Source: a virus
Length of the DNA: 64,000 bases
IMG/VR virus record: IMGVR_UViG_3300008120_000241
Span: 1-64,000 of that record
Direction: 5' to 3' (one strand)
The notes under the pieces: model-generated
Databases searched by the model: none
What the model was told of the DNA's origin: nothing
The model's input: only the letters and a program-made list of their open reading frames with translations
Part shown: positions 1-64,000 of the stretch, in pieces
Layout of the letters: every line of letters begins with the position of its first letter
How positions within the stretch are numbered: position 1 is the stretch's first letter
Position numbers and translations under genes: made by a program

Positions 1-2
1 CA

Positions 3-215
3 CCAACAAAACCTGAAGGTGTAACAATGCAAGAAATGATGGATTACATCAAAAAAAATACTTTGTTTTCTTACAAAGACATGGAAGAACATGAAGAAGA
101 TGAACCAGGTTGGATTGAAAAAACATATTTAGGAAAACTTCAAGGAAAAGAAAAAGAAAGAATTAATCAAGAAGATAGAGAAAATAATCCTGAACCATTT
201 GATGATAGATATTAA
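3..215 (+). CDS. C-terminal part of an unrecognised protein, cut by the left edge
   Basis: The frame is open to the left edge and residues before the ATG at 27 (PTKPEGVT) read in phase, so this is probably the tail of a longer gene rather than a 62-residue protein. The visible 70 residues are highly charged, with runs of Glu, Asp and Lys, and have no membrane segment or known motif. The stop lies five bases before the next ATG, consistent with one transcript running into the leader A array. Function unknown. Confidence 0.55.
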   Translation, partial: PTKPEGVTMQEMMDYIKKNTLFSYKDMEEHEEDEPGWIEKTYLGKLQGKEKERINQEDRENNPEPFDDRY

Positions 216-220
216 ATAAG

Positions 221-589
221 ATGAATCTACAAGAAAACATAAGAAGAATATTAAAAGAAGAAACAGAAGGTATGTCACCACTAGAGCAGACAGTTGCTGA
301 TTTTATTAATATGAATCTATCTGAATATGATTTACCAGAAGACTTTGATAGAGTTGCCGTAGATATATTTGATAATGAATATGATAGAAAAGAGTGTGTA
401 GTGACCATATTATTTGAGAAACCATTTAATTTAAAAGATTCAGATAGAATGCATGATATAATGAATGAAATAAAAAAAGAAATCAAAAAATATTTTGGTG
501 ATACTTTTTGGTATATAAAATTAGGAACATCGACGGTAGATGTTTATAACAGTACCAAAGATTGGTACACCAAAAGAAAGAATAAATAA
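221..589 (+). CDS. Leader A cargo protein, 122 aa, unknown function
   Basis: Residues 1-14 are MNLQENIRRILKEE, the first copy of leader A. This is a basic amphipathic helix ending in L-K-E, a [LIVF]-x-E site of the kind T4-like prohead proteases cut; the cut would fall after Glu13. The remaining ~109 residues are acidic alpha/beta sequence with no recognisable domain. The stop overlaps the ATG of the next gene by one base. Packaging into the capsid is inferred from the leader; the activity of the mature part is unknown. Confidence 0.75.
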   Translation: MNLQENIRRILKEETEGMSPLEQTVADFINMNLSEYDLPEDFDRVAVDIFDNEYDRKECVVTILFEKPFNLKDSDRMHDIMNEIKKEIKKYFGDTFWYIKLGTSTVDVYNSTKDWYTKRKNK

Positions 590-878
590 TGGAAGACATT
601 AAAATCCTTCACCTAAAAAGTAACGCACAAAAATTGGAAACTTGGGTTGCCATGTTAAATGGTGAAAAAAAATTAAATTCCTTGATGCTTGGGTTCATCA
701 CGACCATAGAAGAAAGGGAATCTACCGAATGTTGTGGGACACAAGGTGGGAATATGTTCAAGAAAATTATAAAGGGTGGATTGCCTTTGCCTGGTGTAAA
801 CCATCATCACTACCATTACTATTAGAAAAAGATTTCACAACCGGTGAAACTTGTACCTACGTTGAAAGAGAAATTTAA
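589..878 (+). pseudogene. GNAT-like acetyltransferase with a frame break in an A8 tract
   Basis: The frame opened by the ATG at 589 gives 78 residues ending in a nonsense-like His/Tyr-rich tail. Switching frame in the run of eight A at about 665-672 gives a sensible continuation to a stop at 876-878. It contains DAWVHHDHRRKGIYRMLWD, the V-x-x-x-x-R-x-x-G-I acetyl-CoA binding signature of GNAT acetyltransferases, and then an LLLEKDF tail like the family C-terminus. Together the two frames make about 95 residues, short for a GNAT domain, so it may also be truncated. A homopolymer sequencing error, a real frameshift mutation or programmed slippage are all possible. Confidence 0.6.
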
Positions 879-926
879 TCACAATTAATTTAGAAAAATC
901 AAATATTTTTTTGTATATTTACCATT

Positions 927-1196
927 ATGGTTAGTGGTACTATTTTAGAATATTTTGAAGATATAATGAGGGGTGGTTTCAGAGAGGATGTGCAAAAATA
1001 TTTAAGTTTTTTTAATGGTGATTGCGGACGTTTACTTATGACCGTCACAATTCCTTATGACTTACTTTCAAACATGAACAATAAACATTTTGATGATTAT
1101 ATGGTGCGGTTTACGAATTCAATAAATGAAAGAATGGTGAGGTATGGTTTTGAACTTAATAAAGATTACGTAATTGATGTAATAAGAACAGAATGA
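927..1196 (+). CDS. Small unknown protein, 89 aa, near-leaderless
   Basis: The protein is a mixed alpha/beta polypeptide with no leader A-D and no known motif. A promoter-like TATATTTA at 914-921 lies five bases before the ATG, which fixes the start and predicts an mRNA with almost no 5' leader. The stop overlaps the next ATG (ATGA). Its length and pattern (N-terminal helix, central hydrophobic strand, C-terminal GFELNKDYVIDV) resemble the following gene product (GMRVNEDYKIET), suggesting tandem duplication and divergence. Function unknown. Confidence 0.7.
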   Translation: MVSGTILEYFEDIMRGGFREDVQKYLSFFNGDCGRLLMTVTIPYDLLSNMNNKHFDDYMVRFTNSINERMVRYGFELNKDYVIDVIRTE

Positions 1197-1456
1197 ACCC
1201 AAAGTTAGAATATATCGAAGAATTGGTTAGAAATAATATTAGTGATGAACTTAAACATACATTAAACTTCACACTAAATGAAAATAATGTAGTACTAATC
1301 AATGTTAAATATGAAACATTAGATATGGTGCCTAGTGTATGGGGACAAATTATACGTAGAAGAATAGTTGAAACACTTTACTCATTTGGTATGAGAGTAA
1401 ATGAAGATTACAAAATAGAAACAGAAATATCATGGAAAAACACCTTACGACAATAG
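1193..1456 (+). CDS. Small unknown protein, 87 aa, probable paralogue of the preceding gene
   Basis: It starts within the stop of the upstream gene (ATGA overlap) and overlaps the next gene by 25 bases, so translation is probably coupled. The C-terminal YSFGMRVNEDYKIET aligns by eye with YGFELNKDYVIDV of the upstream product. No leader, membrane segment or catalytic motif is visible. Confidence 0.65.
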   Translation: MNPKLEYIEELVRNNISDELKHTLNFTLNENNVVLINVKYETLDMVPSVWGQIIRRRIVETLYSFGMRVNEDYKIETEISWKNTLRQ

Positions 1457-1845
1457 AATACATCAAAGACATACTTGAAGAAGATGATTTAGATATTACT
1501 TTTAAAAAAGGCAAATACGTCATTAAATTTATAATTGACGCTAAAAATAGCATGACTATGGATGCCATTGCAAAACTTAGAGGTATTGGTAAAAAAACTA
1601 TGACAGAATCAAAACTATTAACTTATTTTCCAAAGGAGTTATTTAAAATAGAATTGGAAACCATAAACAAACCAAAACCAAAACTAATGGTGATGGACTC
1701 GTTCAGTAGTGATGTTTACAAAAAGTTACTTGAACAACGTGTAATTCATAGACCAATAAACGTAAACACAACTGATACGGCATTGAATAATATTAATGGG
1801 TCTAATTATAGTACTACAGGAATAAATTTAAACCATCTAATTTAA
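1432..1845 (+). CDS. Unknown protein, 137 aa, possible divergent leader
   Basis: The N-terminus (EYIKDILEEDD) places an I-L-E-E motif about 15 residues in. That resembles a degenerate leader A with an [LIVF]-x-E site, but the basic residues of the standard leader are missing, so this is uncertain. The middle is a basic, hydrophobic alpha/beta region (GKYVIKFIIDA, LRGIGKKTM); the C-terminal 40 residues are Asn/Thr-rich and look disordered. Starts 25 bases inside the preceding gene. Function unknown. Confidence 0.6.
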   Translation: MEKHLTTIEYIKDILEEDDLDITFKKGKYVIKFIIDAKNSMTMDAIAKLRGIGKKTMTESKLLTYFPKELFKIELETINKPKPKLMVMDSFSSDVYKKLLEQRVIHRPINVNTTDTALNNINGSNYSTTGINLNHLI

Positions 1846-1867
1846 AGTAGAACATATTTATAATAAT

Positions 1868-2824
1868 ATGCCATTAAAACAATCCATAAGAAAAATATTA
1901 AGGGAAGAAATCAACCCAAACAAACCAGACTTATACGAATTTGCCAAGTGGGGATTAACCGGTGAATATGAATATAGCGGATGTTGGGACGACAACGATT
2001 TGGATGGAGCGATTGAATGTGCGGTTGATGATTTTGAACAATTTTTAAATGAACCATACCCAACAGGGTTAGGTAATATACCAAAAAATCCAATTATATA
2101 CAGATTAATAAAACTAAATGAGATTAAAGATTTAAACAAAAACAATCTGGGAAAGAGTTGGTTCTCAAATCCAAATCAAATTAAGAATCCAGAGTTTTTT
2201 GATATGTTGGAATATTTAAAACCAGGACCAAACAATAAGGTATTTTTGATAAAAGGAAAAACAACAATTAATAACATTGATTTAAAAAGAACATTATGGG
2301 AAAGATCAACCCAATGGTGGGAAAATGAAATTGTAATTAAGGATGACACCAATATTGATATTTTGGACATAAAGGAATTAACAATGGATAAATACTTAAA
2401 GGAATCCAACAATAAGTTAAAGGAAAATGTCAATCCAATAATGGACTTAATTAATGAATTTGGTATAATGGCCGCAATGAAATTCACCGGGTTGACTTAT
2501 AAAGAAATAGAATCAAAAACAAATTTAACAAGAGATTACAAAATTCAATTCTTAAAAGATTTAATAGTTAGTTTATCTGACGATGAGGATGAAATATCAC
2601 TTGAATATTGGTTGGATCAACCAATCACTTATAAAATAGATGATGACGGTCAACATATACTTGAACGAATCCAGGTGGTTGATGATGAAGATTTAATATT
2701 AACAATTTATGTGTATGATATGGATGAATATGGTGAAATGAGGGATTTAAATTTTCTGTATAATATGGAGAATGAAGATATAACCGATGATGGATTGGAT
2801 ACTATAATTGAACATTTAATATGA
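1868..2824 (+). CDS. Leader A protein with an ADP-ribosyltransferase-like R-S-E pattern
   Basis: Leader A (MPLKQSIRKILREE) precedes a 300-residue protein. Around residues 75-165 the order IIYRLIK, GKSWFSNP, WENEIVI matches the Arg / Ser-x-x-Ser / Glu-x-Glu triad of R-S-E-type mono-ADP-ribosyltransferases, in which the second Glu is catalytic. T4 packages a comparable enzyme, Alt, in its capsid and injects it to modify host RNA polymerase. The C-terminal ~120 residues are acidic and unrecognised. ATATTTATAATAATATG gives the start. The last bases overlap the next gene (ATGA). The enzyme family is inferred from motif order only; a structure prediction would decide. Confidence 0.6.
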   Translation: MPLKQSIRKILREEINPNKPDLYEFAKWGLTGEYEYSGCWDDNDLDGAIECAVDDFEQFLNEPYPTGLGNIPKNPIIYRLIKLNEIKDLNKNNLGKSWFSNPNQIKNPEFFDMLEYLKPGPNNKVFLIKGKTTINNIDLKRTLWERSTQWWENEIVIKDDTNIDILDIKELTMDKYLKESNNKLKENVNPIMDLINEFGIMAAMKFTGLTYKEIESKTNLTRDYKIQFLKDLIVSLSDDEDEISLEYWLDQPITYKIDDDGQHILERIQVVDDEDLILTIYVYDMDEYGEMRDLNFLYNMENEDITDDGLDTIIEHLI

Positions 2825-3384
2825 ACTTAAAACAATCCATAAGAAGAATATTAAAGGAAGAAACGTCAATTAACCAAAAGGTTAAGGACATAATTTTAAA
2901 TGGAACTGATTTTGATGATTGGATTAAAGCGGTACAACTTCAATATGGGGATGTTGTCCCATTATATCACGCAACAACCGAACAGACATCAAAATTAATT
3001 GATAAGGAAGGATTCAAGTTAGTTGATGGAAAAAACTATAAGTCATTTTCAAACGAACCCATTTTATATTTCCAGATTGGAAAATCGGATTATGTGTCAA
3101 CAAACAGACCGGTATTATATAGATTGGATGTTCCGATTGAATTTTTATACAATGCCGAAATTGACAATGATGGTCCGGACATAAGTGATGAAGAACTTTT
3201 TAAATATGTGGATGAAACGGATTGGGATGAATTACCTTATGATATTAGGGACGCCATAATTTATTTTATATGGAATGATTTCAAACTTGACGGAACCGAA
3301 ATACTTATAAGTGATAGGTTTATGGATGATCCGAGTGAAGATATCTTCAAAGGGTTAAAACCGGTTAAAGTAAAGGACAATTAA
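2821..3384 (+). CDS. Leader A protein with an ART-like / phosphotransferase-like YHATT motif
   Basis: Leader A (MNLKQSIRRILKEE) occupies residues 1-14. Residues ~47-65 read VVPLYHATTEQTSKLIDKE, the Y-H-[GA]-T-T ... I-x-x-x-G-F pattern that opens many ADP-ribosyltransferase and KptA-like folds, followed by VLYRLDVP. Together with its immediate upstream neighbour this suggests two different packaged ART-like effectors. The C-terminal half is very acidic. It is translationally coupled to the upstream gene. The fold is plausible; substrate and activity are unknown. Confidence 0.55.
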   Translation: MNLKQSIRRILKEETSINQKVKDIILNGTDFDDWIKAVQLQYGDVVPLYHATTEQTSKLIDKEGFKLVDGKNYKSFSNEPILYFQIGKSDYVSTNRPVLYRLDVPIEFLYNAEIDNDGPDISDEELFKYVDETDWDELPYDIRDAIIYFIWNDFKLDGTEILISDRFMDDPSEDIFKGLKPVKVKDN

Positions 3385-3385
3385 G

Positions 3386-3715
3386 ATGAATAACGAATTA
3401 GTGAAAAACAAATCGGACCTGATGGTTAACTGGCAATCAAAACTAATGATTGTCACATCAATAATTAATGATTTCTATCCGGATTTTAATTCTCAAAACG
3501 TATTTGTCAGAGATTCTGCCGGAGTTATAACGTATAGTGATAAAAAAACAACCGAAGAATATGCTTGGTTCTATCCTTCAACCAAAAAATTATATTTTGA
3601 TTGGGATATCTATCACGAGTTACAAAAATATTTGGGAGACGATTTGATGCCTTATTTAATAATGTGGTTCAATAAAGAATTTAAAACGGATGTCAAAAGA
3701 ATAAGCGCCGAATAG
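3386..3715 (+). CDS. Unknown protein, 109 aa, leaderless paralogue of the next gene
   Basis: The protein has FYPDFNSQNVFVRD near residue 30 and a C-terminal YLIMWFNKEFKTDVKRIS. These correspond to LYPNFNENDVKIDV and YVIDWFNNEFGTNVEYIS in the next gene, so the two are paralogues. This copy lacks leader A: its N-terminus is MNNELVKNKSDLMVNWQ. If the leader sends proteins to the capsid, this copy would stay in the infected cell. Function unknown. Confidence 0.7.
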   Translation: MNNELVKNKSDLMVNWQSKLMIVTSIINDFYPDFNSQNVFVRDSAGVITYSDKKTTEEYAWFYPSTKKLYFDWDIYHELQKYLGDDLMPYLIMWFNKEFKTDVKRISAE

Positions 3716-3717
3716 AT

Positions 3718-4062
3718 ATGGGTTTACAAGAGAATATAATAAAAATATTAAAAGAGGATTTGAATAAAAAGGTTGAAAAAATGACCAAAATTGTTGGATT
3801 ATTCATTAATGAGTTATATCCAAATTTCAATGAGAATGATGTTAAAATTGATGTGTTTGATGATGATGTGAATTATATTGAAACATATTATGATCCGGTA
3901 ACACAATTCTTTTTTGCCAGATACGATGATAGACTGAGAGAATTAATCTTAAATACGGAAATATTGGAAACATTGGAAGGTTATTTTGGGGGTGATATGG
4001 AATATGTTATTGATTGGTTTAATAATGAATTTGGCACCAACGTGGAATATATAAGTAGTTAG
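3718..4062 (+). CDS. Leader A paralogue of the preceding gene, 114 aa
   Basis: The leader is the variant MGLQENIIKILKED. The body matches the upstream gene product in length and in the LYPNFN and WFNNEF blocks. It starts two bases after the upstream stop. The pair is a natural comparison of the same domain with and without leader. Function unknown. Confidence 0.75.
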   Translation: MGLQENIIKILKEDLNKKVEKMTKIVGLFINELYPNFNENDVKIDVFDDDVNYIETYYDPVTQFFFARYDDRLRELILNTEILETLEGYFGGDMEYVIDWFNNEFGTNVEYISS

Positions 4063-4064
4063 TT

Positions 4065-4136
4065 ATGAAATTCAAGGATGAAAATAAAACCAAACAATTG
4101 GTTGCGGGGATTATGTCAAGTGAATATATTTATTAA
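4065..4136 (+). pseudogene. Truncated duplicate of the 5911 gene
   Basis: The open frame of 23 codons starts MKFKDENKTKQLV and ends after MSSEYIY. The DNA matches 5911-5975 almost base for base, after which the copies diverge and this one hits TAA. It is a 5' fragment left by recombination, with the promoter-like TATTTATTAATT of the next gene taking over at the break point. A functional 23-residue peptide is unlikely. Confidence 0.7.
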
Positions 4137-4140
4137 TTAT

Positions 4141-4926
4141 ATGAACCCACAAGAAAAAATAAGAAGAATTTTAAGGGAAGAAGGATTTATACCCCTACCA
4201 ATCAGAAGAAGAGTAACTTCAAGTGATTTAGAAGAGGCATTTTATTATGCTTTAGAAACAAATGTCACATCTATGGATAACCCAAATTCTGTGATATACA
4301 AAGAAAAAAAACCATCATTATGGGTATTTTCAAAGTTCGTTATTGATGATATGGTTACTCTTTTAGAACAAGAATATTTTACTAATGACAACCGAATTTA
4401 TTTTAGTGATACCGAAGAGGATGACAAAACTTATCACAAAAAAATTAGACAACCACTACTTAGATATTATGGTAAAAGAATAAAAGAAAAGTACGATGAG
4501 ATTATGTCATCAAACGATGAAGAATTAATACAAGAATCCATAAGAAGAATTTTAAGGGAAGAAGTGGAACGAAATTATATTTTTGTTAGAACTGATGATT
4601 TTGATAATACTGGTACTGTAAGGGAATTACCTTACGATGGTATACATTGTTGGTGTATATATGAAGATGACTTTGACAAATACATAGATGAGCTTGAATT
4701 GTGGGGTGGAAGTAGAAAAAAAGTTAGGATAGTTGATGGTGAAAATTATAAAAAATACGCAACCAATTATAAAATGGCTCACGATTATGTTATGGGTGAT
4801 AGCGATGAAATTCCAAAATTAGAAAAATTTAATCCCGATGAACATATTATGAAATTTATAAAACAGGGTAAAAAATCTATGTTAAATTATGTTGCCAATA
4901 TGAAATATCAAATAATATTAATATGA
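4141..4926 (+). CDS. Two-part cargo protein with an N-terminal and an internal leader A
   Basis: The start is the ATG at 4141, directly after TATTTATTAATTAT. Residues 1-14 are MNPQEKIRRILREE. A second copy, LIQESIRRILREE, lies near residue 130, so the protein reads leader - cargo 1 (about 115 residues) - leader - cargo 2 (about 115 residues). If both sites are cut, one translation product yields two mature proteins. Neither cargo is recognised; cargo 2 has an unusual HCWCIYEDDFDKYIDE stretch. It probably arose by deletion between adjacent leader genes. The stop overlaps the next ATG. Confidence 0.75.
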   Translation: MNPQEKIRRILREEGFIPLPIRRRVTSSDLEEAFYYALETNVTSMDNPNSVIYKEKKPSLWVFSKFVIDDMVTLLEQEYFTNDNRIYFSDTEEDDKTYHKKIRQPLLRYYGKRIKEKYDEIMSSNDEELIQESIRRILREEVERNYIFVRTDDFDNTGTVRELPYDGIHCWCIYEDDFDKYIDELELWGGSRKKVRIVDGENYKKYATNYKMAHDYVMGDSDEIPKLEKFNPDEHIMKFIKQGKKSMLNYVANMKYQIILI

Positions 4927-5357
4927 ACCTACAAGAAAACATAAGAAGAATAATAAGGGAAGAATCAGATAAAGATATTTTAATTGATGGTTTGTATGAC
5001 CCAATATATGAAGAAAACGGGATTGTTCTATTTAATGAACCAAGACATTTAAAGATGTATTCTAAATTTGGCATTAAAAAATCAAATGTAATAAGTGGTA
5101 AAGAATTTAATAAAAAATATGTTGACTTTGATAATAAAAAACTTCACAAAGTGTTATACAAGGAAGGTATGACTTTGGGTGGTAATTTAGGTGAAGGTAA
5201 ATATTGGTGTTCCACTGAATATTGTTTAAGTGTTTATTTAGGGGAAACACACCAAAGCAGTGAATATTCCGAATACGTTAAAGGTGTGGTTGATTCTAAA
5301 TTGGGGGATGACCTAAAAATTTTGGTAAAGAAATATATTTCCGATGATTTATGGTAA
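4923..5357 (+). CDS. Leader A cargo protein, 144 aa, unknown function
   Basis: The leader is MNLQENIRRIIREES, with I-R-E as the predicted cut site. The mature part contains GGNLGEGKYWCSTEYCLSVY, a Gly-rich loop with two Cys that could be a ligand-binding or catalytic site, but I do not recognise the family. It overlaps the preceding gene by four bases. Confidence 0.7.
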   Translation: MNLQENIRRIIREESDKDILIDGLYDPIYEENGIVLFNEPRHLKMYSKFGIKKSNVISGKEFNKKYVDFDNKKLHKVLYKEGMTLGGNLGEGKYWCSTEYCLSVYLGETHQSSEYSEYVKGVVDSKLGDDLKILVKKYISDDLW

Positions 5358-5371
5358 AAAATGATATTAAT

Positions 5372-5887
5372 ATGAACCTACAAGAATCCATAAGAAGAAT
5401 ATTAAGGGAATATTTGGAAGAAGCCAGGTTGTCCGATCTTTTAAAGGTTACCGGTAATAAAAGTGAACTACATAAATACATTGAGAAAGAAAAATCCAAG
5501 GAGTTTGAAATAGATAGGGAATTACCGACACAATTAACATTAAAAAAAAGATATAACAACAAAAAGATAAAAGTTTATTTTAATTGGTTTGACAATTCAA
5601 AACATGATTTAAAAAAAAGGATTAAAGAAAGGACTAACTTTAAAACAATTACAGAATTTGCTGATGTTTTTAATCAAGTTATTAATTATGTTTTACCGGA
5701 TGAACTGGGTGTAAATATTAGTGAAAATGGAAGATACGCCATTAATTTAAGTGAATATAACATTACAATCATATTTTCAATTAATCTGGATGATTTTGAT
5801 AACCAAAAAGTAACAATTAACGTTATTACCATACTACCAAAAAGTCAAATTGACGAAAAAAATATAATACAATTTTTTGTATATTAG
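5372..5887 (+). CDS. Leader A cargo protein, 171 aa, unknown function
   Basis: I chose the ATG at 5372 because MNLQESIRRILREY follows it directly and the upstream in-frame ATG would add a non-conserved extension. This copy has Tyr where the others have the second Glu; the L-R-E site is kept. The body is Lys-rich alpha/beta (NKKIKVYFNWFDNSKHD, INVITILPKSQ). Function unknown. Confidence 0.7.
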   Translation: MNLQESIRRILREYLEEARLSDLLKVTGNKSELHKYIEKEKSKEFEIDRELPTQLTLKKRYNNKKIKVYFNWFDNSKHDLKKRIKERTNFKTITEFADVFNQVINYVLPDELGVNISENGRYAINLSEYNITIIFSINLDDFDNQKVTINVITILPKSQIDEKNIIQFFVY

Positions 5888-5898
5888 AATAATTGTTG

Positions 5899-5906
5899 TA
5901 TATTTG
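5899..5906 (+). promoter_or_regulatory. Bacteroidota-type -7 box, TATATTTG
   Basis: It matches the TAnnTTTG consensus used by the Bacteroidota primary sigma factor. A TTTG lies 19 bases upstream at 5876-5879, as expected for the -33 element. Only four bases separate the box from the ATG at 5911. Confidence 0.65.
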
Positions 5907-5910
5907 TCAT

Positions 5911-6165
5911 ATGAAATTCAAGGACGAAAATAAAACCAAACAATTGGTTGTGGAGATTATGTCAAGTGAATATATTGATATTGTTTCTGGTAAGGGTTTA
6001 TTTTTTAATGACAATATAGTTTATGATAAGAATTTCTCACACATCACAAACGATAGTGAGTACCCACTTATAGAAGAAAAAGTAAAATCAATTGTTAAAT
6101 TAATAAATGAAGACCCAACTCTGGTCCATAAAGATTTGGAGGATGAATTATGGTATATGGTTTAA
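5911..6165 (+). CDS. Small unknown protein, 84 aa, near-leaderless
   Basis: The start is set by the -7 box at 5899-5906. The protein (MKFKDENKTKQLVVEIMSS...) carries no leader and is acidic in its C-terminal half. A truncated copy lies at 4065-4136. It is followed by a clear terminator, so it is probably its own transcript. Function unknown. Confidence 0.7.
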   Translation: MKFKDENKTKQLVVEIMSSEYIDIVSGKGLFFNDNIVYDKNFSHITNDSEYPLIEEKVKSIVKLINEDPTLVHKDLEDELWYMV

Positions 6166-6173
6166 AAAGGTAA

Positions 6174-6204
6174 TCCCACCCCAAAAGAGTGGGGTTTTTT
6201 ATTT
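6174..6204 (+). terminator. Intrinsic terminator
   Basis: ACCCC/GGGGT stem around AAAAGAGT, followed by six T. It follows the 5911 gene. Confidence 0.7.
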
Positions 6205-6225
6205 TTAATGGTATTTATTAATTAT

Positions 6226-6575
6226 ATGAACCTACAAGAAAACATAAGAAGAATATTAAGGGAAGAACTAAATAATAGGGGTGATTGTAATATTATGTAT
6301 GTCCCAGAACAACTATCTAAATTATATAGGTTTTCAAATCTGTGGGATATGGTGGTTAATGAAATTGATGAATTGATAGAAGTTTCTCAATTAGAAAAAG
6401 AATTATTACCAAAAGACATTACAGTATATTCAGTTCAAGAAATTATACATAATAGATGGGCATCATAGATTATGTTATGATAGAATAAATAATAGAGATT
6501 CCTATGTTTATATCTTTGATAAAGATGACAGTCAAATTGTTGATTGTATATTTTACGGTATAGGAGATTGTTAAT
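6226..6575 (+). pseudogene. Leader A ParB-like protein with a frame break
   Basis: The ATG at 6226 opens MNLQENIRRILREE, but this frame stops at 6468 (ending IIHNRWAS). In the next frame the same DNA reads LYIIDGHHRLCYDRIN and continues to TAA at 6573-6575. V/I-I-D-G-H-H-R is the signature of ParB/sulfiredoxin-like N domains, and the upstream LLPKDITVY fits the preceding strand of that fold. A one-base change near 6431-6443 restores about 115 residues. Such domains bind or hydrolyse CTP or DNA in other families. The break could be a sequencing error or a real mutation. Confidence 0.6.
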
Positions 6576-7046
6576 ATGAACCTACAAGAATCCATAAGAA
6601 GAATATTAAGGGAAGAGTCACTAAAACACTCTTTAATTGATGAGATTAAAACTGAGGGGTGGTTTAATGTTTCACAATATGTGGGTGGTGATGAAGAACT
6701 TAAAAAGATTACCGAAATACATAACTCATACCAGTTTATGAAATTGTTTTTAAATATAACCCCAAAACAAAGTGATGAGAGACCTGAAATGATATTATAT
6801 AAAAACGAAATGGGGGTCAATCTTTTTATTCATGTGTTTAATAATAATCTTAATGAGTATATGGTTTACTTCAATGGTGATATAACATATAGACCATTAC
6901 AATTTTTTTTAGAAACGAGACCATTAGGGGAAAGAAATGAGTTTTTAAACAAATGGTTAAGAAAAAATTACAAAATAAATGTAGCTGACCGCAACATAGT
7001 TTGGTTTGATCCCAAGGAGGACAGTTATTTAACGTATTTAAATTAA
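6576..7046 (+). CDS. Leader A cargo protein, 156 aa, with conserved post-leader block
   Basis: The leader MNLQESIRRILREES is followed by LKHSLIDEI, a second conserved block shared with the products at 7049 and 7944. The C-terminal FLNKWLRKNYKINVADRNIVW matches NWLKNKFNITIPSTRIT in the 7944 product, so the two are paralogues. The ATG follows the upstream TAA directly. Function unknown. Confidence 0.75.
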   Translation: MNLQESIRRILREESLKHSLIDEIKTEGWFNVSQYVGGDEELKKITEIHNSYQFMKLFLNITPKQSDERPEMILYKNEMGVNLFIHVFNNNLNEYMVYFNGDITYRPLQFFLETRPLGERNEFLNKWLRKNYKINVADRNIVWFDPKEDSYLTYLN

Positions 7047-7048
7047 AG

Positions 7049-7942
7049 ATGAAGATAAAATCAATTAAGGTTATCAAAGGAAAAAATAGATGGAGCGATT
7101 CCAAAGATAAACTTATTCATATGGTTCTAGATTTAGGTGAATTTGAAGAAAAACCATCAAATAAAATAAAAGGGTTTTATGAAAGAATAAAAAAACATTT
7201 ACCTTCATTAAAAAGTCATAGATGTTCAGAAGGAAAACCAGGTGGATTTTTAAATAGAATTAAAGAAGGAACGTGGATGGGACACATTATAGAACATGTT
7301 GCTTTAGAATTACAGACATTGGCGGGTTATGATACAGGATGGGGAAGAACAAGAGGTGTTAAAGGTCAAAAAGGTGTATATAATGTAGTATTTAATTATG
7401 AAGATGAAGAATGTGGTAAAATGGCTGCAAAAGAGGCATATAACGTTGTTAAAGATATTATAAATGATAAAGACCCACAAATAGATAATATAGTTAAAAA
7501 ACTAAAACCAAAAAAACAAATTAGGGAATCCATAAGAAGAATATTAAACGAGGAGTCACTAAAACAAACCCTCTTGGACGAGATAATGAGATCGGGAATA
7601 AGAGACACGGCAAGTATAATGAGTGTGGATGTGAAAGAACTTTTAGATATGGTGGGGATTACAGGAACAAAAGAAGATATGATATTTCTTATTAAATCAA
7701 TAATGAAAAATGAGGCTAAAGAAAAATTTGATTACTGTAGTTATAATATTGTACCATCACCACATTATATTACATTATATGTTTATATACCTAAACCATT
7801 ACCCGAACACGAAGGTGTATGGGCTTATGATCAATCGGTACGTTATAGAGTGGAAGAATTAATAGGTCATTTGTTATCCAAATTAGGTGGTGGATTAATC
7901 AGAGGACATTATTTATATGTATATAATACAGGAGATTGTTAA
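7049..7942 (+). CDS. Cyanophycin-synthetase N-domain fused to an internal leader A cargo
   Basis: Residues 1-140 closely follow the N-terminal domain of cyanophycin synthetase: LDLGEFEEKPSNKIKGFYER, HRCSEGKPGGFLNR, EGTWMGHIIEHVALELQTLA, and a final YNVVFNYEDEE. The HxxEH in GHIIEHVALE is kept; this domain has been reported to bind the polymer and to hold a cryptic hydrolytic site. The ATP-grasp and Mur-ligase-like domains that make cyanophycin are absent. Around residue 157 an internal leader, IRESIRRILNEESLKQTLLDE, opens a second part resembling its neighbours. If cut, the two parts separate, and the N-domain would remain with the leader rather than as mature cargo. Confidence 0.75.
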   Translation: MKIKSIKVIKGKNRWSDSKDKLIHMVLDLGEFEEKPSNKIKGFYERIKKHLPSLKSHRCSEGKPGGFLNRIKEGTWMGHIIEHVALELQTLAGYDTGWGRTRGVKGQKGVYNVVFNYEDEECGKMAAKEAYNVVKDIINDKDPQIDNIVKKLKPKKQIRESIRRILNEESLKQTLLDEIMRSGIRDTASIMSVDVKELLDMVGITGTKEDMIFLIKSIMKNEAKEKFDYCSYNIVPSPHYITLYVYIPKPLPEHEGVWAYDQSVRYRVEELIGHLLSKLGGGLIRGHYLYVYNTGDC

Positions 7943-7943
7943 T

Positions 7944-8390
7944 ATGAATCTACAAGAAAACATAAGAAGAATATTAAGGGAAGAGTCACTAAAACAAACT
8001 TTAATTGATGAGGTTAAAAATAACGGTGTACAAGAAACCGCCGAACTTGTGGGAGGAATAAGTAATCTTATAGGTATATTAGAAATAGAAACACCAATGG
8101 ATTTCTTAAACATATATAATGATTTGGAAATTGTGGAAAGTGAAGAAAAACCAGATTATTATTTATTCAGACATAACAAAAATGATAACGTTATAATGTA
8201 CAACAAAAAAACTGATTTTATGTTATATAATCAAGATAAATTCTGGCCAGTATTTACGATTCACTTTAAAATGAACCACTATGACATTAATGATATGATT
8301 TCAAATTGGTTAAAAAATAAGTTCAACATAACGATACCTAGTACAAGAATAACAAACGTACCACAATCACAATATACAAGATTATCTTAA
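7944..8390 (+). CDS. Leader A cargo protein, 148 aa, paralogue of the 6576 gene
   Basis: MNLQENIRRILREES is followed by LKQTLIDEV, as in the two preceding genes. The sequence upstream (GGAGATTGTTAATATG) is the same as that before the 6576 gene, so the junction was duplicated with the gene. It is the last gene of the leader A array. Function unknown. Confidence 0.75.
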   Translation: MNLQENIRRILREESLKQTLIDEVKNNGVQETAELVGGISNLIGILEIETPMDFLNIYNDLEIVESEEKPDYYLFRHNKNDNVIMYNKKTDFMLYNQDKFWPVFTIHFKMNHYDINDMISNWLKNKFNITIPSTRITNVPQSQYTRLS

Positions 8391-8823
8391 ACAACCTATT
8401 TAAGTCACAGGATAACTTTAATTCATTCAAACAAGGTAAGACCCCAGAACATATCAAAAACACTCTAAGATTAAAGAAAATACATATAATCAGAATATAT
8501 GATTAATTCACTCGTCTCATAGTCCTTCACTACCGTTCGGAATTCGCCTCATAATTTAATCATACATTCTTGTGTTCATTATTTTATTCTGTTCATTGTC
8601 ACTGAACATAAGATTATACTGAAACACATTCCCCCTCCTTTAAACTAACACCATTTAATTAAGGTCCCCATTTAATAACCCCCCAATATATTGTCCCCCA
8701 GTATAATGGATTATTTTAATGTGGTTAGAAGTATGTTCCATTTTTATTCCGGATAGGTATAACGTTGTTATTAATGGAGGGGGAATAAATGAAGGAACCA
8801 TAACGAAGGGACTGTTATGTTTT

Positions 8824-8912
8824 GTAGTATATGTATAAGGTTAAACCTTGCTTAGATACTACAATTAGTAAGTCCCATCTCCTCTTAGTCGTGGGGACTT
8901 TAAGTAAGTCCC
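8824..8912 (+). ncRNA. Candidate structured RNA with mutually exclusive hairpins
   Basis: GTAGTAT (8824-8830) pairs with ATACTAC (8856-8862), enclosing an inner AAGG/CCTT stem. Then GGGACTT (8894-8900) can pair either with AAGTCCC upstream (8870-8876) or with a second AAGTCCC downstream (8906-8912). Two competing partners for one strand is the layout of an attenuator or switch. No downstream gene lies close, so a stand-alone RNA or plain repeat is also possible. Confidence 0.35.
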
Positions 8913-9201
8913 ACATTTTACCACAAGTGATGAAATCCTATTCGTTGGGGGTGAAATTATGTCACATTTACATGTTCCATACGTTGGAATGACTATAGGA
9001 CTAACGTCTCCCCCGGCCTTAACTATTATATGAAATTTTTAGCGGGAAAACGTATATAGTAAAAAAAATGGCTTTCTAGATACCTACAGAGGGGATTTTT
9101 TAAGGTGTGGATATCTACAGGACCAATTATGGTGGGAGAAAGTGGTAAGTAATTGTGGTAATTTATGGGATGAGGGGATTGTGTCGTGTGTGAAGTCCAA
9201 C

Positions 9202-9214
9202 TGACATTTTGTCA
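9202..9214. promoter_or_regulatory. TGACATTTTGTCA palindrome
   Basis: TGACA/TGTCA half-sites around TTT. The identical 13-mer lies between the divergent ClpC-like and UVR genes at 44748-44760, so it may be an operator or promoter element. Here the nearest gene starts about 140 bases downstream. Confidence 0.35.
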
Positions 9215-9356
9215 TTTCCTAATATTTTAACAAAAAGTTATTAACTATTTCCCCAATTTTACCACTAACATAGACAATATAATATGTGTTTACATTAACC
9301 AATAAGTTACTAACATTTATGTGGACATTAAATAATGCCCCCACAAAATATTACAA

Positions 9357-9677
9357 ATGGATCCAATAGATAAATTTATCAGAGAAAATTACACCCCAAC
9401 GATAACTGAGACCAAAATGGGGATCAGTTGTTTGTTCAAACATAAGGAGGGATTGACTGAAGATAGTGTTGTATTTTTTGAGTTCGCCAAAAAACAATGG
9501 TCAAAGAAACCGATAATGAATAAAAGACAATATGTGATTGTGGACGCTGATACCAGGGATCTGATTCAGTTTTTGTCCAACTACTATAATCTGGATGAAC
9601 AAAGTTACAATGGGGTGAGAAAGATAATTGTGGACATGAGTATTGAGGCTCTTGATAAATTTTATGGGGAGGAGTGA
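9357..9677 (+). CDS. Unknown protein, 106 aa
   Basis: An isolated plus-strand gene in the gene-poor stretch. The N-terminus MDPIDKFIRENYTPTITETK has no leader. The product is alpha/beta, with WSKKPIMNKRQYVIVDAD centrally and a helical C-terminus. Its codon use includes more G/C-ending codons (GGGG runs, CTG) than the leader array, hinting at a different origin. Function unknown. Confidence 0.65.
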   Translation: MDPIDKFIRENYTPTITETKMGISCLFKHKEGLTEDSVVFFEFAKKQWSKKPIMNKRQYVIVDADTRDLIQFLSNYYNLDEQSYNGVRKIIVDMSIEALDKFYGEE

Positions 9678-9902
9678 TTTTCCAAAGTAATGATATATTT
9701 ATATGTAAGATGATTATTTTCCCCCGAGCTGGGAATTAGTTAATCAAAGTCCTGGTGACTTGTAAAGATTAAGATGATCATTTAAAAAACAACAATAAAA
9801 TAAAAATCCACAAAAGAGTGGGTAAGGGTTTTTATCTTCCATTACATTTGTATTGGGAGAATTTTTATTGTCCATAAGTTTGGAAATCTCAATTATTTTT
9901 TG

Positions 9903-9910
9903 TATCTTTG
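9903..9910 (+). promoter_or_regulatory. -7 box TATCTTTG without a downstream gene
   Basis: A perfect TAnnTTTG box is preceded by a T-rich run. No ORF starts near it on the plus strand, but the folded element at 9935-10036 begins about 25 bases later, so it may drive a non-coding RNA. Confidence 0.45.
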
Positions 9911-9914
9911 TTCT

Positions 9915-10036
9915 GTAACTGTTTGACAAAGATGGGGACCGAGTGGACTCCAACACGTCCCAACTTTTTTGAATTTATATAGGTAGGTTGGAGTCTACCC
10001 TCTGCGAGAGTTATTCTCCCGAACCCGTCTCGGTTA
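9915..10036 (+). ncRNA. Candidate non-coding RNA with a three-way-junction-like fold
   Basis: The sequence follows the promoter box at 9903-9910. ACCGAG (9938-9943) pairs with CTCGGT (10029-10034) as a closing stem. Inside it, TGGACTCCAAC (9944-9954) pairs with GTTGGAGTCTA (9987-9997) over 11 base pairs with one G-U. A short GAGA/TCTC hairpin (10006-10018) forms the third arm. GGTAG (9982-9986) and CTACC (9995-9999) can form a competing hairpin. I see no tRNA signature and no known riboswitch motif. No clear terminator follows. Confidence 0.4.
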
Positions 10037-10237
10037 TTACCATTGACAATATAAAGGTAGGGATAATTTTTGACATATACAAATAAATCCCCCAATATAT
10101 TTTAATAACCACTAATAATCGTTAATAAGTTCTAATAAGTGTTAATAACCAGGGGGAAAATATAAAAAGGGCAAGAGGTAAGCCACAATAGGTTTCTGGT
10201 GGCACAGACACATCTACTTACTTAACCCTTTTTAATA

Positions 10238-10471
10238 TTAATGGTTTTTAACATTACGTTCCCAATATACATAACCGGGAGTGGGATCTTCAACTGGTTG
10301 ATTTGTTTTGGCTGAAATAAATATGATCATTGATATGATCGTATATAACCAAAACCATATGGCGTACTTCCCGGTGTGACCTTTAATGTACCACTTAACA
10401 AACCAAACCAATAATATAATAATTGATATGGTTGAAAAGATCTTGTATAAGTATTTTAGAACATCCAACAT
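10238..10471 (-). CDS. Small membrane protein, 77 aa, two predicted spans
   Basis: Two hydrophobic stretches (residues about 14-27, IFSTISIIILLVWF, and 36-53, YAIWFWLYTIISMIIFIS) are separated by a short basic loop. This is the last of three minus-strand genes; its ATG touches the stop of the upstream gene. A holin-like or superinfection role is possible for a small two-span phage protein, but nothing specific supports it. Confidence 0.65.
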   Translation of the reverse strand: MLDVLKYLYKIFSTISIIILLVWFVKWYIKGHTGKYAIWFWLYTIISMIIFISAKTNQPVEDPTPGYVYWERNVKNH

Positions 10472-10707
10472 TAATCCAAGTTTATATTATGACTATTCAT
10501 AATCTCCCAAAGTTTATCCCTCAGTTCTGATACAATATTATATTGTTCGGATGTTAACTCCTTGTTGTTGTGATACCCATGTTTAACAATGGATCTTAAT
10601 TCCTGGTCCAGATCCCATAAAGTCAACTTATATTTATAACCATCAATGACCATTCTTATTTCATCGGCCTCTTCGGTTGAATCAAATTTAAATATTACTT
10701 CTCCCAT
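10471..10707 (-). CDS. Conserved small phage protein of unknown function, 78 aa
   Basis: VIFKFDSTEEADEIRMVIDGYKYKLTLWDLDQELRSIVKHG resembles a small protein often seen in tailed phages: FD-dipeptide start, central G-x-K-Y ... L-W-E-L-D-Q-x-L-R block, C-terminal helix with L-x-E-I. I know no function for it. It overlaps the upstream gene by 20 bases. Confidence 0.7.
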   Translation of the reverse strand: MGEVIFKFDSTEEADEIRMVIDGYKYKLTLWDLDQELRSIVKHGYHNNKELTSEQYNIVSELRDKLWEIMNSHNINLD

Positions 10708-10942
10708 TCTTATTTATTTCCCTGGCTTCATCCAGTAGTGATACAATATGTTCATAATCAAAATGATTTATCTCCCCAATCTCACCGGCCTTTAATACAT
10801 CTTCCTTGGTATACCCCCTCTGATCTTCTTCCATTTGTTTGGCTTGTTCAATAAGTCTATTAAATATTCCAGGATAAATAATCATATCTTCATTCAATAA
10901 TTTATTCTCAAGCCATCCAACCGCGGACAATTCTTTTTCCAT
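10688..10942 (-). CDS. Unknown protein, 84 aa, first gene of the minus-strand trio
   Basis: The start is placed at the ATG at 10942 (MEKELSAVGWLENKLL) because a perfect -7 box (TATCTTTG) lies three bases upstream. An in-frame ATG further upstream (10969) would precede the promoter. The product is acidic and helical, with a D-Q-R-G-Y-T-K-E-D-V-L-K block. Such small proteins occur in Bacteroidota phages; function unknown. Confidence 0.65.
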   Translation of the reverse strand: MEKELSAVGWLENKLLNEDMIIYPGIFNRLIEQAKQMEEDQRGYTKEDVLKAGEIGEINHFDYEHIVSLLDEAREINKNGRSNI

Positions 10943-10945
10943 ACC

Positions 10946-10953
10946 ACAAAGAT
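10946..10953 (-). promoter_or_regulatory. -7 box TATCTTTG for the minus-strand trio
   Basis: It reads TATCTTTG on the minus strand, three bases before the ATG at 10942, giving a nearly leaderless mRNA for the three overlapping genes. Confidence 0.65.
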
Positions 10954-10984
10954 ACATATTATAATCCACATAAACAAATTTATT

Positions 10985-11170
10985 TATTAACAGGGGGTGC
11001 TGATAACTTATATGGGCTCCCTAGTACTTTGGTATAGGGGCTCCCCCTATTTTGGGGGTGGGGTATCCTGGGTCCCTCCTGCCATTTTGTCAGGGTCTAA
11101 TACCCCCTACAATCCCCCAAATAAAATAAAATCTATTTAAAACAAAAAAGGGGATGTATCCTTAAAAAAT
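10985..11170. other. GC-rich island between divergent genes
   Basis: The region contains runs of C and G unusual for this AT-rich genome, e.g. GGGGCTCCCCCTATTTTG and GGGGGTGGGGTATCC. GGGG/CCCC blocks can pair in several registers. No gene or known motif is seen. Confidence 0.4.
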
Positions 11171-11223
11171 ATTTTTGGGAATTTTTCAGAAAATCCGGAA
11201 ACCCCCATTATGGAAATATCATA

Positions 11224-11310
11224 GGGTTTTTATTTTATGTCAAAAAACTTTTCAACATAAAAAGGGGTCAAAATATAAAAATAAATTTTTCAGAAAACCA
11301 GAGTATTTAT
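11224..11310 (+). repeat. Intergenic direct repeat, copy 1
   Basis: Shares about 80 bases with copies at 11719 and 12194: TTTATTTTATGTCAAAAAAC, then TTTTCAACATAAAAAGGGGT and a TTTTTCAGAAAA stretch ending in GAGTATTTAT. The last part is the promoter-like box of the 11325 gene. Confidence 0.8.
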
Positions 11311-11324
11311 TATTAAAGTATATT

Positions 11325-11675
11325 ATGAAAAAAATAGTTAGATTAACGGAATCGGATTTAACAAGAATTGTTAAACGAATATTAAATGAACAAAGGGAAG
11401 AAAGTGATACGGTAATTGAAATTACAAAGGTGGTGCCGGATGAACGTTCAAAGCGTAAACCAAAAAATAAATTTCACGTTAACTACCAAACCATCATTAA
11501 TGATAATTTAATTGAAATTGAAGGTACGTTAATTCCATATCATACTGGTAGAAGTATGGAATATGAATTTCAACCGGATTATTTTATGGATGAAGATACT
11601 GAACAATATTATGATGAAAATTGGGAAGATGTTGAAAAAGAAATTTTAAGTAAATTTTATGAAAGTATTTTTTAA
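11325..11675 (+). CDS. Leader B cargo protein, 116 aa
   Basis: The ATG at 11325 is chosen because leader B (LTESDLTRIVKRILNEQ) follows at once and the repeat with its TATTTAT box lies just upstream. The predicted cut is after L-N-E. The mature part is very acidic near its C-terminus (FMDEDTEQYYDENWEDVEKE). Function unknown. Confidence 0.75.
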   Translation: MKKIVRLTESDLTRIVKRILNEQREESDTVIEITKVVPDERSKRKPKNKFHVNYQTIINDNLIEIEGTLIPYHTGRSMEYEFQPDYFMDEDTEQYYDENWEDVEKEILSKFYESIF

Positions 11676-11696
11676 AAAAAATAAACATATTTAAGC

Positions 11697-11732
11697 AAAC
11701 CCCATTCCTAATAAGAGTGGGTTTTTTATTTT
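11697..11732 (+). terminator. Terminator-like hairpin
   Basis: CCCA/TGGG stem with flanking A and T runs, followed by TTTTTT. It overlaps the start of repeat copy 2, so terminator and next promoter form one intergenic unit. Confidence 0.5.
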
Positions 11733-11806
11733 ATGTCAAAAAACTTTTCAATATAAAAAGGGGTCAAAATATAAAAATAAATTTTTCAGAAAATCAGAGT
11801 ATTTAT
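11719..11806 (+). repeat. Intergenic direct repeat, copy 2
   Basis: Differs from copy 1 at only a few positions and again ends in CAGAGTATTTAT directly before a leader B gene. Confidence 0.8.
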
Positions 11807-11821
11807 AATTAAAATAATATT

Positions 11822-12145
11822 ATGAAAAGAATTATAAAATTAACTGAATCAGATTTAACAAGAATTGTTAGACGAGTTATTATGGAATCTACCGGTGAGA
11901 AATACGAAGTTAAACAGGTTAGCCCAACTTCAAGCGGTAAGTATAGTTTTAAATTAGTAATAACGGACCCATACAAAAAAACAACAAAGTCAATATCTGG
12001 AACATTTGATTGTGAATCATTAACAACAACTTTAGATGGAAAAATTGTAGATAACACTAATCTATATAATCAAGTAAATTTATCTTATATTAAACCATTT
12101 TTTTATGGTTATAATGATAACTATTGTAAAATGAAAAAGGACTAA
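11822..12145 (+). CDS. Leader B cargo protein, 107 aa
   Basis: LTESDLTRIVRRVIMES opens the protein; predicted cut after I-M-E. The mature part is basic, beta-rich (KYSFKLVITDPYKKTTKSIS) and has one Cys pair (C50 region and near the C-terminus). It follows repeat copy 2 as the 11325 gene follows copy 1. Function unknown. Confidence 0.75.
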   Translation: MKRIIKLTESDLTRIVRRVIMESTGEKYEVKQVSPTSSGKYSFKLVITDPYKKTTKSISGTFDCESLTTTLDGKIVDNTNLYNQVNLSYIKPFFYGYNDNYCKMKKD

Positions 12146-12175
12146 TCGATATAAAACTGTAAATCTAACTTATAT

Positions 12176-12206
12176 TAACCCCCCAACGAATGAGGGGTTT
12201 TTTATT
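12176..12206 (+). terminator. Intrinsic terminator
   Basis: AACCCC/GGGGTT stem followed by six T. It leads directly into repeat copy 3. Confidence 0.65.
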
Positions 12207-12262
12207 TTATGTCAAAAAACTTTTCAATATAAAAAGGGGTCAAAATATAAAAATAAATTTTT
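12194..12262 (+). repeat. Intergenic direct repeat, copy 3 (partial)
   Basis: Matches copies 1 and 2 up to AAATTTTT and then diverges; the TATTTAT box and leader gene do not follow at once. About 210 bases of unassigned AT-rich DNA separate it from the next gene. Confidence 0.7.
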
Positions 12263-12476
12263 GGAAAAATTTGGGGAAATTCCAAAATATACCAATAAAT
12301 AAAATTTGTGGCAATAATTGGATTTTCCTTATTTGACATATTAACATTAAAACATATGAATAATTTGGATTATATCCATATGAGTGGTTATTTTGATATG
12401 TAATTTCTTGAAAAATTTTTTAAACAAAATCTCCCCCAAACCCCCTCTTTTTGTTTTTTGGTATATTTATCTTTAT

Positions 12477-12749
12477 ATGAGCAAGATTATTAAATTAACG
12501 GAATCACAATTGGTAACCATTATTGAACGTGTTGTTAATGAGGCCGATTTTAGTGTTGAACCACAAATCCCTTCACAACCCAGAGAAAAAGACATTAAAG
12601 ATGTGTTCGGCGAAAAATATGGGGCTTATATTCCAATTGACGTTTTAAGATACATGAGAAAATCTCCGGCAAGGATTTTTAATCGTCTGTATGATATCTA
12701 TGGTGATATGGCGTATGAATATCTTGACCGAGCAAAAAATAAAAAATAA
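12477..12749 (+). CDS. Leader B cargo protein, 90 aa
   Basis: The start is the ATG at 12477 after GTATATTTATCTTTAT. The leader is MSKIIKLTESQLVTIIERVV followed by N-E-A, with V-N-E as the predicted cut. The mature part contains KSPARIFNRLYDIYGDMAYE. Function unknown. Confidence 0.7.
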   Translation: MSKIIKLTESQLVTIIERVVNEADFSVEPQIPSQPREKDIKDVFGEKYGAYIPIDVLRYMRKSPARIFNRLYDIYGDMAYEYLDRAKNKK

Positions 12750-12765
12750 TATCAAATTTTTTTAT

Positions 12766-12773
12766 TATCTTTG
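12766..12773 (+). promoter_or_regulatory. -7 box TATCTTTG
   Basis: A perfect TAnnTTTG box five bases before the ATG at 12779. Confidence 0.65.
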
Positions 12774-12778
12774 CTCTT

Positions 12779-13291
12779 ATGTCACAAGAACTAAAAGAAA
12801 ATATCAAAGATTATTTCAATAAACATATTAGAGATAAAGAATGGAATAACAACAAGAATCAATTCCAAACTTATTTTCGTTCCATGTTGAAATTATTGAA
12901 TTTGGCCTTAACTGATCCTGACTTTTCTTCAGATGTTACCCAAAAGGTGATGTATAGATTATTATTTGGTTATAATGGAATTGGTAAACACGGGATTTCA
13001 ACAAAACTTAAAACAACCGAATCAATTGGGTTGCCCGCAAATAAAAAAACAGATGACCATGTTTTTGGTGCCGTTGAGATTGGAAGGTTTATTAGGGAAG
13101 AATTTGAAAAACATAATTTGGATATTGATTATATGGTTGATGTTTGGTTGTATGAACATCTTTTTTTGTGGTCTAAAATCAAAGTTTCCAAAAATGAACA
13201 TCAAAAAGATAAAATTGAACGGAACAAACATTCCATTCAACAAAAAATGAACCTGGAACATTATAAGGGTGTTTCAAAAATTGTTTTTTGA
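12779..13291 (+). CDS. Unknown protein, 170 aa, near-leaderless
   Basis: It carries no leader A-D and has its own -7 box. It contains LLFGYNGIGKHGISTK and KKTDDHVFGAVEIGRF; the closely placed H/D residues (GKHG, TDDH) suggest a metal or nucleic-acid active site, but I recognise no family. The C-terminus is Lys-rich. By its promoter class it is likely an early gene acting in the cell rather than in the virion. Confidence 0.65.
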   Translation: MSQELKENIKDYFNKHIRDKEWNNNKNQFQTYFRSMLKLLNLALTDPDFSSDVTQKVMYRLLFGYNGIGKHGISTKLKTTESIGLPANKKTDDHVFGAVEIGRFIREEFEKHNLDIDYMVDVWLYEHLFLWSKIKVSKNEHQKDKIERNKHSIQQKMNLEHYKGVSKIVF

Positions 13292-13306
13292 TGTATTTAT
13301 ATCTAT

Positions 13307-14089
13307 ATGAAAATCATTATTACAGAAGAACAATATAAAAAACTATTTGAAATAGATTATAGAAATCTTGATGACATTATAAAGTTTGGTGAGTTTTCTG
13401 AATATTTTAAAAAAGACGATTTAAAAAAAATTAATAAGTTTTTACTTCTTATTAGAGATCTTGGCGTTGTTAATATGTTCCAAGCAGGTGATTTTCTTTT
13501 AATGTCAATTGATTATTTTAAAGACTTTATGAGACTGAAATCATATGAAAGGGATTTTGATGAAGATATAATTTCTGAAATTGAGGAGATATTACCTGAT
13601 ATTAAAAACATTATGGTAGGTGCTGGAATAAGTTATGTTGAAAGTAAAGGTAATGAGATTACACCAAAAAGTGTTGGAAGAGCAATTAGAATGCTTACTT
13701 CAAGTATAATGAAATATTATATGTCACAAAATTTGCCAAATGTTAATGAATCATATGATAAGGAAAAAAACTTTTTGAGAAATCATTTTGGTTTTGATTT
13801 TTCTGATAAAATCAAACTGATAACCTCAACTTATGATGTCCCAACTAGTTTTGATGTTTGTCTTAGCTCCCTTAGTACGAGTCTTTGGTTAAATTATTGG
13901 GGTCCGATGTTTCTTTTTGAGCTTGATGGTGTAAATTATCTTTATCAAGATAGAGGTGATTTTGAATTTTTTTTTGGTGACGATTGTGATACCTACACTG
14001 ATAATGAAATTCCGGAACGACTCGGAATAGCCGAAATGGGATTCAAATTTTCTGATATAATTGATATATATTTTGATGAACAAATGTAA
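13307..14089 (+). CDS. Leader C protein, 260 aa, unknown function
   Basis: Residues 1-15, MKIIITEEQYKKLFE, define leader C, also found at 21824 (MKILITESQYQKLME). L-F-E is the predicted cut. The N-terminal half is helical, the C-terminal half beta-rich with aromatic residues (SLWLNYWGPMFLFELDGVNY). A GTATTTATATCTATATG box gives the start. Confidence 0.65.
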   Translation: MKIIITEEQYKKLFEIDYRNLDDIIKFGEFSEYFKKDDLKKINKFLLLIRDLGVVNMFQAGDFLLMSIDYFKDFMRLKSYERDFDEDIISEIEEILPDIKNIMVGAGISYVESKGNEITPKSVGRAIRMLTSSIMKYYMSQNLPNVNESYDKEKNFLRNHFGFDFSDKIKLITSTYDVPTSFDVCLSSLSTSLWLNYWGPMFLFELDGVNYLYQDRGDFEFFFGDDCDTYTDNEIPERLGIAEMGFKFSDIIDIYFDEQM

Positions 14090-14097
14090 TTTTTTAT

Positions 14098-14105
14098 TAT
14101 ATTTG
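14098..14105 (+). promoter_or_regulatory. -7 box TATATTTG
   Basis: Four bases before the ATG at 14110. Confidence 0.6.
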
Positions 14106-14109
14106 TATT

Positions 14110-14337
14110 ATGAATTTTATTGAATCCGAAAAGTTTTTATTGAACTTGACTGTTGGTGAAGGTTATAATAATGTGACCGTTGTTAAAAGAACCCCCAATA
14201 GAATATATCTATCAAATGACAAAATTGTCCACATTAAGAAGGGAAATGGTTTTAAATACCTGGACGCAAAAGGTTTGTCAATTAAACAAATCCTAAGAGA
14301 TATTGAAGGTTATTTGGTGTATTTAAAACATTGTTAA
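14110..14337 (+). CDS. Small unknown protein, 75 aa, near-leaderless
   Basis: A short basic protein with a beta-like core (YNNVTVVKRTPNRIYLSNDK) and a C-terminal helix (SIKQILRDIEGYLVYL). The KIVHIKKGNGFKYLDAKG segment resembles small OB- or SH3-like barrels, but this is weak. Its own -7 box suggests early expression. Confidence 0.65.
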   Translation: MNFIESEKFLLNLTVGEGYNNVTVVKRTPNRIYLSNDKIVHIKKGNGFKYLDAKGLSIKQILRDIEGYLVYLKHC

Positions 14338-14421
14338 TGAAACGTAAAATCCAATTTATTTTTTTGTGGTTATCTTATAAGTTACCAAAGAAAAAAAGAA
14401 AAACCATTTGGGAATTATAAA
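14338..14421 (+). CDS. Possible 27-residue basic peptide
   Basis: The ATG abuts the stop of the preceding gene (TAATG). The product is MKRKIQFIFLWLSYK followed by a Lys/Arg-rich tail. A hydrophobic middle flanked by basic ends would suit a small membrane peptide, but the length gives little statistical support. Confidence 0.25.
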
Positions 14422-14442
14422 AATAATTCGTATTATTGTTTT

Positions 14443-14961
14443 ATGTGCAATAATTTCCCATCCCCAAACTATCAACTAAAGGTAAGTTACCCATTTTCAT
14501 ATTTAAAATATCCACATCAACATTATTTTAGATTGATTGAGGATTTTATGTCTTTTATGTATGATGGGATTGATTTTAGAGTTATACCACATAGAGAAGG
14601 TTATGATATTTTTATTTTAAATGTAAATCCCTATAAAGAATACAACCCATTTAATTTTGATCCAAGTTATAGAGTAAAGACGGAAGGAGGTTTTACGCAC
14701 ATACATCAATTTGAATTATTTAAAACCTTTTATGGGTACATTCCGGACATTGTCCCGTATTTAAATTTTAAACTTGCGGCACATCCAAGTTGTTTTAATA
14801 TGGGAGGAGTTAAATTTGACCATAATGGTGTATTTGAAGAGTTTAATTTAAAAGAATATTACTTTAGAGAAGAAGGTTCTAGACAATATTACAGTAATGA
14901 AAGAATGTCTGAGTATGAACCAATAGGTAATATGGTTAGATATGACGAATTTACTTGGTAG
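14443..14961 (+). CDS. Unknown protein, 172 aa, aromatic-rich
   Basis: Rich in Tyr, Phe, His and Pro, with SPNYQLKVSYPFSYLKYPH near the start and GGFTHIHQFELFKTFYGYIP centrally. No leader, membrane span or known motif. The ATG follows TATTATTGTTTT, a degenerate -7 box. Confidence 0.6.
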   Translation: MCNNFPSPNYQLKVSYPFSYLKYPHQHYFRLIEDFMSFMYDGIDFRVIPHREGYDIFILNVNPYKEYNPFNFDPSYRVKTEGGFTHIHQFELFKTFYGYIPDIVPYLNFKLAAHPSCFNMGGVKFDHNGVFEEFNLKEYYFREEGSRQYYSNERMSEYEPIGNMVRYDEFTW

Positions 14962-14975
14962 TTATATTTATCATT

Positions 14976-15671
14976 ATGGATGAAAAGATAATCAAAATAT
15001 ATTATGAAACTTTTTTGGAAGACGAATATGATTTTAATGGAATTATATTGACCCCATACCTTAATAGAGAAGAAGATAGAATTGATTGGGAGGTAGATAA
15101 CCCACAAAAAGTATCAGTTTCTAAATCAAGAATTATAGATTACATCCATGATCTTTTTTATGATTTTTGTCAGTATGTTGGTTCGGGACTAAAAGGTCAA
15201 AGAGTAATTTATGATTCTTTACAAAGAGCAGCAACAAATTTATCTCCAACATTTAACTTTCCAGGTGGTGATGTTTTTTTAAATCAAAAAGATAAAATTA
15301 AACTTTTATTAATTTTAACTGGTATAAAACAAATTGTTTATACCACAACAGAAGGTAATAAATATATTTTTGATATTGAAATTGATGATTTTAGATTTGA
15401 TAATAGATATGCTGAAGAATTTTATTGTGGATTTGATGTTAAATTTTTATTAGGGACAAAAAATGGTGAAGAAATAGGTGATAGTGAGATGAGTGAATGT
15501 GTTAGTGATGTTTTTAGAGAAGATGAATTTATTGATTATCAAAATGGTTTAATGTTACCATTTTGGGGACCAATAATTAATAACCCTCTTTTATTTGAAC
15601 TTAGAGAAACTTATTATTCTAATGATTTTCTTCCGTATGATAAAAATGGAAATAAAATTGATTTTTATTAA
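14976..15671 (+). CDS. Unknown acidic protein, 231 aa
   Basis: The ATG at 14976 is preferred over one 21 bases upstream because TATATTTATCATT directly precedes it. The N-terminus MDEKIIKIYYETFLEDE is acidic and not a clear leader. It shares with the next gene a LTGIKQIVYT / ITGIKQMISV block and the pattern S-E-C-V-S-D-V-F / N-E-C-I-S-D-T-L, so the two are distant paralogues. Confidence 0.65.
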   Translation: MDEKIIKIYYETFLEDEYDFNGIILTPYLNREEDRIDWEVDNPQKVSVSKSRIIDYIHDLFYDFCQYVGSGLKGQRVIYDSLQRAATNLSPTFNFPGGDVFLNQKDKIKLLLILTGIKQIVYTTTEGNKYIFDIEIDDFRFDNRYAEEFYCGFDVKFLLGTKNGEEIGDSEMSECVSDVFREDEFIDYQNGLMLPFWGPIINNPLLFELRETYYSNDFLPYDKNGNKIDFY

Positions 15672-16108
15672 TGTTTACAGAAAAAGAAATAGAAAAAATT
15701 AATAGGTTTTTATCTGACCAAACTTTTGAGTGTTCATCGACACTTATTGGTGGTAGAGACATGCCATATTTTAATTTTAATTTTGAGTATCAGTTTGCAA
15801 TTACAGGTATTAAACAAATGATCTCTGTTGGTGAGTGGTATGATAATGTAAAGGTATATGTTGAAATAATTGATATTGAAGATAAGTTCAAAAAATTCTA
15901 CGGTATTTTAGGTAAACACTACAATAAAGAAGAACTAACAAATATATTTTTCAAAAAGGAATACGTTTTTACACATAGATTAAATGAATGTATAAGTGAT
16001 ACGTTAAAATATTTCACCTCTGATGAATTTGTTAGAATTTATTTTGACAATATCATTATGTCAGACAATTTATATGAAACGATAAAAAATACTGAAGATA
16101 CGGCTTAG
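15671..16108 (+). CDS. Unknown protein, 145 aa, distant paralogue of the preceding gene
   Basis: The start overlaps the previous stop by one base (TAATG). The ITGIKQMIS and LNECISDTL blocks are shared with the 14976 product. A strong terminator follows. Function unknown. Confidence 0.65.
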   Translation: MFTEKEIEKINRFLSDQTFECSSTLIGGRDMPYFNFNFEYQFAITGIKQMISVGEWYDNVKVYVEIIDIEDKFKKFYGILGKHYNKEELTNIFFKKEYVFTHRLNECISDTLKYFTSDEFVRIYFDNIIMSDNLYETIKNTEDTA

Positions 16109-16132
16109 GACCGATATTGCTATGGCAATATG

Positions 16133-16168
16133 AACCCCCATAAGTGTCGCTACCTGTGGGGGTTTTTG
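16133..16168. terminator. Strong terminator between convergent genes
   Basis: AACCCCCA (16133-16140) pairs with TGGGGGTT (16157-16164), followed by T runs. A second hairpin, ATATTGC/GCAATAT with a TATG loop, lies just upstream at 16114-16131. It can serve both the 15671 gene and, in reverse, the minus-strand FKBP gene. Confidence 0.75.
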
Positions 16169-16171
16169 TTT

Positions 16172-16597
16172 TTAGTTGATTTCAACAACTTCTAGATCAA
16201 AAACCAATCTTTGACCTGCCAGAGGATGATTGGCATCCAATACCACACTCTCTTCTTTCACTTCTTTTACGATGAAATTAATCGGACCCATTTGTGTTTC
16301 AGCTTGGAGAGTAATCCCAACCTCAACTTCACCTGGCATCTTGTCTTTTGAAACTTCTTCAACCATATAATCATTGTACGGACCATAAGCCTCATCCACT
16401 TCAATGGTAATTGTTTTTTTCTCACCTTCAACCATATCAATTAAACCTGATTCAAAACCTTTAATTAATTGACCTTGACCCAATGTTGCAACCAACGGTT
16501 CCCTTCCTTCAACCAAAGACGAATCAAAAATATTTCCATCTTCCAATTTTCCTGTGTAATTAACAGTCACAGTGCTGTTTGCTTCTACTTTTTTCAT
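16172..16597 (-). CDS. slyD: FKBP-type peptidyl-prolyl isomerase, SlyD-like
   Basis: The sequence has the standard order for this family. VTVNYTGKLEDGNIFDSS is the first FKBP block, and LGQGQLIKGFESGLIDMVEG the second, with E-G-E-K-K-x-I. Then comes AYGPYND, an inserted flap of about 50 residues (IF domain), and NHPLAGQRLVFDLEVVE, the SlyD C-terminal signature. It lacks the His/Cys-rich metal-binding tail of E. coli SlyD. The likely role is proline isomerisation and chaperone help in folding abundant virion proteins; a cellular origin is probable. A lone minus-strand gene among plus-strand ones. Confidence 0.9.
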   Translation of the reverse strand: MKKVEANSTVTVNYTGKLEDGNIFDSSLVEGREPLVATLGQGQLIKGFESGLIDMVEGEKKTITIEVDEAYGPYNDYMVEEVSKDKMPGEVEVGITLQAETQMGPINFIVKEVKEESVVLDANHPLAGQRLVFDLEVVEIN

Positions 16598-16662
16598 ATT
16601 AATATTTTTTTTATAATGGTAAGAAATTTTTAATTGGTTGTAAAACTATTTATAGAAAAAAG

Positions 16663-16974
16663 ATGATGAAATCAAGAAAAACAAAACTTATATCAGAAAC
16701 CAATACCTTACTTGAAAAAAGATATTTGGAAAAAAAGTTTTTAATGGAACAAGAAGATAAGGAAATTCCAAAACTTCAAGTTATGCCAATTAAAAGAAAA
16801 ATTGGAAAATATAAAATATCTTTGTTTCAAAAAAAGAAAAATGAAAATTTGACGGATATAATGACACCCGAACTTTTAAATAAATTAAATTTAAAAAAGG
16901 AATATGCCAATCAAGAATCTGCCATTTTGGATATTGAAAAAATTAATCCTTCAGACCTTGAAAATATAATTTAA
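16663..16974 (+). CDS. Basic protein with a leader-like N-terminus, 103 aa
   Basis: The N-terminal ~30 residues are Lys/Arg-rich helix with several [LIVF]-x-E sites (KLISET, KKFLMEQED), resembling leader D. After the predicted L-M-E|Q cut a short basic protein remains. TATTTAT lies 12 bases upstream. Function unknown. Confidence 0.6.
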   Translation: MMKSRKTKLISETNTLLEKRYLEKKFLMEQEDKEIPKLQVMPIKRKIGKYKISLFQKKKNENLTDIMTPELLNKLNLKKEYANQESAILDIEKINPSDLENII

Positions 16975-16978
16975 TTCG

Positions 16979-16986
16979 TATATTTG
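16979..16986 (+). promoter_or_regulatory. -7 box TATATTTG
   Basis: Four bases before the ATG at 16991, with a TTG 18 bases upstream. Confidence 0.6.
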
Positions 16987-16990
16987 CATT

Positions 16991-17287
16991 ATGGAAAATT
17001 TGGAGAAGCTGGACTTACCGGAAATTAAATCATTGTGCAAAAAATATAACATCGGAATTGTTGGAGAAAAAAAAGACCTCATCAAAAAACTCAATTATTT
17101 TTTGGACCCAATTGATGATGTTTTAAATGTTCACCCCGGAAGAAAAATACAACCGGATAAAAAAATTGTCGGTGTTAAAATATCCGAAAAAGATAAGTTA
17201 AATCAGATTTTAAAAAACAAGGGAACCTTTTTATATTATTCATTGGGTTATCAATATTATGTGGTTGATAAACAATTGGAAGTTTGA
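16991..17287 (+). CDS. SAP-like domain protein, 98 aa, near-leaderless
   Basis: Residues 1-37 (LEKLDLPEIKSLCKKYNIG, then GEKKDLIKKLNYFL) match the helix - loop - helix of SAP domains, which bind DNA. The rest is basic, with a final YYSLGYQYYVVDKQLEV. The -7 box right before the ATG suggests early expression and a DNA-binding role in the cell. Confidence 0.6.
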   Translation: MENLEKLDLPEIKSLCKKYNIGIVGEKKDLIKKLNYFLDPIDDVLNVHPGRKIQPDKKIVGVKISEKDKLNQILKNKGTFLYYSLGYQYYVVDKQLEV

Positions 17288-17302
17288 AGTATTTATAGTA
17301 TT

Positions 17303-17782
17303 ATGCGAGATTTTTCAACAATGTTTAATCAGAATGTTTTAAGATTAATTCTAGAACAACTCAATGAGGCTTTTGATAATAGTAGATATGATGTGAATAC
17401 GGATTATGTTCAACCAATTTATGAGACAATTCAAAATGTGGTTTCGTATTTTGGTGTTGATGATTTAACTTGGGATGAAGGTACGTTTTTTTGTGAACTG
17501 GTTAGGTCTAATCCGGATTATGAAACTGAACCAATTAAGGTACCTAGTCTTTCAACCTACGCCGTAGATGTGGACGTAAGGGTTGTTGAGTGGGTTAATG
17601 AAACTTATATACATAAAGTACAAAGTTATTTTCCAGAAGAACTTGATTCAGTAAAAGACCAATTAATGAATGCATATGGTTATGCTTATTGGGAAGGTGA
17701 AAGAACACATAGAGAAGTATATGAAGCTGAGACTCAAAATGAAGAAGTTAATTATATTGAAAAAATTGAGGATGAGGAATAA
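17303..17782 (+). CDS. Unknown acidic protein, 159 aa
   Basis: The N-terminus MRDFSTMFNQNVLRLILEQ ends in L-E-Q after a helix, compatible with a divergent leader D. The body is acidic and Tyr-rich with a repeated motif feel (YDVNTDYVQPIYETIQN). GTATTTATAGTATTATG gives the start. It overlaps the next gene by 11 bases. Confidence 0.6.
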   Translation: MRDFSTMFNQNVLRLILEQLNEAFDNSRYDVNTDYVQPIYETIQNVVSYFGVDDLTWDEGTFFCELVRSNPDYETEPIKVPSLSTYAVDVDVRVVEWVNETYIHKVQSYFPEELDSVKDQLMNAYGYAYWEGERTHREVYEAETQNEEVNYIEKIEDEE

Positions 17783-19307
17783 AATTACTATATCAGAAAG
17801 TGATAGGCAAAGTATTTTGTCTATGTATAATCTTATAACAGAAAGTATAAGAGAAATAACAATTTCTGGTGTGGTTAAAGATGAGGTTGGTAATCCGTTG
17901 AATGGTAGTAAGGTTGAGTTTTTGGATCAAAATGATAAATTGTTGAAAGGTACAATTTCTGATGATGATGGTAACTACGTTTTATTATTAAATTCAAATA
18001 ACGGTGATTTCAAATTAAGAATAAGTAATAACAATTTAGGTTATCCTGCTTCAGTTTTTAATATAGAAGTTAAGGAAGGTCAAAATAACTACAAATTAGA
18101 CGTTGATTTAAAATCAAAAGAAAGGAAAGAGGTTGTTGTGACAAAAAAAATTCAAGAAGTTTCTGGTAAAATTTACGATAAAGATGGTTTAATTGTAAAT
18201 GGTGTAAAAATAACAGCGGCATCGGATATTGAAACTAAAATTATAGAACAACAAGAAGATGGTAGTTATATTTTTAGATCACCAAAACCAATTAAATCGG
18301 TTACTTTAAAATTTGAAAAAGAAGACTTTATCCCGGTTACTAAAGAATTTGATTTTACAGATGAAAATAAAAAAATCTTTGATGTAAAATTATTAAAAGT
18401 GACAATGTTGAATCTAAAAGTAATTGATTCAATAACAAAGAACCCAGTCAAAGGTGTTAACGTTATTTTTCTTGGATTAAAACAAAAATACGTAACCAAT
18501 GAAAAAGGTTTAGTGACAATAAAAAATATTGAAACCAGAAAAGAAAAAATAAAATTACAATTAACAAATTACCTAACAAAAGTTGATACAATTACAATTA
18601 AAGATGGTGAGAATAACATAGTTGTTCCTTTTGATAAATTTGGTTCACCGGCAGAAAGGATTGATGATTACAAGGATAACTTATTTACAATTTATGGAAG
18701 GTCAAGAAGTGATTTATCATTTAAAGAGGCACTTAAAGATGCTAAACTTGAGATTGTAAATAAGTACTTGGAAAAAAATAAAAGAACTTATAAAAATATA
18801 CCAGAATTCAAAAATGTTGATTTAGATATCAAATATGAACTTGTTTATCAAAAACCAAAAAAGTCGGATGAGGATGAAAATTTTGTAATTGTTAAAGCAA
18901 GTAAAAAAGATATTAAAGATTTTATTAAAGATTTTTCATCAAAAAATAACATTAAGATTGAAGCTGAACCATTAACTTGGGAAGAAGATAATCTTGAGTC
19001 CTTAATAATTGAGGCCTATAGACAAAATAAAAATGTTTTTATTGTTTATGGGTTAATGAGTGACGAACAGACCGTTAAAATGATTGAAGGAATTAATAAA
19101 AACACTTCTTTAGTTAATGATATCAATAAAAAGAGTAAATTGATCTACGTCCCTAATTCAGATAAAAATGAAAATAAAAACTTTTTAATTCAAAAGGATA
19201 TTGACGTAAGTAGTTACCCTAGAATGATCGTTTTAAAACCAACGGACTTAAAAGGTAATTTTACAGTGTCCTATAATAAACCATATAGTCAAATAGTTAG
19301 TAAATAA
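17772..19307 (+). CDS. Leader D protein with carboxypeptidase-regulatory-like repeats
   Basis: The ATG at 17772 gives MRNKITISESDRQSILSMYN and then LITES, a leader D with an I-T-E site. Three beta-sandwich repeats follow: about residues 30-110 (SGVVKDEVGNPLNGSKVEFL), 120-200 (SGKIYDKDGLIVNGVKI) and 205-290 (LKVIDSITKNPVKGVNVIF). Each has the G-x-V-x-D ... G-x-x-V pattern of carboxypeptidase-regulatory / Cna-B-like domains. The last 200 residues are mixed alpha/beta and unrecognised. Such sandwiches are common in phage structural proteins, where they bind surfaces or proteins. Translation is coupled to the upstream gene. Confidence 0.7.
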   Translation: MRNKITISESDRQSILSMYNLITESIREITISGVVKDEVGNPLNGSKVEFLDQNDKLLKGTISDDDGNYVLLLNSNNGDFKLRISNNNLGYPASVFNIEVKEGQNNYKLDVDLKSKERKEVVVTKKIQEVSGKIYDKDGLIVNGVKITAASDIETKIIEQQEDGSYIFRSPKPIKSVTLKFEKEDFIPVTKEFDFTDENKKIFDVKLLKVTMLNLKVIDSITKNPVKGVNVIFLGLKQKYVTNEKGLVTIKNIETRKEKIKLQLTNYLTKVDTITIKDGENNIVVPFDKFGSPAERIDDYKDNLFTIYGRSRSDLSFKEALKDAKLEIVNKYLEKNKRTYKNIPEFKNVDLDIKYELVYQKPKKSDEDENFVIVKASKKDIKDFIKDFSSKNNIKIEAEPLTWEEDNLESLIIEAYRQNKNVFIVYGLMSDEQTVKMIEGINKNTSLVNDINKKSKLIYVPNSDKNENKNFLIQKDIDVSSYPRMIVLKPTDLKGNFTVSYNKPYSQIVSK

Positions 19308-19357
19308 ATAATTTTGATTTAAAACAAAATAAACGTATATTTATAAATAAAAAAATT

Positions 19358-19819
19358 ATGAACAAGAAAGTAATAAATGAGATTAACCAAATGAAGTTTT
19401 TGTTTGGTTATAAGCCAGGTAAAGTGATATCTGAACAAGATTTACCAGAAATGGATCTTGAGGAAATGGAAGTAGAAGAAATTGATACTGATGAAAAATT
19501 GGATGAGGAAAATGTTGAAGAAGGTACTGAAATGGAAGCGAACGAAGATTTTGATGTAATGGATTTTGAAGATATTGAAATGTCCCCAGAAGTCGCTCCA
19601 GCTCCGACAAGAGAAAGAGAAAAAACAAGGGAAAAGGAAAGAGAAGACAAACCTTTTAGACCAAGTAAACCAGACAGACGTAAATTACCATATGAAGATC
19701 CAGACACTAGACCACAAGGTAGAAAAAAGATGATGTCTAGATTTGATTCTGAAATGGATGAAAACATCTACGAAATTGAAATTGATACGGATATTGAAGA
19801 ATTATTCAAAAAAAAATAA
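19358..19819 (+). CDS. Leader D acidic protein, 153 aa
   Basis: MNKKVINEINQMKFLFGYK, then KVISEQ, is leader D in full form, with cut sites at V-I-N-E and I-S-E|Q. The mature part is strongly acidic (residues 30-85), then a charged, Arg/Lys/Pro-rich segment (TREREKTREKEREDKPF) and an acidic tail. It looks disordered, like an internal core or scaffold component. TATATTTATAAATAAAAAAATT precedes it. Confidence 0.65.
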   Translation: MNKKVINEINQMKFLFGYKPGKVISEQDLPEMDLEEMEVEEIDTDEKLDEENVEEGTEMEANEDFDVMDFEDIEMSPEVAPAPTREREKTREKEREDKPFRPSKPDRRKLPYEDPDTRPQGRKKMMSRFDSEMDENIYEIEIDTDIEELFKKK

Positions 19820-19822
19820 ATA

Positions 19823-20824
19823 ATGAATAGAAAAAGATTATTTTTAGAAGCACCGATTGGTGATTACTTACCTGATGAATTTAAACAAAGGGCAAAGGAT
19901 TCCAGTAGTAGATTATATAACGACCCACAAAATCCAGCACCTAGTAGTAATGAAGTTGCGTCAATTATGATGACACTTCCGGGTATGGAAGGTTCTAAAA
20001 GGAATCAATTGAAAGATTTAGCTATTAAGTATTTTTATCAATTAAGACCTTGGGTTAAAACATTAGTTGACGAGGGTAGAATTGAACTTAAAGTGAATTT
20101 AGGTGGTATGTCTGGTGGTAGACACAAATCTCAAATCGTTTCCCCTTCTAAAATTACAAAAGCGAAAGAACAAGATCCGAATTTTGACGAAAAAGTTAAA
20201 AAAAGAAACTTTACAAATGCCAGAGTACAAGGAAAGGCTTGGCTTGATGGTTTTGGTGCTATTAAAAAAATGGAATCCGATATAAAATCAATTGATTCTA
20301 ACCTTTATAATCAATATATGAAGTTCGTTAATGGTGCTTCAAGATTTTACTGGGAAAATAGTGATATGTTAGAAAGGATGGCTTCCACCGGTGCTGGAAG
20401 AGTCGCTTATTGTGATGTTTATCCGAGTAATGAGAACCCAGGTACTTGGGTTATTGAAGCCGGAGCACCACATTTACCATTATTGATGCACGAATTAATA
20501 AAGGGTGCGGAATATTACGAAAGTTTATTTTCTTTACCATCAAATAAAGAAATTGGTGACACAATTATAGATGTTGCTGACACACACAAACACGAAATTC
20601 AAAATATGAATTATGGTAGATTCTTAATCAGTAAAATCAGATACTTTTTGGAGGAAATGGTTGATGGGTATGAACCAAGTATGGAATCTGATATTTTTAT
20701 GATGATTGAAAGCTTACCAGAAACTGAATATAATAAATTCATGGATGGAATTGTTAAAGATGATAATAAAATCATTGGGCAATTCATAAAATTCTGTGAA
20801 GATGCTGTAAATGAACTAAAATGA
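19823..20824 (+). CDS. Unknown protein, 333 aa, short leader
   Basis: MNRKRLFLEAPIGDYLPDEF begins with a very short basic leader ending F-L-E|A. The body is well structured, with SGGRHKSQIVSP and a central AGAPHLPLLMHELIKGAEYYES, where H-E-L-I-K-G-A resembles but does not match an HExxH zinc site (H-E-L-I-K). I do not recognise the family. It overlaps the next gene by four bases. Confidence 0.65.
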   Translation: MNRKRLFLEAPIGDYLPDEFKQRAKDSSSRLYNDPQNPAPSSNEVASIMMTLPGMEGSKRNQLKDLAIKYFYQLRPWVKTLVDEGRIELKVNLGGMSGGRHKSQIVSPSKITKAKEQDPNFDEKVKKRNFTNARVQGKAWLDGFGAIKKMESDIKSIDSNLYNQYMKFVNGASRFYWENSDMLERMASTGAGRVAYCDVYPSNENPGTWVIEAGAPHLPLLMHELIKGAEYYESLFSLPSNKEIGDTIIDVADTHKHEIQNMNYGRFLISKIRYFLEEMVDGYEPSMESDIFMMIESLPETEYNKFMDGIVKDDNKIIGQFIKFCEDAVNELK

Positions 20825-21087
20825 AAAACTTAACAGAACAAGATATTACTAGAATTGTACAAAAAATCATTAATGAAGATGTTTCAAAGGATAAAATGAT
20901 TGAGATATTGGATGATGTGGCAAATCGTCTTAGAGAGCATGGTATGAAATACTACAGAGAACTTAATTCTTTGAATTTTCAATACCCAGCTGAGAAATAT
21001 AAACGAGTTCCACCTTTAAAAAGAGGTGATGTTGAGTTACCTAAAGGTGTTAAAGTTTCAAAATCAATATTTCCAGACGAAATTTAA
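20821..21087 (+). CDS. Leader B protein, 88 aa
   Basis: MKNLTEQDITRIVQKIINED is a leader B variant with I-N-E as the cut. The remainder is a small basic protein with PPLKRGDVELPKGVKVSKS. It starts in the stop of the upstream gene (ATGA). Function unknown. Confidence 0.7.
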   Translation: MKNLTEQDITRIVQKIINEDVSKDKMIEILDDVANRLREHGMKYYRELNSLNFQYPAEKYKRVPPLKRGDVELPKGVKVSKSIFPDEI

Positions 21088-21115
21088 TATTTTTACCATA
21101 TAATATTTATTATTA

Positions 21116-21778
21116 ATGGAACCAACACAAGTTAAACAACTTTTTATTGATCTATTTGGAAAAAAACTAGAAATCTACGGACTTTTTGTTGAATTATTTG
21201 AAGTTGAATTAATAAGTACCAATAATCAAAGAAAATTTTATAATTTTAACTTCAAAATTACAAACCCAAATGACGTTTCTTACTATTCTCTACCATTTGA
21301 CTGGGAAATTGATGAGATGTTAAAAGATTTTAGTAAATATGTTGACGTTAGTACTAGGTCAAACGTATTTTTAGATATAAATCAAGGTAAGTTATATTTC
21401 AATAAAGAAAAAACTAAAGAAATTGAGAACGCATTCAAGAAGATTGACAAAATAAAGTTTACTTTAAGGTCAAATATATTGAGTAAAGACCTTTATGAAG
21501 TAAAAATTGAGTCTGTTGGGTACAAAAAATACTATCAACATGAGCACATTCAGTTGGTAAATGTCATTAAACCAGTAAGTGCGACTAAAAATGGTGAATC
21601 ATATGATGTTGATAAGGTTATATTGAAATATTATGAAGAATTTTTACCACAAGAAGAGACTTATTGGGAATCTGAAAACCTTTATCTACATTTAGATCAA
21701 ATTTTAACATCTATCCCTTCAATCGGCGGTTATGATGTTATAGTCTTGGAGTACACCACAAAACTATTTCGTAAATAA
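21116..21778 (+). CDS. Unknown protein, 220 aa
   Basis: There is no clear leader (MEPTQVKQLFIDLFGKKLE). The product is alpha/beta with NFNFKITNPNDVSYYSLPFD and a long C-terminal alternating region; acidic overall. A TATTTATTATT box precedes the ATG by a few bases. Its size and Tyr/Phe content resemble the 14976 gene product, but I cannot align them securely. Confidence 0.6.
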   Translation: MEPTQVKQLFIDLFGKKLEIYGLFVELFEVELISTNNQRKFYNFNFKITNPNDVSYYSLPFDWEIDEMLKDFSKYVDVSTRSNVFLDINQGKLYFNKEKTKEIENAFKKIDKIKFTLRSNILSKDLYEVKIESVGYKKYYQHEHIQLVNVIKPVSATKNGESYDVDKVILKYYEEFLPQEETYWESENLYLHLDQILTSIPSIGGYDVIVLEYTTKLFRK

Positions 21779-21823
21779 TTTAATATTTTAGCTAAAAATC
21801 AATGTTTAAAACTATTTATTTAT

Positions 21824-22375
21824 ATGAAAATACTAATTACTGAGTCACAATACCAAAAATTAATGGAAAATATCCAAGTTATTGATGATATTTTAGATAA
21901 AATGAACGAAATAGGTTACGAAAACCTTGAAAATAACGAGAAAATCACTCTAAATAAGTACTCAGAATGGTTAAATTCGGGTAAAAAAGGCGATTTTATG
22001 GACGAAATAACACCAAAAAATGTTGATTTTGAACAAAAAATGGGTGATAAATGGACTAGAACACTAGAGGATGGTAGTGAGTTAACCTTCCAATTTGATT
22101 ACGAAGAAATTGAAAAAGACGTTGATTTATATTTTGGTGTAATTTATTGGAATAATAAACAATGGATTGGGTGTGTTGTAACCGAAAAAGATGGGTCAGT
22201 ATCACTTTTAGACTTTGTTGAGGATACCGAAGAGTTCCAAACATACAAATCTGGTGACACTTCGTTTGAGTATGACAAATCAAAAGACATTTATTTGGGT
22301 GATTCTCTTGGTGATTTATATGATGAGGTGTATTATTTTTTTGAAGAGATAGTTATTCCAGAATTAGTTGATTAA
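21824..22375 (+). CDS. Leader C protein, 183 aa, very acidic
   Basis: MKILITESQYQKLME is leader C. The mature part has TRTLEDGSELTFQFDYEEIE and a C-terminal acidic helical region (YFFEEIVIPELVD); the layout resembles small SUKH/SMI1-like proteins, but without a decisive motif. It converges with the PAP2 gene, overlapping it by 12 bases. Confidence 0.65.
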   Translation: MKILITESQYQKLMENIQVIDDILDKMNEIGYENLENNEKITLNKYSEWLNSGKKGDFMDEITPKNVDFEQKMGDKWTRTLEDGSELTFQFDYEEIEKDVDLYFGVIYWNNKQWIGCVVTEKDGSVSLLDFVEDTEEFQTYKSGDTSFEYDKSKDIYLGDSLGDLYDEVYYFFEEIVIPELVD

Positions 22376-22969
22376 ATCATTTTCTTTTAAATAATCAAAC
22401 AAACTTTTTGCTAGTTTTTCACCGAATATAATATCTGACGGATAATGTGCTTTTGCCATTTGTCTGGAATATACAATGTCATCCTTAATTTTTTTTAACT
22501 CCTTTTTGAATTGTGGATATTTTTCTGACAAAACAAGATAAAGTAGGTTAGATTGTGTTGAATGACCAGATGGGTAAGCAAAACCTTCCATTGATTCCAA
22601 CATCGGGTCAGTTAATTTCGGATCCAATCTAAATGGTCGTGGTCTCTTATAAAAATTCTTCAAATCCAAAATGACGAAAACTGCGTTTTTTGTAAGTTTT
22701 GATATTAACTCCTTTTCATTGATGTTTTTTGATTTTAAAAACTCAATGAAGTTCCCGTCAATGTCATCTTTTTGTTGAACAAACCTTTTTTTCAAATCTA
22801 TTTTCTTTAGAAACTCAATTTCGTTTTTTGTTTCTTCACTATTGTCTGAAGGTGGTGGTGTGTTTTTGAATTCTGAGATATTAAAGTTTTTGAATATATT
22901 ATTCTTTGGAATTTGATTCTCATTTAGATTCATCAAACTTTTAATTCTAATAATTTCATTTAACAACAT
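22364..22969 (-). CDS. PAP2-family phosphatase with leader D, soluble
   Basis: The start at 22969 gives MLLNEIIRIKSLMNLNENQ, leader D. The three PAP2 motifs follow: K-N-F-Y-K-R-P-R-P near residue 120, P-S-G-H-S near 150, and SRQMAKAHYPSD near 180 (S-R-x5-H-x3-D). All catalytic residues, including both His, are present. No membrane spans are seen, so it resembles soluble class A acid phosphatases or bacterial lipid-phosphate phosphatases without their helices. A phosphatase with a capsid leader would be delivered with the DNA. The motifs are certain, the substrate unknown. Confidence 0.85.
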   Translation of the reverse strand: MLLNEIIRIKSLMNLNENQIPKNNIFKNFNISEFKNTPPPSDNSEETKNEIEFLKKIDLKKRFVQQKDDIDGNFIEFLKSKNINEKELISKLTKNAVFVILDLKNFYKRPRPFRLDPKLTDPMLESMEGFAYPSGHSTQSNLLYLVLSEKYPQFKKELKKIKDDIVYSRQMAKAHYPSDIIFGEKLAKSLFDYLKENDLIN

Positions 22970-22984
22970 ATTTATATAAATATA

Positions 22985-23212
22985 CCGAAAACCCACAAAT
23001 CTTTAGTTTGTGGAGTGTAAGGTGTAAAATAAATTAAATATTATTTAAATACGAGATATTTATAAGTAATTAAAACCATTAAAAAAAAAATAAACCTATT
23101 GTCTGGTTCGGGAACCGAGTCGGACATTAAACAAAAACCTGTGGAGGCGTTGCGGTTACGCAAGTCAATGAAACGGGAAACTTACGAATCTTTAGTTCGT
23201 GAGTAGTTCAAA
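22985..23212 (+). mobile_element. IS200/IS605-like end with omega-RNA-like scaffold, no transposase or TnpB
   Basis: Two hairpins with the same TCTTTAG loop lie about 180 bases apart: CCACAAA/TTTGTGG (22993-23013) and CTTACGAA/TTCGTGAG (23181-23203), the second followed by TAGTTCA. Between them are a TGTC...GACA stem with GGTTC/GAACC inside (23100-23126), a TGCG/CGCA hairpin (23151-23162) and GTCAATGAAACGGGAAAC. This order, ending in the terminal hairpin, is how the right end of IS605-type elements and the guide RNA scaffold of TnpB look. No tnpA or tnpB is present here. Either a short non-autonomous relic or a retained guide RNA. Confidence 0.6.
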
Positions 23213-23231
23213 AGTATCTAAACAAAACATT

Positions 23232-23657
23232 ATGATAACAAAAAAAGATTTTTTAAGTAAAGGTTCGTTGTTAAATGAACAAAAAGAAAGTAACAAAGAT
23301 TATGTTGAAATGGTTTCATTGTTGTTACATTCAAGAACTCAGATACATGTGTTACATTTACAAACCGGGTCATATCCGGAACATATGGCGTTAAATGACT
23401 ATTACAATGGTATTGGTGATTTGGTTGACGGCTTAATTGAGTCTTATCAAGGTAAGTATGAATTATTAAAAGGATATAACTCTTATGATATTTCAGAATA
23501 TAAATCCACCGAGTCAACTGTGAAATACTTAAAAGATTTATGTGGTAAAGTTGAAAAACTAAGAAGTTGTTGTAAAGATTCTTATATACAAAATCAAATT
23601 GATACGGTTTGTGAATTGATTAATTCAACACTATATAAGTTAAGATTTTTAAAATAA
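23232..23657 (+). CDS. DUF5856-like protein with leader-type N-terminus, 141 aa
   Basis: The ATG at 23232 gives MITKKDFLSKGSLLNEQKES, a basic leader ending L-N-E|Q. The body, all helical, contains LLHSRTQIHVLHLQTGSYPE, HMALNDYYNGIGDLVDGL and a final INSTLYKLRFLK. It resembles the ferritin/Dps-like four-helix DUF5856 family of Bacteroidota phages, with His and Glu/Asp spaced as in di-metal helices. A packaged Dps-like protein could protect or organise DNA; this is inference. Starts 20 bases after the IS605-like end. Confidence 0.7.
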   Translation: MITKKDFLSKGSLLNEQKESNKDYVEMVSLLLHSRTQIHVLHLQTGSYPEHMALNDYYNGIGDLVDGLIESYQGKYELLKGYNSYDISEYKSTESTVKYLKDLCGKVEKLRSCCKDSYIQNQIDTVCELINSTLYKLRFLK

Positions 23658-23662
23658 GAAAT

Positions 23663-24979
23663 TTAAACCATTGCTACTTTTTTTCCGTACTTAAAGAACT
23701 TCTGTTGGATATTAATAGTGCCGGATTGTTTTGGTAAATTTTTACCCTTATTATTGAAATAAACTGGGATAGTCTCATTAAAATATTTTACTAATACCGG
23801 ATTTAAACCTGGGTATAAATCATGCATTTTATCCAATTGTTTATTTACTGTACTTTCACCGCCACCTGCTGAACCACGACTATCAATTTTTTCGTATGTA
23901 TACCCATCAGTTGACGGTCCTATTTTTACTGACCAATTAACCGTTAATGTTTGTGGGTTTATTGTAATTTTAACATCAATAATATCAACTGCCTTCAAAT
24001 TATTTTCCTTTTTATATTTTTGGATTCCATCATTAACTTTAGTATTTAATCCACCACCAAATCCGTCACTTTTTCTTCTTTGGAAAGAGTGTAACGCATC
24101 ATATGGTCCGACTTTACCTTCTGCGGTATATGTGCCTTCAATAATATCAACCGAAACACTTTCATTACTAGAATTGATGCTTGATGATGGGTCAATATAA
24201 GGGTCACCTAAATCCGGGTCATTAGCGATTGCGTCCGTTACTTTTTTATTAGCGTCCTTTAAATTCTCATTCATATCTGATGTCCAATTATTACGTTGAT
24301 TTATTGCTAATTTTATTAATTCGTTTCCAGACTTCCCATTTTTTACAGCTTCGTTCATTTCTCTGGCCCAATCTTGAAAATGACCAGAACCATTCCAACA
24401 AGCGTACGCAAAATGAAATAAAAGTCTTAAATTTGATTCCACATCTTCTCTGGATTCTATTAATTCACCCATATTACGTTTCATTGATGTTAACATCATA
24501 GCACAGGCTTTACTTTTTAGTTCATTTTCTAAATCACCACCCCTATATAACCAACGCCATTTTTTACAAAACTTATCAATACTACCGGCCCTTGTTTTTT
24601 CCTTATCTATTATACCCCAAAAATCGCGACCTTCAGGTTTTGAATCCCAGTCACCCATCTTTCTATCAATTCCGAACATGGTTTCAGTTGAAACGCCAGT
24701 TGGTTCAGGATGGTTGGTACATTTTTTATCGTCTGGGTAAACGGCCGGATTGAACCAATAACCACCTTCAAACTGATTAATTATTTTATTACAAAATAGA
24801 GACCAAACCGAATCTAAGTCTATCGGTTGTTTAGTACCGACTACTTTTCCAGTCACCGTACTTACACCCGTAGATTTTTGTGGTGTAATTTCACCGGTTT
24901 CACTACGATTCCACAAACCTAGTGGTCCTTGTTCTACTATTGTGTTTTTTAATAAATCAATTAGTTTTAGTCGTGACAT
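23663..24979 (-). CDS. GH108-like lysozyme with leader D and C-terminal domain, 438 aa
   Basis: MSRLKLIDLLKNTIVEQ is a leader ending I-V-E|Q. Around residue 70 the pattern NQFEGGYWFNPAVYPD, then TMFGID, matches GH108 N-acetylmuramidases (catalytic Glu in E-G-G-Y, later G-I-x), followed by helical DWDSKPEGRDFWGI and LLFHFAYACWNGSG. The C-terminal 170 residues (YDALHSFQRRKSDGFGGGLN, ITINPQTLTVNWSVKIG) form an unrelated, beta-rich domain. A capsid-associated cell-wall hydrolase, rather than a lysis endolysin, is suggested by the leader. Convergent with the preceding gene, 5-base gap. Confidence 0.7.
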   Translation of the reverse strand: MSRLKLIDLLKNTIVEQGPLGLWNRSETGEITPQKSTGVSTVTGKVVGTKQPIDLDSVWSLFCNKIINQFEGGYWFNPAVYPDDKKCTNHPEPTGVSTETMFGIDRKMGDWDSKPEGRDFWGIIDKEKTRAGSIDKFCKKWRWLYRGGDLENELKSKACAMMLTSMKRNMGELIESREDVESNLRLLFHFAYACWNGSGHFQDWAREMNEAVKNGKSGNELIKLAINQRNNWTSDMNENLKDANKKVTDAIANDPDLGDPYIDPSSSINSSNESVSVDIIEGTYTAEGKVGPYDALHSFQRRKSDGFGGGLNTKVNDGIQKYKKENNLKAVDIIDVKITINPQTLTVNWSVKIGPSTDGYTYEKIDSRGSAGGGESTVNKQLDKMHDLYPGLNPVLVKYFNETIPVYFNNKGKNLPKQSGTINIQQKFFKYGKKVAMV

Positions 24980-25038
24980 ATTAAATAAATATAGTCAAAT
25001 AACAAACAAAAGGATATTTATTAGTAAAACATAAATTT

Positions 25039-25506
25039 ATGAAAGGTTTTATCGGTTTAACGGCAAAAGAAAAAGAGGATATATTAAAACTTCACAGTAA
25101 ACCATATGATGGTTATTCTGTTGGGAATGTTAATACTAACTTATATCCGATTAGTGTATATGATGACGCAAGAGATAAGGGTGGTATTACACTTGATAAT
25201 CAAAACAACCCATCGGTCTATAAAAATCATAAAATTAATGAAATTGCAGCAAAACCATTAAACTATGATGAGATTGATACAGCATATGAATATGAATCAG
25301 ACGGACCTCAACAATCAATGACACAAATGGGTATGGGAAAGAGACCATATGAATTTAAGTCAAAGGGTCCAGTGGATGTTTATGAAATGCCAGATTTTGA
25401 TGAATTGGTTAGTGATGATGAAGAATTACAAGCCGATAGAGATGAGATTGAGGAGAACGTATCAAAAACAATTGATATGTTTAAGAGGGTTAATAAAATA
25501 AAGTAA
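25039..25506 (+). CDS. Unknown protein, 155 aa
   Basis: MKGFIGLTAKEKEDILKLHS begins with a helix but lacks a good cut site. The middle is Tyr/Asn-rich and probably extended; the C-terminus is acidic helix (DDEELQADRDEIEENVSKT). It begins the run of structural-looking genes 25039-31746 and is one base from the next start. Confidence 0.6.
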   Translation: MKGFIGLTAKEKEDILKLHSKPYDGYSVGNVNTNLYPISVYDDARDKGGITLDNQNNPSVYKNHKINEIAAKPLNYDEIDTAYEYESDGPQQSMTQMGMGKRPYEFKSKGPVDVYEMPDFDELVSDDEELQADRDEIEENVSKTIDMFKRVNKIK

Positions 25507-25808
25507 TGGAAGTTGTTGAAATAATATCACATCACGTTGATAAAACTCAAAACATTATTGTTGTTGAATTTAGAACGAGTGTGGATGATGAGGATGTGGT
25601 TAGGGAGGATTTTATTGAATATTCATATTTTGAAGAATTTGGATTTGACACAAAAGACGTATTTGACATTTTTGAAGGAACAGATTTTGATGATGACGAA
25701 TGGGAAGATGATGATTATGAATATGTAGATGAAGATAAATTAATTTCTTTTTTGAATGAATATTATATTGTTTTTCCAAAAAAGATACCAAGAGGTGATT
25801 TTAGATGA
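25506..25808 (+). CDS. Very acidic unknown protein, 100 aa
   Basis: More than a third Asp/Glu (FDDDEWEDDDYEYVDEDK). TAATG coupling to the upstream gene and a four-base overlap with the next. A DNA-mimic or chaperone role is possible for such composition, but unsupported. Confidence 0.6.
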   Translation: MEVVEIISHHVDKTQNIIVVEFRTSVDDEDVVREDFIEYSYFEEFGFDTKDVFDIFEGTDFDDDEWEDDDYEYVDEDKLISFLNEYYIVFPKKIPRGDFR

Positions 25809-26236
25809 AATTGAATAAGTTAACTGAAAATATAAATAGAATAAAAAGTTTGATGTCACTTGTTGAAACGTCAGATGTTGATGTGGATGATGTTGATAAA
25901 GGTGAAATAACACAAAAACCCATTCAAGTCCAAGGACCAGATGGGATGGGTGATGATTCAGACAATGAATTAAAACAAGAAGAAGTAACAGAACAAGAAG
26001 CGGGAAGTACAGAAACGACAACTCAAACCTCATCAACTGATACTGAAACAGAGACCTCATCAACCGGTTACCCAACTGTTACAAAATGGGAAAGTAAAAG
26101 AACCTTTGGGAAAACGTATATGAATGACCCAAAGTATAAATGGGAAAGTGGTAGAGGTTTAGGACCAACATATAAAGGACCGAACGCCAAGTGGGAAAGT
26201 GGGACAACGGTCGGTAAAGGAAACCCAAGAAATTAA
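25805..26236 (+). CDS. Leader D protein with a triple W-E-S repeat, 143 aa
   Basis: MKLNKLTENINRIKSLMSLV ends L-V-E|T, leader D. A long Glu/Thr/Ser-rich, disordered stretch follows. The C-terminus has three copies of a K-W-E-S-[KG]-R/T-x-x-G-x-T/G unit (KWESKRTFGKTY, KWESGRGLGPTY, KWESGTTVGKGN), about 18 residues each. Probably a linear binding repeat. Function unknown. Confidence 0.65.
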   Translation: MKLNKLTENINRIKSLMSLVETSDVDVDDVDKGEITQKPIQVQGPDGMGDDSDNELKQEEVTEQEAGSTETTTQTSSTDTETETSSTGYPTVTKWESKRTFGKTYMNDPKYKWESGRGLGPTYKGPNAKWESGTTVGKGNPRN

Positions 26237-26238
26237 TT

Positions 26239-27867
26239 ATGAATAAAATAATAACAGAGGAATTAATAAATCAGATTAGACTTATGAATTATGATAGGTC
26301 TAAAACTCTGTTGGAACAAAAAGGAACCATTGAAAAAGTGGTTCAAAAAACCGATCGTTTAGGTTCCGAATTTAGAGCAACACCCAAAATATTTTCAGAT
26401 CCAGTTTATAAGGAATATGAAAAATTAAGTCCAGAAGAAAAACAAAAAAGAGAAAACGAATTTTTGAATAAAAAATGGAAATCAAGATTATGTACAACTA
26501 ACGCTCAACAAAAAGGTAGTGTTTATAATGGTGAGTATTATGTGAGTCACGAAGATTTTTGTAAACCATTCGGAGGGCCACAAGTATATCGTACAAAATC
26601 AGAAGGAAAAAGTTTTTTAGGTATTAGTGAAAAAGATGTCTTAGGTGAAGGGTTTTTTTGTGGTTGTAAAGTAAATGGTCAGACATTTATTGGTGATAAA
26701 ACAGTTAAGGTAAATGAATACCTAAATAGGCCAATGACTGAAATCACATACCCTATTGCTGATTTTTTAAGTGAACCACATAATATTGCAATGATAGCAT
26801 CAATCGCCTTCTCAATGTTTGGTGGGGGTATTGGTCAAGTTTTTTCACTTGTTTTTGACGCAATTGATGTTGGTCTTTTTATTGAAGAAGGTGATTATTT
26901 TATGGCCGGTTTGGCGATTATATTTGCTGTTATTCCTATTGGTGATTTAGTAAAGGCTTATTTAAGGAAATATCCAGGTGCTAAAACTTTTACAAAAAAA
27001 ACATTAACAAAAATATTGGAAAAATTAAAAATTAAAAAACCTTTAACTCCAGATGAGAAAAAAATATTAGATGCAATAACAAGTGCAAAAATGCAAAATA
27101 AAGTATTTTGGAAAATGGTTAGAGAAAAAATACGAATGACAATAATGGGTAAAAAACCAAATTATGTGGTTGCATTTATAGTATGGTTGGTTAAAAAAGG
27201 TATTTTGACAAGTCAATTTTTATTGAAGTGGGGTTTAATAATCGGAGGTGTTTTTTATAGTTGGTATAAAATAGCACAATGGTTGGGTGTAAAACCAAAA
27301 GATGAAACAAAGAGTAAAAAACAACCATCTAAAACTGATTTTGTTGAAATGAATGTTTTAGAGTATCTTAAAAATATGTCATCAAAAGGTTACACGTATA
27401 GTACAAAATTAAGTGGTACCGAATTACCGGAAGTTGCTGCTTTACAATATACACTTTATGCTGGAGGATATTTTACCGCACCTAAAGTTAAATGGGGATT
27501 TTATGATGAATCAACCAAAAAAGCGGTAGAAAGCTATCAACAAAAAAATTCATTAACCAAAGACGGTATTGCTGGCCCAAATACAATTAAAAATTTAATT
27601 GATAAAATAAAAAGTAATAAAATTACAGACTTCTCAAAACCAGAAAGTATCGCTAGATATAATTTTGGGAAAGTAACAACAAAAAAAGAGGTTGATTTTA
27701 CTGGTGAAGAATTTATAAAAAGTTATGAGGAACAAAAAACACAAGTTTTGGATTCTATTTATAATGAATTAGATAAGATTAAAGAAAGTATTAATATAGA
27801 TTCATTAAAAAATGTGTGGGGAAAAGGTGAAGTAAAATTTAAAATCCCAGAAATACCTAAAGAATAA
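26239..27867 (+). CDS. Leader D protein with membrane segments and a peptidoglycan-binding domain
   Basis: MNKIITEELINQIRLMNYDR and then LLEQ form leader D. Residues about 175-235 hold hydrophobic stretches (IAMIASIAFSMFGGGIG, FMAGLAIIFAVIPIG), another near 305-340 (VVAFIVWLVKKG, LIIGGVFYSW). Residues about 395-455 match a peptidoglycan-binding domain (ALQYTLYAGGYF, WGFYDESTKKAVESYQQKN, GIAGPNTIKNLI). Membrane helices plus a wall-binding domain behind a capsid leader suggest a protein ejected during infection to help DNA cross the envelope. Compare the internal virion proteins of T7. Confidence 0.7.
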   Translation: MNKIITEELINQIRLMNYDRSKTLLEQKGTIEKVVQKTDRLGSEFRATPKIFSDPVYKEYEKLSPEEKQKRENEFLNKKWKSRLCTTNAQQKGSVYNGEYYVSHEDFCKPFGGPQVYRTKSEGKSFLGISEKDVLGEGFFCGCKVNGQTFIGDKTVKVNEYLNRPMTEITYPIADFLSEPHNIAMIASIAFSMFGGGIGQVFSLVFDAIDVGLFIEEGDYFMAGLAIIFAVIPIGDLVKAYLRKYPGAKTFTKKTLTKILEKLKIKKPLTPDEKKILDAITSAKMQNKVFWKMVREKIRMTIMGKKPNYVVAFIVWLVKKGILTSQFLLKWGLIIGGVFYSWYKIAQWLGVKPKDETKSKKQPSKTDFVEMNVLEYLKNMSSKGYTYSTKLSGTELPEVAALQYTLYAGGYFTAPKVKWGFYDESTKKAVESYQQKNSLTKDGIAGPNTIKNLIDKIKSNKITDFSKPESIARYNFGKVTTKKEVDFTGEEFIKSYEEQKTQVLDSIYNELDKIKESINIDSLKNVWGKGEVKFKIPEIPKE

Positions 27868-27889
27868 TTAAAAGTTATATTTATCATAT

Positions 27890-30800
27890 ATGAAAGATTT
27901 GATTTCAGAAATACAGACAATGAGAAATAGGATGGGTTTAAAAAACGTATCTACACCAAAAATATTGAGTGAAGCATCAATACCTACCCCATTATGGAAT
28001 AAACTGGCTAAGTATTTTGATGAACTAATACTCGGCAGTGAAAAATCATTAGATGATTTGGCAAAAAAAGGAGTAATCACAAATGAAGAATTACTTTGGT
28101 TAAAGAAGAACGCTTCAGAAATTTCTAGAAAGGCAAAAAATATTGTAGACCCAAATACAAACGAGTATATATTAAAAAAGTTTAAAACCATCACACAAAA
28201 TGTCACAGAAGATGAACTTGAAAAATTATCAAAAATAGGTTTTGAAACTTGGTTAGAAAAAAATCCAAAGACACTAGAACCCATTGACGCTTTAACTGAT
28301 AAAATTTCTAAATTAATAGAAGAATTTTCAAGTACTGGTAAAATACAAAATGATCCGGAATTAACTAAATACTTAAATAATGGTGGTACCTGGGAGGATT
28401 TGTTCAAAAGTACTTTAGAAAGTGAAGGCTATAAAGATGAGTTATTGGATTTTGCCCTGGAAAGATTTAAAAAAAATATTCAAACAAAAATAGTTAAAAC
28501 CGAACCTTTAAATGTGGAAAATATCATAGAAGATAAAATTAATAAACTTTTAAATGACCCAACGTATAAAGATTTAAATAGTTTAGAGAAGTTAAAAAAA
28601 ATTAATACATTAAAAAAAGAATTAATAGACGAGTTAAAACTCAAACAACAAGATAAAACACTTTCTGCTAAAATTTCAGAAAAGGAAATTGAAAAATTAG
28701 TAGATGATAAGTTGGAATCCCTTTCTGGTACTATTGAGACATTTTACACAAAAAAGGGTGTAACTGATTTTTTATTATCGGTTAAGGGTGTCGGTAACTT
28801 ACTTGATGAATTTATATCTCTTGGTCAATTATTTAATTCTACCGCCGAAAAAAACATAACAACATTAAAAAATGATATTTCAGATATCATTGTGTTAATT
28901 GATAGGTCTGATTTAACTGAAAATTACTATAGAGAGGTTGCAAATAAAATAAAAGCACTTTCAAGTAATGCTAGAAAAACAAAAGAATCTGTTACTAAAT
29001 TTTGGGATGATTTAAAGAAATTAATTACTGAAGCATTTCCGAATGACCCTAAAAAAGCTCAAGACATAATAAATAAAATAGGGGGGCCAAACAAACTAGA
29101 TGAGTTTTTCACTAAAACTAACCAATACGTTGAGGTTGGTGATAGAATTAAGGAGACGTGGCAAAAAATTTTAGACGCTTTTGGTAAATTTAAAAGTCTA
29201 AATAAAGAAGTTGGAGATATGAGTAGTAATGTCTTAAAATTTGGTGAAGGTCCGGCAAAAAGATGGGTTAATTTTATTGCCAGTGGGAGTTTTACATCAT
29301 TTAAAGAATGGACACAAAGATTAGCACAGAGAAGAAAATTTTTGTTTGTAGGGAAAGAGGTACAAGGATTTAGTTGGAAGTCTTATTTTGATATGTATTG
29401 TAGGATATGGTTTGTTACTAATCTTGCGGTACCTATGGTTACTTCTTTCTTGTCCGCAGTAGGGTTGTGGTTTTTAACGGCTGTTGGTAAATTAACCGGT
29501 ATTGGTGATGAGACAAAATATTTTACTGAAAATAAAAACAAATCTATAGGTGAACTTTGGGGTGAGTTTTATAGTGATTCAATAAAATCTAGTTTAATAC
29601 CTTTTATTGATGATTATAATGGAAAAATGGAAGGTAGTTTCCCACAAAATATTGAACAATGGGGTAAATGGGCTACTGATTTTGTAGGTGCAATAATCCC
29701 TTTCAATACAAAAATTGATGATATTGCTGATTTTATATTTAACACACCTGAATACCTATCAAAAGCGGAACAAATTAAAAACGAACAAGTTAAAAAAGGT
29801 GAGGATACACTTGAAAAGGTTTCAGACAAATTAAAAGGAAAGGATAAAGTGTTTGCGGATAAAAACAACGAAGAGTTAACCAAAACAAACAATAATATTA
29901 AAGTAAAAGAATATAAAAATACAATAGTAGATGGATTAAACAATAGGTATTATATTTTCACAAATAAAGAAATAGGTACCATGCCATCAACAGAAGAAAG
30001 GGTAAAATTATTTAATAAAATAAAATATGAGGGTAAACCTGGAACATTTGAACAAGATAAATTTTTTATTACAATAAATGGTAAAAAATATAAATTTGTT
30101 GATAACACATTCTATGAAGACCCAACCACAGGAAAACAAGGAAACTGGAAAGACCTAGGTGGAAGACTTTACGAAAACAAAAATAACATTATGAAAGATT
30201 TACTTAAAAAAATCATTTTGGAAGAGGAAGAAGAAAGAACTCTTAAAATGAAAGATTGGGATGAAATATTCACATTCCAAAAGATGGATGAAAAAAATCC
30301 AGGAAAATACACTGAGGTAAAACTTAAAATGGATTCTGTTATGGATAGAATGCCTCATTGGAGAAAGAAATATAAAAAGGAATGTGAAGATATGGATAAT
30401 TGTGATGATGATGGTGAAGATGATTCATTTGTTAGAGCAGTTATTGATACACACCCAGAAGTCGTTAGAATCCTATTTACAAAAGGTTTAGCTCATTTAA
30501 CTTCCAGTGAAGAACAAGAAGATCTAAATGAAGGTTTACACAAATTATTGGCCGTTATTAGAGAAGCTAAAAGTGTTGAGGTTGAGGTTTGGTCTGTTTA
30601 CAGACACCCATCAAGTCCGGATAAAATCTGGTCATTGGTTAAAGGTGATTACAAACCAAAGGAACTAGCTTCAATGGATGTTAAAATGCAACAATCACCA
30701 CAAAATTCAGTAGAACCAAAAAAAAACTCACTTGATGAGTTAAAAAAAAAAGAATCTGAAGCAATAAAAATATTGTCAACAGATGAAAAAAAAGGTTTAA

Positions 30801-31144
30801 ATGAACTTCCAATAAAAGTAAGGAATGTTGTTAAAGAAAAAATAAAAAGAGGTTGGACAACGGAAAAACCATCCGATAAGTTAATTAATTTTTTTAAGAA
30901 ATCCGAAGTTGAATCCGCTTTGATTGACTCAATTGATATTTATAAATTAAAACCAACCAAAGAATTCTTTAATTTCATTACCGATAACAAAACGGAAGAT
31001 TCAATTAAAAGAGGTTTTTGTAGATCAATTTATTACGTTAAAAAAGAAATTGATTTGGAAGGAAAAGTGATGGAGAGAGTAGATGATATTTTAGATAAAT
31101 GTCAAAATAAATTTGACGGAAAATACGGACAAAATTATATCTAA
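27890..31144 (+). CDS. Large leader D virion-like protein, 1084 aa
   Basis: MKDLISEIQTMRNRMGLKNV, then KILSEA, is leader D (cut L-S-E|A). Most of the first 500 residues are Lys/Glu-rich coiled coil. A hydrophobic segment (NLAVPMVTSFLSAVGLWFLT) lies near residue 510. Near residue 765 an internal leader-like MKDLLKKIILEEEEE opens a C-terminal third with a different, acidic composition and Cys near its end. So a processed polyprotein is plausible. With its neighbours it probably forms an ejected complex. ATATTTATCATATATG sets the start. Confidence 0.65.
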   Translation: MKDLISEIQTMRNRMGLKNVSTPKILSEASIPTPLWNKLAKYFDELILGSEKSLDDLAKKGVITNEELLWLKKNASEISRKAKNIVDPNTNEYILKKFKTITQNVTEDELEKLSKIGFETWLEKNPKTLEPIDALTDKISKLIEEFSSTGKIQNDPELTKYLNNGGTWEDLFKSTLESEGYKDELLDFALERFKKNIQTKIVKTEPLNVENIIEDKINKLLNDPTYKDLNSLEKLKKINTLKKELIDELKLKQQDKTLSAKISEKEIEKLVDDKLESLSGTIETFYTKKGVTDFLLSVKGVGNLLDEFISLGQLFNSTAEKNITTLKNDISDIIVLIDRSDLTENYYREVANKIKALSSNARKTKESVTKFWDDLKKLITEAFPNDPKKAQDIINKIGGPNKLDEFFTKTNQYVEVGDRIKETWQKILDAFGKFKSLNKEVGDMSSNVLKFGEGPAKRWVNFIASGSFTSFKEWTQRLAQRRKFLFVGKEVQGFSWKSYFDMYCRIWFVTNLAVPMVTSFLSAVGLWFLTAVGKLTGIGDETKYFTENKNKSIGELWGEFYSDSIKSSLIPFIDDYNGKMEGSFPQNIEQWGKWATDFVGAIIPFNTKIDDIADFIFNTPEYLSKAEQIKNEQVKKGEDTLEKVSDKLKGKDKVFADKNNEELTKTNNNIKVKEYKNTIVDGLNNRYYIFTNKEIGTMPSTEERVKLFNKIKYEGKPGTFEQDKFFITINGKKYKFVDNTFYEDPTTGKQGNWKDLGGRLYENKNNIMKDLLKKIILEEEEERTLKMKDWDEIFTFQKMDEKNPGKYTEVKLKMDSVMDRMPHWRKKYKKECEDMDNCDDDGEDDSFVRAVIDTHPEVVRILFTKGLAHLTSSEEQEDLNEGLHKLLAVIREAKSVEVEVWSVYRHPSSPDKIWSLVKGDYKPKELASMDVKMQQSPQNSVEPKKNSLDELKKKESEAIKILSTDEKKGLNELPIKVRNVVKEKIKRGWTTEKPSDKLINFFKKSEVESALIDSIDIYKLKPTKEFFNFITDNKTEDSIKRGFCRSIYYVKKEIDLEGKVMERVDDILDKCQNKFDGKYGQNYI

Positions 31145-31149
31145 AAGTT

Positions 31150-31746
31150 ATGGAAACAAATTTATTTAAAAAAGATAAGGATTTACAATATTGTGAAACA
31201 TCAATAAAGGATTTTTATGACAGATATCAAACCTTCTATAACAAATATGAAAAAAATATCCAACCACAACCAACTTCAGTTGATAGTGATTTACCGGATA
31301 ATATAAATGATTTATCTGAAGAAAAAAAAGTTGATCTTGAAAAACAAAAAAAGATTGTAAATGATTGTATTGAAACTTACACTAGAAAGTTTAAACGAAA
31401 TATATTCAAAAAAAATCTTAATAAAGAAATCATACAATTAACAAATCCAGGAGGAAAAGTTAGACCTTTTTTTAGAATTGATGCTCAACTTGCTGAATCA
31501 ACAGATATTTATAATAAAACAAATGATATGAGTATTTCTAATTCTATCAAAAAAGTTCTTACAGAACAAGTTGAAATCAAAAAACAAAATTTAACGGAAA
31601 GAAATATAATTAATGATAGAATCAATTTTATTTTGGAAGACACCAATAACCAAAGACTTAATTTAATTAACGAAGCAAAAAAATTAATTAACAACGGATA
31701 TAACAAAACTATTGTTAAAGAAATAGTGAATCAATACTTAAAATGA
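31150..31746 (+). CDS. Helical protein with late leader-like sites, 198 aa
   Basis: Lys/Glu-rich and helical, with a K-V-L-T-E-Q and N-L-T-E-R near residues 136-150, the same form as the cut sites of the leaders but placed in the C-terminal third. It starts five bases after the preceding stop. Probably a structural partner of the 27890 product. Function unknown. Confidence 0.6.
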   Translation: METNLFKKDKDLQYCETSIKDFYDRYQTFYNKYEKNIQPQPTSVDSDLPDNINDLSEEKKVDLEKQKKIVNDCIETYTRKFKRNIFKKNLNKEIIQLTNPGGKVRPFFRIDAQLAESTDIYNKTNDMSISNSIKKVLTEQVEIKKQNLTERNIINDRINFILEDTNNQRLNLINEAKKLINNGYNKTIVKEIVNQYLK

Positions 31747-31894
31747 TATCGCATTACCATCTGCGATTAACAAGGACGATGGTAGGATTTTTAGGTAGAA
31801 CTATTAGTCCATAAACCTTAAAGAAAGGGAGGTGTTCAAAATCTAAGAAAGGTGACTCTAGAGTCGCCTTTTCTTTTTGGGAGTATTTATGGTT
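31747..31894 (+). other. Intergenic stretch with terminator before the tail-fibre genes
   Basis: Contains ATCGCATTACCATCTGCGAT, where ATCGCA/TGCGAT pair, GGGAGGTG (one of the few SD-like stretches, not near a start), and the terminator at 31847-31878. No ORF. Confidence 0.5.
31847..31878 (+). terminator. Intrinsic terminator
   Basis: AAAGGTGACTC pairs with GAGTCGCCTTT around TA, followed by TTCTTTTT. It ends the structural gene run. Confidence 0.75.
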
Positions 31895-32239
31895 ATGGAG
31901 TTTTTTATAAGAAAAAATAGTACATTACCCTTACTTCAAGTTAACATCACAAAAAACCTTAGAGTTGATTCGTCGACCGATAATTTGGATGACAGTGTTA
32001 TCTATTTTTATATGAAAGATGTTGAAACTGATGTATTTAAAATAGCAAAAGAAGATGCTTATTATGAGGCTGGTTCAATAACTTATCAATTTACAAAAAA
32101 AAACACAAGTAAGATTGGTAGATTTGAAGGTTATTTTAAAATAGAAAATGAAGAAGGACTAATTGATTTACCAGTAGGTGATAAATTATACATAAACATT
32201 ATAGATTCATTTAGTAATAGTGAGTTTTGTTGTAAATAA
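31895..32239 (+). CDS. BppU-like baseplate/tail protein, 114 aa
   Basis: The ATG at 31895 is preferred: TATTTATGGTT lies before it, as in many genes here; an ATG at 31889 is possible. The product (LRVDSSTDNLDDSVIYFYMK, then DVPVGDKLYINI-type strand) has the beta pattern of BppU N-terminal or similar small fibre-attachment domains: D-L-T-G-x-x-I-x-F-like strand, then K-x-G-R-F-E-G-Y-F. It directly precedes the fibre gene. Likely an adaptor between baseplate and fibre. Confidence 0.55.
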   Translation: MEFFIRKNSTLPLLQVNITKNLRVDSSTDNLDDSVIYFYMKDVETDVFKIAKEDAYYEAGSITYQFTKKNTSKIGRFEGYFKIENEEGLIDLPVGDKLYINIIDSFSNSEFCCK

Positions 32240-32247
32240 TTATTAAA

Positions 32248-35200
32248 ATGTCAAACAAAAGAATATCCGAATTACCCTATATTGATCAAACGAAAATATC
32301 TGGTAATACTTTGGTTCCACTAGTAACATATTATAGTGCGGTTACTGGAACTACAGTCCATACATATGTTGATGACTTTAAGGACTACATTTTAAGTGGA
32401 GTATCTGGATTAACAGAAATATACGTAACTGGCGGTACTTATTCGGCAAATACAATTACTTTTACAAACAATACTGGAGGAACATTTACTGTAACGGGTA
32501 TTACAGTAACCGGAACTACGATAATGGTTGGTGATTATCTCCCTCTAAGTGGTGGGACCGTTACGGGATCAACGTCTTTTACGTCTGGGTTAAATTCAAA
32601 TATAATTTCAGCAACAACTTATCAGAATTTACCAATAAGTGGATTAACCGCTGGTAATAACATTAATATAAGTGGTTCAAATGGTAATTTCACAATATCC
32701 GTTACTGGAATAACAAGTGGTACTACTTTTACTGGAAATACATCAGCCACTTGCATAAATGACTTATATGTAAGTAATTTACACGGATGTTCACCAATAA
32801 CAATTCATGATAGTATACAATTTACTGGATCAACAGCATCTGGATTATTATCCTATGCTGAAGGATATCAAACAACAGCATATGGTGATTATTCTCACTC
32901 TGAAGGTAGACAGACAACGGCATCTGGTGATTATTCTCACGCTGAAGGTAGTGACACAACAGCATCTGGTGAATATTCTCACGCTGAAGGTTATAATACA
33001 CAAACTGGAAAATACGGAGCATACTTATCTGGACCAATAACAAGTGGTACCATAACTTTAAATTCAAGTTACGGTAACGTAACACCTAATTTTACATCTG
33101 GTAATACTATTGTTATTGATGATAGTGATTTTAATAGTAATATTGGAAGGTCAAATTATACAATATCCGCGGTTACTTTTTCTTCACCAAATACGATAAT
33201 TTATCTAAATCAAACAGGTACAACTTGTACCGGTAACGCGATTATTGGTAATATAAGTAATTTTTCATTATGGAACGGTGATCAAATATTAAGAGGTGAT
33301 TACTCCCACGCTCAAGGTGAAGGAACAAAATCCATCGGTATTTCATCATCTGCTAGTGGTTATTACACTATCGCATTTGGAAATTATTCAAGTACTAGTG
33401 GTGAGTACACAATTGCGTTAGGAAATTATTCTCACGCTGAAGGTAGAGCAACAACGACAATTAGAAATTATTCTCACGCTGAAGGCAGTACAACAACCGC
33501 ATCTGGATATTATTCTCACGCCGAAGGTATTCAGACAACGGCATCTGGATTATATTCTCACGCCGAAGGTGGTCAAACAGTAACTATAGGTCAATATTCT
33601 CACGCTGAAGGCGGTGAAACTACCGCCGTCGGTATCAGTACCCATGCTGAAGGAAAATCAACAATGGCATATGGTGTGTATTCACACGCCGAAGGTAGTG
33701 GAACAACGACATATGGTGTGTATTCACACGCTGAAGGAAAATCAACAACAACAATAGGTGGTCATTCACACGCTGAAGGTATTGGAACAACGGCATTGGG
33801 TCAAAGTTCACACGCTGAAGGTATTCAGACAACTTCTGTTGGTAATGGTTCTCACGCTGAAGGTAATTACTCAGTAGCCATAGGTAGTGCTTCTCACGCT
33901 GAAGGTGATTATACAACGGCATCTGGAAATTATTCTCACGCTGAAGGTTCATCAACAACAGCGTCCGGATATGCTTCTCACGCTGAAGGTTCATCTACAA
34001 CAGCATCTGGTGTTGGTTCTCACGCTGAAGGTTATAATACGCAAACTGGAAAATATGGTGCGTATTTATCCGGACCAATAACAAGTGGTATTATAACTTT
34101 AAATTCAAGTTACGGTAACGTAACATCTGGTTTTACATCTGGAAATACAGTTGTTATTGATGATAGAGATTTTAATAATAATATTGGAAGGTCAATGTTT
34201 ACTATTTCAGCGGTGACCTTTTCCTCACCTAATACAATACTATATCTTACATCAACTATTGTAAATTGTTCAGGAAACGCATTAATAGGTAATGTTAGTG
34301 ATTTTAGTTTATGGAACGGTGACCAAATAATAAAAAGTAATTATTCACATAGTGAAGGTAATAATACTTTTACTTTGTGGGAAAATTCTCACGCTGAAGG
34401 TTATAAATCAATAGCACTAACACCCAATTCTCACGCTGAGGGTGGGGATCAACTTAATAACATACCTGGAGGTTATACTATTGGTGTTGGTTCGCATGCT
34501 GAAGGTGTATTAACAACTTCTTTTGGGGGTTGGTCACACGCTGAAGGTTACCAAACGATAAGTTACGGTAATGGTTCACATTCTGAGGGTAAATTAACAA
34601 CCGCATTAGGTAATTTTTCTCATTCCGAAGGTCTTCAAACGACAGCGTCGGGTTATTATTCTCACGCTGAAGGTCTTCAAACGACAGCGTCGGGTTATTA
34701 TTCTCACGCTGAAGGATACAAAACAATAAGTAGTGGTATTGGTTCTCATGCCGAAGGTGGGGATCAACTTAATGACTTAGCTGGAGGTTATGCGATTGGT
34801 GTTGGTTCGCACGCTGAAGGTATAAATACAACTTCTATTGGTATTGGTTCCCATACCGAAGGTAGATCAACCACAGCCTCCGGGTATGGTTCTCACACTG
34901 AAGGTTCTTTAACGTCAGCATCTGCATATTATTCTCATGCTGAAGGTAGAGAAACTACAGCATCTGGAGATTATTCTCATACTGAAGGATATAAAACAAT
35001 TGCAACTGGTAGAAGTTCTCACGCTGAAGGTGGTGATCAAATTAATAATATACCTGGAGGTTATGCGTTAGGTACTGGTTCACATGCTGAAGGTATTAAT
35101 ACTCAAACAGGAAAATACGGAGCATATTTATCTAATCCTATAGTAAATGGTGTTATAACTCTTAATTCAAGTTACGGTAACGTAACATCTGGCTTTACAT

Positions 35201-36801
35201 CTGGTAATACTGTTGTTATTGATGATAGATATTTTAATAATGATATTGGAAGGTCAAACTACACAATATCCGCAGTTACTTTTTCGTCACCTAATACTAT
35301 ATTATATCTTACTAGTACTATTGTATATTGTTCCGGAAACGCAATAATTGGAAATTTAAGTGATTTTACATTATGGAATGGTGATCAAATAATAAGAGGT
35401 GATTATTCCCACGCACAAGGTGAATTAACTTGGAGTATAGGTATAGGTTCTAATACAAAAGGAGCATTGAATACCGCGTCTGGTTATCATTCACACGCCG
35501 AAGGTGGTGAAACACATTCCATTGGGAGTGGGTCACATAGTGAAGGTAGAACAACAACTTCTGTTGGTTCTTTTTCTCACGCTGAAGGTAATGCAACAAC
35601 AGCATCAGGAGGTTATTCTCACGCTGAAGGTAGACAGACAGCCGCAATTGGAATTTATTCACACGCTGAAGGTGGTTCAACAACGGCATTAGGTGAATAT
35701 TCTCACGCTGAAGGTAGAGAAACAATGACATCTGGAAATTATTCTCACGCTGAAGGTTATCTTTCAACAACAGTTGGTAGTTATTCTCATGTTGAAGGTG
35801 AAAGAACAACAGCGTTTGGACGAAGTTCTCATACTGAAGGTATAGGAACAATCACAGTAGGTGACTATCAACACGTACAAGGTATGTGGAATGTTACTGG
35901 TGATACAACACAAGGTGCTTTTATTGTGGGCAATGGTTCAGATAATAACAATAGAAGTAATTTAATATTTGCAGCAGGAAACCAAGTTAATATATCCGGA
36001 AAAACAACAACCACGAACTTCAGAATGACATCTGGGGCAACAAATGGTTATGTTTTAACATCAGATAATGATGGAAATGCGAGTTGGAAAATATCCGAAG
36101 TTGTAGGTAACTATTTACCATTAAGTGGTGGAACCGTAAGTGGGGGTACATCGTTCACAAGTGGATTGAGTGCTAATACGATTTATATAACAACAACACC
36201 GACGACTGACACACAAACAACGACACAATATTTAACAAGAGATTCTTCAACAGGTCAAATTAAAAGTAAAACTATTCCAGGACCAACAGTTTATGGTTTA
36301 TTCGCTCAAACTGGGAATAGTACAACAATAAGTGGTACAACATCGGAATTGTCATTAATTGATGGTGGTATTGGTACATTATCTGTCCCTGAGAATGGTT
36401 TTAACATTGGTGATTCATTTAGGGCTGACTTTGGTGGATTAATGTCTTCAAAACAAAATGATGATATAAGAATAAGAATTAAGTCTGGATCTGTAGTTTT
36501 AGCGGATAGTGGTTTACAAAATATGGATGCCGGAACTGATGATGTGTGGCAACTTTCAGTTAATTTTACGATAAGAAAAATTGGGGGGCCCACTCAAGCT
36601 GAAATTGTCACATTAGGCGTGTTCCACACAACAAAACAATCAAATGGCACACAAACAGGGTTTGCATTTAATACCGTTAATTATACAACATTTGACACAA
36701 CAATACCAAATCAATTGGATGTGACCGTACAATTTACACAATCCTTTTTCATCCAACCAAACATATGGATCATTAGGATTTTCCATCCAACCGTGTTTTG
36801 A
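32248..36801 (+). CDS. Giant tail fibre with about 60 SHAEG head repeats, 1517 aa
   Basis: Residues about 1-190 are a beta-rich attachment part. Then come dozens of 14-16-residue units of the form Y-S-H-A-E-G-x-x-T-x-A-x-G, as in YadA/Hep_Hag-type trimeric adhesin heads. Three copies of a ~110-residue insert (NTQTGKYGAYLSGPI ... SSYGNVT ... LWNGDQI) interrupt them near 250-350, 595-690 and 950-1050. After YQHVQGMWNV and FIVGNGSDNNNRSN a C-terminal jelly-roll-like domain follows (from about 1290), probably the receptor-binding tip. Likely trimeric. The last 162 bases overlap the minus-strand glycosylase gene. Confidence 0.85.
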   Translation: MSNKRISELPYIDQTKISGNTLVPLVTYYSAVTGTTVHTYVDDFKDYILSGVSGLTEIYVTGGTYSANTITFTNNTGGTFTVTGITVTGTTIMVGDYLPLSGGTVTGSTSFTSGLNSNIISATTYQNLPISGLTAGNNINISGSNGNFTISVTGITSGTTFTGNTSATCINDLYVSNLHGCSPITIHDSIQFTGSTASGLLSYAEGYQTTAYGDYSHSEGRQTTASGDYSHAEGSDTTASGEYSHAEGYNTQTGKYGAYLSGPITSGTITLNSSYGNVTPNFTSGNTIVIDDSDFNSNIGRSNYTISAVTFSSPNTIIYLNQTGTTCTGNAIIGNISNFSLWNGDQILRGDYSHAQGEGTKSIGISSSASGYYTIAFGNYSSTSGEYTIALGNYSHAEGRATTTIRNYSHAEGSTTTASGYYSHAEGIQTTASGLYSHAEGGQTVTIGQYSHAEGGETTAVGISTHAEGKSTMAYGVYSHAEGSGTTTYGVYSHAEGKSTTTIGGHSHAEGIGTTALGQSSHAEGIQTTSVGNGSHAEGNYSVAIGSASHAEGDYTTASGNYSHAEGSSTTASGYASHAEGSSTTASGVGSHAEGYNTQTGKYGAYLSGPITSGIITLNSSYGNVTSGFTSGNTVVIDDRDFNNNIGRSMFTISAVTFSSPNTILYLTSTIVNCSGNALIGNVSDFSLWNGDQIIKSNYSHSEGNNTFTLWENSHAEGYKSIALTPNSHAEGGDQLNNIPGGYTIGVGSHAEGVLTTSFGGWSHAEGYQTISYGNGSHSEGKLTTALGNFSHSEGLQTTASGYYSHAEGLQTTASGYYSHAEGYKTISSGIGSHAEGGDQLNDLAGGYAIGVGSHAEGINTTSIGIGSHTEGRSTTASGYGSHTEGSLTSASAYYSHAEGRETTASGDYSHTEGYKTIATGRSSHAEGGDQINNIPGGYALGTGSHAEGINTQTGKYGAYLSNPIVNGVITLNSSYGNVTSGFTSGNTVVIDDRYFNNDIGRSNYTISAVTFSSPNTILYLTSTIVYCSGNAIIGNLSDFTLWNGDQIIRGDYSHAQGELTWSIGIGSNTKGALNTASGYHSHAEGGETHSIGSGSHSEGRTTTSVGSFSHAEGNATTASGGYSHAEGRQTAAIGIYSHAEGGSTTALGEYSHAEGRETMTSGNYSHAEGYLSTTVGSYSHVEGERTTAFGRSSHTEGIGTITVGDYQHVQGMWNVTGDTTQGAFIVGNGSDNNNRSNLIFAAGNQVNISGKTTTTNFRMTSGATNGYVLTSDNDGNASWKISEVVGNYLPLSGGTVSGGTSFTSGLSANTIYITTTPTTDTQTTTQYLTRDSSTGQIKSKTIPGPTVYGLFAQTGNSTTISGTTSELSLIDGGIGTLSVPENGFNIGDSFRADFGGLMSSKQNDDIRIRIKSGSVVLADSGLQNMDAGTDDVWQLSVNFTIRKIGGPTQAEIVTLGVFHTTKQSNGTQTGFAFNTVNYTTFDTTIPNQLDVTVQFTQSFFIQPNIWIIRIFHPTVF

Positions 36802-37167
36802 ATAATAATCAAAATCTTTTCTTAAAAGGTTCGCCCTATGTGATGAATGAAAATCTTCACAACCTAACCAATGTGGCAATATAAATTCACCTTCAATTTT
36901 TTCATATTCCATTGTGTTTTTAAAACCACGAACTTTCCAAACGTCAATTGAGTCGTTATAATATTGTTTAAGAGCGTTTACGTATGGTCTCCACATAATT
37001 GAACACGGATGATTTAACCAACCTTTATAAGGTTTACCATCTTTACGTAAACGACCGGTAATAGCCGATATTATCTGGTAAGCCTCAACTCGTTGTTTAC
37101 CTAAACGTTTGTTGTCAAGTGATTCTAATGATTTTCTAAAATCTGAATATGGAAGAAATGTTTGCAT
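36640..37167 (-). CDS. MSMEG_6728-family protein (pyrimidine-dimer glycosylase-like)
   Basis: MQTFLPYSDFRKSLESLDNK, RLGKQRVEAYQII, GWLNHPCSIMWRPYVNALKQ and the later SSHRANLLRK ... NPNDPYVW follow this family throughout; it is related to T4 endonuclease V (DenV), which cuts DNA at UV dimers. Family members usually end shortly after Y-V-W-P. Here 40 extra residues rich in Cys and aromatic residues follow, all within the overlap with the fibre gene, so the original stop was lost. The start touches TTTG-rich upstream DNA. A DNA repair role is likely. Confidence 0.8.
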   Translation of the reverse strand: MQTFLPYSDFRKSLESLDNKRLGKQRVEAYQIISAITGRLRKDGKPYKGWLNHPCSIMWRPYVNALKQYYNDSIDVWKVRGFKNTMEYEKIEGEFILPHWLGCEDFHSSHRANLLRKDFDYYSKHGWMENPNDPYVWLDEKGLCKLYGHIQLIWYCCVKCCIINGIKCKPCLCAI

Positions 37168-37222
37168 ATGACAAAACTAATGATTTTTTTTCAATTTACG
37201 ATATATTTATAAGAAAAAAATT

Positions 37223-37756
37223 ATGAAACAATCTATAAGACTAACCGAATCCGAATTAATTAACGTAATTAAGAGGATAATTAACGAATCAAATGGTAAA
37301 AATTTGATGGAACAAGTGAATCCAATTGTTTCAGATTTAACATTAACTTTAAATTATTCAGTTGACCCAACATCCAAACAAAAAACATATTCACAATATA
37401 TTACGTTTTCTACACCTATTAACGTGGAAGATAGACAAGCTGGTAAAAGTTATATGTATGAAGGAGTTTATGCTATAACATTTGATTTGAAGGAATGGGA
37501 AAGTATAACACCGAAAAAACAAACTAAAAGCGGTAAATTTATCACTGGAGAAATACGTGTTAGTGATAATGTTTTGAATTTTTTAAAACCATACCTTAAT
37601 AAAGGTAAAAGTCCGGACCCGATTAAAATTATCAACCTAATTCCGATGATTAAAAATACAGAAGGACAAGTAGTTAAATCAACAGCTTCGTCTGGATCTG
37701 TATATTTAACTGTAACTGAAAAACAAACAGGAGTACCAGTTGGCCCAAAAGATTAA
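37223..37756 (+). CDS. Leader B cargo protein, 177 aa, cassette copy 1
   Basis: LTESELINVIKRIINES is leader B with cut after I-N-E. The mature part is beta-rich (LTLTLNYSVDPTSKQKTYSQ, GVYAITFDLKEWES) and probably a small sandwich. It faces the secreted-protein gene at 37766, an arrangement repeated at 41073/41610. ACGATATATTTATAAG precedes it. Function unknown. Confidence 0.7.
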   Translation: MKQSIRLTESELINVIKRIINESNGKNLMEQVNPIVSDLTLTLNYSVDPTSKQKTYSQYITFSTPINVEDRQAGKSYMYEGVYAITFDLKEWESITPKKQTKSGKFITGEIRVSDNVLNFLKPYLNKGKSPDPIKIINLIPMIKNTEGQVVKSTASSGSVYLTVTEKQTGVPVGPKD

Positions 37757-37765
37757 TTGAATTTT

Positions 37766-38203
37766 TCACATTCCTTTAATAATCTGAAATTTGGTAAATT
37801 TGTATATATCTTTATCTACACCGAACAATGAAAACCAACTAACTTGTTCATTGTTTACATCTAAATTTATTAGCATCCCAATATCATATCCGTCTATTAA
37901 AAAACTAACCATATACAAACTACCAACATTATTGAATATGATATTACCTTCTGTTTCTAATTCACCACGATAAAAATATTTGAATTGATTGCGTGTTAAG
38001 TCAAATTCATACGATACATTCGCATCATTACTGAAGTCATCAACAAATTTGGTACTATTAATAATATCAACAATATTTATACCAACGGTATCAATTACGT
38101 GAGTATGATATGTTTCAGAAACTTCTATTCGGATAACTTGACCAAAAACTGACTGAGAGATTATTGAAGTCAACACTAGAATAAAAACGATTAACTTTTT
38201 CAT
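37766..38203 (-). CDS. Secreted protein with signal peptide, 145 aa, cassette copy 1
   Basis: MKKLIVFILVLTSIISQSVFGQ is a good signal peptide with cleavage after Ala/Gly-Gln region near residue 21. The mature part (about 124 residues) is beta-rich and shares LINLDVNNEQVSWFSLFG with IVNTDLNNEQVIWYSNIG of the 41610 product, so they are paralogues. No lipobox Cys. The domain is typical of Bacteroidota cell-surface or periplasmic proteins; likely acquired from a host. It converges on the leader B gene with a nine-base gap. Confidence 0.7.
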   Translation of the reverse strand: MKKLIVFILVLTSIISQSVFGQVIRIEVSETYHTHVIDTVGINIVDIINSTKFVDDFSNDANVSYEFDLTRNQFKYFYRGELETEGNIIFNNVGSLYMVSFLIDGYDIGMLINLDVNNEQVSWFSLFGVDKDIYKFTKFQIIKGM

Positions 38204-38324
38204 AACTTTTATTTTTATATTATTTATATCAACAAAGATAAGGTATTTTATATTATCAAACTAAATATTAACATTTTTTAACAATTTACCTATTGACTTA
38301 ATTTAATTTTGTTTTTCTAATATA

Positions 38325-38356
38325 GAAAAAATCCCACCATAATTAAATGGTGGGAT
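38325..38356 (-). terminator. Terminator of the tmRNA gene
   Basis: A perfect ten-base-pair stem, ATCCCACCAT/ATGGTGGGAT, with a six-base loop, followed on the minus strand by TTTTTTC. It lies five bases after the tmRNA 3' end. Confidence 0.85.
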
Positions 38357-38360
38357 CAGT

Positions 38361-38773
38361 TGGTGGACCTAGTGAGCTCCGACTCTCACGTCCGGTTCGT
38401 CTTGTTTAAAAGACAACTACATGCTTAGGTTGGTATTTTCTAATACCCCAAACTATTTGGTTTTTTTTTGACCAAAAACAAAGTTAATTTGTTCTTCACC
38501 ATCGTAAATTAACAACCAATGGATGACTCAATTTTGGGTTTAGTCATTCTCTACCTTTGTTGAGACTTCTGTTCCAAGGTTATGTGTCCACCGACCCGCC
38601 GTTTCCGTACCTAATCTAGGCTACAGTAACTTCTTCAGTTGCAATTAAACCAACCACTGAAAGGTTATCTAATACGTTGCCGTATATTGTTTGAATCAGT
38701 TTTTAACGAGATTAATTCAGTCCCGGCATGCTCCCTTTATTCAACCAACGCCCGTCAAATCCGATATAGGCCC
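38361..38773 (-). ncRNA. ssrA: Transfer-messenger RNA (tmRNA)
   Basis: On the minus strand the 5' end GGGCCTA (38773-38767) pairs with TAGGTCC before the encoded ACCA (38361), a seven-base-pair acceptor. GATTTGACGGG and AGCATGCCGGG are the conserved 5' elements, and CTCGTTAAAAAC precedes the tag, as in other tmRNAs. The T stem is GTGAG/CTCAC, but its loop AGTCGGAG is eight bases and not the usual TTCRANN. The tag frame, 38681-38616, could encode about 21 residues starting GNVLDNLS and ending ATEEVTVA before TAG. Length 413. It rescues stalled ribosomes and tags proteins for proteolysis. Confidence 0.88.
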
Positions 38774-38854
38774 ATATGACGTAATGAATATTTTCAAAGA
38801 ACTTATTACAAAGGTAATATATTTATTTTAAATAACCAATATATTTATATAAAT

Positions 38855-40021
38855 ATGTTAAGAAAAAAATTCATTTTTGAGAACGAGGAAGAAGGACTAA
38901 CTGATTATGAAAAAATCCTACGTGCCGCTAAAGGTAATATAAACCTTAGTGAACTTGATTTTGAAGATTCCGAAGGTAATGATTATAGTGATGACATTGA
39001 AATTACTTATGATGGTTTGGTCTTTACTTTTGATGGTTTGGCCGAGTATTTAAGATTTTTCTTTAAAGACGAATACGAAGAAGGGAGTGAGTCTTATCAC
39101 GATGCCGATCATTATGAGTATATGTATACCGGTAATTACGAGTGGAGTCGTGAATTTTGGGATAAGTCAACCGACGAATGGCGAGATGGTTATATACTTG
39201 ATCGGTTAACACAAGAGCACCTAGATTTAATTAAAAGGTTAGCTCAAGTTTTATCACCCAATTTATCTAGTAAATTAAAAAACCTAAACATTGTTGATTT
39301 AACTAAACAAGATAAATTAAAAAAAGAAGTTTCTGATTTTCTAGAAACAATAGATTTATCTGATAGTATAATTGATAAATGGGTTGATGCTAGTGTTGAT
39401 GGTACGACAAATAAAATCTATGAAGGTATTGAAGAAAGATATTGTAATGTATTTAGTGAAATAGGTATTGAGAGATATAGTCAGAGATATTGTTTTTGGA
39501 AATATGAAATGGATTGGGGTTCTTGTATGATTTTATATGCTCGTTTTGGTACAGATGAGGATAAGTTTTTGGACTTACTGTTTGAAGCGATTAAAAAATT
39601 AAGAGTACGTCATTTACCGGTTTGGTATGAAATGGAATATGAATTTTGGGACAACGAAGCTTTTAATAAAACTTGGGGTCCAGAGGTGACAGAATTATTA
39701 GAAGAGAAACTTGAAGAAATTGAAAATAATTCAGAATATTTTGATGAGAATTATAGTGATACTGTAGAAAAGGTACTACAACTTGGTGGTCTTGATAAAT
39801 GGATAACAACAAATGACGATAAATATCAAATACGGATTAATCAAATTGAACCAGAAACCAGTTTAATTTCCTATAGTATTATACCAAAAGGTCAATGGAA
39901 AGCAAAAGGTGGAAAAACCGATATTGAAAGTTTAATATCGTTATTCTACAACGAAAAACTATTTGATTTGACTGAATCAAAAAAGAGATTCTCAATCCTC
40001 AGAAAAAAATCTATCCTTTAA
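38855..40021 (+). CDS. Unknown acidic protein, 388 aa, short leader
   Basis: MLRKKFIFENEEEGLTDYEK starts with a short basic leader ending F-I-F-E|N. The rest is acidic and rich in Trp, Tyr and Phe (YMYTGNYEWSREFWDKSTDE, VWYEMEYEFWDNEAF), predominantly helical. It is not recognised. AATATATTTATATAAAT precedes it. It overlaps the M20 peptidase gene end by 30 bases, convergent. Confidence 0.65.
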   Translation: MLRKKFIFENEEEGLTDYEKILRAAKGNINLSELDFEDSEGNDYSDDIEITYDGLVFTFDGLAEYLRFFFKDEYEEGSESYHDADHYEYMYTGNYEWSREFWDKSTDEWRDGYILDRLTQEHLDLIKRLAQVLSPNLSSKLKNLNIVDLTKQDKLKKEVSDFLETIDLSDSIIDKWVDASVDGTTNKIYEGIEERYCNVFSEIGIERYSQRYCFWKYEMDWGSCMILYARFGTDEDKFLDLLFEAIKKLRVRHLPVWYEMEYEFWDNEAFNKTWGPEVTELLEEKLEEIENNSEYFDENYSDTVEKVLQLGGLDKWITTNDDKYQIRINQIEPETSLISYSIIPKGQWKAKGGKTDIESLISLFYNEKLFDLTESKKRFSILRKKSIL

Positions 40022-41023
40022 AATACCATATAGATCCAATAATTCATCATTAGATATATAGATTTCACTATCACCGTAGAAATCACTTATCAATATTCCA
40101 TCTTCATCCTCAATAACATCAATCGTCTCCAATTGATGTACTTGAAAATCATCATTATCTTGAACAAGTGAATTCATTACTGTTTCTGACGTATACACAA
40201 TTGGTTTATATTCGTATTGGTATTTTTTATAACCAAGCACTTTTACCATATTTTGACCAACAATTATTGCATTTTTTACATCGTCAATTGATATAAATTC
40301 TTGATTTGTGTGCATGTTATAATAACCGCACGACATATTAATACAACAAACATCAATTTTCTTTTTTAATTGTGAAATATCAGTGTATGGGTGTGATTGA
40401 ATAAACATTTCATTTTTAAAACCATCCTCAATGACCTTTAATGTTTTGTTAAAAAATTCGGAATCTCTTTCAAACAAACGAACACCCGAACAAATCTCGG
40501 TAATTAAATGATTTCCTGGGGCGTCATATTGTGTAATGTAACCAACATCTTGAAGAAAATTCACATCACATTTACTTGATCCGTGACATCCGGTTTCTTC
40601 TGAAACAAACAAACCAATTTTAACTTTATCCAAAGTTTTTAATAACTCCAAACAAATAAAAATACCACATTTGTCATCACCACCAATTCCGGTTGGTTTG
40701 TTATCTTCGGTATATGCCTTTAAACAAGGAACCATCTGGTTATTGAATTGTTTGCCGAAGGTATTTGGTCTAATAAGGTTTTCTTCTTTTATGATAATTT
40801 TATCAACCTTTTGATGAACGGTATCAGTATGTGCGATGAACATTGGGTAATATTCTCCTTCATTTAATTTACCTTTGGTTGCATAGACATTTAACATCTC
40901 ATCCCTGTAATATGATACACCTGGAATCATATCAAGTTCGTTGCATATATATTCAACCATATCTTCTTCTTGATATGTTTTGGAGGGAACTGATAATAAT
41001 TCTTTAAATTTATTTAGGTTCAT
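39992..41023 (-). CDS. M20-family zinc peptidase (PepT-like), 343 aa
   Basis: The ATG at 41023 is chosen since a TATCTTTA box lies 12 bases upstream at 41036-41043; an ORF extension to 41047 would include the promoter. The zinc and catalytic motifs of the M20/M28 clan appear in order: MFIAHTDTVH (His, Asp), GIGGDDKCG (bridging Asp), VSEETGCHGS (catalytic Glu-Glu), and a later QSHPYTDIS and a distal MHTNQEFI (His). It probably trims peptides, perhaps supplying amino acids or processing cargo. It has no leader and a host-like sequence, suggesting acquired metabolism. Confidence 0.85.
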   Translation of the reverse strand: MNLNKFKELLSVPSKTYQEEDMVEYICNELDMIPGVSYYRDEMLNVYATKGKLNEGEYYPMFIAHTDTVHQKVDKIIIKEENLIRPNTFGKQFNNQMVPCLKAYTEDNKPTGIGGDDKCGIFICLELLKTLDKVKIGLFVSEETGCHGSSKCDVNFLQDVGYITQYDAPGNHLITEICSGVRLFERDSEFFNKTLKVIEDGFKNEMFIQSHPYTDISQLKKKIDVCCINMSCGYYNMHTNQEFISIDDVKNAIIVGQNMVKVLGYKKYQYEYKPIVYTSETVMNSLVQDNDDFQVHQLETIDVIEDEDGILISDFYGDSEIYISNDELLDLYGILKDRFFSED

Positions 41024-41072
41024 CTGTTTTTTTTGTAAAGATAACATATTTATTTAGATAAAACAAATTATT

Positions 41073-41576
41073 ATGAAAAGAACTTTAAGATTAACCGAAT
41101 CTGAATTGATTAATGTTATTAAAAGAATAATAACCGAGCAAGACACCGCACAAAAACCCAACGAGGATACTAGAATAACTCTACTAAATCGATGGAAAGA
41201 TAAAAAAATTGTAAAAAATGGTGTGTTACGTGATTTTGGTTTAAATTCATTTAAAGTTTCTGGTCCTAACTATGATATTTGGGAATTTGAATTAACTGGT
41301 AATCCGTTAACGTCAGATGATATGGGTACTAGAACAATCGCCAGTGCTAAATATAAATACAATCCAACTAAAAAAGTTTGGATAGATATTAATGGAGAGG
41401 AAAGAACTGGAGACGTTCAACCATATAGTGTTTTAAATAGATTTAAAGGTGAATCTGAAACCAAATGGACTGACTTTTGGGGTGGAGACACATATAAAGA
41501 TTTAGTAATTTCATCCAATAGTCCGTTTTTAAAGGATATGAAATTCTACTTGGGTATAGAAAGAACAAAAATTTAA
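41073..41576 (+). CDS. Leader B cargo protein, 167 aa, cassette copy 2
   Basis: LTESELINVIKRIITEQ is leader B with cut after I-T-E. The mature part has NSFKVSGPNYDIWEFELTGN and SAKYKYNPTKKVWIDINGEE, beta-rich. The leaders of copy 1 and 2 are nearly identical, the bodies are not obviously related. It converges on the secreted-protein gene at 41610. Function unknown. Confidence 0.7.
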   Translation: MKRTLRLTESELINVIKRIITEQDTAQKPNEDTRITLLNRWKDKKIVKNGVLRDFGLNSFKVSGPNYDIWEFELTGNPLTSDDMGTRTIASAKYKYNPTKKVWIDINGEERTGDVQPYSVLNRFKGESETKWTDFWGGDTYKDLVISSNSPFLKDMKFYLGIERTKI

Positions 41577-41612
41577 TAACCCCTCAAAACTTAATCTGAG
41601 GGATCTATTTTA
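41577..41612. terminator. Terminator-like hairpin between convergent genes
   Basis: CCCTCA (41581-41586) pairs with TGAGGG (41597-41602). The T tail is weak on the plus strand. Confidence 0.45.
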
Positions 41613-42026
41613 CATGTTTTTGATTATTTCAAATTCTTTGAATTTACAGATTCTAACCATTTCACCGATGTTTGAATACCATATAACTTGTTCATTATTT
41701 AAATCAGTATTTACAATCATACCAACAAGATGATCTTCTGATGAAAAAATAATATTGAATACCCCATTGACATTGACAAAGATTATATCACCATCAACCT
41801 CAACTTTATTCTTTTTTATTAACTTAAAAGTTTTATTTGTTAAATCAAATATATAAGTCCCATTAACATTCCTTTCGGATTCGACTAAATCATTACGATT
41901 AATTGCCCCAACAACACTACTATCACTAGTTACAGCATCAATGACTTTGGTAACCTTAATTTTGATTACTTGTGAGTTTACAATGTTAACGAACAAAAGA
42001 GCTAAAATAAAAAGGACGTTTTTCAT
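41610..42026 (-). CDS. Secreted protein with signal peptide, 138 aa, cassette copy 2
   Basis: MKNVLFILALLFVNIVNSQV is a signal peptide. The mature part (beta-rich: TYIFDLTNKTFKLIKKNKVE, DGDIIFVNVNGVFNIIF) aligns with the 37766 product over its C-terminal half, including NTDLNNEQVIWYS. Likely periplasmic or surface-exposed; it might guard the envelope against superinfection, but this is speculation. Confidence 0.7.
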   Translation of the reverse strand: MKNVLFILALLFVNIVNSQVIKIKVTKVIDAVTSDSSVVGAINRNDLVESERNVNGTYIFDLTNKTFKLIKKNKVEVDGDIIFVNVNGVFNIIFSSEDHLVGMIVNTDLNNEQVIWYSNIGEMVRICKFKEFEIIKNM

Positions 42027-42096
42027 AGTTTTATATGTTTAATTAATAATTATAATACAAAACTACATATTTTGTTTCAATCCACCAAATATTTAA

Positions 42097-44316
42097 TTAA
42101 CTTTTTTTCTTTTTTGTTGGTTTTTTTACTTTAACTTCCGTTTTTTTGTCTTTTTCATTATATGATAAAATAAACTTGGAGCCTTTTTCTGGGTTATCGT
42201 TTAAGATTTTATCGGTTACAGCGTCGTCTACCCACTTTTGAATTGTTCTCTTTAATATACGTGCACCAAACCTTGTGTCGGTACCAACGGATATGATGTG
42301 TTTTTTCAAAGTTTCATCAACTTCCAATTCAAATTCAATACCATTAATTCGTTTATATACTTTTTCAAGTTCAAGATCAACAATTTGTAACAAATCACTT
42401 TCATTTAAGTCCTTGAAATAAATAATCTCATCAAAACGGTTAATGAACTCTGGGGCAAACTTTTTAAATAATTCTTTTTCTAGAAGTGATTTTATTTCTT
42501 CTTCCTTTTTTTCTGTTTTGGTACTTGTTGAAAATCCAACACCAGTTCCAAAATCTTGAAGAACTCTAGTCCCAACATTTGAAGTCATTAAAATAATGCA
42601 ATTTTTAAAATTGATTTTTCTTCCGTGTCCGTCAGTTAAAAATCCTTCATCCAACATTTGTAAAAACACATTAAATATTTCCGGATGTGCCTTTTCAATT
42701 TCATCTAACAAAATAACCGAATATGGTTTGTTCTTGATTTTATTTAAGAATGGAGAACCGTCTTCATAACCAACATATCCGGGTGCCGTTCCAGTTAATT
42801 TTGATGTTGCAATTTTATCTGAAAATTCACTCATATCAAGTCGGATAAGTGCGTCCTCACTATTAAACATATGTTTTGCCAATTGTTTTGCCAACTCAGT
42901 TTTACCAACGCCTGAGTTACCAATTAATAATCCACTAAAAATTGGTTTCTTTGGATCATTTAAACCAACCTTGTTTCGCTGGATCGCTCTTGCGATTTTA
43001 CTTACCGCGTCATCCTGTCCAATTACTTTTGTTGATAAGGTTTCCTTCAATGTTTTTAATTGTTCGGTCTCATCTGTTGTTATTTTTGAGATTGGAATTT
43101 TTGTCATTAATGAAACAACGTCATATACCACATCTTCGGTAACTTCTCTTTTAAATAAGTTTCTATTTTTTTCAAACTGAGCTTTTTCTCTTTCCAAATC
43201 AGTTAAAACCTTCCTTTCTTTGTCTCTAAGATTTGCGGCTTCTTCATAACGTTGACTATTAATAACTCTAACCTTTTCTTCTTTAATTTCTTGAGCTTGT
43301 CTTTTTAAATCCTCAATAATTTCTGGTAATTTAATTTCAACTTGCGATCTGGCACCAACCTCATCAATAATATCAAAAGCCTTATCTGGAAATTCTCTGT
43401 CCGTAATATATCGGTCGGCCAACTCAACACAAAGTTTTAAAATGTCCTCAGTATAACTAACTTTGTGGTGATCTTCATATCTTTCTTTTGAGTTTTGAAG
43501 TATTTGTAATGTTTCTTCTTTGGTTGATGGATCAACCATTACTTTTTGGAATCTTCTTTCAAGTGCACCATCCTTTTCAATGTTTTTTCTATATTCCTCC
43601 AAGGTTGTCGCGCCAATACATTGTAATTCACCTCTTGATAAAGCCGGTTTAAATATGTTTGAAGCATCCATTGAACCTGACGCATTTCCTGCACCAATCA
43701 TTGTGTGGATTTCATCAATAAAGATGATGATATCTGGATTATTATAAAGTTCCTCCATAATGACCTTCATCCTTTCTTCAAACTGACCTCTGTATTTTGT
43801 TCCAGCAACAATTGATGTCATATCCAATGAAACAATTCGTTTTCCGGATAAATTTTGAGGACAATCACCTTCAAATATTTTCTTTGCCAGACCTTCAATT
43901 ATGGCAGTTTTACCACAATTGTGAGAAACGACACCATTTGATATGTATTTTCTTTCATTGTCCAATACTTCAAGATCAAATGTATTGTGTACACCAATAT
44001 CTTCTTTTTCAACGACTTCATACATATTATTATCTTCAAAATAAATTAAATCACCAATATTAAGGTTTTTTAAACGAACCCAATACGATTCATTTAAAAC
44101 CTCAACATTTTCATTATTTATTGATGATTCAACCTCAACCAAGTGATCCTCGGAACCAGAAAGTTCGGTACCATTTGAAAGTTTTATTTTATAACAATTT
44201 TTGTTTTGTTTCTTAAATAGGTTACCAACAAGTTTGAAACCAGATGGTGTTTTAATTTTATACGTCCCTCCTTCATTTTCAATTAAATTAAAAAATTCTT
44301 CAATTTTGATTTTCAT
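42097..44316 (-). CDS. ClpC/ClpB-like AAA+ ATPase, C-terminal part, starting with the C-half of a split intein
   Basis: Residues 1-133 are an intein C-fragment: LSGSEDHLVEV (block B with His), IGVHNTFDLEVLDN (block F) and YISNGVVSHN (block G, terminal His-Asn). The C-extein begins CGKTAIIEGLAKK, the second half of Walker A. Then follow IIIFIDEIHTMIGAG (Walker B), a short middle domain with a UVR-like VINSQRYEEAANLRDKERK, and a second AAA domain (LLIGNSGVGKTELAKQL, VILLDEIEKAHPEIF, RFGARILKRTIQKW). After trans-splicing with the 44346 product the ATPase is about 679 residues. Probably an unfoldase acting on aggregates or with a protease. Confidence 0.9.
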   Translation of the reverse strand: MKIKIEEFFNLIENEGGTYKIKTPSGFKLVGNLFKKQNKNCYKIKLSNGTELSGSEDHLVEVESSINNENVEVLNESYWVRLKNLNIGDLIYFEDNNMYEVVEKEDIGVHNTFDLEVLDNERKYISNGVVSHNCGKTAIIEGLAKKIFEGDCPQNLSGKRIVSLDMTSIVAGTKYRGQFEERMKVIMEELYNNPDIIIFIDEIHTMIGAGNASGSMDASNIFKPALSRGELQCIGATTLEEYRKNIEKDGALERRFQKVMVDPSTKEETLQILQNSKERYEDHHKVSYTEDILKLCVELADRYITDREFPDKAFDIIDEVGARSQVEIKLPEIIEDLKRQAQEIKEEKVRVINSQRYEEAANLRDKERKVLTDLEREKAQFEKNRNLFKREVTEDVVYDVVSLMTKIPISKITTDETEQLKTLKETLSTKVIGQDDAVSKIARAIQRNKVGLNDPKKPIFSGLLIGNSGVGKTELAKQLAKHMFNSEDALIRLDMSEFSDKIATSKLTGTAPGYVGYEDGSPFLNKIKNKPYSVILLDEIEKAHPEIFNVFLQMLDEGFLTDGHGRKINFKNCIILMTSNVGTRVLQDFGTGVGFSTSTKTEKKEEEIKSLLEKELFKKFAPEFINRFDEIIYFKDLNESDLLQIVDLELEKVYKRINGIEFELEVDETLKKHIISVGTDTRFGARILKRTIQKWVDDAVTDKILNDNPEKGSKFILSYNEKDKKTEVKVKKPTKKKKS
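43918..44316 (-). other. Split intein, C-fragment (133 residues)
   Basis: Starts MKIKIEEFFNLIENEG, ends ISNGVVSHN followed by Cys+1 of the extein. The fragment holds all intein blocks except block A, which is in the other gene. No endonuclease domain. Confidence 0.88.
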
Positions 44317-44345
44317 AATATTTTTATAAATTTTTTGTTATGTTA

Positions 44346-44639
44346 TTAGATGGTCTCAATATTATGAGTATTCACATCAGAAACTTTTTCTACTTCAATC
44401 CACGTATCACCTAAAACACATCCAGGTTCACCAAGTATGATTGGATTATTCTTTTTTCTTCTGGATAAAATCTGAGCAATCCTATTAATTTCATCTTCTC
44501 TACCAACAACCGGATCCAACTTACCTTCTTCGGCCAATTTTATTAAGTCTCTTGAAAAGTTATCAAGAACCGGGGTTTTACTTTTGGAATCCGTGTTTTT
44601 ACTTTTGGATTTGTCCATATCATCAAATGACTCAATCAT
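44346..44639 (-). CDS. ClpC/ClpB-like ATPase, N-terminal part ending in a 24-residue intein N-fragment
   Basis: [20 protein letters not shown] is a short Lys/Ser-rich N-terminus in place of the usual Clp N domain. [20 protein letters not shown] and [20 protein letters not shown] follow as in ClpB/ClpC, up to PIILGEPG. Directly after it [17 protein letters not shown] begins: the intein block A with catalytic Cys1. The frame stops 24 residues into the intein. The next gene starts 29 bases later without an SD. The intein interrupts the Walker A GEPG^CGKT, so activity needs trans-splicing. Confidence 0.9.
44349..44420 (-). other. Split intein, N-fragment (24 residues)
   Basis: [20 protein letters not shown] plus four residues. 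An N-fragment this short is the atypical split seen in AceL-TerL and VidaL-type inteins rather than the ~100-residue N-fragment of DnaE. Confidence 0.88.
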
Positions 44640-44712
44640 ATCTTATATTTTTTGTTTTTATTTCTTGGATAAGTTTAAAACAAAACTACCAAATAATCAA
44701 TCATATCTTAAA

Positions 44713-44768
44713 TTTTTGTCAGTCTGTCAGTTATATTTTATAAAGTATGACATTTTGTCAGTTATATT
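44713..44768. promoter_or_regulatory. TGTCAG repeats between divergent ClpC-like and UVR genes
   Basis: TGTCAGTTATATTTT occurs twice (44725 and 44757 regions), with a further TTGTCAG at about 44716 and a TGACATTTTGTCA palindrome at 44748-44760. The same palindrome lies at 9202-9214. Placement between chaperone-type genes suggests an operator for both. Confidence 0.45.
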
Positions 44769-44868
44769 TTTTGAAAAAAGACAATTTATCACAATATTAT
44801 TTAAAAAATCAAATGGTATTAATTTGGTGAATAACAAAATCAAAATAAACTTTTAAAAATTATGTAAT

Positions 44869-45285
44869 ATGTTATTTAGAAATTTTCACAACTTAAACCG
44901 TCTATTTAGAGACTTTGATGATTTATTTTTTGAAAATCCCACCCTTAAAGGTAAAGAAAAAATCCAAACCGGAATAGATGAAGATGGTGAATGGGAAAAG
45001 AGATCATTTGTATCTGACTCTGGACTATTCTCTTATTCATTCATCACAAGAAAATCAAACAAACCACACAAAACAAATGAAATTGAAAGTTTAAAACTGG
45101 AACTTGAACAATGTGTTGAAAAACAAGATTTTGAAAGGGCGGTTGAATTAAGAGACAAGATTAAACTATTGGAGGAGAATAAGGAAGAACTATCAAAACT
45201 TAATGAAGAACTAGAAGAAGCAATTCAAAAACAAGATTTTGAAAAAGCAATAGAAGTAAGAGATAAAATTAAGAGTTTAAAATAA
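44869..45285 (+). CDS. UVR-domain protein, McsA-like adaptor, 138 aa
   Basis: Two UVR motifs form the C-terminal half: LEQCVEKQDFERAVELRDKI (about 78-103) and LEEAIQKQDFEKAIEVRDKI (about 112-137), each with the A-x-x-x-R-D-x-I core. UVR motifs in McsA and in the ClpC middle domain mediate Clp activation. The N-terminal half has paired aromatic residues (NFHNLNRLFRDFDDLFFE) and no Cys zinc sites, unlike McsA. Its position next to a ClpC-like ATPase with a UVR-like middle domain supports an adaptor role. Confidence 0.75.
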   Translation: MLFRNFHNLNRLFRDFDDLFFENPTLKGKEKIQTGIDEDGEWEKRSFVSDSGLFSYSFITRKSNKPHKTNEIESLKLELEQCVEKQDFERAVELRDKIKLLEENKEELSKLNEELEEAIQKQDFEKAIEVRDKIKSLK

Positions 45286-45306
45286 GTTAATTCTCGTTAA
45301 GTTTTG

Positions 45307-45340
45307 AAATCCACCCAAATAAGGTGGATTTTTTTTTTTG
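45307..45340 (+). terminator. Intrinsic terminator
   Basis: AATCCACC/GGTGGATT stem around CAAATAA, then ten T. Confidence 0.8.
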
Positions 45341-45369
45341 TTGTCTAATATTATTTTTTTAAAAAAGTT

Positions 45370-45612
45370 ATGGCAGTAAAAAAAACAACAATTGAAGGAA
45401 CAAAAATTATTTGTGAAATTGAATCAAGTAATTTAAAAACAACTGAATATGATACGGAATCAAAAAAGTTAGTCGTAGAGTTTAAAAATGGTTTGAAATA
45501 CGAATATGATGAAGTACCGCACAATGTATATGCTCAAATGAGGTTATCAGATTCACAAGGTAAATTTTTTAATTCCAACATTTCAAAGACTTATAAGTAC
45601 AAAAAATTATAG
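45370..45612 (+). CDS. KTSC-domain protein, 80 aa
   Basis: ESSNLKTTEYDTESKKLVVE, then YEYDEVPHNVYAQMRLSDSQ and GKFFNSNI match the KTSC domain: a small beta-hairpin domain that ends in K-T-S-C in many members. Here the C-terminus is KTYKYKKL. KTSC domains occur fused to lysyl-tRNA synthetases and alone in phages; function unclear. Flanked by a terminator and the next gene's TATATTTAT. Confidence 0.8.
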   Translation: MAVKKTTIEGTKIICEIESSNLKTTEYDTESKKLVVEFKNGLKYEYDEVPHNVYAQMRLSDSQGKFFNSNISKTYKYKKL

Positions 45613-45642
45613 AATTACATTTAGTCCTATATTTATATTGAT

Positions 45643-46410
45643 ATGGCTATAAGTAAAAAAATCATTAATAGTTTTTATTTACAGGATAAGTTAAACCCAG
45701 AAGTTTGGATTAAAAAAGAAGGTACAAGAGGGGATAACACTGATGATTATACATTAAAACCTGAAATTAAAACAAGATTAAAAAAGGCTTCAGAAATCTT
45801 TATTGAATATTTGGACACTGATCTTTTTATTCACGACGTTATTTTTGTTGGTTCATTAGTTGGTTATAACTGGAGTGAATTTTCGGATTTTGATATTCAC
45901 GTCGTAATTGATTTAAACGAAGCCGGTGAAGATAAAGAACTTTATGAGGAGTTATTCAGATTGAAGAAATCATTATTTAACGCTGCACACGACATTACCA
46001 TCAAAGGTTTTGAAACTGAATTTTATGTTCAAGATTTAAATGAAAAAAACGAAAGTCAGGGTGTTTATTCATTAATTGATGATAAGTGGTTGAAAGTGCC
46101 AAAAATTGAAGAATTTAAAATTGATGAGAAAAAATTGAAATCAAAAATTCAACAATGGATTGATATTATTGATGGTGTTTTGGAGAATGCTGAAGATGAG
46201 AGTATTGAAGGTGCGGTTAAGTTAATTAAAAAATACAGAGAAAAACTAAGAAAATATAGAACTTGTGGACTCCAAAGAGAAGGTGAATATTCATATGAAA
46301 ATTTGGTTTTTAAATATCTTAGAAGAAACGGTTACATTGGAAAATTAGAAGAATTCAAAAATAAATTTGTTGATAAAAAATTATCCCTAGAACAAGAAAA
46401 TAAGGAATAA
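45643..46410 (+). CDS. Nucleotidyltransferase-fold protein, 255 aa
   Basis: IHDVIFVGSLVGYNWSEFSD and FDIHVVIDL give the G-S ... D-x-D nucleotidyltransferase motif (Asp-Phe-Asp), with a third acidic site near FETEFYVQD. The C-terminal ~110 residues are helical and basic (KLIKKYREKLRKYRT). Such stand-alone nucleotidyltransferases are found in T4-like phages next to head genes; the substrate is unknown. TATATTTATATTGATATG gives the start. Confidence 0.75.
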   Translation: MAISKKIINSFYLQDKLNPEVWIKKEGTRGDNTDDYTLKPEIKTRLKKASEIFIEYLDTDLFIHDVIFVGSLVGYNWSEFSDFDIHVVIDLNEAGEDKELYEELFRLKKSLFNAAHDITIKGFETEFYVQDLNEKNESQGVYSLIDDKWLKVPKIEEFKIDEKKLKSKIQQWIDIIDGVLENAEDESIEGAVKLIKKYREKLRKYRTCGLQREGEYSYENLVFKYLRRNGYIGKLEEFKNKFVDKKLSLEQENKE

Positions 46411-46499
46411 TTGAAAATTACCAACTAACGATATATTTATATATAAAATTTGTTGCTTTTTGGCAATAATAAATTATTAAATTTTAAAAATAATTAAAT

Positions 46500-47753
46500 A
46501 TGGCAGATTTAAGACCACTTGGTAGTGAAAAATTGCAAGGAATGGATAAAATTAAGAGAATTTTAGAAATTGCAAAATATAATGAAACACCAAAACAAGA
46601 TATTAACGAAAACGCAACAACCAATTATACCATTCAATTGGCTGACGGTTTTACCTATGGTATTGTTAAAGAAAGACAAGGGTATATCATTAAAAAAGGT
46701 TTAAACGAATCCACCTTGGATTATTCTGATCCAATCAGAGAACGAAAATACTTCAGATCATATGCTGACGCAATGAAAAAGTTGAATCTAACCGCAGGTG
46801 AAATAAATAGACTTTTTGAAAATGAAGAAGGTATTTCTTTAATTGGTGAGCAAGAAGGTCAAAAAAAAAAGTTTGTTCTAAAACTACCTAAAGCAAAAAG
46901 TACTGAAACACCTGACGTTGGTTCAGATGTTCCTACAACACCACCTACTCCACCAGCAGAATCTACACCAGAACCACCAGTAATGGGAGGTGAAGAAACT
47001 CCGGAAGTTCCACCGATGAGTGATGAAGAAACTCCAGATATGGGTGATACTGAAATGCCAGATATGGGTACTGAAGAAACTCCAGATATGGAGGAACCAA
47101 AAGATGATGAATTTGATTTGGAAGGTGAAGAACCGCAAGCATCATTTAAGTCCATTCAAAGATTAACAGGAAAATTAAGCCAAAGATTAAGACAATTTGA
47201 AAAAGATAAAAAACTTGAATCTGATGATATCAAGTATGTATTAAATTCTATTATTTCAGCTCTTGATTTGGATAATTTGGATGAAGAAGATAAAGACGAC
47301 ATCCTTTCCAAATTTGACGAAGAAGAAACCGCATACGATGAGGAAGGTCCGGGAGAATTAGATTTACCATCTGAGGATGATTTTGATATGGGTGAAGAAC
47401 CAGGTATGGAATCCGAAGAACCAATAGGAATGGAAACTGAACCAAAAGAAGATTTCTATATGTTTGGTGAATCAGTTGTTGAAAAAGTATTGTCAAAATA
47501 TTTCAACGTAACAGAAGAAGAAAATAGAATATTGGAAGAAAAAAAGAAAAAGAAATTCGTTCAAGAAAAAATCAAAACAGTTGAGGTTAAAAAAGAAATA
47601 CTTAAATTAAGCGAAAGTGTTAAACAAATTGAAACAAGTTTGAAGCTAATTAAGGAAAATGCACAATTTGTTGGGAAAACAAACAAAGAAAATTTGGTTT
47701 TTATAAAAAATGGTAAACAAATAAAAGTTAACCAAAGAGGTCATATTATATGA
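46500..47753 (+). CDS. Head-module protein with long Pro/Glu-rich middle, 417 aa
   Basis: Residues 1-120 are folded (MADLRPLGSEKLQGMDKIKR, YTIQLADGFTYGIVKERQ). 140-215 is low-complexity Pro/Glu/Met (ETPDMGDTEMPDMGTEETPD). 215-260 is helical (SIQRLTGKLSQRLRQFEKDK), then another acidic linker and a C-terminal coiled coil. First gene of the head module, four-base overlap with the next. Likely structural; not recognised. The previous gene ends 90 bases upstream, with ACGATATATTTATATAT. Confidence 0.65.
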   Translation: MADLRPLGSEKLQGMDKIKRILEIAKYNETPKQDINENATTNYTIQLADGFTYGIVKERQGYIIKKGLNESTLDYSDPIRERKYFRSYADAMKKLNLTAGEINRLFENEEGISLIGEQEGQKKKFVLKLPKAKSTETPDVGSDVPTTPPTPPAESTPEPPVMGGEETPEVPPMSDEETPDMGDTEMPDMGTEETPDMEEPKDDEFDLEGEEPQASFKSIQRLTGKLSQRLRQFEKDKKLESDDIKYVLNSIISALDLDNLDEEDKDDILSKFDEEETAYDEEGPGELDLPSEDDFDMGEEPGMESEEPIGMETEPKEDFYMFGESVVEKVLSKYFNVTEEENRILEEKKKKKFVQEKIKTVEVKKEILKLSESVKQIETSLKLIKENAQFVGKTNKENLVFIKNGKQIKVNQRGHII

Positions 47754-48169
47754 ATTTAGTTTATGTAAACGAACTTGGTCCAAATTTCAGAGGAGATAAC
47801 ATTTATGAATTTATTTTTTCTGATTTGGATGATGTTTGGGGAGATGAGTGGGATGCCGAACCGGCTGGTGGTAAACCTTCACCTCCAGAAATAAATTACG
47901 TTAAAAAAGTTGGTGTATTAAAAAACTCCGACATTTCATTGACTTTAATTCAAAATTCAGATTTTTTTGGTTTTTATGATGCCATTGATGACGTAATAGC
48001 TTTGGCTTGGGAAAACACTGATAGTGATGATATTTTGATTCACAAAAAAAAGAGACTAGTTTTCAGATATGGTGAATCCATACAATCAGTTGAAGACAAA
48101 CTATACGAACGAGAAATCGTATTAAAATGGGAAAAAAATTTAGTACAAGATGAAACATATGAATCCTAA
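47750..48169 (+). CDS. Unknown head-module protein, 139 aa
   Basis: MNLVYVNELGPNFRGDNIYE, FIFSDLDDVWGDEWDAEPAG, a central Phe/Asp-rich FFGFYDAIDDVIALAWENTD and a C-terminal KKRLVFRYGESIQSVEDKLY. No leader. Position immediately before the terminase genes, which in other phages is where small packaging or neck proteins lie. It overlaps the next gene by 20 bases. Confidence 0.65.
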   Translation: MNLVYVNELGPNFRGDNIYEFIFSDLDDVWGDEWDAEPAGGKPSPPEINYVKKVGVLKNSDISLTLIQNSDFFGFYDAIDDVIALAWENTDSDDILIHKKKRLVFRYGESIQSVEDKLYEREIVLKWEKNLVQDETYES

Positions 48170-48734
48170 AATGGTGAAACTTCTACACGAGGGGTTTACC
48201 ATGAGAACGTTAGAAAAACTTAATGAGAATCAGTTGAATGTTCTTTATGAAAAAGTAAAGAAAGAAACTAAGGAACAAGCACCACCACCAAATGTTGTAA
48301 AAAATATAAGTGCTAGAGAAATAACCGTACCTTCGGGTGGTTCTGCAGCAATTGGTACTGCAAAAATTGAAAATAAAGACGGTAAAACCGTAATAACCAC
48401 AACTACTGAAGGTGAAATTGGTGAATCTGAAGTTACAGAAAAATCAGTTTCAAAACAACAACAAAAATTGATGGGTCTAGCACTATCTGTTAAGAAAGGT
48501 GATACACCAAAATCAAAAGTTTCCAAAACAGTTAAGGATTTGGCAAAAGATATGTCAAAAAAAGATTTGGAGGATTTCGCTTCAACAAAACACAAAGGGT
48601 TACCAAAAAAGAAAGAAACCAAGGAAACCATCAAAAAACTTGAGGAGAACATAATGAAATTAATTGAAAATCACCTACCCCCACTTACAACAAAAGGTGA
48701 ATTATTAAAAACAATTAAAGAACACAAAAAATAA
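48150..48734 (+). CDS. Unknown Lys-rich head-module protein, 194 aa
   Basis: The start is 48150 or the in-frame ATG at 48159 (MNPKMVKLLHEGFTMRTLEK). Helical at both ends, with a flexible Ser/Thr/Lys-rich middle (SKVSKTVKDLAKDMSKKDLE). In place and size it could be a terminase small subunit, but I see no DNA-binding helix-turn-helix, so this is weak. Three bases separate its stop from the TerL start. Confidence 0.6.
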   Translation: MKHMNPKMVKLLHEGFTMRTLEKLNENQLNVLYEKVKKETKEQAPPPNVVKNISAREITVPSGGSAAIGTAKIENKDGKTVITTTTEGEIGESEVTEKSVSKQQQKLMGLALSVKKGDTPKSKVSKTVKDLAKDMSKKDLEDFASTKHKGLPKKKETKETIKKLEENIMKLIENHLPPLTTKGELLKTIKEHKK

Positions 48735-48737
48735 TGA

Positions 48738-49472
48738 ATGTCATTAACAAGGGAACAAGCCTTATTGGAATATGCAAAATGTGCAAATGATACCGCATAC
48801 GCACTAAAAACATATTTACAAACATATGACAACACACAATCAAAATACGTTCCTTTAGAGTTATTTAACGACCAGGTTACATTAGTTAAGGATTACGACG
48901 AATGTGAGGAAAATATCGCATTAAAATACCGACAAGCAGGAGTATCAACTGTAACCTCAGCTTGGGCTTCAAAAAGACTTGTATTTGCAAGAAAGGAAAA
49001 ACCAGAAAAAATTCTAATTATTGCCAACAAACTTGACACCGCAGTTGAGATGGCAAATAAAGTTAGGGCTTTTGTTGATCAATGGCCAAAATGGATGGGT
49101 GTTGGTTTCTCATCTGAGAAGAACTCACAAAGACACTTTAAATTAACAAATGGTTGTGAAGTTAAAGCGGTTGCAACCTCAAAAGATGCCCTTCGTGGTT
49201 ATACACCAACAATTCTAATATTTGATGAGGCTGCGTATATTGACGCCGATGAAGATTTCTGGTCAGCGTGTATGGCTTCCCTATCAACGGGAGGTAAAGT
49301 TATTGTAATTTCAACACCAAACGGATTTGACCCAATTTATTATTCAATTTATAATCAAGCTATCAAAGGGATGAATGATTTTAGGATTACCGAGATGTAT
49401 TGGTGGCGAGACCCAAGATATTCCAAGGACTTAAAACTTATTAAGTGTGACGATATTGTTCATTATATGTGA
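48738..49472 (+). CDS. terL: Terminase large subunit, ATPase part (frame broken at 49470)
   Basis: LKYRQAGVSTVTSAWASKRL holds the degenerate Walker A of T4 gp17-like terminases, TILIFDEAAYI the Walker B with catalytic Glu, and VIVISTPNGFDP the coupling motif. The protein ends in KCDDIVHYM followed by TGA, where related terminases continue into the linker. Skipping one T at ATG-TGA leads into DTKVRERDFEDIKIKIENGY of the 49447 frame, which restores the usual order. Motor for DNA packaging at the portal. Confidence 0.85.
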   Translation: MSLTREQALLEYAKCANDTAYALKTYLQTYDNTQSKYVPLELFNDQVTLVKDYDECEENIALKYRQAGVSTVTSAWASKRLVFARKEKPEKILIIANKLDTAVEMANKVRAFVDQWPKWMGVGFSSEKNSQRHFKLTNGCEVKAVATSKDALRGYTPTILIFDEAAYIDADEDFWSACMASLSTGGKVIVISTPNGFDPIYYSIYNQAIKGMNDFRITEMYWWRDPRYSKDLKLIKCDDIVHYM

Positions 49473-50466
49473 TACAAAAGTTAGAGAAAGAGACTTTGAG
49501 GACATTAAAATAAAAATTGAGAATGGGTATAGGGCTTATAGTTCGTGGTTTGAAGCAATGGCCAAAAAACTAAAGTTTGATAGGAGAAAAATATCCCAAG
49601 AGTTGGAATGTAATTTTCTTGGGTCTGGGGATAACGTAATACCCCCAGAAACAATGAAGAAAATTAAAGATAACTTCATTAAGGAACCAGAAAATAGATT
49701 TATGGGTGGTGTTTTGTGGCAGTGGAAAGAACCGGTAGCTGGACATCGTTACATAATGGGTTGTGACGTTAGTCGTGGGGATAGTGAAGATTTCACCACA
49801 TTTACAATTATTGATTTTGACGAAAGAGAACAAGTACTGGAATATATGGGAAAAGTTCCACCAGATGTCGTTGCCGAAATTGCATATAAATGGGCCACGA
49901 TGTATAATGCTTTCATTGTAATTGATATAACCGGAGGTATGGGCGTTGCAACATCAAGGAAACTTCAAGAAATGGGTTATAAAAATCTATATGTTGATGG
50001 TGTTAACCACGCAGATAAATGGAAGTGGGATCCGAAAGCACAAGAAAAAATTCCAGGAATTAATTTTAACTCAAAAAGAGTTCAGATTATTGCCTCATTT
50101 GAGGAAGCACTAAGACATGATTTTGCTGTAAGGTCACAAAGGTTATACAACGAATTAAACACATTTGTTTATGTTAATGGTAGGCCAGATCACCAAAAAG
50201 GACAACACGATGACTTGATTATGGCAATGGCGATGGCCTTATATGTTGGTGAGACATCATTTGCCAAACTTGAAAAGGCGACAGAACATGCAAAAGCTAT
50301 GTTGGAATCTTGGTCTGTTGAATCCAATAATTATTCTGATAGTTATACGAATTTTAATCCCGGTTTACCAGTTTCCTCACCCAATATGGATCAGTTTGGT
50401 AGAACCCAATTAACCAAAAGTGATTACGAGAAGTATTTATGGTTATTCGGGGGTAAAAGAGTTTAA
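49447..50466 (+). CDS. terL: Terminase large subunit, nuclease part
   Basis: Contains SWFEAMAKKLKFDRRKISQE, LECNFLGSGDNVIPPETMKK, GCDVSRGDSEDFTTFTIID, AFIVIDITGGMG and GQHDDLIMAMAMAL: the RNase H-fold nuclease of gp17 with its three Asp sites. The frame has no ATG near its beginning (a GTG at 49447 is the first possible start; the next ATG is well inside the domain). So it is probably the second half of one TerL, joined by a +1 shift or split by a sequencing error. Joined length about 577. Confidence 0.85.
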   Translation: MTILFIICDTKVRERDFEDIKIKIENGYRAYSSWFEAMAKKLKFDRRKISQELECNFLGSGDNVIPPETMKKIKDNFIKEPENRFMGGVLWQWKEPVAGHRYIMGCDVSRGDSEDFTTFTIIDFDEREQVLEYMGKVPPDVVAEIAYKWATMYNAFIVIDITGGMGVATSRKLQEMGYKNLYVDGVNHADKWKWDPKAQEKIPGINFNSKRVQIIASFEEALRHDFAVRSQRLYNELNTFVYVNGRPDHQKGQHDDLIMAMAMALYVGETSFAKLEKATEHAKAMLESWSVESNNYSDSYTNFNPGLPVSSPNMDQFGRTQLTKSDYEKYLWLFGGKRV

Positions 50467-50507
50467 ATATTATAAAAAACTCTTATTTTTTAAACAAATA
50501 GAAAATT

Positions 50508-53486
50508 ATGGCAGAAAATAAATTAACGGTTTGGCAGAGGTTAGGGAAAGTATTTGGTCCGACATCCACATTGGATCAACAATCACCTGTGTTTAAATTT
50601 GATAAGAAACAACTATTAAAAACAACAGATAAAAATGAGTTTGAAAGGGAGAAACTTGAAGCCCAACAAACCATGTATATTGGTAAACAATGGCAGAAGG
50701 TTGAGAGTAATTTATACCAACAAGCGGTGTACTATGAACCAACCAGAATGGCTTCATATTATGATTATGAGGCCATGGAGTACTCAATCCATGGGGACAC
50801 CAAAATTGCCACTCCTGATGGTTTTATGACCATAAAAGAGCTTTCAGACAAGGGTAGAGATTATGAATTTATAACATACGCTTATGACCATAATTTGAAA
50901 AAAGTAGTACCAGCAATCGCCAGAAATGCTCACTATACCAGAGATGAAATGGCTTATAAAATTACGTTTGATGATGGGTCACATATTATCGCAACTTATG
51001 GTCATAGGTTCTTAAAAAGGGATGGTGTTTTTTGTGAGGTTGAAAACCTTAAACCGGGGGATTCAATGATGCCATTTTATAGAAAATCTTTTTACAATAA
51101 TCAAAATTACCATTGGGTTTATACTTGTAATTCAAACGAGGGTCATCATGGTTGGATATCTGAACACAATTTAATTGCGGAGTGGTATTATAAAAGAAAA
51201 ATTAATGAAGACGAAGAAGTTCATCATAAAGATTTCAATGGTAAAAATAACAAACCGGAAAATTTACAAATAATGAATATTTCCGAACATAGAGCTTATC
51301 ATGCGAGATTAAACAACGAAAAATTATGGGCAAACCCCGAATATAGACAAAAAATGTCTGAAGTTGCTAGAAGAACCGGTAAGTATAGTTGGGAAGGGAA
51401 AAGAGCTAAAGAGAATAATCCGGCATATATAAAATTATCATTTGATTTGATTGTTGAAAAAGCAAGAGAACATAGAACGTTAATGGAAACTGCCACCTCA
51501 CTTGGTGTTTCATTTAGAAAAATACAGAATGAACTTAGATTCAATGGGTTTAAAAATTGGTTTGATTTTTTGGATGTTTATGGAATTGATAAAAGTAATA
51601 GTGATACTTACGGTGAAAAAAACAATAACTTCAAAAAAATCGCTTGGGATTTATTAATTGAAATTGCTAGACAAGAAAATAGTATTACAAATACGGCCAA
51701 AAGATTGAATGTAAGTAGAAATAAAATTTTAAAAACAATAAAAGAAGGGGGATTTAATAATTGGATTACATTTTTGGAATCATATGGTATTGAAAAATCA
51801 AAACACCACCACCCAAAAAATGAAGAACCAGTTATTAATCACAAAATAGTATCAATTGAACCATATGGTGTTGTACCAGTTTATGACTTAACTGTGCCGG
51901 GTTATAAGAACTTCGCTACAGATACCATTTTCTCACACAATACACCTGAGATCTCTGCCGCTCTTGATATTTACTCTGAAGAATCCACCACTCCTGACCA
52001 AGACGGACACATTTTAAAAGTCTACTCTGAATCAAAAAGAATTAAACAAGTATTGGTTGATTTGTTTGTAAATAGACTTGATATAAACACCAATTTACCG
52101 ATGTGGACAAGAAACACTTGTAAATTTGGCGACAATTTCACATATTTAAAGTTAGACCCAGAAAAAGGGGTTGTTGGGTGTCAACAATTACCAAATATCC
52201 AAATTGAAAGATTGGAAAAGGGAATGAGATTTCAACCGGACAAATATTCACAAGAAATGGAAAACGATGCTTTGAAATTTGTTGGGAAAGAAAAAAATAT
52301 GGAGTTCAATACGTGGGAAATTGCCCACTTTAGAATACTTGGAGATGACCGAAAATTACCTTATGGGACATCTATGTTGGAGAAGGCTAGACGTATATGG
52401 AAACAGCTCCTTTTATCGGAAGATGCGATGATGATTTACCGGGTATCAAGAGCACCAGAAAGAAGGGTATTTAAAGTATTTGTCGGAAATATGGACGACA
52501 AAGATGTTGATTCATATGTACAGCGTGTAGCAAACAAATTTAAAAGGGATCAGATTGCTGACCCCAAAACTGGAAATGTGGATATGAGATACAATCAATT
52601 GGCCGTAGATCAAGATTACTTTATCCCGGTTAGAGACCCTTCCCAAACCAATCCAATTGAAACATTGCCGGGTGGTACAAACTTAGCCGAAATTGCTGAT
52701 ATTGAATATATCCAAAAGAAACTGGTAACTGCCCTTAGAATACCAAAGGCGTATTTAGGTTTTGAAGAAGCAGTAGGTAATGGACAAAACTTATCTTTAC
52801 TTGATATTAGATTTGCAAGAACAATCAACAAAATTCAAAAATCAATGTTGGCCGAACTTAATAAGATTGCCATTATTCATTTATTTTTATTAGGGTTTGA
52901 AGATGAACTAACAAACTTTACGTTGGGGTTACACAATCCATCAAAACAATCCGAACTTCTTTCATTGGAATTGTGGAAAGAAAAAATTGAATTATACAAA
53001 AATGCGGTAGCTGAAATCGCAAATTCGGTTGCACCAACCTCAGCTTCTTGGGCTAAAAAGAATATTCTAGGTTTCTCAGATGAGGAGATCAGATTGGATT
53101 TACAACAACAACGAATTGAAAGGGCTGTTGCAGCTGAACTTGCTAAAACACCTGAAGTCATTACAAAAACTGGATTGTTTGATAATATTGATCAATTATA
53201 TGGTAAAAAACCAGGTGAACCGGCAGGTGAAGCACCAGAAGGTGGAGAAGAACCTGGAGGAATGCCACCAATGGGTGGAGGATCTGAACTAGGAGGACCA
53301 CCCCCACCACCGGGACCAGAACCAGGAGGTGAAGTAGGAGTAACACCAGAATCAACCAAGAAAAATGATTTAAATTTAATTCTGGAAGATAACTTATATT
53401 ATGGTAAAACCTCTCTTGATTTATCAAAGGGTAGATTAACCATTAATGAAATTGATGACAAATTAAAAGATTTATTGGATAAGTGA
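50508..53486 (+). CDS. Portal protein (gp20-like) containing an HNH intein, 992 aa
   Basis: The portal starts MAENKLTVWQRLGKVFGPTS, runs to DYEAMEY at residue 92, and resumes after the intein at TPEISAALDIYSEESTTPDQ. Then come typical gp20-like blocks: LPYGTSMLEKARRIWKQLLL, MIYRVSRAPERRVFKV, YNQLAVDQDYFIPVRD and KRIPKAYLGFEEA-type helix. The C-terminus has a Pro/Gly-rich linker (GGEEPGGMPPMGGG). Without the intein it is about 606 residues. It forms the dodecameric ring through which DNA is packed. Confidence 0.88.
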   Translation: MAENKLTVWQRLGKVFGPTSTLDQQSPVFKFDKKQLLKTTDKNEFEREKLEAQQTMYIGKQWQKVESNLYQQAVYYEPTRMASYYDYEAMEYSIHGDTKIATPDGFMTIKELSDKGRDYEFITYAYDHNLKKVVPAIARNAHYTRDEMAYKITFDDGSHIIATYGHRFLKRDGVFCEVENLKPGDSMMPFYRKSFYNNQNYHWVYTCNSNEGHHGWISEHNLIAEWYYKRKINEDEEVHHKDFNGKNNKPENLQIMNISEHRAYHARLNNEKLWANPEYRQKMSEVARRTGKYSWEGKRAKENNPAYIKLSFDLIVEKAREHRTLMETATSLGVSFRKIQNELRFNGFKNWFDFLDVYGIDKSNSDTYGEKNNNFKKIAWDLLIEIARQENSITNTAKRLNVSRNKILKTIKEGGFNNWITFLESYGIEKSKHHHPKNEEPVINHKIVSIEPYGVVPVYDLTVPGYKNFATDTIFSHNTPEISAALDIYSEESTTPDQDGHILKVYSESKRIKQVLVDLFVNRLDINTNLPMWTRNTCKFGDNFTYLKLDPEKGVVGCQQLPNIQIERLEKGMRFQPDKYSQEMENDALKFVGKEKNMEFNTWEIAHFRILGDDRKLPYGTSMLEKARRIWKQLLLSEDAMMIYRVSRAPERRVFKVFVGNMDDKDVDSYVQRVANKFKRDQIADPKTGNVDMRYNQLAVDQDYFIPVRDPSQTNPIETLPGGTNLAEIADIEYIQKKLVTALRIPKAYLGFEEAVGNGQNLSLLDIRFARTINKIQKSMLAELNKIAIIHLFLLGFEDELTNFTLGLHNPSKQSELLSLELWKEKIELYKNAVAEIANSVAPTSASWAKKNILGFSDEEIRLDLQQQRIERAVAAELAKTPEVITKTGLFDNIDQLYGKKPGEPAGEAPEGGEEPGGMPPMGGGSELGGPPPPPGPEPGGEVGVTPESTKKNDLNLILEDNLYYGKTSLDLSKGRLTINEIDDKLKDLLDK
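50784..51941 (+). other. Intein with HNH endonuclease in the portal gene (386 residues)
   Basis: It starts SIHGDTKIATPDGFMTIKEL (Ser1, block A), continues with SHIIATYGHRFLKRDG (block B, His) and ends VYDLTVPGYKNFATDTIFSH plus Asn; the +1 residue is Thr. Between lies an HNH domain (EEVHHKDFNGKNNKPENLQI) and two helix-turn-helix-like repeats (ITNTAKRLNVSRNKILKTIK). Ser instead of Cys as first residue is less common. Confidence 0.9.
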
Positions 53487-53509
53487 TATATTTATTATAA
53501 AAACAAATT

Positions 53510-54238
53510 ATGAATACATTTGGTAAAATAAAAACAATGTTGGAGGAAGCGTCAGTTGTTTCTTATAAAAAGAATGAATTTTCTAAATATATGACCGTTT
53601 TTAAAAATATGGTTTTGGAAAATAAAGATATCTGTGAACTATATTATATCTATGACGATCTCTCAACAAATAAAGGTCTGGATAGGGATATCGCTGATGA
53701 TTACATCAATGAAAATGTTGAATATTCAAAAGTGTTGGTTTCTGAAAATGAAAAAACATTAAATAAACTATCAAACTGGTTGGAGAATATCGTTGAGTCA
53801 ACTTCAAACAACTACAAAAATATTGATACATTAATTTATAATGATTCAATCAAAAACTTGGAGAAAGTTTTGGAATCCAAAAAACAAATTAAAAATGTTT
53901 TAATTAAAGAGTCTGTTAAACTTGAAAATAAAGAGACAGTAAATATGCCGTTACAAACAATGGTAAAAATGTATGAGTCCACTTTAAAAAGTAATATTAA
54001 CTTAAATGAAAATGAGATTAAAGAAATTTCAGAATTAAAAAGTTTAAGTAAAAATGAAATTGAAAATGAAATCTCAGAATTAAAAGAATCTATTATTTCA
54101 AAATTAAAGGTCACATTAAACGAATCAAAGGATGGTGAATTGAATTCAACGATCAATGACACCATTTCCAAAATTTCAGATACAGAAGTTGACCACTACA
54201 ATCTTTATAAATTAAGAAAATTAAATTCCGACTTATGA
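53510..54238 (+). CDS. Helical head-module protein, 242 aa
   Basis: Almost entirely Lys/Glu/Asn helix and probably coiled coil (LSKNEIENEISELKESIISK). It sits between portal and protease, where T4 has small prohead-core proteins (gp67, gp68), so a core role is plausible. The ATG follows TGATATATTTATTATAAAAA. Four-base overlap with the next. Confidence 0.6.
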   Translation: MNTFGKIKTMLEEASVVSYKKNEFSKYMTVFKNMVLENKDICELYYIYDDLSTNKGLDRDIADDYINENVEYSKVLVSENEKTLNKLSNWLENIVESTSNNYKNIDTLIYNDSIKNLEKVLESKKQIKNVLIKESVKLENKETVNMPLQTMVKMYESTLKSNINLNENEIKEISELKSLSKNEIENEISELKESIISKLKVTLNESKDGELNSTINDTISKISDTEVDHYNLYKLRKLNSDL

Positions 54239-54495
54239 GTAAATTTATAAAATCATTGTTGGGTTCCGGAACACAAACGTTATCATCAAAAAGATTTGTT
54301 GGGATTTTGTGTGTACTATCACTAATCACGGCTTTATTCATTTCCTTATTCTCAAAAGGTAAATTTTGTCCCAATGATGGTATTGTTGACGTTATCGGTT
54401 TACTTGCGTTTGGTACACTTGGTTTAACTTCAACTGAATCTATTTTTGGAAAAAAATATGACAACAAAAAAAGTAACGATCAAGAAGAAATTTGA
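54235..54495 (+). CDS. Small membrane protein, 86 aa, holin-like
   Basis: Two hydrophobic segments: residues 23-41 (VGILCVLSLITALFISLFS) and 50-67 (IVDVIGLLAFGTLGLTS). N-terminus SKRFVGI preceded by Lys/Ser, C-terminus basic/acidic (KKYDNKKSNDQEE). This layout is typical of small holin-like proteins in Bacteroidota phages; it could also be a head-assembly membrane anchor. Overlaps the bS21 gene end by 16 bases. Confidence 0.65.
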   Translation: MSKFIKSLLGSGTQTLSSKRFVGILCVLSLITALFISLFSKGKFCPNDGIVDVIGLLAFGTLGLTSTESIFGKKYDNKKSNDQEEI

Positions 54496-54668
54496 TTTTT
54501 TTGTTTGTACTGTGCTTTCTTTTTTTCTTCTCTTTTAATTACAGACGGTTTTACAAATTCCTTTCTTTCTTGAAGTTGTTGAATTTGTTTTGTTTTGGAA
54601 ACCTTAAACTTATATTGTTTAAGTGCTTGCTCCAATGATTTTTCATTTTTAACGGGAATAATTATCAT
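54480..54668 (-). CDS. rpsU: Ribosomal protein bS21 homologue, 62 aa
   Basis: MIIIPVKNEKSLEQALKQYK, then KFKVSKTKQIQQLQERKEFV and KPSVIKREEKKKAQYKQ follow Bacteroidota bS21: the I-I-P-V-K start, the A-L-K-x-Y-K helix, R-x-x-F-x-K-P-S-V and the basic C-terminal helix. Length (62) is normal. bS21 sits near the anti-Shine-Dalgarno on the 30S subunit. In Bacteroidota it is reported to help occlude the anti-SD. A phage copy could replace the host protein and alter start selection. Alone on the minus strand, with its own TATATTTATG upstream. Confidence 0.85.
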   Translation of the reverse strand: MIIIPVKNEKSLEQALKQYKFKVSKTKQIQQLQERKEFVKPSVIKREEKKKAQYKQKNQISS

Positions 54669-54763
54669 AAATTTTTGTTTTACAACATAAATATAATGAT
54701 TTTTGACAAATGTAAAAAGTTTTGTTATATTTTTTCAAACAATAAACTTGAAAGATATGGAAA

Positions 54764-55225
54764 ATGAAAAAAGGAAAAACATCAAAACTAAAAATTTTTG
54801 ATGACGCAAAATGTCATTATGGGACAGTGGACTCAAAAGAACTAAAATCAATTTATGTGGTATTACAAACTTGGATTGAACCCTTGGATGACGAAGAAAA
54901 TTGGAACAGAATAACTGGAGTTATAAAAAGACAAATTCAACACACGTTATTGGAAGTTGTTGACCCATTAACGTTTGAAAAAAAACAAATAGTTGATCTT
55001 GATTTAAGAACAAGTGGAATTCAAAAAAATAAAAGAAGTTTTTTAAATCTGGAAATTACTTTATTTGTTCACGACAAAACCTTGGATTTTAAATCATTAA
55101 TTTTAAGGTCAAAAATCAAAAATATAATATCATCAATCTATTTGGATGATTTAAAAAAATCAAAGTATTTCACATTAAGTCTCACAAAAACTAAAGAAAC
55201 TGAAGTTAGTGAATATTTATCATAA
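54764..55225 (+). CDS. Unknown head-module protein, 153 aa
   Basis: MKKGKTSKLKIFDDAKCHYG, SIYVVLQTWIEPLDDEENWN, then a basic alpha/beta part ending SKYFTLSLTKTKETEVSEYL. Located directly upstream of the protease gene with a nine-base gap. No recognised domain; conserved position suggests a head-assembly role. Confidence 0.6.
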   Translation: MKKGKTSKLKIFDDAKCHYGTVDSKELKSIYVVLQTWIEPLDDEENWNRITGVIKRQIQHTLLEVVDPLTFEKKQIVDLDLRTSGIQKNKRSFLNLEITLFVHDKTLDFKSLILRSKIKNIISSIYLDDLKKSKYFTLSLTKTKETEVSEYLS

Positions 55226-55234
55226 AAATATATT

Positions 55235-55939
55235 ATGAAAATATTAGGACCAAACGATACGGGTAAGGGGATTCTTGTGGAATGGGATGCTGGAACTATC
55301 AATCCAAATGATACCAGAAATAATCTAGTGATAAAAGAATCTTACGGACAACTTGACCATTCAAAACCTTTTGTGTTTTATGCCACACTTCAAAAATATG
55401 GTGTACCAAATAGAAACGGAAGAATTTACCCTGAGAAAATATTAAAAAGGGAAGCTGAGAAATACAAAGATATGATTAATCGTGGAATGTCAATTTCAGA
55501 ACTTAATCACCCAGAATCATCACTAATTGATCTAGATAGGGTGGCTCATCTTATAACTGATGTATGGTGGGAAGATAATGTATTGATGGGAAAAATTAAA
55601 TTATTAACAACACCCGGATTTCACGAGAGAGGAATTGTATCATCAAAAGGTGATGTTGCCGCTAATATGATGAGACAAGGTGTAACAATGGGGGTATCAT
55701 CAAGAGGTGTTGGTTCTTTGGTTAAAAAAGGGGAACAAAATGAAGTACAAGAAGATTTTGAATTAATTTGTTTTGATTTGGTTTCTTCACCATCCACACC
55801 TGGCGCTTACCTTTATTTAAATCAAGAGGATAGACCAAAATACGAAGAAAAATTATCAGAACAACAAAATATTGATTCAAATTCATTTTCCAAATCAGTT
55901 GACTTAATGAAAAGATTATCCGATTATTTAGGAAAGTAA
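55235..55939 (+). CDS. Prohead protease, gp21-like, 234 aa
   Basis: The catalytic motifs of the herpesvirus/T4-type prohead proteases are visible: SISELNHPESSLIDLDRVAH (His), MGVSSRGVGSL (Ser in G-V-S-S-R-G) and FELICFDLVSSPSTPGAY (acidic residue and S-x-P). GRIYPEKILKREAEKY precedes. It should cleave scaffold, major capsid protein and cargo leaders at [LIVF]-x-E sites and then itself be removed. It lies between portal and scaffold as in T4. Confidence 0.92.
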   Translation: MKILGPNDTGKGILVEWDAGTINPNDTRNNLVIKESYGQLDHSKPFVFYATLQKYGVPNRNGRIYPEKILKREAEKYKDMINRGMSISELNHPESSLIDLDRVAHLITDVWWEDNVLMGKIKLLTTPGFHERGIVSSKGDVAANMMRQGVTMGVSSRGVGSLVKKGEQNEVQEDFELICFDLVSSPSTPGAYLYLNQEDRPKYEEKLSEQQNIDSNSFSKSVDLMKRLSDYLGK

Positions 55940-55950
55940 AAATTTAAATT

Positions 55951-56160
55951 ATGGATGAAAAGTATTTTGTAGCAAGAGTAACCACTGATATGGTGGATGA
56001 GAACTCAGGGAAAGTAAAAAAAATGAAAGAAGAAAAGTTGGTTAGAGGTTTCTCACCAACAGATGTTGAAGCGAAGGTGACTAAACTTTATGAATCTTAT
56101 ACAATGGATTGGAGAATTACGGCCATTGTTGAGAGTAAAATTGACGAAGTTATTGAATAA
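55951..56160 (+). CDS. DUF4494-like small protein, 69 aa
   Basis: KYFVARVTTDMVDENSGKVK, KMKEEKLVRGFSPTDVEAKV and a final WRITAIVESKIDEVI match DUF4494 (Bacteroidota and their phages): strand, K-E-x-x-L-V-x-G-x-S-x-T-[ED]-A-E, strand. Function unknown. Confidence 0.75.
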   Translation: MDEKYFVARVTTDMVDENSGKVKKMKEEKLVRGFSPTDVEAKVTKLYESYTMDWRITAIVESKIDEVIE

Positions 56161-56185
56161 TTTCAACTAAAAATTAAATTGTTTT

Positions 56186-56218
56186 AAAGGAGGTATTGCA
56201 AAATATCTCCTTTTTTTG
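56186..56218 (+). terminator. Intrinsic terminator
   Basis: AAAGGAGGTATT pairs with AATATCTCCTTT around GCAA, followed by seven T. Confidence 0.8.
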
Positions 56219-56258
56219 TGTCTTTTTTTTACTATATATTTATAATGTAAAATATATT

Positions 56259-56708
56259 ATGAATAAAAGTTTCAGTAAAATTAGACATATCCAAGAATCA
56301 AATCAAAGACTGGAAAAAAGGTTACTTAAAGAAGATGATGAATTGAAAGATGAAAAACTACAACATATCATTGATGTTGATACCGAACTAGACAATGACC
56401 CCGCTTATAAGGAGTATGAAAAAATATATTCCATAAATAAAATAAAAAAAATGGTTTCAGATCAAATGGGGATTAATATATCGGATATGAGTGATGAAGA
56501 ATCACAAGGATTAATTGATATGTTCACATCTTTTATGGATATAAGTAAAGAAGGTAAGGAGAAAATGACTCGTGAAAAACTTCTTGAGCGTAAGGATAGT
56601 GTGATTAATCTTGTTATTGAAATTATTGAAATTGCGGTTGAAAATGATGATTTTGAAATGGTTACAAAATTACGAAACTATATTGAACTTTTAGAAGATT
56701 ATAATTAA
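56259..56708 (+). CDS. Helical protein with leader-like start, 149 aa
   Basis: The ATG at 56259 follows TATATTTATAATGTAAAATATATT. MNKSFSKIRHIQESNQRLEK and RLLKEDDE provide a basic helix ending L-K-E|D, compatible with a leader. The rest is acidic and helical, with a UVR-like IEIAVENDDFEMVTKLRNYI near the C-terminus (A-x-x-x-D-F-E-x-x-x-x-L-R). Function unknown. Confidence 0.65.
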   Translation: MNKSFSKIRHIQESNQRLEKRLLKEDDELKDEKLQHIIDVDTELDNDPAYKEYEKIYSINKIKKMVSDQMGINISDMSDEESQGLIDMFTSFMDISKEGKEKMTREKLLERKDSVINLVIEIIEIAVENDDFEMVTKLRNYIELLEDYN

Positions 56709-56724
56709 AAAAAACATAAAAATT

Positions 56725-57765
56725 ATGAAAAAAATAGTAAGATTAACAGAATCGGATTTAACAAGAATAATTAAACGCGTTATTTCCGAACAAACTCAAG
56801 GTGAAAGTGGATTTATCCAAACAATAGTTGATAAATATAACATTTCAGATGAGTTGAGAAATGAAATTATAAATACTATTAAAAATTCTGAGTGTAAAAA
56901 TATTACGTTTGAAAAACTTAAAATGGGTGATGGATTGGCCTTAGGTGATAAGTTAATTTTAACCCCAAGGACATTAGAGAACACTTTGGGTAGATTCTTA
57001 TTTATTTTATTTCACGAATTGGCACACCAATACCAATTTAAAAAATATGGAATGGAAAAAATGCTTGAATTATATAGTGATGAAATGGATTTAAAAGAAG
57101 CCGCACAATTTATGAAACAAGTTGAAAGTGTGGCGGATGAATTTGCTGTAAGAAAATTAAAAAACCTAGAAAGAAAAGGATTAATTACACCATCAAGATC
57201 CGATATGTTTAAAGGTTATGACGGTATTTCGTTAGAAAGATTGGAAATAATGATTGATATGTTTAGAAATCAATTAAGGAAAAGTAACATTACTGGCGCT
57301 AAAAATATTAGTGAGTTTTTATACAATATGGTTAAAATTGAACAAACAAACCCACAAGTAAATTCTGAAAAACAAAAACCTTCTGAAATCACACCAACTG
57401 AAATAAAAAAAGAAATGAATAAAGAAAATAGTACAATCAGTGCCGATGAAGTATATTATGAAATTCCAAAAGGTATAAAAAAAGTTGTTGGTAATTTAGA
57501 TGCTTCGTCAATGGAAGATTTTAATGATGTTGAAGTTATAGATGGTAATTTAACTGTTAATAGTGATAAAATCAAATCACTACAAAATATTAAAACTATA
57601 AATGGTAAACTTTGGGTTTATGGTAACAATTTTGAAGACTTTGGTAATTTAAAAACGGTAAAAGGGGATGTAACATTGACTAAAAATACACCATTATTGG
57701 ATATGTATACTGAAGATGAAATTAAAGGAATGATTAATATTGGAGGAAACTTACAAATAAAATAA
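56725..57765 (+). CDS. Leader B zinc metallopeptidase with GNL-type repeats, 346 aa
   Basis: LTESDLTRIIKRVISEQ is leader B (cut I-S-E|Q). Residues about 95-105, FILFHELAHQYQF, contain HExxH (H-E-L-A-H), and a downstream VESVADEFAVRKL supplies the E-x-x-x-D third-ligand pattern of gluzincin/SprT-like zincins. After a linker, 240-346 has a short repeat series (VVGNLDASSMED, IDGNLTVNSDKI, INGKLWVYGNNF, VKGDVTLTKNTP), as in beta-solenoid or leucine-rich-like proteins. A packaged protease could act on host proteins after ejection or on the capsid. Confidence 0.8.
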   Translation: MKKIVRLTESDLTRIIKRVISEQTQGESGFIQTIVDKYNISDELRNEIINTIKNSECKNITFEKLKMGDGLALGDKLILTPRTLENTLGRFLFILFHELAHQYQFKKYGMEKMLELYSDEMDLKEAAQFMKQVESVADEFAVRKLKNLERKGLITPSRSDMFKGYDGISLERLEIMIDMFRNQLRKSNITGAKNISEFLYNMVKIEQTNPQVNSEKQKPSEITPTEIKKEMNKENSTISADEVYYEIPKGIKKVVGNLDASSMEDFNDVEVIDGNLTVNSDKIKSLQNIKTINGKLWVYGNNFEDFGNLKTVKGDVTLTKNTPLLDMYTEDEIKGMINIGGNLQIK

Positions 57766-57777
57766 TTAAATAATATT

Positions 57778-58155
57778 ATGAAAAAAGTAATTAAATTAAC
57801 AGAATCGGATTTAACTCGTATTGTTAAACGAGTAATCCAGGAAGTAAACGATGAATTTGACGATGATTCAGTTATTGACAATAATTTCAATCAAGAAGAA
57901 TATGATGAATTATTGGACCAAGCGAGGGAATTTTTATGTCGTGAAATTGGTTTAGAAGAAGATGAGGTTTACAATATGAGTGATGACCAAATTATTGGTG
58001 AAATTAAATATTATGATAAAGGTTTATATCGTAGATTAGAAGAACTGAAATATAGTAAACCTGTTGATTTAGATGAACCATACGATTCAATTGGTGGGTA
58101 TTCAGTAAATGATTTGAGAAGAACTTTTAAAAATTATAAATACGACAAAAAATAA
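57778..58155 (+). CDS. Leader B cargo protein, 125 aa
   Basis: LTESDLTRIVKRVIQEV is leader B (cut I-Q-E). The mature part is very acidic (VNDEFDDDSVIDNNFNQEEY) and ends in a basic stretch. Function unknown. Two terminators follow. Confidence 0.7.
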   Translation: MKKVIKLTESDLTRIVKRVIQEVNDEFDDDSVIDNNFNQEEYDELLDQAREFLCREIGLEEDEVYNMSDDQIIGEIKYYDKGLYRRLEELKYSKPVDLDEPYDSIGGYSVNDLRRTFKNYKYDKK

Positions 58156-58179
58156 ACAATATTGAGTAATAAAATAATG

Positions 58180-58207
58180 TAATCCACCATAAAAGGTGGA
58201 TTTTTTG
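58180..58207 (+). terminator. Intrinsic terminator, first of two
   Basis: AATCCACC/GGTGGATT stem around ATAAAA, then six T. Confidence 0.75.
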
Positions 58208-58219
58208 TATCTAATAATT

Positions 58220-58249
58220 GGGGAATATCAAAAAATATTCCCTTTTTTT
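58220..58249 (+). terminator. Intrinsic terminator, second of two
   Basis: GGGAATAT/ATATTCCC stem, then seven T. Tandem terminators isolate the scaffold and capsid genes from upstream transcription. Confidence 0.75.
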
Positions 58250-58341
58250 ATATTAAATCCACATTTTTTTAACTTTTTTCAAAGTGACGCATATTTATTA
58301 GGAAAAATAAACTTTTTATAAGGCAAATATTGCAAAATTTT

Positions 58342-59718
58342 ATGGAAAAAAATAAATCTGTAGTTGAACAAGCTTTATTGCAAATGAAAGCAATAGAAGA
58401 GGCTATCAGTGAAAATGCAAAAGGAATACTTGCTTCTACCATGAAGGAAGAAATCGCAGAACTAGTAAAAGAATCCTTAAAGGAAAAAACTAAACTTACC
58501 GAACAAGATGAAGAAGATTCAGAAATGGATGTAGAAATGGAAGACGATATGGAGGTTGAAGATGAAACAGGTGATGTTGAATTTGATGCTGAAATGGAAG
58601 ATGAAGGTGAGGATGATTCAGAAATGTTAGATATGGATTTTGACATGGAAGATGATAACGAGGATGAACTACCTCCACTTGACTTAACTCAAGCTTCAGC
58701 TGATGAGGTTTTGAGAGTATTTAAGGCAATGGGTGATGAAGATGGTATCATTATTAAAAAACAAGATGATGGTGACATCCACTTGGTTGATAACAATAAT
58801 GACACTGAGTATTTAATCACATTTGGTGGTGAGTCGGCAGAAGCGGAATCTATGAATATGATGGAAAATTATATGGACGAAGAAGAAATGGATGAATCTT
58901 GGTCTGAAGAAATGGATGAAGAGGAAATGGATGAAGAAGAAATGGACGAAGAAGAAATGGACGAAGAAGAAATGGACGAAAACGTTTATGAAATTGATCA
59001 AGAAACTTTGGAATCTGTTTTAGAATCATTCAAAGCTAAAGGAGTTGGAATGGGTAAACCTGGTTCAGGTATGAGCAAAACATCTGTTAACATGAAGGGT
59101 TTTAAAGAAGAAAAGAAATCCGGAGGTAAAGGTGTTGGAATGGGTAAACCAAATTTCAAATATCCTTCAAAAATGAAAGGTGGAGTAACTGAAACTGAAA
59201 CTGACGAAATGGAAGAAGCCGAAACAACTGAAGCTTCAAGAACTTTAGGTAGTGGAAGAAAGTGGGGAAGAAAAGGTTTACCAAAACCAAAGGCAGCCCC
59301 AAGACACCTTGAAGTTGAATCAATTCAAAGTGAATTAAACTTGTTAAGAGAAAAGAATGAAGAATACAAAAAAGCATTGGACTTTTTGAGAAAGAAAATG
59401 GACGAGGTTGCTGTATTTAATTCTAATCTAGCGTACGCAACAAGATTGTTTACTGAACATTCAACAACAAAACAAGAAAAAATAAATGTACTTAGAAGAT
59501 TTGACAATGTTGAAACAATCAAAGAATCTAAGACACTTTACAAAACAATTAAAGATGAGTTATCCAATGAGACAACAAGTCAATCAATTACTGAAAGTGT
59601 ACAACAAAAAGTAGTTAAGACTCCTCAAAACGGATCATCAACAAATTTAATTGAAAGTAAAACGTATGAAAATCCTCAATTTATGAGAATGAAGGATTTG
59701 ATGACAAAAATAAAATAA
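58342..59718 (+). CDS. Prohead core scaffold (gp22-like), 458 aa
   Basis: The ATG at 58342 (MEKNKSVVEQALLQMKAIEE) is preferred to a TTG 12 bases upstream. The protein is very acidic in two blocks (about 55-110 and 175-220, with repeats of M-D-E-E-E), with a basic Gly/Lys-rich segment (GVGMGKPGSGMSK, GVGMGKPNFKYPS) near 235-275. The C-terminal 130 residues are coiled coil. [LIVF]-x-E sites occur (KLTEQDEED). Acidic, helical, gene-adjacent to the capsid gene: the features of a scaffold degraded by the prohead protease. Confidence 0.8.
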   Translation: MEKNKSVVEQALLQMKAIEEAISENAKGILASTMKEEIAELVKESLKEKTKLTEQDEEDSEMDVEMEDDMEVEDETGDVEFDAEMEDEGEDDSEMLDMDFDMEDDNEDELPPLDLTQASADEVLRVFKAMGDEDGIIIKKQDDGDIHLVDNNNDTEYLITFGGESAEAESMNMMENYMDEEEMDESWSEEMDEEEMDEEEMDEEEMDEEEMDENVYEIDQETLESVLESFKAKGVGMGKPGSGMSKTSVNMKGFKEEKKSGGKGVGMGKPNFKYPSKMKGGVTETETDEMEEAETTEASRTLGSGRKWGRKGLPKPKAAPRHLEVESIQSELNLLREKNEEYKKALDFLRKKMDEVAVFNSNLAYATRLFTEHSTTKQEKINVLRRFDNVETIKESKTLYKTIKDELSNETTSQSITESVQQKVVKTPQNGSSTNLIESKTYENPQFMRMKDLMTKIK

Positions 59719-59754
59719 ATAAACAATAAACTCAAATTTAAAAAACTAGAAAAA

Positions 59755-61575
59755 ATGGGAGCATTATTAGATTCAGGTCTTGTTGGTAACATCGGTTTAA
59801 AACACCTTAAAGTTATCAAAGAAGATACTATTAACAAATGGGATAAATTAGGATTCCTAGACGGTCTTAAAGGACATATTAAAGAGAACATGGCTCAATT
59901 ATATGAGAACCAAGCATCTCACCTAATTAACGAAGCGGCAGCAACTGATAGTTCAGGTTCTTTTGAAACTGTAGTATTCCCTATCGTAAGAAGAGTATTC
60001 TCTAAGTTGTTGGCTAACGACATCGTATCAGTACAAGCTATGAACTTACCAATCGGTAAATTGTTCTACTTTGTACCTAAAATCCAAGGGTATACAACTG
60101 CTAACCCTACAACTAACGGTATACATAACCAACCAATTGGAGCACCAGGTTCAACTGCGAACGTAGGTACTGGTTACAATGATGGTACTCAGTATGCTAA
60201 AAATCTTTATGATTTATTTTACGAAGGAGCTGAAGCGGCTTTAGATCCTCCAGGATTGTTTGATTACTCTAAAGGTGAGTGGACAGCGGTTACTGCTTCT
60301 AACGTAACTACTGTTGCTTGGTCTAACGGTACATTGGTTGCTAACGAAACATCTTACGAAACTTCAGGTGTAAGAAAAATGATTATTAAAGTTGGTGGTT
60401 TCGCAAGTGCTGGTGTTGGTAAATTAATCGGACCAGACGGAAACGAAATTGACAACGAATCATTCCTTTCTGACCTTAAAGTTATCAAAGGTGCTGGTTT
60501 AGTTCTTGACCCAGCTTCACCTTGTGCTGTTCCTGCTAACACACCATTATTATTTAGAGTTGTTACTCAACAATATGGTAAAGGAATTGTTGCTCCAACA
60601 TCTACTTCTACTCAAGCCACTTGGCCGGGTACTGGTAATGATGGTTTTTATGACAATATTTGTTCTCAAGACGGATTTATCTATTTAGAAGTTGACCTTT
60701 CTTGTCCTGCATGTGTTGATTGTGGTGCTACTACACTTGATGGTTACACAGGTGCTACTGTTTCTGCTGTAACTTCTGGTACTGCATTTACTGTAACATA
60801 CAAGAGATACAAAGAAATGGAATTTGAAGATAGAATCGGTGAAGTTTCTTTTGACCTTGAGTCAGTTACTGTATCTGTTACAGAAAGAAAACTAAGAGCT
60901 CAATGGTCTCCAGAATTAGCACAAGACGTTTCAGCGTTCCATAACATTGATGCTGAAGCTGAATTGACAGCTTTATTGTCTGAGCAAGTTGCTGCTGAAA
61001 TTGATAGAGAAATCCTAAGAGACCTTAGAAAAGGTGCTGCTTGGAACCTAAGATGGGATTACAACGGATGGAGAAGAATTCAACAAACAACTTCTTACAC
61101 TCAAAAAGATTGGAACCAAACTTTGATTACAGCAATCAACCAATTGTCTGCACAAATCCACAAATCTACTTTAAGAGGTGGTGCAAACTGGATTGTTGTT
61201 TCTTCTGAGGTTTCTGCAATCTTTGATGACCTTGAGTACTTCCACGTATCAAATGCTTCTCCGGAGCAAGATCAATACAACATGGGTATTGAAAGAGTTG
61301 GTACATTAGCAGGAAGATACCAAGTGTATAGAGATCCTTACTTCCCAGCTAACCAAATCCTTATCGGACACAAAGGTTCTTCTTTGTTAGATACTGGATA
61401 TGTTTATGCTCCGTATGTGCCTCTACAATTAACACCTACAATGTATAATCCATTTAATTTTACTCCAATTAAGGGGATTATGACAAGATACGCGAAGAAA
61501 ATGGTGAACAACAGATTTTACGCGAGAATTACTGTTGACGGTGTTAGAACGTTTGATTTACAAGAATTGAGATAA
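59755..61575 (+). CDS. Major capsid protein, gp23-like, 606 aa
   Basis: GSFETVVFPIVRRVFSKLLA, NDIVSVQAMNLPIGKLFYFV and EDRIGEVSFDLESVTVSVTE, KLRAQWSPELAQDVSAFH, NWIVVSSEVSAIFDDLEYF, YAPYVPLQLTPTMYNPFNF match T4 gp23 family blocks. ASHLINEAAATDSSG provides a protease site I-N-E|A after residue 60 (T4 gp23 is cut after residue 65). An insert near 120-370 carries Cys pairs (CPACVDCGA). Codons are more C/T-ended than neighbours, as for highly expressed genes. Confidence 0.93.
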   Translation: MGALLDSGLVGNIGLKHLKVIKEDTINKWDKLGFLDGLKGHIKENMAQLYENQASHLINEAAATDSSGSFETVVFPIVRRVFSKLLANDIVSVQAMNLPIGKLFYFVPKIQGYTTANPTTNGIHNQPIGAPGSTANVGTGYNDGTQYAKNLYDLFYEGAEAALDPPGLFDYSKGEWTAVTASNVTTVAWSNGTLVANETSYETSGVRKMIIKVGGFASAGVGKLIGPDGNEIDNESFLSDLKVIKGAGLVLDPASPCAVPANTPLLFRVVTQQYGKGIVAPTSTSTQATWPGTGNDGFYDNICSQDGFIYLEVDLSCPACVDCGATTLDGYTGATVSAVTSGTAFTVTYKRYKEMEFEDRIGEVSFDLESVTVSVTERKLRAQWSPELAQDVSAFHNIDAEAELTALLSEQVAAEIDREILRDLRKGAAWNLRWDYNGWRRIQQTTSYTQKDWNQTLITAINQLSAQIHKSTLRGGANWIVVSSEVSAIFDDLEYFHVSNASPEQDQYNMGIERVGTLAGRYQVYRDPYFPANQILIGHKGSSLLDTGYVYAPYVPLQLTPTMYNPFNFTPIKGIMTRYAKKMVNNRFYARITVDGVRTFDLQELR

Positions 61576-61595
61576 TCAATATCTTTAGAATAAGA

Positions 61596-61625
61596 AAAAG
61601 GTCAGAGAAATCTGACCTTTTTTTA
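61596..61625 (+). terminator. Strong terminator after the capsid gene
   Basis: AAGGTCAGA pairs with TCTGACCTT around a GAAA tetraloop, followed by seven T. Confidence 0.88.
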
Positions 61626-61669
61626 TTAACCTATTTACAATAATCATTTCTACGTTATATTTATATTAT

Positions 61670-62350
61670 ATGAAAAAGATAATAATTGATGATGAAACAC
61701 AAAAAGAAATTGTTAGACTGTATAATGATGAAATGTTAGGTAGCCCATCTATTTCTGAAAAACTAAACATCCCTAAACATATAATATTAAGAGTCCTTAA
61801 AGAAAATAACGTTAAAGTTGGTGTACCTGGTATGAAATATAAAGGTGGTAAAAGCGCATCATATAAAAGAAATTATCATAAATATAAAGATAAAAAATCA
61901 CAATACCATAAAGAATGGTCAGAAAAGAATAGAGACCGTTTAAATGAGTATCATAGGGACTGGAGGGACGAAAATAGAGATAAATGGAGAGAAAATAAAA
62001 GACTATATCAAAAAAAACGTAAAGATAGTGACCCCCTCTATAAATTAATCAGTAATTTCAGAACCGCAATTTACCAAGTACTTAAAGAAAGTAATGTTGA
62101 AAAAAATGGACGTTATTTTGAAGTTTTAAATTATTCAGCTCAAGACCTTATCACACATCTTGAAAAACAATTTAAGGATGGTATGAATTGGGAGAATTAT
62201 GGTAAATGGCATGTTGACCATATATTACCAATTTCATCTTTTGATATTAAAGAAATAGGAGATGAGGAATTTATGAAATGTTGGTCATTAGAAAATCTTC
62301 AACCATTATGGGGTCGTGACAATCTTATAAAATCAAATAATATTTTGTAA
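61670..62350 (+). CDS. HNH homing endonuclease with N-terminal HTH, 226 aa
   Basis: Residues 10-50 look like a resolvase-type helix-turn-helix (QKEIVRLYNDEMLGSPSISE, KLNIPKHIILRVLKENNVKV). The middle is a charged linker (YHKEWSEKNRDRLNEYHRDW). WHVDHILPISSF, CWSLENLQPLWGRDNLIKSN is the HNH motif with His-Asp-His and N. Free-standing homing endonuclease next to the capsid gene, a usual site. Own TATATTTATATTATATG. Confidence 0.85.
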   Translation: MKKIIIDDETQKEIVRLYNDEMLGSPSISEKLNIPKHIILRVLKENNVKVGVPGMKYKGGKSASYKRNYHKYKDKKSQYHKEWSEKNRDRLNEYHRDWRDENRDKWRENKRLYQKKRKDSDPLYKLISNFRTAIYQVLKESNVEKNGRYFEVLNYSAQDLITHLEKQFKDGMNWENYGKWHVDHILPISSFDIKEIGDEEFMKCWSLENLQPLWGRDNLIKSNNIL

Positions 62351-62414
62351 ATAAGGTCATCAATTAGGTGTAAAATTGAATGGATTATAAATTTATTTTT
62401 TGTATCTTTATGGT

Positions 62415-64000
62415 ATGAAAACTACCCTATCTAATGATGATATTTTGGAGATCATTTCTTTATATCAAAATCAAATTCCCAGTACTCATAAATTGGCCGA
62501 AAAGTTTAAAGTTGGTCACAAGAAAATATCTCAAATTTTAAAAGACCATAATGTTGAGGTCAACAAAAAGGGTGGTCAAATTAAAACAGGACAAACAACT
62601 GAAATAGAAATCAACAAAACAAAAAAATACATACCAACAGATAATACCATTCTGGTTGCAAAATGTAAAAAAACGAACATTACTATTAATGACCCTAATA
62701 ATTTATCCGGTAAATTAACAAAACATATTATTGAACATTATGGTGATGTAAATATACCCCAAAATAATTACCAACGAAAAAAATATGAACTTGAACATAA
62801 CAAAAAATGGTTTGAGGGGTATTTTGATATTATAAGTGAAGAAAAAAAACAAATAAGAAAATGTTCTTTATGTGAATGGGAAACTAGTGATATAAATAAT
62901 AAAACTGGTTGTTTTGAACAACATATTATAAAAACACATAATCTCACAATGAGTCAATATCTTGATCAATTTCCGACAGAATATGTGTTTCATCCAAATA
63001 CCATTAAAAAAAATGAATTAAATAAAAAAGAAAATGTTGTTTTTTGTCAAATTTGTAATGAAAAAATGAAATCAATTACAAATACCCATCTAAAAAACAA
63101 ACACAATATGGATATTGAACAATATAAGTTAAAATTTCCAAATTCAAAAATAGTATCTGAAACAACATCCAAGAAATTAAGTGAAAGTACAAAATTATTA
63201 AACCAAACATTGGAACCCACTTGGACATCAAAAGGTGAATCCGAAATTAAAGAATTTTTGGAAACATTAGGGTTTGATGTTGTTAAAGGAAAAAATAGAA
63301 AAATATTGGAAGGTAAAGAAATTGACTTGGTAATACCCAGTTTAAAAATTTGTTTTGAATATGATGGTTTATATTATCACACCGAAAAAATGGGTAAGGA
63401 TTCAAAATACCATCTAAATAAAACTATTGATTGTTCTCTTATGGGTTATAAATTATATCACATTTATGAAGATGAATGGGTTAAGAATAAGGAACTTGTC
63501 AAAAATAAAATTAGACATATCCTAAATAAAAGTGAGGGAACAAAAATTGGTGCCAGACAAGTAAAAATAAAAAACATAACAAAAGAAGAAAAAACCAGAT
63601 TTCTGGATAATTTTCACATACAAGGTAATGACAAATCTGATGTCTATTATGGGGCGTTTTTTGGTGATGTTATGGTTGGTATTATGACCTTTAATAAAAA
63701 AAGAAATATGACCAAAACGCAAGATGGGGAATTTGAGTTATCAAGATATTCAACAAATTCTGGGTTTGTTGTTAATGGGTTGGCCTCAAAGTTTCTTAAA
63801 GTGTTTATAAATGATTATAACCCAAAACAAATCATTAGTTTTGCCGATAGGAGGTGGACCGTTAATCCGGATAATAATTTATATACAAAACTTGGGTTTG
63901 AATTAACATCAATTGTTAAACCATCTTATTATTACTATAGTTCAAAAATCAACAAATATAAAAGGTTTCATAAATTTTCTATGGGTAAAAATAATTTGAA
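62415..64000 (+). CDS. EDxHD-type homing endonuclease, cut by the right edge
   Basis: Frame open from ATG 62415 to the end, at least 528 residues. Box TATCTTTA lies just upstream. N-terminus is a helix-turn-helix (DDILEIISLYQNQIPSTHKL, AEKFKVGHKKISQIL). Two Cys-x2-Cys-x-n-H-x4-H units follow (KCSLCEWET ... HIIKTH; FCQICNEKM ... HLKNKH), zinc fingers similar to MucR/ROS-like fingers. ESEIKEFLETLGFDV, EIDLVIPSLKICFEYDGLYY and the K-x-H-L-N-K-T / IYEDEW region match Vsr-like EDxHD nucleases such as I-Bth0305I. The C-terminal part is GNAT-like. Confidence 0.8.
   Translation, partial: MKTTLSNDDILEIISLYQNQIPSTHKLAEKFKVGHKKISQILKDHNVEVNKKGGQIKTGQTTEIEINKTKKYIPTDNTILVAKCKKTNITINDPNNLSGKLTKHIIEHYGDVNIPQNNYQRKKYELEHNKKWFEGYFDIISEEKKQIRKCSLCEWETSDINNKTGCFEQHIIKTHNLTMSQYLDQFPTEYVFHPNTIKKNELNKKENVVFCQICNEKMKSITNTHLKNKHNMDIEQYKLKFPNSKIVSETTSKKLSESTKLLNQTLEPTWTSKGESEIKEFLETLGFDVVKGKNRKILEGKEIDLVIPSLKICFEYDGLYYHTEKMGKDSKYHLNKTIDCSLMGYKLYHIYEDEWVKNKELVKNKIRHILNKSEGTKIGARQVKIKNITKEEKTRFLDNFHIQGNDKSDVYYGAFFGDVMVGIMTFNKKRNMTKTQDGEFELSRYSTNSGFVVNGLASKFLKVFINDYNPKQIISFADRRWTVNPDNNLYTKLGFELTSIVKPSYYYYSSKINKYKRFHKFSMGKNNL

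What the first reader, a model, noticed from the sequence alone, without database searches (positions are those of the whole stretch)
4141..4926. Double-leader gene: one frame, two cargos
MNPQEKIRRILREE at residue 1 and LIQESIRRILREE near residue 130. If both sites are cut, the product releases two separate proteins. The 7049 gene (internal leader near residue 157) and the 27890 gene (MKDLLKKIILEEEEE near 765) have the same design, so polyprotein processing may be general here.
Basis: partly seen in the sequence, partly recalled or inferred. Interest (0 to 1): 0.7.

Follow-up and report, generated by a model that had tools for sequence, protein, structure and literature searches.

The report
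Two-cargo phage head polyprotein
A T4-like phage gene joins two small proteins, each behind the same 14-residue packaging-style leader that ends in a likely protease site, and dozens of genes in related uncultured phages have the same bead-on-a-string design with swapped cargos, although cutting between the beads has not been shown.

Summary
The 4141-4926 gene (261 aa) has leaders at residues 1-14 (MNPQEKIRRILREE) and 128-141 (ELIQESIRRILREE). The same ORF is 100% identical in a second contig, so it is not an assembly error. The 7049 and 27890 genes are built the same way. The window is a T4-like myophage with a Gp23 capsid protein and a gp21-type S77 prohead protease.

Across 29 phage stretches I found 143 N-terminal leaders and 39 internal ones scoring above all of 5,580 shuffled proteins. 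There are 36 multi-bead genes, some with three or more beads, and six front beads each occur with two or more different rear beads. Beads joined without a full leader carry a short [ILVM]-N-E-[small] site at 12 of 19 independent junctions (background 2.3%). The same phages' capsid proteins conserve that site (L[IL]NE|A/S), and it fits T4 gp21's L/I-X-E rule.

Best reading: head-targeted cargo polyproteins cut by the prohead protease. Targeting, cutting and packaging are inferred, not shown. The leader is also conserved as DNA well beyond its amino acids, suggesting a recombination handle for shuffling cargos. I rate it a new variant of T4 internal proteins.

The parts
4141..4182 (+). Leader 1, MNPQEKIRRILREE; predicted cut after I-L-R-E (residue 13)
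4183..4521 (+). Cargo A, about 105-113 residues, a mostly helical domain of the family with an RRR motif near its start; 63 domains of this family in the survey
4522..4563 (+). Leader 2 (internal, no Met), ELIQESIRRILREE; predicted cut after I-L-R-E (residue 140)
4564..4926 (+). Cargo B, 120 residues and the stop codon; no homologue found
7049..7513 (+). Front bead of the second fused gene: cyanophycin-synthetase N-terminal-like domain (PF18921)
7514..7555 (+). Internal leader of the 7049 gene, KQIRESIRRILNEE
7556..7942 (+). Rear bead of the 7049 gene, related to standalone leader-gene cargos, including the 7917 gene next door
30191..30235 (+). Internal sister-class leader of the 27890-31144 gene, MKDLLKKIILEEEEE
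221..8390 (+). Array of leader genes (N-terminal leaders in the ORFs starting at 221, 1868, 2821, 3718, 4923, 5351, 6208, 6576 and 7917)
55235..55939 (+). Prohead protease, Peptidase_S77 (T4 gp21 family), the proposed cutter
   Evidence: E=1.6e-22
59755..61575 (+). Major capsid protein (Gp23); predicted propeptide cut LINE|A after residue 60
   Evidence: (E=2.3e-74)

Best explanation
The gene encodes a two-bead polyprotein destined for the phage head. Each bead is a small cargo protein behind a leader that works like the T4 capsid-targeting sequence: a short helix docks the protein in the prohead core, and the phage's own gp21-like S77 protease then cuts after I-L-R-E. Cutting at both sites would release a 13-residue propeptide, cargo A (residues 14-140, keeping most of leader 2 as a tail) and cargo B (141-261), to be packaged and probably injected with the DNA. 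Such polyproteins arise when neighbouring leader genes fuse by losing the stop and start codons between them; the nearly invariant leader DNA then helps cargos to be swapped. Shown here: leaders, protease gene, capsid site, bead swapping, site enrichment at bead junctions, DNA-level conservation. Inferred: targeting, cutting, packaging, injection, and the handle role of the DNA.
For: Gp23 and S77 genes in the window; every surveyed record with Gp23 also has S77. Leaders end in I-L-x-E, which fits the L/I-X-E rule of T4 gp21 (PMC9026906). 34 internal leaders score 20 or more, in genes with beads on both sides. The same front bead occurs with different rears in six families. Leaderless junctions keep [ILVM]NE[SNGAT]: 12 of 19 after removing related ones, background 2.3%; 17 of 18 internal cargo-A-family beads have an [ILVM]xE site just upstream, background 18%. 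The 14 capsid proteins of this type, the window's included, conserve L[IL]NE|[AS]. A relative 67% identical in cargo A is joined by SDNINEG to a different second bead.
Against: No protein-level data. Some sites lie near bead starts in single-bead proteins too (LLNES/LLNET after the leader), so part of the junction enrichment may come from bead N-termini. I chose the site pattern after seeing examples, so the p-values are descriptive. Leader 2 is modelled as a continuation of cargo A's last helix, which could hinder cutting. About half of the 30 records, mostly the shorter ones, showed neither Gp23 nor S77.
Confidence: 0.7

Rival explanations
1. Uncut fusion: leader 1 targets the protein, and leader 2 is a relic or a second docking helix inside one two-domain effector that is never cut there.
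For: Fusions are common in phages; no cleavage data exist; AlphaFold runs cargo A's last helix on through leader 2.
Against: Relics should decay, but many internal leaders keep the full core including the I-L-x-E end. Where the helix is gone, the short protease-type site remains.
Confidence: 0.2
2. Two proteins from one frame by internal translation start: an internal start codon makes a separate second leader protein, besides the long form.
For: The 4141 gene has an in-frame ATG about 7 codons upstream of leader 2; four internal leaders and the 27890 one keep a Met at the leader start.
Against: 18 of 34 strong internal leaders have no ATG, GTG or TTG within 15 codons upstream, and most have lost the leader Met.
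Confidence: 0.06
3. The leader is mainly a DNA element (recombination or homing site) and its protein meaning is secondary.
For: Codon identity between phages is 0.82 in leaders, against 0.51 expected and 0.65 in adjoining cargos. Rare codons CTA, TCC and AGG are nearly fixed and largely kept in internal copies.
Against: It is found in frame, at protein starts or bead junctions. A sister leader class of different sequence ends in the same I-L-x-E motif. Leaderless junctions keep only the peptide site. The DNA role can coexist with the best explanation.
Confidence: 0.04

Closest known systems
T4 internal proteins IPI, IPII, IPIII and Alt, with capsid-targeting sequences cut by gp21
   Same: Short shared N-terminal leader before unrelated small cargos; leader ends in an L/I-X-E site; phage encodes a gp21-family S77 protease; clustered, variable genes (PMC9026906, PMC3012670, PMC12373910).
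   Different: In T4 each protein carries one N-terminal leader (Alt also has a C-terminal cut). Here leaders recur inside one chain between separate beads, and the leader sequence itself is unrelated as far as I could see.
Polyvalent proteins of phages and conjugative elements
   Same: Several domains in one chain, thought to be delivered with the DNA; compared by their authors with viral polyproteins (PMC5512222).
   Different: They rely on embedded peptidase domains and large chains; here the joints are leader copies or short sites fitting the prohead protease, and I found no peptidase domain in the multi-bead proteins scanned.
Processed ejection proteins of giant phages phiKZ and SPN3US
   Same: Head proteins cut by a gp21 relative after a short X-X-E motif, some at several sites (PMC5694885, PMC10052503).
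   Different: Multiple cuts there trim long propeptides; they are not reported to separate two folded cargos.

Membership tests
T4-type capsid-targeted internal head proteins | Short N-terminal leader shared by otherwise unrelated small proteins | tested here: met
   143 N-terminal leaders over many cargo families
T4-type capsid-targeted internal head proteins | Leader ends in a gp21-type site (L/I-X-E) | tested here: met
   I-L-R-E in leaders; rule from PMC9026906
T4-type capsid-targeted internal head proteins | Phage encodes a gp21-family S77 protease and a Gp23 capsid protein with a matching site | tested here: met
T4-type capsid-targeted internal head proteins | Sequence homology of the leader to T4 CTS | not tested
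   No alignment with T4 leaders was made
T4-type capsid-targeted internal head proteins | Protein is in the head, is cut, and is injected | not testable with these tools
   Needs virion proteomics
Polyvalent proteins | Several distinct domains in one chain | tested here: met
   36 genes with two or more beads
Polyvalent proteins | Embedded peptidase or other listed conflict domains | tested here: not met
   No Pfam peptidase or listed conflict domain in the multi-bead proteins scanned

The most novel reading that the evidence does not exclude
A group of uncultured T4-like phages builds head-delivered effector polyproteins with one shared code: a 42-nt leader word that is at once packaging signal, protease cut site and recombination handle, so that cargo cassettes can be appended, fused and swapped between phages.
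Probability: 0.4. Interest if true: 0.82.

Novelty: new variant of a known kind. Interest (0 to 1): 0.64.

Why it matters
If true, it extends T4's one-leader-one-cargo internal proteins to cut-apart polyproteins. It gives a sequence rule (full leader, or [ILV]NE before a small residue) for finding probable head-delivered proteins among genes with no annotated function, and it shows a natural modular way to load several proteins into one phage capsid.

Tried and rejected
Assembly or sequencing error: rejected, the gene is identical in L002. Chance match: rejected. Internal translation start as a general explanation: rejected, 18 of 34 strong internal leaders have no start codon within 15 codons. 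Homologues of cargo B: none found beyond the identical copy. Fold match for the 4141 model: none with E<=0.001. The beads in deposited phages: no match for three multi-bead queries. Host link through bacterial genomes: the only pattern match, in a Verrucomicrobiales MAG, lies among ordinary chromosomal genes, opposite a listed ORF, and looks like chance. Gene conversion inside each genome as the cause of leader DNA conservation: not supported, within- and between-phage codon identity are alike, 0.837 and 0.822. Leader strings in the literature library: none.

Full report
Observation. The 4141-4926 frame encodes 261 residues with a leader at 1-14 (MNPQEKIRRILREE) and a second, Met-less copy at 128-141 (ELIQESIRRILREE). 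The two share a 24-nt identical stretch, with an ATT codon found in no other leader of this class in the window. An independent IMG/VR contig, L002, carries the same ORF with 100% identity. The internal copy scores 36 bits on a matrix built from N-terminal leaders; the best of 5,580 shuffled proteins scores 12.1. The 7049 gene has its leader at 156-169, behind a cyanophycin-synthetase N-terminal-like domain (PF18921, E=1.3e-45) and before a cargo related to standalone leader genes. The 27890 gene has a sister-class leader, MKDLLKKIILEEEEE, at residue 768; of 19 copies of that class in the survey, the other 18 are at or near protein starts.

Genome. The window is the first 64 kb of a 76.8-kb virus record. 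It encodes a Gp23 major capsid protein (E=2.3e-74) and a Peptidase_S77 prohead protease (E=1.6e-22), so it is a T4-like myophage. The top-ranked capsid matches among deposited phages include Microcystis, Flavobacterium and Rhodothermus phages (30-46% identity). A Bacteroidota host is a guess.

Survey. A degenerate DNA pattern for the leader hit 62 stretches in IMG/VR but only one in 84,980 bacterial and archaeal genomes, and that one does not look like a leader gene. I read 28 further stretches of about 20 kb. With the window they give 1,116 ORFs, 143 N-terminal leaders with Met, and 39 internal hits above the shuffled maximum, 34 of them scoring 20 or more. Most internal copies have lost the Met. 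Cutting proteins at leaders gave 36 genes with two or more beads, including chains of three or more (L086:4774-5796, L088:843-2114, L085:1405-3120). Of 54 bead families in these chains, 16 also occur standalone; six front families (F6, F9, F10, F23, F27, F35) are followed by two or more different rear families. The survey was started from contigs that carry the leader DNA, so it says how leaders are arranged in these phages, not how common the system is. Cargo A belongs to a family with 63 domains in the survey. Its closest relative (67% identity, L086:4084-4773) has the same kind of leader and cargo A, then SDNINEG and a different second bead.

Junctions. Where two beads meet without a full leader, 16 of 24 junctions hold [ILVM]NE[SNGAT], against 2.3% of other windows in the same proteins. 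After removing related junctions it is 12 of 19 (binomial p about 1e-15). In the cargo-A family, 17 of 18 internal beads have an [ILVM]xE site followed by a small, polar or acidic residue just upstream, against 18%. The 14 capsid proteins of this type, the window's included, conserve L[IL]NE|[AS] near residue 60; T4 gp23 loses a 65-residue propeptide (PMC5694885). T4 gp21 cuts after L/I-X-E (PMC9026906). So what persists at junctions, when the rest of the leader is gone, is the expected protease site. This is the main argument for cutting. I chose the site pattern after seeing examples, and some beads carry such a site at their own start, so the p-values are descriptive.

DNA level. Codons in the leader are nearly fixed across 28 stretches: codon identity at identical residues is 0.82 between phages, against 0.51 expected from codon usage and 0.65 in the adjoining cargos of the same gene pairs, where the leaders have 0.815. 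Rare codons dominate in N-terminal leaders (L3=CTA 77/98, background 0.10; S6=TCC 50/56, background 0.09; R12=AGG 67/77, background 0.15) and are largely kept in internal copies (11/21, 16/25, 18/23), so start-codon effects alone do not explain it. Part of this set was found with a DNA pattern, but the pattern was degenerate at most of these positions and did not cover N2 and L3. Within-phage identity is not higher than between-phage identity, which argues against simple local gene conversion. Exchange between phages at the leader, or selection on the DNA word itself, remain open.

Rivals. Internal initiation is possible for the 4141 gene (an ATG about 7 codons upstream of leader 2), but 18 of 34 strong internal leaders have no start codon within 15 codons. 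An uncut fusion protein cannot be excluded. AlphaFold folds cargo A with fair to high confidence but runs its last helix on through leader 2, and cargo B is not modelled with confidence. In the 7049 gene the leader lies in a low-confidence stretch after a well-folded front domain.

Comparison. It works like T4 internal proteins: a common leader, unrelated cargos and a gp21-type protease (PMC9026906, PMC3012670, PMC12373910). Polyvalent proteins offer the polyprotein analogy, but with embedded peptidases (PMC5512222). Giant-phage ejection proteins are cut at several sites, to trim propeptides. I found no report of repeated leaders joining separate cargos, and no paper in the library holds these leader strings; the library lacks most subscription journals. 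Verdict: observation confirmed, interpretation likely but unproven, new variant of a known kind.

Noticed in passing
window 4066-4140 and 5893-6165: Just upstream of the 4141 leader lies a truncated copy of the start of the 5911 reading frame (MKFKDENKTKQLV..IMSSEY), a trace of recombination between leader-array neighbours. Read by eye.
   Followed up: no
window 7049-7513; L067-L073: A cyanophycin-synthetase N-terminal-like domain is carried by several of these phages; in L070-L073 it has no leader of this class and ends in a different tail (MSYQEFVEAHKKFTNK) that reminds me of T4 capsid-targeting sequences.
   Followed up: partly
window 50508-53486 and 42097-44639: The portal-like gene and a Clp-like ATPase look interrupted by intein-like inserts (GDTKIATPDG...SHN and [10 protein letters not shown]...SHN); the ATPase is split over two ORFs. 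Judged by eye.
   Followed up: no
window 48738-50466: The terminase large-subunit-like gene is split over two overlapping ORFs, a possible frameshift or a recent break.
   Followed up: no
window 32248-36801: 1,517-aa protein made of dozens of SHAEG-type repeats, probably a fibre or adhesin.
   Followed up: no
window 11822, 37223, 41073, 56725, 57778 and 13307, 21824: Other N-terminal leader-like starts (LTESDLTRIVKRV..E and KIIITEEQYKKL types) share the window with the IRRILREE class; they may be further head-targeting classes.
   Followed up: partly
L002:3599-5491: 630-aa leader protein whose repeated segments are separated by QINES, NINES and RITEN linkers, upstream of the window in the sister contig.
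   Followed up: partly
L118 (contig G002): Contig G002 carries two different Gp23 genes and two S77 genes, so it may be chimeric or hold two phage head modules.
   Followed up: no
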